A stretch of 64,000 bases of DNA from Struthio camelus (taxonomy: Eukaryota; Chordata; Aves; Struthioniformes; Struthionidae), in NCBI RefSeq assembly GCF_040807025.1, contig NC_090945.1, positions 77,972,088 through 78,036,087 of the forward strand, written 5' to 3'. The translations under genes were made by a program, and so were the position numbers. Under the pieces are notes generated by a model. That model was not told the DNA's origin. It made no database searches and saw only the letters and a list, made by a program, of their open reading frames with translations. Numbering within the stretch: the stretch's first letter is position 1; the number at the start of each line of letters is the position of its first letter. Below, piece by piece: positions 1 through 64,000 of this stretch.

Positions 1-869
1 GAGATGAGTTCATCTGTGCTTTTACTGCTGATTAGGCCTGCTGCTTACGTATGTCCCAGGGGCCTTCGCATTCTGTTGGGCCATATTTTCAAGTGATATT
101 TTTGTAGGACTTTTGCCCATGTGTGAACACAAGTTTTTGCTTGCTAATCATAAAGAGGAGAAAAACACAATGCGTACTCAGGCAGAAGGTCACTTATAGT
201 AACTGTAATTCTTCAGAGTGTACCATCCGCAAAAATTCCATGATCCCGTCTCTGTGCTACTAGCTGAGAAATGGGGCAAAGGAATTGAGGGCAATCTGAG
301 GTCGCTCTACACTTTGCAGGCTGAACTGTGATGTTTGCAAGGGCTCCTGGTTTGCTGGTATGGCTCACACAGGCAACGCTATTTAAAAGAGGTGCTGCCT
401 GTAGAGAATAATCTGTTGGTACCACATATCACAGAGACTCCTTCCAGGATTATAGAAAACTTAAGCATCACTGGGGCCTTTTAAAGTCTTAAAGCTTACC
501 TATGTAGGAAAGTTGCAGTGTTCAGGGTAGGAAGCAAATTTCAGCAGCTGCAACCACAGCAGCTTGATTCTCTGTAGAAGTACATATTCCATTATACTAG
601 TACCTTTTCCTGGCTCAGTTTGTTGCTTTGGAAGCAACTTTGATCTGTATTAGAGGGGGAAAAAAGCTGCTTTTTTTCTCCTAGGTTAATTCTGGTATCT
701 GAAGTTTGTATAGTAAGTTAAGTTTGAAATAGCAAACTGCCCTAGCAGTCATCCATAATTAAGTCCCAGAAGGAACATCCTAGCAGAGCTAATGTTGAAA
801 TTGTACTTGAAATGCCAAAACAGTGTATGAGTTTATGCAGTATGGCTATAACACTTTCCTGTTTTACAG
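1..869 (+). other. NELFA intron, 3' part
   Basis: No coding exon is visible. The stretch ends in a good branch and polypyrimidine region followed by AG at 868-869. The small open frames here have no conserved content. Confidence 0.6.
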
Positions 870-981
870 AAACTTGGCTCTTTGAACAATGAACCTGCAC
901 TGCCTTCTACAAGTTATTTACCTGCTACCCCCAGTGTGGTGCCATCTTCCTCATATATCCCAAGCTCTGAAACACAGCCAG
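870..981 (+). CDS. NELFA: NELFA exon (fourth from last)
   Basis: The acceptor is CTGTTTTACAG and the donor CCAG/GTAAAG, with the end in phase 1. It encodes a proline- and serine-rich linker containing SYLPATPSVVPSSSYIPSSE, a motif I recall in human NELF-A as a near-identical stretch. Confidence 0.92.
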
Positions 982-3900
982 GTAAAGAGTCTTTTGTGCT
1001 ATTGGGGCTCAGTACCTCTGAGTCTATACAGCTTTACTGTCTAGCTCTGCTCTTATTTACAAACATACTGTCTCTTGATTCTAATCAAACTGACCATAAC
1101 AGACTAAAAAAATTGTGAGGAAACCAAGCTCTTTGTTTTTAGGTATCCAGACCTGTTATTTAGTCTAAATAAAGAAAAGGCTTGTTCTTTTTAGGTCTTA
1201 AAATGACTGTTAGTTAAGTCAAGCGAGCAAAGCTCCTTTCTGTTTGTTTTTTCTTGCTCTACTAGAGGAAATCCTGCTTTCTTTTCATCCCCCAAGAAAC
1301 ACCAGTAATATACATAGGTATAGAATATACATTTCATATACACACATCCGTATGCATGCACTTGCAAACCAGATGGTTGCTTTCAAGTGTCAGATACATT
1401 TCTACGGTCAGGTACCTACTAAATTTCACTCAGGCTGGGATCAGACACTCCCTTCATCCTTTTGCATTTTCTTTTTACCTTTTTATAAAGGTCCAGCAGA
1501 TAATAGCTGGCTGACTGCCTGCCTATTTTGAAAGGTGCTACACTTTCAATGCTAGAATATTTTCCAAGAGTAAAATAAAGAGCGTTAATGCAAATCCTCT
1601 ATTTCTGCACCTTTTTATTTAACACATTTACTTTTACTTTTTTCTTTCCCTGTTGCATGTAAAGTCTTAAAGGAACCTAACAGTTTGCTCCAGCAGACAT
1701 ACCTGACTGGGGTTCGTTACCAAAGCTGGTAGTGAACAGAATCGATGTTGCAATTTAATTCATTATTTTTACTCTTGCTGGTTGAGATTTGGTATGTAAC
1801 AAGGTTTGGTATGGGATTTGGTTGTAACAACGTTTGTCTTTGCGAGCCTGAGATGTGGCAAGTTGGTCTCCATAGAAAAGAGGCATATGCAAAAACTGAT
1901 GGCTAGCTTGGCTCTGAAACAAAGTTCCAAACCTCTCTGAAGGTCCTTGCACATCCTTGGGCAGAAAATTGACAGCTCCAGAAAGAGCACAGCCAAGAGC
2001 ACATCAGTGTTGTCAGCAGCTAGTATTATTTTCCAGAGCATTGGCATTGTATTTGACAGCAGAAAAAGCCTAGTTTAAAATTCTATCTTTAATTTTTCTA
2101 ACTTAATTTTTCCTTCTGGAGTGTGGGCTATCTTGCTCTCCTCATGGACAAGGAATATAAAGCTGTTTTCTTGATGCAAGACATGCAAAGAAAATCCAGA
2201 GGTTTGGTTTCCTGTCATCTGAAGTGGCATAATTAAGACATTTGTTACTTTATGCAAGTCACTTATTGTGAGAGGAGAGGAAGCCGGTAATAAGACTTAG
2301 AAATACTGATTCCCATATACAGTCACTTTCTTCATTTCGAGTATGGTTACAGAGTTACTGGTTACAGAGTGCTTTCTGTAATGCTCTGTTCTGTGTGTTT
2401 AAAGTCATTAGTTGTGTTTTCCTAAGGATATGGTAGCTCCTGCTTTATTTAAAACATATATTTAAAGCATACTGCACTATTGCATTATCACATGGCTCAG
2501 ATCTGTAAGTCTGTAGTGATTTGATTTTGTATTTTGTGAGCAAAGCTTCAAAGTAGTGCACTCATTTTTTTTCAAATCAGGACTGCAGTAAAACTTGAGA
2601 ATAATCCTGCAGTGTTTTAAAAACGTGGACAACTATCAGAACTGGGTTTTGGAGTTTCACCTTAAAAAGGCAGGCCAGTCTGTGTGTGTCTCCTGTGTTT
2701 GAAATAAACTGTTGGGATATAAAACTAAACAATCCATCTAGCAGATGGATTTAGAAGATGATTTAGTAGAAGTTAACGGGAGATATTTTAAGTTACTTAT
2801 TGTACGCTTTCTTTTTATCATAGGTAGATTCATACAAAAGAGATAGCTAATTGTTACGAATGTTTATCTTCAGGTGCTCCGTATTGCACTTCACATCTTA
2901 CTAGATAAGAGCTGTATTGTTAAAACCAGTGTTATGTCTGTGCCTACATCGTGGAGAGTGATAGAACCCCCCCCCCCGACCCCAAATTCTTTAAAGCTTG
3001 ATCTAAAAGGCATCTGCTGAGCTCTAGTCTGTATCTACCTTTTAGTCTACTGTGAGCATAAAGTGGAGTTGGTTAGCTCAAGCGTCATGAGATTTGTGAA
3101 CGGTGCTTTTAAGTGACTGTACCTGTGTGTAAGAGGCACAAAAGAATGTAACTGCCTAGAGTGTGCATTGGGTGATTAATGTTTGCTGTTATAGCGTACA
3201 GTATAATATATATTGGACAATTAGTCACTTAATTGACAATAATTGGTAAAGATAGTTGAAGGGAAAAAGCATTTGGCTCTGAACGTTTTCACATAGCTAT
3301 TAGATGGCATATTGAATCATGCTACTAAAATGAAAGCGCTGGAATTTCTAGATCTTTTTGAAGGCCATTGGTAATACAGATCCCTGTCTGTGGAAATAAT
3401 GTTTTTAATTATCCTGATTGGTTTTTGCAGCTGGCTCAGCACGAGAGGCCTTGCAGACTAACAGACAGACTGAAGAGCCTGCAGCTCCAAATGCTACAAC
3501 TCTTCCTGCACAGTTCAAGCAAAGAACACCCATGTACAATAGTAACTCTAATCCACCTGCAGCTACGCCTACCTCACCCCTAACGCCTACCACACCTCCT
3601 GCCATTTCCCCTGCAGCACAAGCACCGCAAGTGGCTCCCCAAACTCAGCAACAGCCACCACCGAAAAAAAGCCTCTCTCTCACGGTAAGTAAAAATAGGT
3701 TCTTTTTGACTTCCAAAAACAAATGCTGCTTTTGATGTAGATATGAAAACACGACTTTTTATTATTTATCTTATTCGGTGTCTTGGCAATTCCTGGCGTT
3801 TAGATAGTGGAGATTGAGGCTGCTTATTTATAACGAAAGATAATTAAAATGCTTTGCAGCTTTGTTAGCATTAGTGTCTTGTAAATGTTAATCACAACAT

Positions 3901-6645
3901 TTTTAGTTACGCGTTGTTAATGTTACAATAAGTTGTCTTTATTTACTGCTGCTTTGTTACATAAAATGTTGCGTTCCTCAGTACAAATAACTTCACTGTA
4001 TTTCCTAAGATTACCTAGTAGGTGAATGGAATGGGAGAAAGGCATGTTTCCACCAGAGCTGTTGCCCAGCTAATTGTATATGATCTAAGCTGCTAAAAAT
4101 GATCCTGTCATTACAGTGGTAGGAGAGAAGGTATCAATAGATTAACTGAAGGTGGAAGCTTTTTTTTTTTCCTTTTCTTTCTCCTCCTCCTTTTTCTTTC
4201 CCAAGTTTTAAAGCCTGGGGGTGAGAAGGAGACTAAACACTGAACTGTAATTCCTAATGTCCTGAAGCTTTTTATTGCTGGTATGTTTGTATATATGTGC
4301 CTGCTTGAAATTAAGCAGGTAATTAATTAAAGATAAAGCTGATTCAGATACTTTATTAAGCTCATCTGTGAGCCTGGCTTGCAGTATCTGAACCTTAAGA
4401 AGCTATGGGACTCTCTTTTAGTAGCTCTGCTACATTTTAGTAGCTCTGCTTCATTTATCAAAAAAATCTCCCTTATAAATTAGTGCAACTCTGGGTTGCA
4501 ACAGGAAGCATTGTGTGCGTGGGGGTGTGTGTGTGTTTGTGTTTTCCGCTAATATCACAAAGAACAAAAAACTGGTAGAAACATTACGTCTATTCAAATG
4601 GTGTGTGGGGTTTGTTTCGTTTGTTTAAACGTCTGTCTGAATTTCAGAATTTAATTGCCCGTGCTGTAAGTTAGGGGCAGGGGTATGCGTTAAAGAGGGA
4701 AAGCCTTGAGGTTAAGGTTTTTGATTTGTTTTCTTTTTTCTGTATCAAGAAAAAAGAGAAAGTTTGTAGACCTATATGCCCGTCTCTGAGTATTAATCAG
4801 TACATGTTGGCAGTGTTTCCTCCAGTGGAGGAGTTCATATTTGTTATCTGTTGCAGAGGGAGCAAATGTATGCTGCGCAGGAAATGTTCAAGACTGCAAA
4901 CAAAGTTACGAGGCCAGAAAAGGCTCTTATACTTGGATTCATGGCAGGATCCAGAGGCATGTATTGAAACTAAATTAGTTTGCTTTTGAATACCTAAATC
5001 TGAAATATCTTCTAGCACTTCTATGTGTGTATATGTGAATGGAAGTCTCTTGCTTTAGCAGTACTCTGGACTGTACTTAGTCTTACATTTTAAAGCTGTA
5101 ACTACTGGGAGTCTTTAGGGCCTGTTTCCAGTAAAAGTCAAACACAATCAAAGGAGCTACTGTGCACAAAGTATATGTGTAACCGGACACACGTAGTACC
5201 ATTGATAAGGGGCTGAGGAGAAACAAGGCAGCCAGTCAGAGGAGTGAACAGACCGGTTGGGTTCTGGTAGTCTATCTAGAAGACCAGTGAGTGCAGATTC
5301 TTTCAGGGCAAACGGAGGTGCAAGGTTCATAGTACAGAGCTTCTTCACTAATTCCTTAGCATTAGAAATGCAGCAACTGTTGTTTCAGAGACCATGGATA
5401 ACTATAGGTGCTGTGAATCACAGGGAGATAAGCTGTCACTTAGCTAGATCTTGTTGTCTATTGGCCTTGATAGACCAAAGGCATTTTACCCAGAAGAGTA
5501 TTGGATGTACGAGGAGAATGGGCACAGGAGTCCTTAAGTGAACTCTCATCTGTACCAGCTCTGGCTTCTAATTTGGTATTTGAGGGCTCTGTCACTGGAG
5601 TGCTGGAACCTAAGTGTGGCCCATGCATTTGGATCAATAAAGTAAATAATTCAAGATGACCAAGGTAAAGTTACTGCGATGGCTCCTGTGCTTTTAAAAA
5701 AAAGTACACTAAACTTTTTTTAGTGTTTAGTGCAAAAGAGGTACTTGAATATCTACATGGATGTCTTTTTGTAATGCAAAGTAAAATATTATTTTAAAAT
5801 GTGTGTGTGTGTATTTTGTTTTTTGTACATGCACATATATGTTCCTACACTAATAACGTTGACATCTTCTGAAAAGTGGGTAATTGACTGCCAACTTTGA
5901 TATACCTGAGCTTCCCTGTTAGCTTAAAATGTAGCAGTCAATACTCCTGCTGGAGTGGAACCAAGTTTTCTGGAGGAGTGGGTTTCAGTGAAGCTGTGTT
6001 TGGGTTTCCAGAACCACTGAAAATTGTTGAGGCTTTTAACTATGATACATGTTCCAAATACAATAACTTTTGGTTAAAAATTCCATAAAATTATAAAATT
6101 ATAAAATTCCATAAAATTAAAATAAATTCCATAAAAGCTTCTCTTACAGTTTCCAAGGCAGATAGAAATGACATTGGCATGGTTGCTCCCCATGTTGTTG
6201 TTCTTCCAGTTATTTCAGCCTTGTGGTTCAGCTTTTTGGAGTTAGTTTTCTTTATTAAACCTAAAACTCCTTCAGTGAGGCATGGAAGCAAGAACATCTT
6301 TGTGCAGCCACATGTGTTAGTGGCGTATACTTGCTATCAGATTTCTGTGTCGTCCCCCTCACCCCAGTATAAGGCATTGAATCTCCATTAAGTGCTTTTT
6401 ACCTGTTCTCATACATAGTGCTGCAATGTGTTTAACTCATTTTTATTCTTATTTTTGCAGAGAACCCTTGCCAAGAGCAAGGTGACATCATTCAAATTAA
6501 ACTTAGTGAGCACACAGAAGATTTACCAAAGGCAGATGGCACTGGCAGCACCACTATGTTGGTTGATACGGTCTTTGAAATGAACTATGCTACTGGTGAA
6601 TGGACCAGATTCAAGAAGTACAAACCTATAACTAATGTTTCTTAA
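870..6645 (+). CDS. NELFA: NELFA, C-terminal part (last four coding exons)
   Basis: Negative elongation factor subunit A, part of the nuclear NELF complex that holds RNA polymerase II at promoter-proximal pauses with DSIF. Exons 870-981, 3431-3684, 4857-4956 and 6461-6645 join in frame to 216 residues plus a TAA stop. Visible are a Ser/Thr/Pro-rich linker containing LPAQFKQRTPMYNS and PTSPLTPTTPPA, then the conserved C-terminal block REQMYAAQEMFKTANKV, GFMAGSRENPCQEQGD, LVDTVFEMNYATGEW and TRFKKYKPITNVS. These match my memory of vertebrate NELF-A (human about 528 aa), so the N-terminal half lies left of the window. It is tail-to-tail with NSD2 but separated from it by another gene. The third intron uses a GC donor. 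Identity is very secure; only the phase of the first exon's upstream junction is unverified. Confidence 0.96.
982..3430 (+). other. NELFA intron
   Basis: A 2.4 kb intron with a GT donor and AG acceptor. It contains a C-rich homopolymer near 2,968-2,978 but nothing that looks coding. Confidence 0.8.
3431..3684 (+). CDS. NELFA: NELFA exon (third from last)
   Basis: Acceptor TTTTTGCAG, donor CACG/GTAAGT, phase 1 to phase 0. It encodes the low-complexity part with TLPAQFKQRTPMYNS, repeated Pro/Thr and a Gln/Pro run, ending KKSLSLT. This region belongs to the flexible C-terminal arm of NELF-A (family knowledge). Confidence 0.95.
3685..4856 (+). other. NELFA intron
   Basis: A 1.2 kb GT-AG intron. 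It holds a pyrimidine tract near 4,160-4,200 and a short GT run near 4,520-4,540, with no other support for features. Confidence 0.8.
4857..4956 (+). CDS. NELFA: NELFA exon (second from last), ends at a GC donor
   Basis: The acceptor is GTTGCAG. The exon encodes REQMYAAQEMFKTANKV and ALILGFMAGSR, the most conserved C-terminal block of the family. It has 33 codons plus one base. The frame continues correctly into 6461 only if the intron starts at GC (4957-4958, AGAG/GCATGT). Confidence 0.95.
4957..6460 (+). other. NELFA GC-AG intron
   Basis: A 1.5 kb intron starting GCATGT and ending TTTTTGCAG. It includes an AT-rich imperfect tandem (ATTCCATAAAATT-like units) at about 6,080-6,137. Confidence 0.75.
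6461..6645 (+). CDS. NELFA: NELFA last coding exon
   Basis: It encodes ENPCQEQGDIIQIKLSEHTE, then LVDTVFEMNYATGEW and the C-terminus KYKPITNVS, with TAA at 6643-6645. The ending matches the known NELF-A C-terminus with conservative changes. Confidence 0.97.
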
Positions 6646-9600
6646 GAGATGCAGCAACAGCAGACTGGACCAAATCAAGCTTAGAGTCAACGAGCTCGTA
6701 GAGTATGTCAACTGTACAAAATGGCATTCACGTGTACGTTTCTTATTACCCTCCAGAGTAGAAGTCGCGGCTCTTCAACCTAAATGGGCTCAGTGAACAC
6801 AGAAGAAGGTGTCAAATTCACACTTTTTTTTTTTCCTTTTAAATCGGGGAAGGGGGAAAAGGGAGAGGTAATCTTAGGGGGGTTTTGTTGCTGTGTTTTG
6901 TTTTCCTGCAGTTCAAGATGCCAGAAATGGAGATCACAACTGAAAGATTACAGATGGGAGCAGTTTACTTCCGAGTACCTGAGGAAAAGACTGCTGGCGC
7001 AATCCTTTGACAGTTTACCATTAAACAAGGGCACAGATCTTTATTGTAAAAATGTTTTCTTTGGCTATGTGGGTTCTATTTTCGGAATGGACACTTAAAG
7101 CACCATAGCTTGGTGCTTGATTATTTTGTAATTCAGCTGCAGTGAGACTAAATATTGCAGGTGGTAGATGTCTAGTGTCTAATGGTACCCACTGTATGTT
7201 TAGCTTATTTATGCTTGGGCCATAGGATGGGATTGAGCAGCTTTGTTAACCTTGCTATATTGTGAATGTCCATGCCCAGCATGAATTAACCTATATTTGG
7301 CATAACAATTTATCTAGATAAAGAGAAACTGAGTATCATAATTTTCTGAAGAAAAAAATACCAAATTTTAAATGGCCGGAAGAAAGCAAGCAAGCAGCGG
7401 CTTATATCAGGAGGTGATAGCTCTTTGCCCTATGAGTCTTAGGGCAGAAGTTGATATATGGCTCTTGCATAGCAAGCCCTTTAAACAACATAGCTTACGT
7501 GAGAAGATATGAAACTTGTACATCTCAAGACCAATTGCAGCTTATTTTAAAAAAAAAAAAAAAAAGGCCCTAGTAGTGACTGAATGACATGTCTCTGAAT
7601 GTAGATGGTTGGAAAGATTTGTTGTCTTGAGGCGGTGTTAATGTATGTTTGGCTGAGCAGTTGTGAGGTGCTTGATAACCAAGTCCTAATCTGAAAAGAA
7701 ATTTGAATGAGTGTAGCTGTGGTTCTTACCAGTGTAGTTATGTTATATCAGTATAATCACTAATGTGGCTGCAATTATACAGGCATCTAAATGTGCCTTA
7801 TATTGTCCCCCTCCAGTAGAAGCACGTTTTTTATCTTTAACGGTGTTTACACCACTGGTATAATCCTGCTTTAGTTGTACAAGTATAGCTTGCATTTATT
7901 GACAGGGCTTACATACATAGTTCAAGATTCATCCTTTAGAGACTTGGATTCATCCTTCAATGGAGACTTGGATTAAAACTTCAGTTTCTGCCAGTGCTTA
8001 TGTGTGGACTTGCACTTGCTAGGGAACAGTGCTCAGAAGGAAGAAACACAAAGATGAGTAGCATAATGGTTGTCTGGGACAGAGGAGTTACTTTGGGCTG
8101 ACTAGAGGCTGGTCGAACTCTTAGGGCAGTATGAGGCTGGATTTTCTTCTTGTTGTTTCTTTTTTTTCCTAAAAAGAAATCAGACCAAATCCCATAAGTA
8201 TACTTATATACTAACAAAGACATTTAGATGATCGTTTAGTCTTTTGTATTTGGGATTTTTTATTGCGTTTTTGTTTTTAGCTTTTCAAACTTAATTATCC
8301 ATCAGAACAGGGAGAGCGTAAATAATGAGGAAATCTGTGTTTTACAGCATTTTAAGATGTGACCAAAAGTATAGATTTCTTAACTTTATTTGAGCAAATA
8401 TACAGACTGTTCTAACTCATGTAGCAGGGCGATTTCAGTGGCAATTTTTCTTTAAACAGTTAAAAATCAGCCTGACAAACAAAGATGATTAGTGGGTTTT
8501 AGTTTTTAGAGTAAGTTCACTATAAATGCATTTCACAATGGTTATACCTTATTTGATATAGTATGTTACACAGTAAGGGCTAACAATAGCATATGAAAGT
8601 ATTCATCTTTTAGAGAAAGGTTTAAAGAAAAGTGACATTCCTTTTCTTGTCTGCATTCAGATTTTTAAACAGCTTTTTGTGATCAGTTTTCTGTAAAGTA
8701 AAACATGTATGATACTTCTGTCTTACGTGTTCTTGCTTGCTAGATAAGCTGCAAGTACCAAATTTAATTTTTAAGGAAGAGAACTTTTAGAGAATTGGTT
8801 GACTCAAGGGGCATGTACTCTCATTCCAAACTGTTGATTCAAGATTTGGTGCAGTTTGGTAGAGATCAGGAGTTGCTGTGCAGTGGCTCTTTGGCTTGCT
8901 TGTGATTAATGGGGGTCTACTCGCTAAATTTACTTGGTCCACTAGTTGGACAGAGGTCTGCATTTCAGATCTGTGCTGTTGGGTTGGACGTGGTTCTCCC
9001 TCCAGCCTTCAAGAAGTCCTTCTAGAATGCAGTTGAGTCATTTAAGTGAGGTAGCCCATGGGAAGCTACCTACTACTACCTATACTGCTACCTGTTCTTT
9101 TTTGCTGTGTGACAAAGTTGGTCTCCAGGCTTGTTTGTCTAAAGAAGTCCCATGCAATAAACTGAGATCTTAAATAGTATATTTTTAATTCAGTTAGGTT
9201 ATGGTCATTAGAATGAAACAATTTAACAATCCAAAGATAATTTATTTTTAAAAGCGACTTTATGACCCTCAATACCATAGCATTATTTCAACTTGATCTT
9301 TGTAGTCAGAGAGTTTTTTTAAGATGACTAAAGAAAGGGAAGCCTTTTCAATATTGTTTAAAATAATGATACTGGTAAGAAATAAAACTACATGGAGCTC
9401 TTCAGTTCAGACAATGAAATCATTGAACCAGTGGCCTGACTGAGAGTAGGGATAGTGCCGGACAATTCAGAAAGGGCAACACTAACGTTCGAATTCCAGT
9501 GTAATGGCATAGTAGGATACAAAATGAAACCTGGCCGTGGAGCTTGATATTTTTTGTCTTAAATATTCAGTCACTTAGCTGGATTCTGCACAACGGAGCT

Positions 9601-10690
9601 CAATGTATGCTGCAAAATTAAATGGAAAATAGAGTTGACTCTAGAATGATTTGCTGATGCATCAACAGACTGACCAGAGAAGTTGTTCAGAAATTTAATA
9701 TTCAAGTTTTGTTTGCATCCTTTTTCCCTTCCCTCTGTCTAACCATGAAGTTTTAGGAAACGGCAAGCCCAAGCTTCCTAAGTGCATTTTTGGACCTCAG
9801 CAAGGCAGTATGTCCCAGCTTCTCTTGTCCTTGCTGGTAAAGAGACATCTATTTGATATGCAAGTCTAGGCAAGACATGAAGAATTAGCTTGCTTTTAGA
9901 GTATGGAATACTGGAGAAAGAAGCAATGAAAGCGGCTTGTCTTGTCTTAACTTTTTATGCTTGGAGGAGAAAGAACACACACGTTCATACCAAAGCTTCT
10001 TGGAACAACTTGTCCCACAGCAAAGTGCTGGGTTTCTTTAGGCTCGATCTGAACGCTGTGAGGACCGGAGAAAGTGAGATGAGTTTAATAAAGAAGGTGA
10101 GCCCGGGGGGATGCTGAGCAAGAGTTCTGATCATAGATTCCTCCTTCCTTTTAGACAGAACACTTTTTCCTACTGTAGTGCTCTGTAGTTATCTCCTTAC
10201 AAAGCTGTCTAGGCTAGTTTTGGGCCAGTATTTTGTGGGTTAACTTGGTTTTCACTGGTAGCTTTGCCACTTAATCTTTCAGTTAAATGCCATAGGATGC
10301 TGGATGTGGTGGGGAGGAGGCCTTCAGTAGCTGATTGATATCTCCATGTGAAACTTCTAGTTTCTCTCACTAGGTCGTGTCAAAGCGCAGACCACTTGTC
10401 TAGATGAAAGAAGCTCGAGACTTTGACGTTATACAGTTTAAGAGTGAACCACACTTTCCTAGTAAGATCTGACTGGAAAAAAAAAGACTAAAAAATGTTA
10501 AGCCAGAGCCCGCTGGGAATCTGGTGCCTTTAACAAGAAATGTCATTTTGTAAAATGTTACATCTATAGCATAGCCCATATGTTTTCTATTAATTGTTTT
10601 TTTTGTACAGTTGTAAATTCAAAATACTCCATCTTTGGGTACGTATTTTCAGTGTAATACAGTATGTATAATAAAAATTTAGATTTTCTA
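6646..10690 (+). other. NELFA: Probable NELFA 3' UTR (extent uncertain)
   Basis: No gene is visible. AATAAA hexamers occur near 9,156, 9,383, 10,087 and 10,670. The last, in an AU-rich context after a T-rich stretch, looks most like a distal cleavage site. An ATTAAA near 7,019 could serve a much shorter transcript. The true end cannot be fixed without transcript data. Confidence 0.4.
10670..10675 (+). terminator. Candidate poly(A) signal, NELFA
   Basis: AATAAA lies in an AU-rich block downstream of the NELFA stop. It is the last good hexamer before the sequence changes character at about 10.7 kb. This is inference only. Confidence 0.4.
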
Positions 10691-13600
10691 AGGAAATGGA
10701 CTGATACTTTTTTAAGGAACCTAGAGTTGTTGTGTTTACAATGGATTTAGCAATGAGAGCCAGTAGCCTGAGACCAAGTGGACAAATTGCATGATGATGT
10801 GTATCCTATTTTAAATGAATGTTGCAATGCTTCTGCTGCTTCATGTAAATGTATTTTAAAGTTGGCCTATGCCAGTTCTGCTGTTTAGGAGCTTTGAGTA
10901 GGAGGTGTACTTGCTGTTGCTTGCTGGGCAGATTCACTGACAGTTGATTAACCCTGGGTGGTATGCTTCCACAGGGTGTGGGTGTCCATAAGCTTTAGGG
11001 CTCAAACCATAGTCCAGACCTGGTGGTACAAGGAAGGTATGCCTGTGTGCTGCTTCCATGGTTGGCACACATAGTATGAAAGCTGAATAAACCCTATTCT
11101 TTCAATGCCTCCTTTGGCTGAGTTGCAGCCTTTCTTTGCATTCTGAGCAACGGCCTCTTCTTTCAATTATACTGCTGTGGAAGTGTTGGTTGGTTGGTTG
11201 GTTTTTTAAATGTACAGCCTTGTGACATAGCTCTGTTAAACTTGCCTATGCTGGTACGGTGCCAGACATAGTAATAGGATTGACCTTATCACATAGCCTG
11301 GAAGAGAACGTGTTCCAGGTCAACTGCTCGATTAGAACACTTGTGACAAACTGAGGGTAGGTTGAAATGCACGTTTTGTTGTTTCATAGGGCATTTGCTC
11401 TGTCAAAGAGACTTGTTGACGCCCAGAAGTCTGTCAGACGTGAACAGTTCAGGATGCAGGCCAATAGTTCCTTCCTCATGCCACGGGCAGGGGGTGAGTG
11501 ACTCACTACTATGCTTTATATGATCTGAGATGTGCCAGGTTGCCTGTCTTCTCAGAATGGCCTATGCAAGAATCAGACCAATCTGTTTCTAGCAATCTAT
11601 CAGTGTCACTGGACGTTTCAGACAGGCTTAACTGGTTCAGGCAGTGGAGCTTCTGAGATGCTATTCTAATACCAGTTCTCGTGACTGATGATGGCCAAAC
11701 ATCGACCTCTTTGAGACTCAGATAAACTAGTGGCAGATACAGGACAGCTTTAGAACAGGGTATTCCTGATGCGATTAGGTAGAATCTAAAACGTCTCAGA
11801 GTTCATTCTTCTCCCCCACCCCATGTACAAACAGGTGCACCCATACAGGCTCCCCTGAGAGCAGGGAAGGAAAATGAGGCAGGAAGCAGACAAAATAATT
11901 GTTTCAAAGTAGATGAGGCAGTTTTGTTTTCAGAAACTGTTTCAAGGCACTTGCATGGTACCAGACCTTCTCCTGAGGAACTTGGAAGATACTGTCATCT
12001 CGTGCTCAGAGTGTGGTCCCTAAATGGCATTTGGTATTAAAATACATGCTTGCTTCTTCCTGGTGATTTCATGAACAACACAAAACAATTTTATATCTGT
12101 AGAGCTTAGTATCTTAGCCTACTGAGTGTGTTTGAAAAGCGTTGTGAGGAATCCTTCAGGAACTCTTAATACTCCATATCACTTTGGGATGTGCCCCCAA
12201 CCTCAAGAATTTGAAGGGTTCTGTGGTGCAGGTTCATTCAGCAAGCAAATCTATTATATGAATTCCCTTTGCTTTTCAAGGGGTGTGTGTGTGTGTTGTT
12301 TTTTATCCATCTGCAAAACGTTAGCCATTAGTCTAAGTGTGGTTGATTCAAACTCTCAGTGGCGTGTATGTTTGGTTTTAATGACGCTAATTGATGGATC
12401 AGTCACTGAAGTCCATAGTCTCCCTCATCTTCAATCCCTTTTCATCTTTCAGTAAAAATGATTTTTTTAGACTGGCCATTCCTTCATGTAGGAGAGTTGG
12501 AGACAGAGATCTTTATCTTCCTTACACTAAATTTTTTTGGTCCCACTTGGAGGTACCCAGAGCTATACTTTCAGCATTCACAAGTCTGAGGCCTGGAGAA
12601 CCAATAGCTGGAGTTGTAGCCGTGCTTAGGTGATGTATCATGATTGAGCAGTCTGGATAAGAAGCCTTGCCAGAGCAGTAAGTTCTCTGTGCTGTTTTTG
12701 GGTGGCTCAAAGCCACCCCCAACATGAACATACAGATGAGCAACGACTTGACAGAAAAAGCAAGGCACCTTACCAGTAACAAGAGATTCTTTGAGCTGTG
12801 TATTGACAAATGCATCTCCCCTTCTGCAGAGTCCTTTTAATATTTTGAATTATGGTAAGAATCCAGCAGAGCTGGAGCCCTGAGGGAAAGGGAAAGCCCT
12901 GTCCCTTTATACCAGCTTGTTTTTTGTGAAGGAGGCATGTTGTGGGCGTGCCCTGGCAGTTACTACTGGAGCAACAGAAGTCTTCAGCTTACATGTTCAG
13001 GGGTTTGTATCCCCACAGGGCCTATCAGAATAGGGAGAATGTATTGGAGAGCTGCCAGTGACCTTCCTAACTTGGTAACGCTCCTGGTGTCTCAGTGGTG
13101 GCTGATCCTAGAGAGCTGCACGCAGTGGGTTAGTAGGAAAACATTTCAGATAAACATACTTATTCCCTTTTTCTGGGGATTTCTGTTTATTATGCTTTTA
13201 TTCTATGTATTCCACTGCAAGCCAGCTGTGTGTTTAACTCTTCCTTTCTGCCTAGAGCACCAGACAGGTTTGACCTGCGTCCTTAATACTGACTACAGCT
13301 GAGAGACTGACACTGTTCCATTTCAAAACCCTACATGTCACGTTAAGAACCCCTTTTTAACTAGTCGGGACTGACTGAAGAATCAAATGTTCTGTGCAGA
13401 TTTTGGGCAGTACCTGCTGGACTCAGTTCATATGCGGTCATGCATTTTAGTTTGATTAAACCATCTCTCTCTGCTGCAGACAACACCTTTTTCTGACTGT
13501 CTTTATTCTATGTTTTAATCCTTTCTGAATCCAAGCCCAAAAGATATATGTCTTTAAGAAGAAGAGTTTTGAGGTATTTGTTGCGGGATGATTTTTATAA

Positions 13601-16600
13601 CTCTTAGATTCTTTGTTTCCCTTCTGTGGATTTCGTTCTTCCACTTGCACAACTCTGAAGGCTGTGCAGTTTGAAAAAAATGCTACAATTTTTTTTTCCA
13701 GTTAAGTCTCTCTTTTGTGGCTTTTTTTTCCCCTTCCTTCCTGAGGCATAGTCATGTGTCCTTGCTCTCTAAAGCTGTGGTGCCATCATGTGGCTGTCCA
13801 GGCAGACACAGGTTTCAGTGTCTCTATTCCGAACACCCCCCCCCCCACACACACACACGTCACAACTTGTGTACATTCTTTTGGGAGTCTTGACAGCTTT
13901 GTCTTGCTTTTTGCTTGTTCTTACCTGTGTAGAAGTGTCTTGGCTCTTTTCGGGGCACAAAACTGGATTGAGTATTGTTTATGAGCAGGACAGTGTGGCA
14001 GAATTTCCCCACCCTGAAATGAAGCAAATTCCTAGTGGCTGCCTTCCTGCTCATTGAGGTCAAGATCCAAACTGGCGAGGAGTCTGCTCATACTTCTACA
14101 GCAAAGGTTTTCCTGATTGGGAAGCTCATTTGCTGCTGATGTTCATTACCGTTTTGCAGGTAAGCTACCAAAGAGGCTTCAGAGGATAGTTACTTAAGAT
14201 CTTGGTTGAATTTACATTGCTGACTTGCAGGTTATTGACTAAATGGCCTGTGTTCCTACACCCTGAATTCCTGTGCTGTTCTGTGAGGGTCAGTTTGTGT
14301 CCTAGGTTCTGAAAGGACCTTGCATCTGAAAGATGTTTTAGATTCCCAATTGCTTCCCGGTCTAGAAAATGGGGATAATGCCTCCCATGGCTGTCAGGCA
14401 TGTTTAAGTGCTTTTCTCCCTGCAGAGAAAGAAACGGTACCTTCTGGCTGGCACCTCCTCTGTACACAGCCAGGTTGTGGTATCATTGCAATATGCTTGC
14501 AGGCTACCTTGCTTGAAGAAATGTAGTTTTCTTTTATTAAAAAGCACTTGTCAAAGCCGGTTGGCCCTCTTAACTTCATACCTGATCATTTTGCAGGCAC
14601 CCCTGCCCCCAGGCCCCACTCTGGTAGTAGCCCATTGATAGGGTGCAGATCAGGAATAGGCTCCCAAAGGACTGTAGCTGTAACCTTCTTAAGTAGCTGG
14701 ATGCGTTACACCAAGGACCACAATTTCCCCCAGCAAAGTGGAACCAACATGGTTTTGTGGTAGCTTGCTCAGCCTGGAGCCATGACAGTCATACGGCATC
14801 AGAGCAAGCGACTGTGTAGTCTAGGATCCTAGCAGTGAAAGTGGTTAGTGGTGGATAATTAAGAGAAGAGCCTAACTACAAACACAAGAATAAAGTGATC
14901 CTTTAATTTACTGCTCTCTCCTGCTGGCAGTTAATAGACTTCTTGACCTTAGAGCTTCCCCCAGTGACAGTTACCATTTTCATACTGATCAGTGTGTCCA
15001 TCTGCTCTCAGCTCGTGCAGTTCCTCTCCCTTTAACCATCCTCACTGTGGATGGGACCTCACCTGGGATTTTTACCCCCCACATCCCAGTTAACGAGAGC
15101 CAGGGTGGCCGCGGTGGTTGCAGCCCCTATTACTCATGCTGGCAGCTCATGCTTGACACTGCAGAGGAGGCCAGTGTTGGAGAGGGACTGCTCAGATTCT
15201 CTGCTCTCTTGTTTAGTAAGTCACTTTCCTTGTAAACAAACAGGTCACTTGAGTGTCTACCTCCCTGGTGATTTGCAGCCAATTGATGCACAGTCCTGGG
15301 GTGGCCCTTAGCATTGTAATGCCTCAGTAGCTATCACTTTACTGCTACCCTTCTGAAACGCTTCTGTGACTTGCTTCACTAGGCTGCGCAAAGTGTGCAA
15401 GTCGGTACAAACTGCTGGCGTGTTTGATGCAGAAAGCTGCGCTCTTGGGAGAAAACGTCGCTGCTGCTGCCTCTGGCCTGGAAGGAGCCAGGAGAGGTTT
15501 GAGCCCCCTGGGTAGGGAAGCAGTGTCTGCCTGGTTTGAGGACGCGAGGCTCACAGCCTGGAGAAGCACAGTGGACCTGATGAGAGAAGAGCCCTGTCCT
15601 GGCCTAGGATGTCGCTTTTGATCAGCCGTGACACTTTTATTCTGTGAAGCCACTAGTGAAAGTATTAATCTTAACAGAGACGAGCTAGGGTAGGCCAGAA
15701 GTTTATAAGTTAACCTATTTGTACTTCTTGGCACTGAAGCTGCATCAGAGTTTCCCTCCCGTTGTTTAAAGCAACTGAGAGAAACCAGCCTGCCTTGCCT
15801 GCTAGCTGGGCTCAGATAGCTCATCTGAGAGGGACTCTTTGAATGGCATGGAAAGGGGTTTAAGACTAAATTTCCCTTTCCCTCCCAAGTATTGGGCTGA
15901 CCAACAGGTAACTTGCCCCTGGGGTTTGGAGATAGAGAGGGAAGATCCCTCACAAATGGGGGGGCTCTGTGTAACGCATGGTATAAAGAGTACTGATCTG
16001 TCATCAGCTACTCTTCTCTACTAGAATAAACCTCACTTTACAGGATAGTTGCTGATAGCGTGTTTTATTGTACACAGAGGTGTTTATTCCCTGGCAACTT
16101 TTAGATGCTGACCTCATCTGATCACAACCGATAACTTACCATGTGCTAAGAGCTGCTTACCAAGAGCTGCTTCATTCTGTGATGCTTTTTCTGCAGACGT
16201 TGCCCACCAGCGCAGGGCCTCATCCCACCAGCTGAGCTGACAAGCATGCAGCTTTCCTTTCTTCAAGAGGAGAAGAGCTGGACAGCCACATGCAGATCTA
16301 TGTAACAGATGAGAGTTGCTTATGAAGACAGAGATGGAAAGGAATCAAAAACGCAGCACAGAAACTTGTAAAACCCATAAAACTGAGGTGAGAAACGTCT
16401 TGCTGAAAGCTCACCTACCTGCAGGGAAAGGCCAGACCTCTGAAACTGTCTTTCCCAGAGTATAAAAGCAGTGTTTCTGCAAGGAGCTGCTAGTATGGAG
16501 CTGCAAATTTGCTGGGGCTGAGTGCTGGGCCTGGGGGATATATCTCCATATCTAGTATTTTGCTTACTAAGAGCAAGTGATTCAGGTTGAGGGTGTATTT

Positions 16601-18040
16601 GATGCAGGAAGCCAGCTAGCTTTGAGCCAGCTAAATCAGGATATTGAAGAGCGGGTCCCCGGAGGGCAAGACAAACGAGAGCACAGCCCTGTTGCATAAA
16701 GCCTTCTGGGGACACCTTCAAGCACTTGCCTGTTTCCCACCCGCTGGATGGGGGAAGCTCCCTGTCCCCAAAGCAGTGCCTGCAGGTGCAGGCTAGGCTC
16801 ACACAGCTGAGCTGTAAATCAGCTGCAGCCAGAGGGAATGGGCAGTGCTGCCCTCTCTTCCTGCAGCTCCCACCAGGCATGTTAGTCCTGCGAGGGCATC
16901 AACAGTCTTACTCTTGGTGATGTGAAGACGAGGAGCACTCTCAGCAGAGCTGAAAAGCTCAGGCGCTAGCAAAGGCGTTGGCATAGCATCTGACAGGCTG
17001 TCCCAGGGCTGGGAGCCCTGCGTCCCCTAGCAAGGGGCTACACATCTTTGTGCACAGCTCATGGGTGAAGTGGTGCTGGACCATGTGAGACAGTGATCGC
17101 TTAAGAAACCTTCCCTTGCACGATCTTCCGGCCTGCACGGGCAACGACCATGAAGCATGGGTGAGCAGCCACGCACACAGCATGAATGCTCTCAAGGTGC
17201 TACATGTGATGCCAGATGGAGGCCACCCGGGTGGCAGTGAGGGATGCTATGGGTTTTGGCTTAAAGTCTATGAACTGTTGGTTCACGATGTTTCAAGCTG
17301 GGTGACCACTTTGTACTCAATTTTCAGATTGTGCAGGCAATGCCTTTTTCAGCAAAATCTCTATAGCTGTGATCTCATGACAGAGCGGTTGCCCTGTGAG
17401 CGATGTGCAAACATCTAAAAGCGAAGGAAGAGGGGCTGGAGTCCAGGAGAGAGAGCAAGCTGGTGCGAACAGCAGGACCTGGCCTTGGGGCATAAGCAGC
17501 AAAGAGAACATGCATCTGTACTGGCGAACGGAAAAGGGGATGGCACCTAACTGAATGCAACCTCACCTCCTTGCCAATTGATCCAGGCAGGTGATCAATG
17601 AACTTGATCCTGGTCACAACAGCTGGATGCATCAAATCTGACGTCTTGGGAAGGCTAATTGGGAACGCTCTGAACTGCCCTGAGGATGAGTTTTGGTTTA
17701 CACCACAATTAGCCTCAGTCAAAGTGGGAGTGGCTTTGAATCGTGGGCTCTTGGGTTATTTTTCTTCTTGTTTTTCTCCTTTCAGGAAATCCTGGATGCC
17801 AAGAAATGAAATCCTTTTTTTTGACGAGATCACGGAGGCTGGCCAGCAGCCAGGCGCAAGGCTTTCCACGCAACTTGCCCACGCTGCCCGTTTAGCCCCT
17901 TGCTTCCTCCAGGACGGCTTCTCTCGCATGTATTTCTGTTCACCACAGAAAGAGGGTTAGATTTTGATTCTGCCCAATATTTTAGTTTGCACTACACCCT
18001 GGAAAAGCTGGTAACTTCTCCTTAAGACCTGTCAGTCTCT
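10691..18040. other. Intergenic region between NELFA and the membrane-protein gene
   Basis: No protein with recognisable domains is found on either strand. Two long open frames on the minus strand (15,345-16,004 and 16,320-16,880) share a frame but lack any recognisable motif. A short perfect hairpin (8 bp stem, 3-base loop) lies at 12,700-12,718. A C run followed by CA repeats is at about 13,837-13,857. Confidence 0.6.
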
Positions 18041-18043
18041 GAA

Positions 18044-18050
18044 TATAAAT
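18044..18050 (+). promoter_or_regulatory. Candidate TATA box of the membrane-protein gene
   Basis: TATAAAT stands about 155 bases upstream of the start codon at 18205. That would fit a single-exon 5' leader of roughly 130 bases. It is weak on its own, because a further upstream leader exon is possible: CTGCTCCTCAG just before the ATG resembles an acceptor. Confidence 0.35.
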
Positions 18051-18204
18051 CCCCCTTTGTTGGGGGGGGGGGTGTGATTTGAGCCGCATGATCAGAGTCA
18101 GGTGACAACACTGGGCACAAAAACGGAGTAGAATAAACAGTGAGACCTAGGAGATTAGCTGTTGATCTTGCCTTTTGACAAGCTGTGCTGCTCCTCAGAG
18201 AAAA

Positions 18205-18259
18205 ATGAGTGCCTGGCCCTCTCCTCTGCTTTGGAGCTTAACCATGGTGTGGCTGACAG
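18205..18259 (+). CDS. Membrane-protein gene exon 1: signal peptide
   Basis: ATG with A at -3. It encodes MSAWPSPLLWSLTMVWLT and ends at CTGACAG/GTAAGT in phase 1. The start is chosen because it gives a typical signal peptide continuing into GIALS of exon 2. Confidence 0.82.
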
Positions 18260-21200
18260 GTAAGTCCTCCTGGAACGGCGTTAGCTCTCGCTGGCTGAGC
18301 CCGGGGCTGGGTAAAGCTGTAATGTGCTGGTGAAACCACCCGGCTTCGCCCTGCCTGGGTGCTGTGGAAGGGTAGGGCAAGAGAAGGGGAGACCCCTGGA
18401 AAGGAAATCTGCGGTTGAACCTAAATTAAAGACAGGCAGCATTTAAAGTGGGTTGAACATGAAAGCTTGCTCTTCGAGAGAAGAAGAAAAAGAAAGAAAA
18501 ACAACCCCCTCCACCCCCCGCCCCCAAGAACCCAATTGCTGCAAACTGAGGAGTTGCAGTGGCCTTTTCATGGCTGAGCCTTAAAGACAAAGGAACAGGA
18601 TGCCCTACTGTGTTCACTTGCTGGAGGTGTAAGGGAAAGTAAGGCACATTAAAATGCCTGAAACCTTCTTGTAATGGTGCCTCTACCTACTCTTTCTTGG
18701 CTCTTTCATCCACTCATACTGCTTATCCAGGAAGTGACTCTATGTAGGGGTCTGCAAACTTGATGGCCTTGAGATGTCGGGTCATGATTGCTGCAGGACG
18801 TGCCTGGCCGTGTGCAATTGGAAAGTCTGTAGGTATGGTGCTGTCCGGCTCCTTCCCCTTATAGCAGCGTGCTCGCGTTTGGCCTCGGCAAGGCAGGCTG
18901 CCCCCGGCTGGAGTGCGAGCCCCTCAGTCCTGCTGCTTGGCTGCAACAGGCACGAGCGCGCTTCAGAGCGCTGCTTGGCACGGGGCAAAACTGCTCCGAG
19001 CTATCACCTGGCAGGCCTTATCTTAGCCATGTGTATCCAGGACCGCCTGAGCGTATAGCAGACTACTAACTTCAGTCCGGCACTCCCTTGAACTTAAACT
19101 ATTTTAGTAACATGTTATGAAAAGATATTTTCAGTTTAAAAAAAAAAAAAATCCATCTTAACAGTACCATGATTTATCACCAAAACTAAACAAGCCAATA
19201 ATGAAAGCTTACGAAGAAGCACTTTTCAACTAAAAAGAAATCTTGTTTAGAAAAGATATTCAGCCACCTTTGGACAGTCCAAGGTGTTTAAATCCACCTC
19301 GGTGTCTCTGGCTGACAGCTGAGCAAATGGTGGGGACCAGCTGCTTTGTGGGAGATGAGACTTTGTGATCATTGTGGTTCTTCTGAGAGACCTGCCTGGG
19401 AGAACTTTATGGTGTCCTTCCATTACTGCTAATGTTTACTTTGAGATTAGTTTAATAAAAAAAAAAAAAAAAAAAAGAGAGAGAGAGACCAACTTGGCTT
19501 CTTGCCAGGCATGAGAAAGGGGAAACACGTTGATTTCAGCCCTTAAGGCAGGCGAGCCCAAAAAGGGGCATCTCACATCTGAGCCCTGTAGGTGCTACAG
19601 AGCTGCTCTGCCCACGTAGGACCAGCACGAGGGGTTCCAGGTCACTTAGGTTTGGACGTGTGGCAAACAAACATGCAACAAAAGGATGATGGTTTTGGGG
19701 GCCACAGCCAGAAGATGCGGTAAGTGGCCCAGGCAGCTGCCTGCTCATCTGCTGCTATACTGAGCAGTTATGGAAAGGTTGGGGGGCGGTTAAGCTCTTA
19801 ATTAAGCACAGAGCCATTGGTACGCGCGTAGGAGGGAGTGCTGGGAACAGGCTTTTTCCACGTGATCGCAGATTTGTAAGGATTCTCTTATTCAGTGTCT
19901 GGATTTTGCTAGAAACGTAGTTAGCGTTAGCAGCCGCCCTAGTCAGTGGCATGGTCTCGCTTACACCACCGTAGTGCTATGCGCGGATCCCCGCGGTGCC
20001 CAGCGCTGCGCGGACAGCCAGCAGACACGGCCCCCAGGGAGAAAGAGGAATCAAAAGCTCAGGGAGGAGTTCGCTTGCGAAAAAGTTTGCAGCGACCCGA
20101 GCTTTCATGGCCGTCTGGCGCTCGTGCCGCAGCCGCTAGCCCCCGTTGCCTCTCCGAGTCTGCAGGCTTTCACCCTGTTCGCCTGTCTCGCTGGTCTCGT
20201 GCCTGCTGCTTCCTCCCTTGAAGGCCCTAGAGCCCTTCCTTAAAATAGCCCTCTGATTGTCCCTGCTAGGGCCGCTTGAACGCAGCCAGCCCGCTTGCCG
20301 CGGGGGCCTAGCAAACATGCGTGGGTCGGAAGAGCGCAGAAACGCTGCGTTTATTGGGGAGCAACGGCCCCGGGACCACGCGCTCGCCCAGCCGGAGTCA
20401 CCGCGCTGGTCTGAAAACAGAAACCGATGCAACTCGCAGTCCTTACGGGACGTGCTTCACGGCCTGCTAGATCTCCTGCCAAGTTTGCTGCCTTACGCAG
20501 ATCAGCGTTCCTAGCGCGTCGGTCGGTCGTTTACTTTCAGAGCTGCTATTTAGCTTGCTTTTCAGCTGGCCACTGAAAATAATAACACCAGCACAATTAC
20601 TTCCAAGAGAGAGGCTGGGTGTTATCTTCTGTCCGTGACTTCTGACTTCCAGTATAAAATTTAGACAAAAGAATTGAAGGTATGTGATGAAAAAGCAGGG
20701 GGGAAAAAACCTCATTTACGGCCAAAGTTGCATGTTTTCAGAAGCTCCAGGCATTGCACAGAGTAAAATAACCCCCTGCCCTGACTTCCTGAACACAACC
20801 GATGTGACAGCTCCTGTGGCAGGAGCTGGCTCTTCTTTTTCTTTTTCTTTTTCTTTTTCTTTTTCTTTTTCTTTTTCTTTTTCTTTTTCTTTTTCTTTTT
20901 CTTTTTCTTTTTCTTTTTCTTTTTCTTTTTCTTTTTCTTTTTCTTTTTCTTTTTCTTTTTCTTTTTCTTTTTCTTTTTCTTTTTCTTTTTCTTTTTCTTT
21001 TTCTTTTTCTTTTTCTTTTTCTTTTTCTTTTTCTTTTTCTTTTTCTTTTTCTTTTTCTTTTTCTTTTTCTTTTTCTTTTTCTTTTTCTTTTTCGCTTGGT
21101 ATTGTATTGCTAAACTAAAGCAGACTCGCTACTTTTCACTTCTAGCTTTATGAGGCTTTCTCCCATCCCGAGACTGGGAAACAACCTCCATGGTTGTGTG

Positions 21201-24200
21201 CTACGAGATCTCGCTCTCATCAGCAGGCAACGTTTCAGTCTGTTACCCCTTGCAGCAAAACATCTCAAATTGCAGTATTACCCCCAATTCTCTCAAGATT
21301 ACAGCTTTCCAGCCTGGGCTGAGAAAAAGCGCTCCTGCTCTTACAGGAGGAGGAATTTCACAGAATCAAAAGAAGCTGAGGCCGGCAGGCAGGACCCCCT
21401 CTGGTCACTGGATGGATCTCTAGAAAAGCTTAAAAAAAATCCCAAACCCATGACTTTTCTTTTCTGATCCGTTTAACTGACATGGAATAAAACAATTAGC
21501 TACTTGACAAGCATCCTAAATCAGATTGTCATATGTCTCAAACAGCTGCTGCTAACACAATCAAGTGTTTTGAGTCATTCTCGAAACCTTTAATCTAAGA
21601 GAGTCGGATGTCCTCAACGCTGGCATCTACTGAGTTGCAGCCTCAAAGACCCTCTAATTTATTTCCTTGTTACGTCTTTCATGTGCCGGTGACGTTTGCT
21701 TCCTTGTTTCTGTATTACTCTTAGTTAAATGTGGCAGAGAAGGCTTTCTGGACACCAAACAAGGAAACATGGGTTAAATAGTTGGTAAAGCCCTAGCGGG
21801 GAACCTCTATGAAAGGGAGAAAACAACTCGGCCGCTGACAATGTGTTGTTTTTTTCTCCTCCCCCCTTAGGTATTGCTTTAAGCCAGATGACCACTACCC
21901 AGGTCCCTATCGCCTCAACACCAGCGCCTCCCAGTGCAACGGCCACCCAGGTCCCTCTTGCCTCGACACCAGGGTCCCCTAGTGCAACCACTGTCTCAGC
22001 CTCTGCGCCCCCAGTTTCTGCTGCGACGCGCTCGGCTGGAGCGGCGTCCGCCACGCCAACCCTTGCCACGTCTGCGGGAGCGCTGTCTGCTGACCCGAGC
22101 ACGGGAGCGCCAACTCCAGTTCTGTCCACCTCCCTGGACGTGACAGCACTCGTTTCTGGAAGCGCGACCAGCTCTCGTGTGCCCACAGCAGCACTCACTG
22201 GTGCCCCGTCCTTCTCTCCGGCTGCGACTGCGTCTCCTGGCGTCCCATCAGCAGCTCCGTTCCTCGCCACCTCGGAGCCCTCGGGCTGCAGCAGGGTGAA
22301 CGTGACAGCGTGCGAGCCTTGTTCCCCGGGGACGTTTCCCAACGATGGTAGGAGTCTGTGCTCACCCCAGCTCCTTGTGTTAGATGGAGAAGTGGAAAGT
22401 AAAGGGAGGCAGAAAGGGTGCGTGTCCTTGTCTTGGAGGGTTGCACAGGGAGCAGGAATGGGAATTAATTTGTTACAGCTTTCTGAAGTGAAAGACTCTG
22501 ACTTTGCTGGGCTTGTTATCGATTGGTCTTCCTGAAGTTTCCTCAGTAGGATGTAGAAGTGGTAGGACCGTGACCACGAAACGTAATGGAAGTACAACTT
22601 GATTTGTTGGCAGGAAGGAGGACGTTGTTTTGATGTGCAGTATGAAATGCAAGAAAAATTTCCAAGTATTTGTCTTAAACGGTTGAAAGAGACTCTCTGC
22701 TGTAGAAACAGCCTTTTCACTTGGGCTCGAGAAAGCACTCATTTGGTACCAATTACCACTCTGTTGTGGTCAGGAGTGCATGGCATTATGTTTCTCAGAG
22801 GTTATTGTGAGATGGTTTTAGACCATAAAATAAAAGCAATGCTTTTTGCACTTACTTCCTCCCATGCAGGGCACTTTTAAAGAGAGGAATAACCAGATCT
22901 GATGCTTTAGGGCACCTCTGCAGAAGGCAGGAGGTAATTCCCACCGCCCTCATGTGCTGGGCGCTTATCGCAGGATCTCCTCCTCTTGCTCACGCACCAT
23001 TGCTGCAGTACCAGGGGCTGGTTCCTGCAAGAAGTGGGGTGGTAAGCTTGTTTTGTGGAGCAAAGACCGCTAGAGCTTGTGTCCGGTGGGAATACTGTGT
23101 TACCTGTGCTCAAAGAGAGGCTGTTTCTGGATAAGGCAGATTCTCTGCTCTGGTATTTTCTGTTTTAGTTCTGCTTTTCATAAGCCTAAATTAATCAGAA
23201 ATTAAAAGAAGTCTATGCTTTTGGGAGGAGGACAAGGAGAAACTCTTCTGTTCCCTCAGATGAAAGGAAGAAAAAGAAGCCTTGGTAATCACCAAGAAAT
23301 CCGTGTTGATGAACTTGAGACCTTAGATTGCTTTATGGCTGTTCTTCAGCTTCCTAATGATGCACTACAGCATCATTAGTGTTAATGTTGTGGTTTTCCA
23401 GCCCTAAGATTGGATCCAGCTGTTCCAGCAAGACAAATGCTTTTGTGTTCTTCACAGTGACTGGTACTTATGAGCAGAAGGGTTGCATTAGAGGGTTAAG
23501 TGAAGTATTGCAGTCCTGATCTCGACCTTTTTGTTCCAATTTAGGCACCCTGAGCTGCTCGTGCTGTTCGCAGGGCTCCTGCACGGGCCCCGCTGACTGC
23601 GTTCCCTGCCCGGTGGGTCACTACCAGCCCCTGAGCGGACAGCAGTCGTGTCTGCCGTGTCCACAGGGGTATTACACCAGGTGAGTGACTGAGCCTCTGC
23701 TGGGGTGGCCGATGCGGTTGGAAGCAGGAACTGCGCACAGTCTCCCTCGAAACGTTTCCCTGCAAAATCTCCTCCCTTGGGCTGTGGGAAAAGTGCTGCC
23801 ATGGCTATTTCTCAGTGGAAAGTACAAACGTTTCTCTTCCCTGAAAGAAAGAGAAGCCCACGCCTTGCTGGTCCGACTTCCTTCTGCCGTGGCGGCCTCG
23901 TGCTGTAAAACGCTTGGTGGCAGGCAGAGAGGGGCCATGCGTTCCCCAGCAGGTAAACTGGATCAGGTTGTTCATTCACTCCAAATAAAAACAGCTAAAC
24001 CCCAGCTAAACTAGTCCAAACAACCCTACTCTGGAGTAAGCTCTAGATTGCCTCTTGTTTGGACTTCAGACTAGATCCCTGGTGGGACTGGCAGAGGTAT
24101 GAAGAGGTGCACCCTTTCAGTGTTGACAAATGTTCCTCACTAGGAACCCCCAGCACGAATACGTGTTGCATCCCAATGGCTGTCTCTTGGCTGGCCGCAC

Positions 24201-27200
24201 ATCTTTTTGCAGTCTTTCATATGTGTAAGGGGAAAACAAGTTTTTTTGTGACGGAGGGATAATGTCTGGGAATGAGGCATGGGGTTTAGCTTTTCAGCTT
24301 TCACCTGTGACTTTCCTCCTGTGAGCAACCAGCTTCCTCTCCGTGCTTCGCAAATTGATTTTCTTATCTCCTATTTTACTGTAAGGCTCTTGTTATGTTC
24401 TAGTCACAGCTGACTGCAACACACTTGGTTGTTTTATTTCTTAGCTTTTTTGTACTGTATCAACTGTATCAATGCCAGAAGCCCGGCATTGCAATTTAAT
24501 CAGGCTTCCTGGTTAACCAGGACCCTGTTTGAGCAGGGAAGGTTGGACTAGATGATCTCCAGAGGTCCCTTCCAACCTCAACTGTTCTGTTATTCCTAGT
24601 TTTCTGGCCCCACGGGTTTTTGCACAGCCCACCCAGATGCACCTCCAGTCCTGCAGGCTCCTCAGCTTTTGCCCAGCGTAACCTGAGCGTTTGCCCCATG
24701 CCGTGATGGAAAGCAGGTGTTGTGTCTGGCAAAAGTCCACAGAGATTCGTGGTGCCTTGGGCTCTGGATGTCCTGCTGAAGGCATTTCTGTCTGTGCTGG
24801 GGCAGCCCTTGTCCCCTGCGCACCAGGGCTCAGCAGCTGCTAATGCTCAAGGAGATGCTGCTTTTCCTAGCATATGAAGCCCCAAGAGCCCTCCCCAAGG
24901 GCTAACATCTGCATGGTGCTGGTCGAGGCAGACTCATGCAGTTGACTTTCGCTGAGGTGGCAAACCTGGGTGCTGGCGCCGAGGATGCTCGGAGGCTCCT
25001 TTCTTGCTATACAAGTGTCCTATAGCTCCGGAGATGCCTGCGCTTACTGCGCACGTGATTTTTCCTCATGTTTTTCCCTTGATTAACCTGATATCTGCTG
25101 CGTCTGTTGGGGTTACCTTATTTCTCTCCACATCTCCAAGTGCTTTAAAGATATGGATCAATCCCCAGTGAGCAGCTCTGCTGCGACGTGGGAGAGGGCA
25201 CAGCCGAGCCGAGGGCTGGGTGGCTGCTGCTGCCGAGGAGGAAGGAAGGGGAAGCAGTGGCTGGATTTACGTGCGCCGGAGGAGGGGTGGGGGAGGCAAG
25301 AAGGAAGGTTGAGGTGGGAAGGGAAGGGAGTGGGGTTATCTTGCGGGGCACAGCATGTGCGTGGCCATCACCATGGCAGCTGGCCACGCTGTGCAGGGCT
25401 CTAATTGGGTCGTTGAACGTTTCTGCGGCGTTTGGAGAATGCAACGTCCCCTGAGCTTTGAGCAGCTCCGGCTCATGCCAGCCCTGCATTGGTTTGCTTT
25501 AAGCAAAGCGTTTGCTATGTTTCCAATTGACTTTCCAGAAATCTCACTCAGCCTTGGGGTTTCCAAAGGAATTAAAGAGCACGTCCGTGTTTTCCACCAA
25601 AGCATCCCGTGGTACGTTAACAGATTCGTACACACGTACTCCTTGTTGGTGGGGATCTGGCTCTATAGGTGACGAATGCGATAGCTTTCCTCCTCCTCTG
25701 CCTTCCCTGTTTTTCTCCCATCCTCCCCAAGGTCTAGCACATTGCATCCCCTTTCGCACAGTCCCTAATATTTCGGGTCAGGACTCTCACGCATCAGTGC
25801 CGATGGGTTTGGCTCCTTTTTTTTGACCATTAAGTGACCTGACTTTCAACAAGGGAGCAGCTCCTTTTAAAACTGACAACAGGTGCTGAACATCAAGCAC
25901 CTTTCCAACGTGTGGGTTTAAGAGCCTGACTTGAAACCAAAATTTTAAAACTTTGTTACAATGAGTTTTTCATAGCCAGAACTTCAGTGTCAGAAACCTG
26001 TAACTTTCCGCAGAGCCCGTATTGCGTACAGGACGTCGCTGGCATTAACAACACAGAAAACTTCATTTTTTCACTGGACCTTTAACATTCAGGCAAGTTC
26101 CAGCTGTTGTTCTTCTGCCTGAACTCCTTCATTGTAATTACTCTATTTCTAGACTTAGTGAAACAAAGAGCTATGTTCTGCTGTCTCCTCTGAAGCGGCT
26201 AAACAGAATAGAAGCTGCAATGACCTAAAATAGCACTAACCCTCTTTTCAATTCTCTTCCCAGTTTTCGGAGGAGCACCACATGCTCTCCCTGCCCACCT
26301 GGCTCTTACGCTAACGAGTCTGGGGCTGCAGCCTGCAGAGCCTGCCAGAGAGGTAGGTTTGGATTTGTATTCAATCCAAACACGTTTTCATCAGAATACA
26401 CGATGCTTTTGCCATAGCTAGATGCAATTGCCAGGTAACTTAAAAGCGCTGAAGAGTAAACAGGTTATTTTGTTTGGGCCAAAAATAGCGTAGTAGATCC
26501 CTTCCCATTCCGTTATTGACGTTTTTATTAAAAAGGAGAGAACTGATCTCACACCTAGTCGTGTTCCCCCTTGCAATAAGCTAATACTAATGGTACAATC
26601 GAAGTCCATTGCAGAAAGTCAGGAAAGAAATGTTCCAAGGTTCAGTTGTAGCATAAAGCGGGGGGTGGGGGGAGAGGAGAGTAGCGTTTCCCATGTTTTC
26701 AATGATAAAAAGTTAGTTAACACATCTTGTTTTGGTTAGTCTATCTTCCACAGTCTGAGGATTGAGCATAACGTTCTCCTTCCTCCCCAGCCATTAAAGG
26801 CCGGGGGTTTTCGGCTCGGCGAGCCGTCTTGTGCACCTCCTTACAGGCGGTATGAGCCTCGTACGCTGCGTTCCCAGACGGTGTAACAACACGCTCAAAA
26901 CAGACCAGCGTTTACTTATGCAAAAGCCTAATTAGCACATGCCACACGGCAGCTCTTCTGTACACAAATTAAGCGCTGCTTGCACAGGCACAACTGTTCT
27001 TTTGAAAATCCTCCCACCCAACGGGTTGGCTGATGGCTAAATCTTTGTCTGTCGTTGGCTAAGTCTGGGAGGAAAAAGCGTTCAGACAGCAGTCGGAGAC
27101 TCTCCTGGGTGGCAGTGATGCAGCGTGCCACTTCCTCCGCTCCGCGGATTCAGACGCTGCCCGTTGGACCGCAGAGGAGCCACGAGGGGGGCTCGTTAAT

Positions 27201-30200
27201 CATGCCTTCATAAATTAATGAGTTGCTTTCTGCTGGCAGGGTGAGGGAGGTTGCTCTATTTTCTTCCTGCTCAGCGGTGGGGCATGGCGCTTGTTCCAAA
27301 TTTGGGCCAGTGTCAAGGGTGCCTGGCAAATCTTGTTGCCCACCCCACTTCCAGCTCCTCTCCGAATGCAGACGCCCTAATCCTGTCCCCTCCCCATGGT
27401 GCCGTGATGAATTGGGCACCCTCCCAAAGCCGCGTGCCCACCTGCCCTCCAGGGTGGTGGTGTGCAGCGTTTAGCGGTTCCCAGTCCTGTGCAGGGACGC
27501 GTGAGCCTGGTCTGTCCCGGCCCTGTGGCCGGCTGTGATGATGTCTCGATGTGCTTTGGGGAAGGGTCTGCGCGTGCCCATGGGCTCTGCGCGCTCCTGC
27601 CCTTCGTGGTCCTGGCGACGCAGCGAGGGGTAAGAAGGCAAAGAGCAGGTTGCTGCAGCGAGCAGAGCTGCTCCCGTTTACGAGCCTTGCGCCCTTCCCC
27701 CTGGGGGACAAGGGTGCCCCCAGACTTCTCGATGGGGGGAAAAGGGTGCTCGGGTCCTGCCAGGGCTGGGGTGACCGAGGGGTCTCCCCTGGCTGGAGCA
27801 GAAATGGCAGCCACAGCTGAGTTAAGCCAGGAGGTAGCACAGGGATCACAGATTTGAGCCTAATTCCAGTTTACTCTGTGGAGAGGAGCCTCCATCCTTG
27901 GTTTACAGCTCTCCTGAACTACCGGTTCCTTTTCTTGCTATGTAGAAAACATCCCGCATGTAGCTTTTATCGGGGTGGAAGGGAACTGCCCGCTCACGAC
28001 AGCGGCAGGTACCTCATTGTCCTCCTCTTTCTCCCAACAACTTCCACCCCAGTCCCTGTGTCTTCACTAAGTAAATACAAAATTAAAAACCACCCACTCT
28101 CCCCATAGGGTCTGCACGTGGCCTTCCGTGCTGGGAGAGCTGATGGTCGGCCTCCCTGGCGGCGTTCAGGGAGTGAGCAGGAGCACCAGGGGTTGCTGCC
28201 GGAGCCCTCTGCCCTTCCCATCAGCATGGCAGAGGTCCCTGGGACACTTTTATTGCTCCTTCAGGGCCTTCGGCGAACGGGAAAAAACAAACGTCCCGAA
28301 TGGGCCCCTGAAACGCCACCCTAAATCTGAGTGTTAATTTGGTTGCTTGTAAAACGGCAATCAGCAAATAACTAATAGTGTGGAGGGAAGATCCTGAAAA
28401 CTTACTCTTCTTTTTCTCAGGGTATTTCAGCGCCCAGCAAAATGCAGCTTTCTGCCTGCCTTGCCTGCCTGGATCATTTTGCAAGTAAGAAATCCACATG
28501 GGACCTCAGAGGTCTGTGGGCTGGAGAGGGATATTTTCCTCCTGGTAGCAGTCACTGAGCTGAAAAGATCCGTTTTACTGGCAAAAGGAAGGTTACTGCG
28601 ACTTTCCAGCTGAATAGCTATCACTGCCGAGCCCTGGGGAGAGGGGGTCGGGCAGTGGGGGAGAAGATCCCGACACATACAGCGTTGCATGAACGAAGAG
28701 TGACTTTTAGGCTCGTTAGCCTGTGTGTGTTTTGGGATCAGTCGCACCACCGACCCCTGTACCTGTGCCGGAGGCTGGTTGGGTACGGAGGCAGCCCAGG
28801 TGCTATGCAGCAGTTGCAGCTCAGAGCCAGCCTCAGAAACCTTCCCGTGCCCACGCTGCTACATGGCACGGCGGTTGCCCTAAACAGGCTAACACTGGAT
28901 ACGGGTATGGCTGGGAGTCACTCTGGGTCTTCTAGTTTTGGGTTTAGCTGATAGTTTGTTTATCAACAGGATAAACAGATGTGTCAGGGTGTGCAGAAAG
29001 CAGTAGCTAAACTCTCCTGGCTGCAGTCATCTTCGTGATGGAGGAGAAGGTGCCTCCCAGCCAGTGGGGGTACCTAGAGGTGAGTCTGCACCCTGCTATG
29101 GTAAGGCTGCCTGTGCTAAGGGTGCAGATTTTAAATTCAAAGTAGATTAGCTAACTCATGAATATTTATCCTCCTTCTGACCTTACCTGGAGCTTGCCTG
29201 TGCCACAATGGATCTCTGCTGAACCACGGTGAAACTGCTACAAAGCCATACTCCAGGGCTTATGCAACTGCGTTGTGTGTCCATCTCTCCTAACTAACTT
29301 TAGCATCCGTTGACCAGTTCCAGTCAAGTTTGCTAAGGGATAGGAACTTCAGAGATACCATGCAACTAAAGGGAGGACAGAAATGCCATCATGTGCTCAA
29401 CCCTGATAGTTATGGGAGAAAGCACACTGGAGAGAGACCTCATGGATGACCACAAAATGGCAGAGGCTTATCTCCTGGTAGACACCAGAGAACTGAGCCT
29501 CAGCGTATGCATAAATAAATAAATAAGTGTATATATAAATAAGTGGGCTTTGGTAGGTTGGGTTCGTCTCAGAGCTGCTTGCCATACTGCTTTGTCTCTC
29601 CTCTCTCCCCAGCACCACCAGCTGCACCGTGTGTCTGGCTTGCCCTGGTGGGAAGGAGGCTCTTCGCGAGGCATCCGAGGAGTGCACACCTTGCCTCCCA
29701 GGTAACGAATGTAGGGTGGGGGACCACGATAGCCTAGCTGAGCACACACCACTTCAACACCAGAGCCTGCAGAAGGGCTGATTTACGTCCGAGGCTCCTC
29801 AGACGTGAACGCCCCACTGACATCTGCAGAGCAAACCGTTGCCATCATAGTGATGGCAAAGCACTGGCAGTTTTTGGTCCCTCCTAGCTCTCCAGGGCCT
29901 GCTGCTGGAGTCACTGTCAGCTGAGGGCCTGTTTGCCTGCGGCTGCAGGGTTTGTTGCCGTGGACTCAAAATGCTTCTGAGGCCACAGCTGCGCTAGGTC
30001 TTCCTGCCAGCGTGGTTAACTTCCTCTGAGGAACGCCCTTTGTCTGTGGGACAGGGCTGTCGGGAGCCCAGGGTAGATACCGCTCTAGGAACTGTGTTTT
30101 TGCCAGTGGTGTTTGCTTTGCTGATGAAACCAGATGTGTTAGCGCTGCAGGAGTGCTTGCAGAGGTGGGGGACTGGCGTGTGCTCTGCACGGCCACGGCT

Positions 30201-33200
30201 CCTGGGCAAGGCATAGTCTGAGGCTGGGAAACAGCTGGGGTGAAGGGGGGACTTGGTGAGGGGAAAATGAGGAACTGACTTGTTTCTTTGCTGTCTTAAA
30301 TAACATCACCCTGCACACGGTGAGGCAGTGAGACGGCAGCATGATCCAGCCACCCACACAACTGCTGATGTGGAGCCTCCCCTCTAGAAAGAGTTTTTGT
30401 AGTCAAGTTGTCTTTTAAACATGCAGAAAAGCATTAATCACCCTGAGACCCACAGCTTTAGTGACCCATCTTCCTTGCAAAGAGGTGAGAACTAAGCTGG
30501 GCTTTAAACTTCACTCAGCACGTTTCAAACAGCTCGAAAGCGTTTGAATCCAGAATTAGAGAGGATGAAATATTTTGTTGACCTCCATCTCCAACCTTCC
30601 CTCTGTTTTAGAACCACAGCTCAGTACTAAACCCACCTCCCAGTACTGAACGTACCTACTGACTACCCACCTACGCCAACTTGCTCTATTCACCAGATCT
30701 GAAACCACACAGTAGTATTTCTTCCCTTGCACTTTCCTGCCCCTTTGCCTCTGAGCAAGGACCAAATTCCACGTTCAGGTTTTGTGATGCACGTGAAGTA
30801 TTTGATGGTCTTTCTCCACGTGACTTTAAAAGACAGATGGTCCATATGCAATTGCAAAGGCCCCAGGGTCTAGCCCCACATTGTAATGTTGTGCTTATTT
30901 GCTGTTTAGGTATGTTCAAAGGTCCCAGCGACAACAGATGCAAGCTCTGCAAGGCGGGAGAATACCAATTACAGCAAGGCAAGGAAAGCTGTGACCTATG
31001 CCCAGAAAATCACTACTGTCCTGTGAGTCTCCATTAGCTGATTTGACAGCCTGGATTAAAAAATATAGCTGTCCTGTAACAAGTTAAATATACTTTAATT
31101 AACACCATTTTCATCTAAACCTGTTTTCTTTTCTTAACTACATAGAGGGAATGGTTAAAATTGTGATAGCAGGAGTTGGGCTTTGTTCTGCACATCAAGC
31201 TTCGCAGTGAGCCGTCAGGGGAAGGTTAGATGATGGTTTATCCATTAGCTAGGCTATTTGGTGCATGGACATGCTGTATATGGAGCCCTGCTGCTATTCT
31301 TACTCTGAATAACACCACAGGTGAAGACAGGCTGACCATTTCTTGGTTATTTTTCTTCTCTTTTTCAATGCTGAAGTGTTACCTCCCGGCAATACCAGTG
31401 ATGCTGTCCGCAAAGGTGCTCACGCACCTCTCTCGTGCCCGCAGCCCTCTCCCAAGGTGGTACTGGCACTGTTTGAAGGCTAATCCCTGCTCCAATGGGG
31501 GAAGGTAGTCATGGAGCCCAGCTACACATCTAAAACCCTTGGTCTCAGCACAGCCCTCAGCTCTGCATGCAGCAACCCTGGCTCCACTCGTTTGCTGGAG
31601 CGAGGGATAACGTCGCCCAGCTCTAGTCCCCAGCCAGGTTACAGGCAGATCCACCTCGGCTCAGGAGGGTGAGGGGGGGAAAAAGAAAAGTAGCAGTAGC
31701 ACCAGCACCTAAAAGTGCTGATACTGTAAGGTTGCTGTTTGCCAGACTGCTGCGGTAGCAGCCCATCTCTAGTCCTGCCTCTGCCCTGTCTCGGTTCTCC
31801 AAGACCTTCATGTGGGAAGTCACTCCTAAGATCTCCCTTCTGAGACAGCAAGGCAGAGGGTACTTCATAAAGCAGTCTTTCCCAGCATGTATCTGCCCTG
31901 CCCCCAGCTCAAAGAGGCTTTTATCAGACTATGCTTACTGCAGAGGCAGTGCTTGATTTATTGCAGTCTTCACTGTCCAAGTAACTCTCTTTTTCTTTTG
32001 GGTAGAGCCCGGATGTGAACCCAGTCAAGTGCCCTGCTGACGCCTTCTGCCCCGCTGGCAGTGCCGAGCCTGAGTATTGCATGGAGGTGTTTTTTTACAA
32101 GGCAGGAGACTCATGCCAGCTGGCCCCTCTGATCATCCTCCTGGCTGTTTTTGCAGCAGGTGAGTGTCCGTCTTTGCTGTGCTCTGGTAAAACCAGCCAC
32201 CCCTCTGAAATCTGCATTTCTAATGATGGATTCTTTGAATATTTGATCTATTATGACGTCATTGCTTCTCTCCTGGAAATGGCTGGAGATCTCTAATTCA
32301 TCTCAGTTGCCCTGTCTTGGTTAAGTTTTCCCATATTCTTACCTTACTGCCCAAAAGCACAGTGAAGTATGGTGTCACAAATATAAAGACAATGTTGGAG
32401 TCAGACCTTAATAACATGGTTAACTGGTCAAATTTGGTTTAAAAGAACGTGTGGGACATGTCTGTAAATGCTGTAAAGAAATATACGACCTGTGAGATGA
32501 ATTAGCCTGCAGACTCAGGCCTATCGAGGAATTGGATCTAACAGTTCAAAAGCGGCTCAAACAGAGACACTACAGTTAGGCATGATGCATCAGCTAGGTC
32601 TGTGGCTGCTGTGAAGGCCTAGCTATAAGAATACTGGAGTACAAGTGCGTTAAAATGTGACATGCTGTTACTTTGCTGCAGTGAACTTAGGAATCGTGGC
32701 ACCCCAGCAAGTTTTGGTTAAACCTATATCTCAAGATGTCAACCTCAGCTCGGTCTAGAGTGTATTGGGTTGCCCCAAAGGTATATGTGGAGTATCTTGC
32801 CTGCCCCAAAGTAGGAAAACAGACAACTTCCTATCACTGATGAGGCTTCAAAGGGAAGGCCAAAGGAAATGTGCTACAGAAACATCTTGAGATGTTCCAG
32901 ATTACTTGCGATATTCCAAATACTTATTTAAAGATGAGGCAGCTGGGGGGTACAGGCTATCAGGTCTCTTCCTGCCCTATGTGTTACATGCAGCTCATGC
33001 AGCACCTGCAACAAATGTTTGGGCAGCTGCTGGTGTCCCCTGTGAGAAGGAGATGCAAAGACAACAGGTTCTCTGTGCCTCGTTATTGCTCTTTCTTGTA
33101 CCTGACTCTTCCTGGATGGAGCAAACACCCTCATTGCTAGAGGGAGGATTAGCTCATGGCAAACTCTCACAGCAGAGCCTCTTGGAGTGGGTGTTGTCAG

Positions 33201-35199
33201 CCTGTGTGGTGCTGGTTGTGTTGAGGCAATGGTGCACCCTGTAACCAACAGCTTTCTCGCACAGAATGAAAGACATCTGCACAGACTCACCAGGTGGGGC
33301 ACCCCCAATCCAAGATGATACTTGCTATAAAATTGGTTCATTAGTGAAAAGGCTAGAAGCCAACAGGCAGATGAGCTTCTCTACAAGGAGATTCCGTGGT
33401 GAATACCGATTCCAAAACAATGAATATGCAGCATTTGGAGTTTCAGTAGAGGGGGGGGAAAAAGATTTCTGTAGTTTTTAAACAAAGTCTGGGAGTAGGT
33501 TCGACCAAAGCTAACAATTATGATGCACACCAGCAACTTTTACTGCTATGGGTGGTGAAAAGGGCAGAAGTGCAAGCTGGGAAGAAAGATATTTAAACCA
33601 GGACAGATCTCCTATGCACAGGTACCAAAGTGGTATTACTGGGGGATTTGTTTGTTAGCAGCTCTCCTGACACCAGGCTTCCATCTCCTCCAGATAGTCT
33701 AAGGGATTAAGGACAGATATCCATGAGCTTGTGCTCAACAGTTCTGCACCTCTTTTCCCTCTGCCTCCTGAACAGTGGCTGTCTGTGCCAGGCTCAATGT
33801 TGTCAAAAGGCAAAGGGAAGATAAGAGAGGCAAACCTGTTATTCCCTGCAATTAAGAGGAACGAGGGCAAAGCTGCTTCTCCGGTAACGAATCAGCATTA
33901 GCTGCTGTCATCAAAATCCTCTCTTGACATTGACGACTATATGGATACATAAGAGGAGAAAGGACAGTAGGGAGTCTGGAGGAGGAGCTACAGCTTTAGC
34001 AACCCTGATCAACTGCTCTTCCTCAGACAACTGAAGTGTTGTCAGGGTAAGAGCTTCCAAGGGTTATTCTCACAAGACATGACTAGAACCATGTGAAAGT
34101 TTATCCACTTTTGCAAAGCTATATTCCAAAAATCTGCCAAGACAGGTATCAGAAAAAGTGGATTAAAATGAGCTGTACGAAAAGCCTACGTAACCAGCAT
34201 TTCCGATAGCCAAGTCTGAGCGTCAGAAAACAACGTTTCTTAGCTAAGTCCTGCATATCAAAGTTTGCTAAGAAGAGGAGTAAAAGAAACAGCCCATGCT
34301 TACGAGAACCAGCGAGTAAGTATTTTGTAAGAGTTCAGAGATCAAATTCACGGCTGATATAACAGATCAATTGTTTACCATGAGATTGTCTGCTCTCGCA
34401 ATCTAAATCTGGACATATTTGTCTGGACATATTGCATTACAATGACAGATTTGTGCTATTCCGTTAAGATCAATTTTCTCTGATTATGCTTATGCCAGAA
34501 AAATAGCAACACAAAAAGTCACAGTACTTGATATTTGTCAATTATTTCCATGCCTATGCCCCACCTAAAAGTAATTTTTTCTGACAGTCCTCATCTCAGT
34601 CTAGACTCAAAGTTAATCTAGGTCAGTTACTTCATTATAAGGCTTCATTATAAGGCACTGTGCAGAGCAAACTAATTTCTCAGTAAGATCCTTCAGTAGA
34701 ATAGCACAAATGCAAGTCGTCTGCAATTGATGAAGATGTCTGACAGAAAATAATAGTTCAACAGAGCAAAGAATAAACAGGGAGGGAAGTAACAGAGCAC
34801 AAAGGCAAGTAACTGAATTATTTCATTAAAACCTGCTCTTCTCAACAGCTTTCAGAGTAAAGCTGAAATGCCAAAGTTGAGTAGTATTAAAGCTATCCAA
34901 AACTTTTCTGTGCACAATATATAGGAAAATAAAACTTCATTTTACTGAAAGAAAATTGGTAAATCTTCAATCAAGAAGTCCTAGAGCAAACACCACCTGC
35001 TATTTTACCTTCCCACCTGAAGGTAATTATCCTTCCTTACGTTCCAGGTGGACTCCTTGTTGTCTTGCTGATAATTCTGAAGAGAAGGCAAGAACGTAGG
35101 AAGAAATCTTTGAAGTCCCTACTCTTACCAAAAGGATCAGGACAACACACAACGTATGGTGTAACGGAGCACACAGAACCAGTATACGCTGGTTGGTAG
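18205..35199 (+). CDS. Unnamed type I membrane protein with mucin stalk and GCC2/GCC3-like cysteine modules (9 exons, 442 aa)
   Basis: Nine exons with GT-AG junctions join in one open frame: 18205-18259, 21871-22347, 23545-23680, 26264-26352, 28421-28484, 29613-29701, 30910-31022, 32006-32159 and 35048-35199. The product starts with a hydrophobic signal peptide (residues 1-23, cleavage plausible after ALS). Next come a Ser/Thr/Pro/Ala-rich stalk (about 24-158) and a cysteine-rich ectodomain (about 158-378) of repeated CxxC-P-x-G-x-(Y/F) units. One transmembrane helix (about 380-403) and a basic tail (404-442) with tyrosines 429 and 439 follow. Three N-glycosylation sequons are present (N162, N240, N274). 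The modules resemble ephrin-receptor-like GCC2/GCC3 repeats of EPH, SCUBE and SVEP1 proteins and, less closely, TNFR repeats. I recognise no death domain, TRAF motif or kinase. A cell-surface receptor or adhesion role is inference. It may already carry a LOC-type annotation. Confidence 0.86.
19454..19488 (+). repeat. A tract after AATAAA, then GA repeat
   Basis: The hexamer AATAAA at 19,454 runs directly into a 20-base A tract (19,457-19,476) followed by GAGAGA. It may be the tail of a retroposed transcript or a simple A-rich expansion. No parent coding sequence is visible upstream. Confidence 0.4.
19960..20530. promoter_or_regulatory. CpG-island-like block in intron 1
   Basis: Dense CpG dinucleotides (several tens by eye in under 600 bases) stand out sharply from AT-rich surroundings. 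Both strands have short open frames here, as expected of GC-rich DNA. It could be an alternative promoter or an enhancer. Confidence 0.5.
20835..21092 (+). repeat. Perfect hexanucleotide repeat (CTTTTT)43
   Basis: 258 bases, 43 uninterrupted copies of CTTTTT, ending at CGCTTGG. The minus strand is pure purine. The tract makes a spurious Phe-Ser open frame. It has mirror symmetry and no interruptions, so length variation is expected. Confidence 0.98.
21871..22347 (+). CDS. Membrane-protein gene exon 2: mucin-like stalk
   Basis: The acceptor is CCCCCCTTAG and the donor GATG/GTAGGA, phase 1 to phase 1. Of 159 residues the first ~135 are mostly Ala, Thr, Ser, Pro and Val, typical of dense O-glycosylation. 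It opens with a 48-base tandem duplication (21,897-21,944 and 21,945-21,992; unit begins TQVP). The end begins the cysteine region (CSRVNVTACEPCSPGTF) with one N-glycosylation sequon. A long antisense open frame over this exon is a composition shadow. Confidence 0.85.
21897..21992 (+). repeat. 48-bp tandem duplication in the mucin exon
   Basis: Two adjacent 16-codon units, TQVPIASTPAPPSATA and TQVPLASTPGSPSATT. They differ at a few bases, so the duplication is not brand new. Confidence 0.9.
22348..23544 (+). other. Intron 2 of the membrane-protein gene
   Basis: A 1.2 kb GT-AG intron. I see no other feature in it. Confidence 0.8.
23545..23680 (+). CDS. Membrane-protein gene exon 3: cysteine modules
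   Basis: The acceptor is CCAATTTAG and the donor ACCAG/GTGAGT, phase 1 to phase 2. It encodes SCSCCSQGSC, DCVPCPVGHYQPLSGQQSC and LPCPQGYYT, classic CxxC-P-x-G-x-Y spacing. Confidence 0.88.
23681..26263 (+). other. Intron 3 of the membrane-protein gene
   Basis: A 2.6 kb GT-AG intron containing a CR1 3' end at about 24,505-24,598. Otherwise it holds only GC-rich open-frame noise. Confidence 0.8.
24505..24598 (+). mobile_element. CR1 LINE 3' end fragment
   Basis: The stretch GGTTGGACTAGATGATCTCC followed by AGAGGTCCCTTCCAACCTCA is the hallmark 3' end of sauropsid CR1 non-LTR retrotransposons. It is 5'-truncated, as most copies are, and lies in the gene's own orientation. Confidence 0.93.
26264..26352 (+). 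CDS. Membrane-protein gene exon 4: cysteine module
   Basis: Acceptor CTCTTCCCAG, donor AGAG/GTAGGT, phase 2 to phase 1. It encodes RRSTTCSPCPPGSYANESG then ACRACQR, one complete module with an N-glycosylation sequon. Confidence 0.88.
26353..28420 (+). other. Intron 4 of the membrane-protein gene
   Basis: A 2.1 kb GT-AG intron. The GC-rich part around 27.2-27.9 kb yields overlapping open frames on both strands without recognisable protein content. Confidence 0.8.
28421..28484 (+). CDS. Membrane-protein gene exon 5: cysteine module
   Basis: Acceptor TTTTTCTCAG, donor GCAA/GTAAGA, phase 1 to phase 2. It encodes GYFSAQQNAAFCLPCLPGSF and a further Cys. The junction with exon 6 creates an NTT sequon. 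Confidence 0.86.
28485..29612 (+). other. Intron 5 of the membrane-protein gene
   Basis: A 1.1 kb GT-AG intron with an (AAAT)n-like stretch near 29,511-29,545. I see nothing else. Confidence 0.8.
29613..29701 (+). CDS. Membrane-protein gene exon 6: cysteine module
   Basis: Acceptor CTCTCCCCAG, donor CCCAG/GTAACG, phase 2 to phase 1. It encodes TTSCTVCLACPGGKEAL then EECTPCLP. Confidence 0.86.
29702..30909 (+). other. Intron 6 of the membrane-protein gene
   Basis: A 1.2 kb GT-AG intron. I see no supported feature. Confidence 0.8.
30910..31022 (+). CDS. Membrane-protein gene exon 7: cysteine module
   Basis: Acceptor GCTGTTTAG, donor CCT/GTGAGT, phase 1 to phase 0. It encodes NRCKLCKAGEYQLQQGKESC then DLCPENHYCP, an almost textbook ephrin-receptor-like repeat. 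Confidence 0.88.
31023..32005 (+). other. Intron 7 of the membrane-protein gene
   Basis: A 1.0 kb GT-AG intron. I see no supported feature. Confidence 0.8.
32006..32159 (+). CDS. Membrane-protein gene exon 8: last cysteines and start of the transmembrane helix
   Basis: The acceptor is TTTGGGTAG and the donor GCAG/GTGAGT, phase 0 to phase 1. It encodes CPADAFCPAGSAEPEYC and then APLIILLAVFAA, the outer half of the membrane helix. Confidence 0.87.
32160..35047 (+). other. Intron 8 of the membrane-protein gene
   Basis: A 2.9 kb GT-AG intron inside the transmembrane-coding region. No gene, and no repeat I can name, is seen in it. Confidence 0.75.
35048..35199 (+). CDS. Membrane-protein gene exon 9: rest of the helix, cytoplasmic tail, stop
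   Basis: The acceptor is TACGTTCCAG. It encodes GGLLVVLLIILKRRQERRKK, a Leu/Lys/Ser linker and the end TTYGVTEHTEPVYAGW, with TAG at 35197-35199. The positive cluster right after the helix supports type I topology. The two tyrosines are the only obvious signalling-type residues. Confidence 0.87.
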
Positions 35200-38100
35200 G
35201 AGGCTGCGAAACGTTATCAACAAACTTTGTTTGCTTTTCTGTATGGCAATGCAGATGTGTGTATATGGGCAAAATGTTAACCACGATCAACCTATTTCTA
35301 TGTAGCTAAAATATTTAATTATACTAACCACAGGCACACAGAAGTGCAAAGAAATCATTTATCTGCTAACCCAGAAGACTTCTGCTCTAAAATAGACTGA
35401 ATAACAAAATTCTCTCTCCCTTCGATTCCTGACTTCACTTGCAAATGCGTATTTATTCCTGAGGAAGAGAGAAAACTATTATGTCAAACAGTCTTTTCCA
35501 CCTTGGCAAACACTAACATGAACCTGCTTCCTTTTAAAAATGTGCAGATTCTTTTTTCATTAGCCTCAAAATTTCACTGTTACCTTAAGCAAGAGTAAAT
35601 CGAGGAAATTTCTCCTTCCTCTCAGCTGTGGGAAAATACGTGCACATAAAATAATGGTTAACTCTTGGACAAATATGTCCTTTTTTTCTGCTGCAATCTT
35701 TAAAGCAATGCCTTATATTATTAGTAGAGAAGCAACTACGAACTGTAGGCAAACATCACCTGTTTTGGTCCCTGCCAAGCCCCACGGATAAGCCATGAGC
35801 CTGCACACACCCCTTTAGAGCCACATGGAGCAGCATGCTGCTGCTGCCTAGGTGAGTCACTGAAGGTGCCTTGCACGCTTCTGCACAGCCGGGAGATGGG
35901 TGCGTACTTGACACCATTGCTTAAATGCCTGTGACAAAGTTCCTGACTCCTTCCCAGACAACTGATTCATCATGAGCCAATGCCCCCTTACAGCAGTATA
36001 CGTGGTTTGTACCTGTTCTCACAGCACAGAGCTGCAGCCGCTCCTATCTCCAAGCGTGTTCCAATGTAGTCGGTCCAGACGACTGTGCCATCTGTTAAAC
36101 TGTTTTGATTTGTGTTTTGTGGGCATGATTTCAAATCATGTAGGCTAGTTTACTCTCTCCTTTTTAAAGCTCTGCTTTGCTATATTCTCCCTATCCTGGT
36201 CTTTCTGACTGTTCGGTTTAGCTTTCTGCACCTTGTCTTCATCACCATTTGAGGTCTTGCCATCAGAGCAGGCACTTAGAAATACCTGTCAGCTGCAATG
36301 GCATCAACTTCAGCTGCTCCAAGAAATTAGTACCTGGCCTCTATTAACTTTCTCATCTTGTTGCCTCCCTTCTTCTCCTAAAGTGACATTCATGGGCATA
36401 TGAGGTGCTGCAATCCTGGACAGACCAGGCAGTTGTGTTGCTTTGGTGCAGTGCTGTGCTTTGTGAAAGCACCCGTAAAAACAGTATTTACTAGTGCAAG
36501 CTCCATGCTCTTAAAGCACTCCCCTTACTGTGCAGTGAAGTGGAAGCAGGTGTTACTTCTCTCTTCAGTCGTCTTTTGGCGCTGCTGGCCCAGCAGCTGG
36601 GGTAGTGCAGCCAGTGCCAGGGGTTAAGTGGCTCCTGCCCTGGGCTGATCCTGCTCACCTCCTCGTGCCTGTGGGAGCTGCCGGGTGAATGAGGGGCAGG
36701 AGGGGAGGTGCGTAATCCCTCATGGGCAACAGGAACGTGGACAGTAGCTGTTTAACCTAGACCAGCAGCAGCCGCCTGCATAGCGCAGCTCACCGGACCC
36801 TGGCTGTAGCCCAGCCACCTCGTTATCCCTTCTCTCCGGGCTGCCCTGTCCTTGCCCTGCAAGTATCGCTCAAGCTTAGATTTGTCCGTCTGCTCCAAGC
36901 CCGGTTTCTCGCCGAATCCTGCTTCCCTCCTAGTGTCACACTTCCTTCCCTTCTCAACCTTATCTACCTGCTGGAAAGCTGATGGCTCTTGGGCTTTTCC
37001 CAGCTCTGGGAAGAAACCCGGCACTGGTGTGGGGTCTCCTCCGCCTGGGGGGGACAACAGGGTCTCCCTTCAGCACCTGTGACCGCCAGGAATGACCCCT
37101 GCAGCCCTCTTCCTCCGTTTAGCCCTGAGGGCTGCAGGCCATAGCATGCGTGGAGCAGGCAGAGCGTCCCAGAGCGCCCGTGGACGCTCCCACTGTCCAT
37201 GCAGGCAGAGACTTGGCAAAAAACCCATAGCTTTTCACAAGAGCAGCACAAGGATCCAATCCTGAGACAGGGCACCAGATTCCCTCAACAGAGCAGTGAG
37301 TGTGGGGTTTTGTTTTCGTTTTAACATGAACAAAACAAGTTGTTTTTCCTAATGGTATCATAGCACTTTCCTGAAACATTCTTTAAAAAAACACAAAAAC
37401 AAAAAAACCCCCAAAGAACCCCCAACCTTCCCCCAAAACCAGACAGAACATTTCACATCTGAAGTCAAACCAGACCCAGGCAAGAAACCGGCCAAAGAAG
37501 AAAAATAAAAAAAAAGCAGCTGAATTGAACCCTGAACCAAAGAAGAGCAGTTACCAGTGACAGCTAAATGAAACCAAATGAACTGAACTGATGCGACTGC
37601 ATGATTGCAACTCAAAATAGTTAAAGCTTGTGAAATTATGAGCAAGCGAAAACAGCCTTTTAACAGGAAACACTGGGCTGCAAAAGATATCAGCATTTAA
37701 GATGGCAATATAGTTATGAAAATAAAGCTGTGAAAACAAGCCAAAGCGCAATCATTATTCACCTGTACATAAGCCTGAATTTCCAGTGACTTTTAGAAAG
37801 CCCTGGAGCATAAGCTTTCACTATGAAAGAGCAACATCCAGCACCCTCACTACCAAAACAAAAACACACTTGCATAGTATGCATCATTTCATTGTGGGTT
37901 TTTTTGTTTTTTTTGTTTTTGTTTTTTTTTTAAGATTACGGCAAGAATAACTATATAGGTCTGGTTTTCCAAATAAGAACTGGCAACTTCTGAAATAGCT
38001 AGGAATAAATTTTAATATTTAATAAAACACTGAAGTTTCTCAAGCAGATAGGCAGACATGGAATAATGTGACTCAATGACATGGAAAAAATCCCATTAAT

Positions 38101-39036
38101 GTGTCTTTCAAGATATTTTGCTTTTCAAAGTAATTCAAATAAAAAAGCCCCTAAAAACTGACCGTGAATACAAAGTTACAGAACAAAACAGCCATTTAAT
38201 TTGATTCTTCTTCCTTGATTGTATGAAAATACATCTAACAGATTCAACGGAAAATTACTTCCATGCTTTCTCATGTGCTAAAGCACCAAAACGTGTTGAA
38301 TTTACCTGTTGTATACCAGTTTTGAAGCAGTCACTGGGAAAGGAAAGACATCTTTTCTACTTCAGCGGTCAATATACTAAGTACATAATTTAATGCCACA
38401 TAATGATGTGTCTTATTTGGATTTTACAGAGGTGACTTTTTAGCATTCAACAACTTACTTACAGACTTTCCTGTTACAAAGTACTGAGTTGCATCATGAG
38501 AAAGCTTGCTTTTTCAAGGTTGTTTTCCCTCCTGTTTGAGCAATGGGAGAAGGGAAATACTGAAACAGCTTCTTTTTTTGTCCTTTTTTAAAAAAAAAAA
38601 AAAAAAAAAAAAGCTTCAGCATGTTTTCCCAGTGCTGCCAAGTAAGGTGTGGAAACCTTCAATAAAGGCTCCCCCCAAACCCCTTCCTGAACGAAGAACT
38701 AAAATTCTACCGGCTCCCTTCCGAGTGACCTAGCTGAGCTCATGAGATTGCACAGGCCGTCCGTGTTAAGGAAGAACATGGTCCGTAATTTTCTGAAGCA
38801 TCAATCTCAGAAGTACGTGATCAGCAGAAGGAATGAATTCCCGATCAAGCCAAAAGCAAACCTCTCTTTGCAGGGTGCTGACGCCAGGCTTCACTGGCCC
38901 CAAGATTTCAGTAGTCAAAGGCTAGAGAAGAGGTAGAAGGAAGGGGAAAGTCACACAGCCACTCGCTAAGATCTGTGCGTGTAAACTTAACGTTATGCCA
39001 AGAGCGCTGCGAATGACTGTTTTGAACACTGAAATC
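35200..39036. other. Intergenic, membrane-protein gene 3' end to NSD2 3' end
   Basis: It must hold the 3' UTR of the upstream gene, but no strong plus-strand AATAAA follows the stop within 2 kb (the nearest clear one is near 37,722). A moderately GC-rich patch at 36.5-37.2 kb and A/T tracts near 37.9 and 38.6 kb are the only structure seen. Confidence 0.5.
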
Positions 39037-41583
39037 TTTATTTGCCCACAGACGGATACAAAATGGGTGGCTGTACTCCCTCCTGCCGTACTAAATGTGC
39101 TTCAGCCCCCACCTCAAAAGCAGGCGGGGAGCTGTAGGCTCCATGATCGATCTTACAACTGACGGCGTTTCTGCAACGGTGCCAGTTAATAACTATTTGT
39201 GCTGGTGGCTTCTGGAAGTTGGTATCTGCCTGCCAGGGCCTGGGGCATAACTGTTCCAGGGTGCCAGAGCTGTTACAGCTACGTACCAACTGAAAATGTA
39301 ACACGTTATAAAGGCAGTGGTAAAGGTAAGACTTCATAATAACTTATTTAAAGGTATTCTTAGAAACCCTTCCTTACATGGTATAGTACCCAAACAAATA
39401 ATGGTCCCAATGACATCAAATTCCTTCATTTTGTTTAAAAGTGACTAGGAAAATGTTTCTGCTTTGCTACCTGATCTCACCTTCCTCCTCTCTCAAAAAA
39501 AAAAAAAAAAAAAAATCAATGTAAGAGAAACACATATAATACAATTTTTTGGCATTGATTTTAGGCACAGGCCTATGGTTCAGCCTCGGTATAAACAAAC
39601 ATCTGTAGCAGAGGGAAGATTTCCCTCAAATACAGTAACGAAATCGTCATTTTTTCCTCAAGTGCAAGGCTTGGCATACCAGTTTGTTTAAAAATACATA
39701 TCCGTAACACTTTCCCCCTATTTTGGACTATTTTATGAAAATTAATTCTGCTTCCAAAAGTGTTTATAAGAAGTTGGTTAAAAGAACAAAGTAGTAGTTT
39801 GGTTACAAAATAGAAACCAAAGAATTTAGGGTATGGTAATGGTACATTTGAAACCTGTTTCAAGCAAAATTTTCTAATAAACCAGAAGTTTTTGTGTTGG
39901 GAACAAATGAGGATTTCAATAAACCCGAAATCTAAATCTGCAATCAAATCCTCAAGAAATATTTTGGAAAAAAACATACACTTTTATGACATAGCAAGGC
40001 TTCGTTCTCAAAAGGGCTACACAGAGTTTCTGCACTATTAAAGGCGAACTAAGCTAGAACATACACAAATTACTAAATGGACATGAAGGCGCACATTGTG
40101 CTTACATAGGCTAGATAACAACGGCACAAGTCAAAACTTACTTGTAACACTGCCTAATCACATACCAACGTCATGCACTGGGAAGAAAACAGGTAAAGAC
40201 ATTTTTCTTTACCATTTTTTCCTAGTTCTAGTATTACTTCCATTTAACTAAATCTTGTATATTTATCTCACTGCAAGCGTGAGAACCTAAGGGGAGCAAA
40301 GAATTCAGCATCAGAAATTTCAGCTTTGCTGAAACAAGACAGTGGCGATAAGATAGTCAAGAGCAGAGCTTGTAAAAAATAAAGAATGATTTCAAACAGT
40401 CTGCCAAGTCAAGTAGCCAGATTTATATAAACTGTGTAAAAAGGAAAACAGTCAGGCTGAATTTCACATTACAATTATTTCTCACATGCTTCTTCAAAAA
40501 AATCTTTTAATTAGTTGTTTTGGATTTATTTTTTGCACTTCAGTAGCTAGTCAAGTTTCACCTTCTGTTTCATTCGTGGGCTTTTTTGTTCACTGTTGTG
40601 CATTTTTTACATTATCACAATGTTGCAATGCTTGGATCTCAAGCATTCCAAAGAAATGTTTGCCTCGGAGTTTTACTTGACATTGAGAAGAAAAAAAAAA
40701 AAAAATCAAATATCTTTTCAAATAACAGGTTTTGTACGATTTATTTTTATTAAGACATAAAAATCCTAGAGTATCGGGCCTAGATTGCAAGACAACGTCC
40801 CTTTAATCCAGACTTGTACAGCTCTGCAAGATCAAGATCAAGTCAATTCTATTTTGCTGGAATGAAATACAGGAAAAAACAGTATAGAAAAAAAATCTCC
40901 TACAACGTAAGATTTCCCCTTTCTGGTACAGGGTATGCCTTTCCCACCATGCACTATATTTCTTGGTGGAAGGTTATAAAAACATTTGTTTAAGAATCAC
41001 TGGAGAGCTATTTTATAAGAGCACAAACAAATTGTTATGTGTGTGGTTATAGAGAGATACGCACCTGGATTGTGAATGGCATTCAAGCGCTTGCTCAAAA
41101 ACACGCAAGGCAAGCAAATCTCATTGGGACCACAGACCAAGCCATTTTTTACTTAAAAGAGAACTTGAGAGCTAATAACTTCTTTCAAGGATATACTATT
41201 TTAAACATCTGTTGGTTGACAAATACTATCTCAAAACCTATGTTTATGCCTACTGGTTTGATTTTAACCTACCTCCAATCTGAAAGAATACCGGAGGGAA
41301 CCTTTTACATTCGCAACAATTCAAGTGTAACTGTAATGCTGAGTAGTAAGTTTGGTTTGTCCTGAAGTTTTCTGAACTATGCTTGCCACAGTTCATTATC
41401 AGTGCAGAAGCAGCAGAAGACTGCTGTGGTTGGCTCAGTGGATTTATAAAACAAAACAAAAACAAAATACCCTCCCCCCCGCCACGTAACCTTTACAGAA
41501 TATATGTAAAATTGTGTCCTTCCCTGGTCATATTCACAACTTATCTACAAGATAGTGTTGGCAGTAGAAACTGCAGTCCATTA
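39037..41583 (-). other. NSD2: Probable NSD2 3' UTR
   Basis: A minus-strand AATAAA (39,037-39,042) would give a 2.5 kb 3' UTR, ordinary for NSD2. Other minus-strand hexamers lie near 40,523 and 40,740-40,751 and could serve shorter forms. No open frame of note is present. Confidence 0.4.
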
Positions 41584-54391
<12,808 letters not shown>

Positions 54392-54869
54392 CTGAAGATT
54401 AAACATACATGTTAGAGAAATGCATGGTAAATTTTGTACAAAATATCGACTGAAGGAAATAAACAGATTTCCACATACTTTTTGGGTTTTATTTCCCCAC
54501 CTTTAAAATAAAGTTTGATTAAAAACTGAAAGCATGCACTTGTGGAAGTCTCATCAACAGGACTATGTAACAATTATTTTCACAAACTCAACAGCAGTCA
54601 AAACAAAACATCAAAACATTGTAATGTGGCATTTTACTTCTACTCAATTCTGTAACAGAAGGCAGAAACGCCTAGCCAGTTTCCGAATACGTGTAGGGAA
54701 CGTTGCAGCTAACAGTGAATTACAAACATCACAGAAGATGGATTAATTTTGTATTACAGATACAGATGTATTAAAAAGCTAAAGGATTTTAGAAAATATT
54801 CATAATTTACTTTTTCTTTCTAAAAACAAACAACATTCAGAAAAAAACAGGGCTGTTTTCAGCTCAATA

Positions 54870-55960
54870 GAACTTAGGGCCAGAATGGGCAATTCAGCCA
54901 TTAGTCTCATCTCTTGTTATACCAGAAAAACAAATTCCATACTGTTACCCTCAGACTGAACCCAATAAATTGTTTTTGGCTAAAGCACATTCTCCATGAG
55001 AGCATCACAATTTGCAATTGCAAAAGAAATCTGTCGCTTCTCTTGAAGGTTCTTCGAATGCTTATTCAAACATACCATCAAAAATTGTGCCTTATGTCCC
55101 TTTTGAGTTGTCTAACTGCAACTCATAGTCGATGATGCGTTCTCCACGTATTTCAGCTATATTAAAGAGTCCTTTGGAACCAGATATTTTCTTCCTGTGG
55201 AAGCATGCTGCAATCAAGCCTATTTCAATTCTTTTTGGCAAGCCAAAACGACGTCTACAGTTCTCACTAAAGAATTTGTTCCAGCCTTAAGAGAATTTTG
55301 GTAGGTTTTCTCTAAAGCTTTCTTGTGTTTTAAAAAAGTTGTTGAAAAACTGGGCATGAGAAATAGAGGCAATATTCTATGACAAGTCTCATAAGTCCAA
55401 TATCCAAAAGTAAAACCAACATACTACTCTTCACTACTTCTGTTCACCTGTTTAAGGGACTCCGTAAGTCTTTCCATACGGCATTGAAACTGATTGTGAA
55501 GTTGCCAGAGCACTCAAGAGAACATTTTCCCAGTAACTGTTTGTCAGGCTACAGACCCTCACTCCATATGAATAATTTCTGTACTGTTTTCAGATATATG
55601 ATCTTATGTTAATCTACAATAAAACACATTAAAAATGGCCCAGTTTACCAAGTAATGGAGATGGCTATGTGCAATTGCCCCACCAGCCAATCTCCATGTC
55701 ATCTGCAAATTTATTAGATTTTGAAATCAGAGATAAAAATGCAAAGGCATATTGGGCCTAGTATTAATTAGCCTTTATAAAACTCCATTAGAAACATCGT
55801 CATTGAATGATAACTTCTCACTATGGTTGCAGCTGGTTTGCTTTCCTCCATTTAACATCTACTTTCTTTGACATCTGAAACTATTCTGTAAATTGGATCA
55901 TACCGATGCTTGCTGCATTACCTGCAACGGTTTAAATGCACTTCCTCTGCAAATACACAC
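54870..55960 (-). mobile_element. Ancient CR1-type LINE remnant (reverse transcriptase C-terminal part)
   Basis: The minus strand reads KFADDM near 55,690-55,720, the RT active-site motif region of CR1. Downstream near 55,140-55,290 it reads LPKRIEIGLIAACFHRKK followed by GLFNIAEIRGERI, the degraded counterpart of the CR1 LEKRRLRGDLIAA block. Frames are broken by many indels and stops, so it is long dead. The boundaries are approximate. Confidence 0.75.
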
Positions 55961-57844
55961 TATCAAAGTGATTTGTATCTACACTTCACCTATGCATATC
56001 TTTACAATTGAAGTGATCTAATGCTTCCGTCTGACTGTTTCAGAAGCGTTAGCATTCAATGGGTTAAAAACAACCCGCATGTAAAATGATTACTTGTTCA
56101 GACATCAGGAAATCTCTGTCATCTGGAAGGAGCGGTGAAACAGCAAACTGCAAACGCCACCTGAGTGGGTTGTGAGGAGCAGCCATTTTGCTGAGAAGCG
56201 GCAGATTAAGAAAGGTAGTATTGGAGTTTGGCAAAAAAACCAAAAACATTCTCCCTTATGGCTTAAGTAAACTCACACGCATGCTTATTTCTGTTCAAAC
56301 TGTTCCCACAGCAACACTAATTAGTATGAGCAGTGCACTGCTCCAACTTTTTTTTAGTACCTCATTATATTCCTGTTACAACCAGCCCAAACTAGTCATT
56401 TTTAGGAAGGAGGGGAAAGGAGAAAAAAAAAAAGGCAAGAGCTCTCAGATCTGTTTATTTTTCTTTAGAAAAACCTAAGCTTTATGTTATAAACAAGACG
56501 ACGTCTGTACTAACTTCATACTAAGGTGGTATCCCCCCAACAAAAAGTATCCCTAAAACCCTTAAAAAAAAAAAAAATCCCATTGCGCAGCATGCCTGAA
56601 GAGTTAAGATGGTCTTCTCTTTGTTGCAGCAAAAGCTAAACTATATGAAGTCTTGCCCTTAAGAAACACCGCACTTCTCCCAGCTCTCTATTTTTGAGGG
56701 CAGAGCACAGAAACAGAACAAGTCCACTGACAAATACGTTAAGTCACAGGAGAATAAGGTTTGTTGCAAAGCAATGGCTTACTAGCTTTTCGTTGGTTCA
56801 TGCACTTGGAAAAACACTCAGATGAAGTTGTGGACCTCTACACAGAAAGGTAACCCTGCTGACAAATGACAGTCTTTCACAAACCCGTTAGATCACAAGA
56901 TCTCAGACACCCGTGAACCACAGGTTGAAAACCATCTTCCTACAGGACCGAAATTTTACCATCTTAGACTTAATGTAAGAGCCGTTCATTTAAATTAAAC
57001 AGCTACTGAGCCAAAGAAGAGCGCACTGGAAAGTATCAAACTTTGCATCACAAACAGAACCACAAAACCAAATTCTACCAGTCTATTTCAGAAAAAATTG
57101 GGGAATTTACACCAACCTATAGATTAATGCCAGATTTCACAGCTGAGATGACTGTGGATACCAACGCACATAACACCGACAAAATAACTACAGCAGACGA
57201 ACTATACAGCTACCAGACCTAGAGCATCTTTCAGTAAGACTAAGGCCTCTCCTTTGCCACCGTCAGGAACCTCATGGGCCTCACAAATCAAACGCTCTAT
57301 TAACCCACCAATTTTGCCCTGAATAGATAAGCGAGATATCTGCTCACTGACTGTCCAAATTCCTAAGACTCAATATATTCATAATAAGGTCAGTGTTGTA
57401 TTTTTACTGCCTCAGGCAGGCTATTGCTACAAAACTGATCCCTGCTTCACATACCAAAGGTTTAGCAATCACATTCAAGAGCCACATATCATGTAAACCA
57501 TGCAGAACTCATACCCACCACATCATCATCTGAGATTGTTTTCATATCGGCTTATTTTAGGGGGCTAATAAAGGGAGAGGCCAGCAGAGTCCCCCTTGAA
57601 TTAAAAAAGGGAGTACTTTTTAAGGATAAATCAAGAGTTTGAGCCTAATCTCATGTTCTTCTATCATCCAGACAGGGTGATAAAGTCTCTCTAGCAGCCA
57701 CCTCCCTTGGTAAAGAAACCCCATCCCCTCTAACCACCTTTCGGGTAATCTCCTTCCGTGAGGAGAGCTAGAATTCAACGATTCCTGAAATTATCCAGGA
57801 AAAGCAGAAGAAAACATCAGGGCAGTAGAAGGAGCACCTGACAT

Positions 57845-57970
57845 CCCAGGCGTGCCTAAAAGAGGCCGAGAGAGAGAATCTCTGTCTAACAGTTCTCATT
57901 GCAACTTAACGACACGCGCAGCGTCCCACGACGGACAAGGCCGGGAGAACGGCGCTCGTGCCCTAAGCAA
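57845..57970. promoter_or_regulatory. Small CpG cluster in NSD2 intron
   Basis: About a dozen CpGs within 125 bases in otherwise CpG-poor intron. It could be a weak alternative promoter or simply a chance GC-rich patch. Confidence 0.25.
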
Positions 57971-60900
57971 CCTGCAACAGCACAAAAAGGGTTTGGACTC
58001 ACCAAGGAAACTGTCGAGTTTCACAGTAAAAGAATCTTTGACTGAAAAACATTAACTAGAGAGGACATACAATACAGTCTTTGGAAAACAGTTCACATGT
58101 AAACAAAACACAACTACCTCCAAAATTAAACGTAGCAGTTTTGTAGTCTGTGAACGCATCTCATGAGTTACACAGTGAAAGATCCAATAGCTCATATTAG
58201 AAATCACAGCATTCCATAAAGATTGGTACAGGTCTTTCCTAGCTTGTTTTTTTTTTTTATTGCTGTTGAGATATAAATGTAAATCTCTCCCTCGTGATCA
58301 TGCTGGAGCCTGTCTTGTCCTTATTTTTGTAATACGATCTTCCTAGCAAGGTAAACTGCATACAATTAACTCTTCCGATATTTAGGCCAAGGTTCAAAGT
58401 AACCAACGCTTAGATTAGTGGCAAAACCTGTTATTTAGTAATTTGTAGCTATTGCTAGTTGGATATTTTGTGCTATTTTACATTTTGAGTAATTATTTCC
58501 CATAAAGACAAATACTGCTGTTAAGAGGGAAAATGTAGGGGGAAGGAATGGAAAAGTTGTTGGCTTCAGACCGACAGCAACTAGCAAGCTGGTGCAGTGT
58601 AACCATACCCAAACTCTGCAATCACCTGCATTTTTCATTAACAATCAGCAATGTTAAAAAAATACTTAGAAGATACTGTTCTTCTGCTGAAGTTAATCTG
58701 CAGATGTTGCATCACAAGCACCACAGAACTTCATACTTGGTAAATCAAGCAGGGTTTTCCTGCCTATTTACTTGAATTAGGAAACTTCAAAATTATTTTT
58801 ACAGCAATTGCCTTTGAAGGCTTGTATACTGCAGCATTGCACTGACTAGACAGCGAGCAACCAGCTGATATTTCAGATTCGAATCTCTCTTTTTTTTTTT
58901 TTTAAACTGGATATTGCATCTGCTTATACATATGAGAGAAAGGAAAAAACATCTGTCTTAACTGAAATCAACAGGATTTTTGGCTGCGTCAGTACTTAAT
59001 GCATGGATTAATGAGGTTCAGAATACAGCTGCTTGCAAAAGTGACAAATTCACCCTCAGATCCTCACGGCTATCTTTCCCCTCTCAAGTATATGAGCTAT
59101 TAAAACACTACTCACACAAGCAACAAAAAAGACTTGAAGAGAACATGTAAGGAATTGTGACTGCATCTTTACAAGTTCTCTGTAGCTTTGTTATTGGAAA
59201 AATATTTAGTATTGAGTCAAATTGAGATAAGATTTTGAGGCATTTCTGTATAGTCTTTGGGTTCAGCATTATATTTCCCCCCATGCTTTAGCAACAGAAA
59301 GATACCAATTGTGGCAATGCATCATCAGTCTTTTAAGAACTGGATCTAGTGACTCATGGTATTTTGATCGTACATCTCACGCTACTGCAACTTTTTTTTG
59401 CTAGTAGGTACTCAGGCTTACAATGACACAGGAACAAACAGATTTAAGACTGTGTATCTCCAAAGTCTGATTTTTGAATTAAGCCTTTCCTGTCGTTAAA
59501 GTCGTTTGTTCATAATAACCAAAAGTAGTTTTTAATGTATTCTTTCAGACAAATACAGACCTACATTTAGAAGGACTATATAGAATGCCTATACAAGCAA
59601 TCTTCAGCATTAACTCATTACTAAATAATGATGCTTTGTATGCGTCAATATTTGACGTACTGAGCTAGACTACACAGCAACAGACATTGAAATTTGCTCC
59701 ATAATAATACTGGATAATTGTTTAATCTCTGAATGCTAGGACAAGATGTTCTACTGCTTCCTGAACTACTTCACCCCAATACATTTGTGCAAAAGGGACA
59801 TACAATGTGCATGCAGATGCAAAGACAGTGTGTGCAGTGTAGTTTCCTTCTCAAGATACACACTAAATATGTAACAGTTCTTTTTTAATGGAGGCTGCTG
59901 AGCAGGCTAAACAAGGAGTATGAAATGCGTGCACCTCTGCACATTTAAATTAAAACTCAAGACACTAGAACGTTAACAGGAAGTGAACCGAGCTGGCTAT
60001 GTTATTTGGTGATTTTGTATGTTCTTAATTTTGTCTCTTGATCGAAGCTCTCCAGAAAGATTTTCTGGGGTAGGAAGATGATTTGACAAAAGTATCGTGT
60101 ACTTTAAAAAATTTTTTTTTTTTTCTTATTACAAGACTTCCCCTAGCTGCAATGCTGTGATTTTCAGTTAACAGCATAGTTCACTGCACCATCAATAACG
60201 GTGTTCAGAGGTGAAAAGATAAGCACTAACATACTGAAACATCACATACACCATTCAGCAAGTCATCCGAATGCCGAGTGCAACTCTACAACAAGAACAG
60301 CAGCAACATCTTAAGTATTCTTTGCAACCAGGTACCTGATTCCAGTTTCAGCCACACGCCTCAGCAGAAATGCAAGCCAATTCTTCATTCCCTCTGGCCT
60401 TTTTCTTCCCCTTCCCTCCCCACCCCTCATCCCCCTCCCCCCTCCCTTTCTTTGGGTAGTTAGATATAAGCCAGCAGGTAAGCTCAGCTTTGCTTATTTC
60501 TAGAATCATGTGGATAAACTCTGCAAATGGCAACATAGGTTTCACATCTGGATGGTTGAAATTTCACATACAAAAAGAATGACAAGTACTGACATACTCC
60601 CAGCTGGCATCCAACCACATGGATACATGATACAAGAAAGTATAGGCTGGAATTTAAAAAGTCAAATGATCCTGCGTTTCAAAGAAGTGGGTGAGGATGA
60701 AATAAAATAGTTACGCAGACATTTGCTCCATCCACTCACCAACCACTTGAGAAAAAAATCCTTATATCCAAATTGCGGCCCAAGAATTAGTAATAAATAA
60801 TAGTAATAAATGTTTCAATAGTAAGAACATAAAACCCAACTGTTCTGCTTTTCAAGGCTGGCCCTCAATCAGCTATTCACCCGGCCGTTAGACATGCTTT

Positions 60901-61707
60901 TTGTTCCAAGTTTAGGATAAAGTCTTTACTCATTTTTAAATGATGATGTATAAAACCATCTTTAGTGGCTCATTTGTTAAGTTGAGGGGAGTTTTCTTTC
61001 CTTCCCACCTCCTGATCTCCAAAACTACCTCCTGGCATTCAAGGGACTAGGATATCAATGTTTGTTAAGGCAAACATAAATGCCTTGGGAAGCAGAAGCA
61101 AGTTTCAAATACTGTCCGTTGTGTGTTAGCAAATGCAAAGTGAAAAAGGTTTAAGTACTCTGTGCTTATTGGACTCGCTATGAATTCTCCCCTCCTACAT
61201 CCATTTCAGACAAGCTTTCCCTCTCCAGTGTATGAAGGTTCAAAATAAATTTGGAAATTTGAAGTGAAAAAAGTTGCTAACATTTTTACTGTTTTCCACC
61301 TATGATGCACACACTAGAATGGGCTCCAACAGTGACCACTCCACCAGTCGCATACCTACTCAGATTTTTCTAGCTACCAAAGCGCAATTTTCATTAAAAC
61401 ATGTACATTATTCCTCTGAACACTTTATTAACTCAGTCTTAGACAAACGCTTCTTATATTACTAATGTGCTTTTTTAACAGCACTTAAGCATCAAGAACA
61501 CAAACTTTGACCTTAGCCACATTCAAGACAATGTTGCTCTTCTGTCATGTTGCGCTTATCCTGTTACAGAAGCGATTAAAGGGCATTTTTTCCCAGAATT
61601 AAAACAGTCAATCCTCCCGCTTCCCCTCGTTTTACTCAAGCATCTCTTGTTTTATAATCCCTGCTGTAGAACATCAAACGGAAACAACATCCACTATGTG
61701 TACTTAC

Positions 61708-62016
61708 TTTAAAATTAGGGGTATATAAAAATGAAAAACAGAGCATGGCAGAACATTATTTGCTTCTGCTTTTTTGTTTGGTAAGGAAGTCACCTCTACA
61801 GCAGGATTCATGAGAGAAAGGGCCCACAAACAAAAAATAACCTGCCACCCTTTCTGGGTTGTCTCAAGACACTCAGCTGGTTTAAGCAGCATTAAAGCAT
61901 CTCTCAAGTCATCTGCTATCTTTTTATAGACAGGTTGTACCTTTTTGTAAGCGTTGTAGAAGCATGTTTCCATGACTTCTAAATGCTGGAGGCTAATAAG
62001 TTCCATTATTCTTAAA
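61708..62016 (-). other. Unexplained exon-like open segment
   Basis: The minus strand has a plausible acceptor (GTTGTGTCCTTAG), then 102 open codons starting LRIMELISLQHLEVMETCFY, and a strong donor (TTTAAA/GTAAGT). The first half (through TTQKGWQ) has protein-like composition and may be helical. A weaker inner donor follows GGTGGCAG at about 61,840. I cannot match it to NSD2 or any family. It may be an alternative NSD2 exon, part of a nested gene, or chance. Confidence 0.3.
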
Positions 62017-62236
62017 CTAAGGACACAACTACAAGCTCAGACTTCCTGAAGTGACTTTGGAGTCAGCGATTTCTATACCGCAATAACCCAGGAAGTGGTC
62101 GGCTCTGAGGAAGAGCTTTCTATAGACAGACTGGGGTATAAATGTTCCGAGCAGCAAACTCTTTAGTCCTTTTCTATAGACAAACATCAACTGCAATTTT
62201 TTTCATATTAACAAAATAGCTCAACTACTGGAGGGC

Positions 62237-62259
62237 TTTTTTTTTTTTTTTTTTTTTAA
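62237..62259 (+). repeat. Poly(T) tract
   Basis: An uninterrupted run of about 20 T, the A-tail orientation for a minus-strand retroposon. No element body is recognisable next to it. Confidence 0.8.
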
Positions 62260-64000
62260 TCTAAGTACAACTTATATAAGGATAGGTCATTAAGCAACAT
62301 ACAAACAACAGGTCGGACTGTATTCAAAAGAATCTCTTGTGCACCCACACGGACACAGAAAAACTGACAGAGTCAATTGAGTTACAGTTAACATTTCCTT
62401 TATTTCAGTATAAGAATTCCTGAACTGAAGAATGATATTTTTGGCCCAAACTGCTAGACTAGATAAATTCTTTAAGTATGCGGTGCCACAAGTGTACACA
62501 GTACTGTAATAGCAAAAAGACGGCCTGGGACAAGTTTCATTTTTATTATTAGCAGTAGTTAGACGTTTCAGATAAGGATATTATGCATTTCTGAATTTGC
62601 CTGGAAAGTTAATTATAACTGAGAACATTTTTAAACATTATAAAATTGCCTACAGATACTCATGATACTTTGGTACGGGATGTGAAATAAAAACCTACAT
62701 TATGTAAACATTCAGTAAACAGAATCTCTGCACTCTGAAGCCTAATACACAAGATGAAAATAATTACATAAGAAACTTAATTTTCTACACAGAACGTGCT
62801 GCCAAAGAACAAGATTCAAGCCTACAACTTTTTTTTCCATGTGAAAGTGGAAACACCATAACAAAACAATATGATCTGGTGGGCAATGTAGGTCATCTCG
62901 ATTATTAGAGGCTTTTTTAGTAGAGGTTTAATAAGAAACAAGTCTAATTACTTGCAATGTTCCACAAAAACATTCTCCTGACTGCTTGGTGGTATAAATA
63001 GGATATAGAAATCTGCAAGGCATACAGGAACAAATACAGAAAACAACTGGCTGATAAGTCACGGAGGATTTAAAGTGACACTGTATATTAAATTATTCTT
63101 AAGTGTTGTTTTGTAGAGAAAATTACCTTTGAAGGAAGCTAAAATGAAGTGCTAGAAGCACACTGATTTTGTTTCATAAACTGCAAGGTTAGCTAATTTT
63201 TTTTTCCTTTAGGGCACTAGTTTCTTTAAAATATTGTGAGTTTCCTTCTTCCTTCCTGTTCCTAGGATCTCAGTTATTTTTACCTTCAGGAATTGCAACC
63301 TAAAAGATTTTAGTTGTATACTGTAGGACAACGAGACTCCAGTGCCAATAACGGAGCTAATTTACTTTTTAGCTGCAAGTTCTACGTGTCTCATTATGAC
63401 TGCCTTCTTGATCAAATTATCTTACCTTTTAAGATTTGTATATTTTCTCCATTTTGTATTCAAGCTAATACCCATTGTAAAATGCAGCTGTTAACAAGTC
63501 TGCCTCAAATTGATGATGACAAAAACATTGTTTAATGTGCAGAAAAACAGCCAAACTTTACGCCATTGTCTTGATTTTTAGGCTTTGGAAACCATGAGAA
63601 ATTGTAGCTATAACCAGCAATCAAGTCTGTTTGACGCTGGATGTTACAGAAAGAAGCAAAAATTCCCTCTGTGGAGGATATAAACCTTAAAAGCAATACC
63701 TTCAAAATTTTTCACAGGCTTCTTTAAACTGCCACCTGCTGGTCAACTCATATTTAATGTGGGTATGATGAATGACAGACTAGCTAAGAATTTAGAGTAT
63801 TACGTGTTCTTTATTTTGTCCTCTCTCTCAAAAAAAAAAAAAAACAACAATTTCTTTGACAAAGTTCAGAAGTAGTATCTAGACCCTGCAGGATATTAGG
63901 ACACTTATCTGCTGTCAACAACTCCATCTAATTTAATGAAGCCAGCCAATAACCACAAAAATTGATTGAAAAGCTAAAGCAGATTCGTCTCATGCAAACA

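What the first reader, a model, noticed from the sequence alone, without database searches (positions are those of the whole stretch)
18205..35199. Unrecognised membrane receptor-like gene with mucin stalk and repeated cysteine modules
Nine exons with proper splice sites and matching phases give a 442-aa type I membrane protein. It has a signal peptide, an O-glycan-type stalk, about ten CxxC pairs in GCC2/GCC3-like spacing, a helix and a short tail. I know no named vertebrate gene with this architecture at this locus. Seen: frame, splice sites, motifs. Inferred: surface receptor or adhesion role.
Basis: partly seen in the sequence, partly recalled or inferred. Interest (0 to 1): 0.88.

Follow-up and report, generated by a model that had tools for sequence, protein, structure and literature searches.

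The report
Unnamed conserved vertebrate membrane receptor gene
This is a real, apparently unstudied gene for a cell-surface-type protein found in sharks, fish, frogs, a turtle and birds, and so far not seen in mammals, with a hardly changing tail end that probably docks an unknown partner inside the cell.

Summary
The gene model is right. Nine exons (18205-35199, +) join into 442 aa with consistent phases; bird orthologues, 73-80% identical over residues 155-442, confirm them exon by exon. The gene lies between NELFA (+) and NSD2 (-). Fish and frog records call it si:dkey-21a6.5; automatic annotation also calls it SVEP1, SCUBE, MEGF9, laminin or TNFRSF9-like. Orthologues run from sharks to birds; two searches listed no mammalian one, without a mammalian control. 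The ectodomain is a rod of Ephrin_rec_like (GCC2/GCC3) modules with 32 near-invariant cysteines. The "mucin stalk" is an N-terminal, membrane-distal cap, long in the sampled birds and turtle. New here: in the short tail only LL, YG and the C-terminus stay fixed; 60 of 67 aligned homologues end YAGW, 50 of them EPVYAGW. TNFR-superfamily membership is not supported. Best guess: an endocytic or sorting receptor that works like ELAPOR1/inceptor and docks a cytosolic partner through its C-terminus. That mechanism is inferred, and canonical sorting motifs are not conserved. No study of the gene was found in ten paper searches.

The parts
18205..18259 (+). Exon 1: start codon and most of the signal peptide (MSAWPSPLLWSLTMVWLTG)
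   Evidence: tblastn of P0014 residues 1-19 hits 18205-18261
21871..22347 (+). Exon 2: end of signal peptide, Ser/Thr/Pro/Ala-rich mucin-like cap (residues 25-156), first Cys residues, sequon 162
   Evidence: tblastn P0002 18-185 hits 21870-22364; a 48-bp unit repeated 1.9 times at 21897-21988
23545..23680 (+). Exon 3: CxCC module and start of the Ephrin_rec_like rod
26264..26352 (+). Exon 4: Ephrin_rec_like module with sequon 240
28421..28484 (+). Exon 5: Ephrin_rec_like module (ends FCN)
29613..29701 (+). Exon 6: Ephrin_rec_like module; sequon 274 spans exons 5 and 6
30910..31022 (+). Exon 7: Ephrin_rec_like module, ends CPENHYCP
32006..32159 (+). Exon 8: membrane-proximal Cys module (with the end of exon 7 the most conserved part of the ectodomain) and first half of the transmembrane helix
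35048..35199 (+). Exon 9: second half of the transmembrane helix, tail LL...YG...EPVYAGW, stop codon
867..6612 (+). Upstream neighbour: NELFA exons found at 867-983, 3430-3684, 4851-4955, 6436-6612 (its exact 3' end was not determined)
   Evidence: tblastn of bird NELFA-containing models P0061 and P0066 at 85-99%; human NELF-A chain 2e-12 for 3418-3735
44750..48913 (-). Downstream neighbour in opposite orientation: part of NSD2 (PWWP ORF 48542-48913; SET and pre-SET pieces near 44905, 45723 and 47741). The low end is approximate; other NSD2 exons were not mapped
   Evidence: NSD2 chain 8.9e-46 against NSD3 2.1e-29 for the PWWP ORF; short motif scan

Best explanation
The locus is the bird orthologue of the unnamed vertebrate gene si:dkey-21a6.5, one protein-coding gene of nine coding exons between NELFA and NSD2. 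Shown by sequence or prediction: it encodes a type I membrane protein with a signal-peptide-like start, an N-terminal Ser/Thr/Pro-rich cap, a rod of Ephrin_rec_like modules (32 Cys, near-invariant among homologues; three N-glycan sequons at well-kept positions), a highly conserved membrane-proximal module, one membrane span and a 39-residue tail whose fixed points among homologues are LL, YG and a C-terminal EPVYAGW. Inferred: it works as an endocytic or sorting receptor or co-receptor. The rod, its membrane-proximal part above all, binds a secreted or membrane ligand; the glycan cap shields or extends it; the C-terminal peptide, helped by the LL and YG positions, is read by one cytosolic partner, most simply a clathrin-adaptor-type protein (YxxW in the place of a C-terminal YxxPhi signal), which sends the receptor and its ligand through endosomes. 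That the gene is what is stated here: about 0.97. That it is a sorting or endocytic receptor: about 0.4.
Confidence: 0.42

Rival explanations
1. A signalling receptor or co-receptor at the plasma membrane: the near-invariant tyrosine four residues from the end (EPVYAGW) is a phospho-switch or part of a C-terminal PDZ-like peptide that recruits one signalling protein, and YG marks a second site.
Against: ITIM occurs in 1 of 61 tails, NPxY, YxN and a class I PDZ end in 0 of 61. No kinase or death domain.
Confidence: 0.28
2. A divergent member of the TNF-receptor superfamily that binds a TNF-like cytokine, as some automatic names say (TNFRSF9-like).
Against: The window protein has no PF00020 hit at E up to 1. 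TRAF2-type motifs occur in 5 of 61 tails, the minor TRAF2 and TRAF6 motifs in 0 of 61, and none in the window tail. Mst1 matches better by sequence and fold, ELAPOR1 better by fold. The 3/14 Cys spacing is the GCC2/GCC3 pattern (recalled).
Confidence: 0.15
3. A structural or adhesion protein: the rod and mucin cap act as a spacer or anti-adhesive coat and the tail anchors it to the cortex.
For: Best fold match is the mastigoneme filament protein Mst1. The cap is long in the sampled birds (117-169 residues, n = 12) and turtle (140, n = 1) and short in the others.
Against: The most conserved parts are the membrane-proximal module and the last eight residues. A pure spacer should not need a fixed C-terminus.
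Confidence: 0.13
4. Not a functional gene: a chance open chain or a decayed pseudogene.
For: No RNA reads for this species could be examined.
Against: Orthologues at 73-80% identity over residues 155-442, all 32 Cys kept, tail end kept, open frame over nine exons.
Confidence: 0.02

Closest known systems
si:dkey-21a6.5 (unnamed gene; name borne by four teleost records, P0062, P0069, P0139, P0147, and one frog record, P0125)
   Same: Similarity over modules, span and tail; taken as the same gene. The zebrafish sequence itself was not seen; that si:dkey is a zebrafish name is recalled
   Different: No study of the gene was found
ELAPOR1/inceptor (KIAA1324)
   Different: Its solved chains have about 1000 residues; the ELAPOR1-type domain PF23091 scores below cutoff here (21.5 against 33.2 bits); whether its tail shares EPVYAGW was not compared
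TNFRSF9 (4-1BB)
   Same: Cys-rich ectodomain with weak sequence and fold similarity
   Different: No PF00020 hit and no conserved TRAF-binding motif here
Mst1 mastigoneme protein (Chlamydomonas)
   Same: Best sequence match in the PDB (7.9e-19) and best fold match, in its Ephrin_rec_like stretch
   Different: A filament protein of about 1,900-2,000 residues in an alga; shared module only
Eph receptors (EphA4, EphA2, EphB2, EphB6)
   Different: No other matching part was found here; their ligand-binding and kinase domains are recalled, not compared

Membership tests
Orthologue group of si:dkey-21a6.5 | Similarity over CxCC module, rod, membrane-proximal module, TM and tail | tested here: met
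   47 of the first 53 rows (E 2.4e-154 to 5.6e-82) cover at least 97% of residues 155-442; the other six (P0014, P0015, P0016, P0026, P0048, P0052) cover 75-93%; alignments A1 and A3
Orthologue group of si:dkey-21a6.5 | C-terminus EPVYAGW | tested here: met
   Window ends EPVYAGW; of 67 A3 rows 50 end EPVYAGW exactly, 60 end YAGW, one ends YTGW, six do not (P0052, P0026, P0134, P0048 end otherwise; P0121 reads on after EPVYA; P0084 is partial)
Orthologue group of si:dkey-21a6.5 | Same gene neighbourhood (NELFA, NSD2) | tested here: inconclusive
   Found in the window; two other birds have fused NELFA models, P0061 and P0066; not testable here in fish, frogs or sharks
Ephrin_rec_like (PF07699) proteins | PF07699 above curated cutoff | tested here: met
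   76.2 bits against cutoff 23.1, four stretches
TNF receptor superfamily | TNFR_c6 (PF00020) domain | tested here: not met
   No PF00020 hit at E up to 1 for the window protein; a few homologues carry a precomputed one
TNF receptor superfamily | Conserved TRAF-binding motif or death domain in the tail | tested here: not met
   TRAF2 motif in 5 of 61 tails and not in the window; TRAF6 and minor TRAF2 motifs in 0 of 61 (motif patterns recalled); no death domain in Pfam
ELAPOR family | ELAPOR1-type domains above cutoff and whole-length similarity | tested here: not met
   Only PF23091 hit, 21.5 bits against cutoff 33.2; the ELAPOR1 sequence match covers residues 194-249 only
Eph receptors | Ephrin-binding and kinase domains | tested here: not met
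   No such Pfam domain among the five families listed for the 442 aa
Membrane mucins | Long Ser/Thr/Pro-rich O-glycosylated domain | tested here: inconclusive
   36% S+T, 51% S+T+P over 132 residues; glycosylation not testable; no mucin domain in Pfam

The most novel reading that the evidence does not exclude
An ancient animal receptor, present at least from sharks to birds and perhaps already in molluscs (Elysia P0084 shares the CxCC module and the order of the first modules), was lost on the way to mammals from its place between NELFA and NSD2. It uses a C-terminal docking peptide (EPVYAGW-COOH) that is not a described sorting or signalling signal.
Probability: 0.35. Interest if true: 0.72.

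Novelty: new variant of a known kind. Interest (0 to 1): 0.55.

Why it matters
Vertebrate receptor biology is learnt mostly from mouse and human, so a receptor that fish, frogs and birds share but mammals lack would be easily overlooked. Here a gene conserved over some 400 million years (date recalled) carries scattered, contradictory names. If the reading is right, a C-terminal signal kept from shark to bird should have a dedicated partner that a peptide pull-down could find. The gene could be removed in zebrafish or tagged in chicken cells with routine methods.

Tried and rejected
Rejected: artefact or pseudogene. Rejected as identities: SVEP1, SCUBE1/2, MEGF9, laminin and TNFRSF9-like are automatic names for what is plainly one group of mostly 300-500-aa proteins; the names contradict each other. 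Rejected as membership: TNF-receptor superfamily, ELAPOR, Eph (see Membership tests).

Led nowhere: NCBIfam gave no family above cutoff for four homologues. A phage record search gave no match. The viral fold library gave one row under 1e-3 (D2E8F2, E 1.0e-04, TM 0.14), too weak to use. The search with the mollusc protein alone (57 candidates) found itself and one other protein, P0180 (7.9e-12, 29% identity). Plain BLAST comparison of that mollusc protein does not by itself separate this family from other module-repeat proteins: 87.4 bits with shark P0025, 93.6 bits with the metagenomic repeat protein P0074, 43.5 bits with P0096. The mollusc link therefore rests on the CxCC module and module order seen in A1 and is weak.

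The mammal statement rests on two word-based searches: one search lists 120 of 148 hits, all 114. The only mammal-named row that I saw is an otter SVEP1-like repeat protein (P0173). No mammalian positive control was run and many rows bear no species name. I saw no lizard, snake, crocodile or lamprey row either, so database sampling may play a part.

In my group counts the groups were set by hand from species names (recalled; only Emydura was looked up), and unnamed 'lgn' rows by similarity. P0042 was counted as amphibian although it is 73% identical to the Carassius P0043, so the amphibian group is 14 amphibian-type rows plus this one. A3 (67 rows) is my selection from the proteins held (180); truncated or fused models were mostly left out. 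The motif scan also gave one short chance hit (CFTK at 26165, - strand).

Papers: ten searches counted, seen as listings. Passages only were read of PMC6786245 (the gene name stands in a list), PMC13080796 and PMC11659164. Nothing studying this gene was found; supplementary files, preprints and most subscription journals were not searched.
Full report
1. The observation. The window holds nine exons on the + strand (18205-18259, 21871-22347, 23545-23680, 26264-26352, 28421-28484, 29613-29701, 30910-31022, 32006-32159, 35048-35199). All eight introns are GT..AG, the phases match, and the joined frame is 1329 nt, 442 aa plus stop. Random joins of pieces of the same lengths stayed open in 0 of 20,000 trials, a weak control. 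The decisive evidence is homology: the best 13 rows, all birds, match with 73-80% identity over all of residues 155-442. tblastn of P0002 (exons 2-9) and P0014 (exons 1-8) recovers all nine exons between them, in order.

2. Anatomy. Residues 1-23 look like a signal peptide (by eye). Residues 25-156 are rich in Ser, Thr and Pro and free of Cys (S+T 36%). Then come 32 Cys in the ectodomain with a mostly 3/14 spacing, 12 CxxC pairs and three N-glycan sequons (162, 240, 274), one strongly hydrophobic span and a 39-residue tail. Pfam finds Ephrin_rec_like (PF07699, formerly GCC2_GCC3; the old name is recalled) at 1.6e-21, while NCD3G and the ELAPOR1-type domain stay below their cutoffs. The mucin-like part is at the distal end. 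It caps the Cys rod; it is not a stalk beneath it.

3. Setting. An ORF at 3418-3735 (+) matches NELF-A (2e-12), and NELFA exons of two bird models map to 867-6612. An ORF at 48542-48913 (-) matches NSD2 (8.9e-46) better than NSD3 (2.1e-29), with SET and pre-SET pieces on the same strand near 44905, 45723 and 47741. The gene therefore lies between NELFA and NSD2, and both neighbours point towards it. In human, NSD2 and NELFA are recalled to lie end to end at 4p16.3 with nothing like this between them. That is recall, not a test.

4. Relatives. One search (query residues 155-442) gave 148 proteins at E up to 1e-3, of which 120 are listed. One search, with a profile of nine sequences, gave 114 at E up to 1e-10. 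Named sources include many birds, one turtle (Emydura), frogs, a caecilian, coelacanth, lungfish, gar, bowfin, sturgeon, paddlefish, many teleosts, and sharks and rays (groups recalled from species names). Names given by the sources include SVEP1, SCUB1, SCUB2, MEGF9, MEGF6, MEGF11, laminin subunits, TNFRSF9-like, flocculation protein FLO11-like, keratin-associated protein and si:dkey-21a6.5: inconsistent labels for one orthologue group. I saw no mammalian orthologue in either list; the one mammal-named row is an otter repeat protein (P0173). I saw no squamate, crocodile or lamprey row either, and no control for mammalian coverage was run, so "absent from mammals" is likely but not proven. One mollusc protein (Elysia P0084, partial) shares the CxCC module and the order of modules, but BLAST scores alone do not set it apart from other repeat proteins.

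5. What is conserved. In a 67-row alignment (my selection), 32 ectodomain Cys are conserved at 0.98-1.0. Sequons at P0002 positions 159, 164, 225, 242 and 276 are kept in 35 of 67, 65 of 67, 57 of 67, 64 of 66 and 61 of 65 rows; the window protein has those equivalent to 164, 242 and 276 and lacks the other two. The most conserved ectodomain blocks are 340-369, next to the membrane (0.84-0.86). In the tail the mean column identity is 0.52-0.54 except for the last eight residues, at 0.90. Fixed positions are L421-L422, Y432-G433 and E439-W445. Of 67 rows 50 end EPVYAGW exactly, 60 end YAGW, one ends YTGW and six do not (four end otherwise, one reads on, one is partial). Over everything then held, 93 of 180 proteins end YAGW, the rest including other repeat proteins and fragments. 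The cap before the first conserved Cys is 117-169 residues in 12 birds and 140 in the turtle, against 14-23 in the amphibian group (15 rows, one of them a fish that I misplaced), 23-49 in 30 ray-finned rows, 28-55 in 7 cartilaginous-fish rows, 37 in coelacanth and 17 in the mollusc.

7. Tail motifs. Of 61 tails ending Y[AT]GW, [DE]xxxL[LI] occurs in 1, YxxPhi in 22, PxxP in 13, TRAF2-type in 5, ITIM in 1, and NPxY, YxN, PPxY, TRAF6, minor TRAF2 and class I PDZ ends in 0 (patterns recalled). Standard signals are therefore not what selection holds; the EPVYAGW end is. "EPVYAGW" was found in none of the papers searched, and "VYAGW" in two that by title are unrelated (listing).

8. How it probably works. 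My reading is that this is an endocytic or sorting receptor (0.4): the rod presents a membrane-proximal binding site, the cap shields or extends it, and the C-terminal peptide docks a single cytosolic partner. The analogy is ELAPOR1/inceptor, which shares the module fold and is reported to bind proinsulin and insulin, to sit in clathrin-coated vesicles and to direct them to lysosomal degradation (PMC11659164, passages). It is also reported that ELAPOR1 loss impairs vesicle fusion in sperm formation, with a possible tie to VPS54 and the GARP complex (PMC13080796, passages). This is 'works like', not membership: ELAPOR1 features were tested and not met. Rivals are a plasma-membrane signalling receptor (0.28), a TNFR-superfamily member (0.15) and a spacer or adhesion protein (0.13).

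9. Transcription. Six homologues of 332-373 aa lie on contigs of 1.3-1.8 kb from source 'lgn' (P0028, P0036, P0037, P0038, P0042, P0044). A gene with eight introns could hardly fit on such contigs, so they are probably transcript assemblies; this is inference. The Emydura model P0019 lacks exactly what are exons 5 and 6 here (153 nt, a multiple of three), which suggests the same exon borders in that turtle.

10. Verdict. The gene is a conserved vertebrate receptor-type gene for which no study was found. Its near-invariant C-terminus and its apparent absence from mammals are the parts worth following.

Noticed in passing
window 20833-21093: Perfect hexanucleotide array (TTCTTT) of 43.5 copies in intron 1.
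   Followed up: no
window 45908-46038 (-): Rfam SCARNA23 match (61.9 bits, gathering 60) beside the NSD2 SET piece near 45723, on the NSD2 strand. Human NSD2 is recalled to host SCARNA22.
   Followed up: partly
window about 24530-24585: Sequence resembling the 3' end of a CR1 element, a common bird retroposon (recalled motif, not searched).
   Followed up: no
proteins P0061 (Pitangus), P0066 (Hirundo): Public gene models fuse NELFA with 3' exons of this gene; they look like prediction errors, but read-through transcripts from NELFA are not excluded.
   Followed up: partly
protein P0018 (Protopterus lungfish): Predicted protein with extra near-identical Cys-module repeats before the usual rod and tail: either local module expansion or a fused model.
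   Followed up: no
protein P0070 (Zonotrichia), P0066, P0067: Stretches corresponding to the rod exons appear read in a wrong frame (by eye) in these songbird models; annotation error or true exon damage.
   Followed up: no
proteins P0014 (Grus), P0121 (Amia): Predicted proteins that replace or extend the conserved C-terminus; if real they would lack the EPVYAGW end.
   Followed up: no
window 21725-22738 (-): 337-aa open frame antisense to the mucin exon; probably a by-product of the composition of the exon.
   Followed up: no
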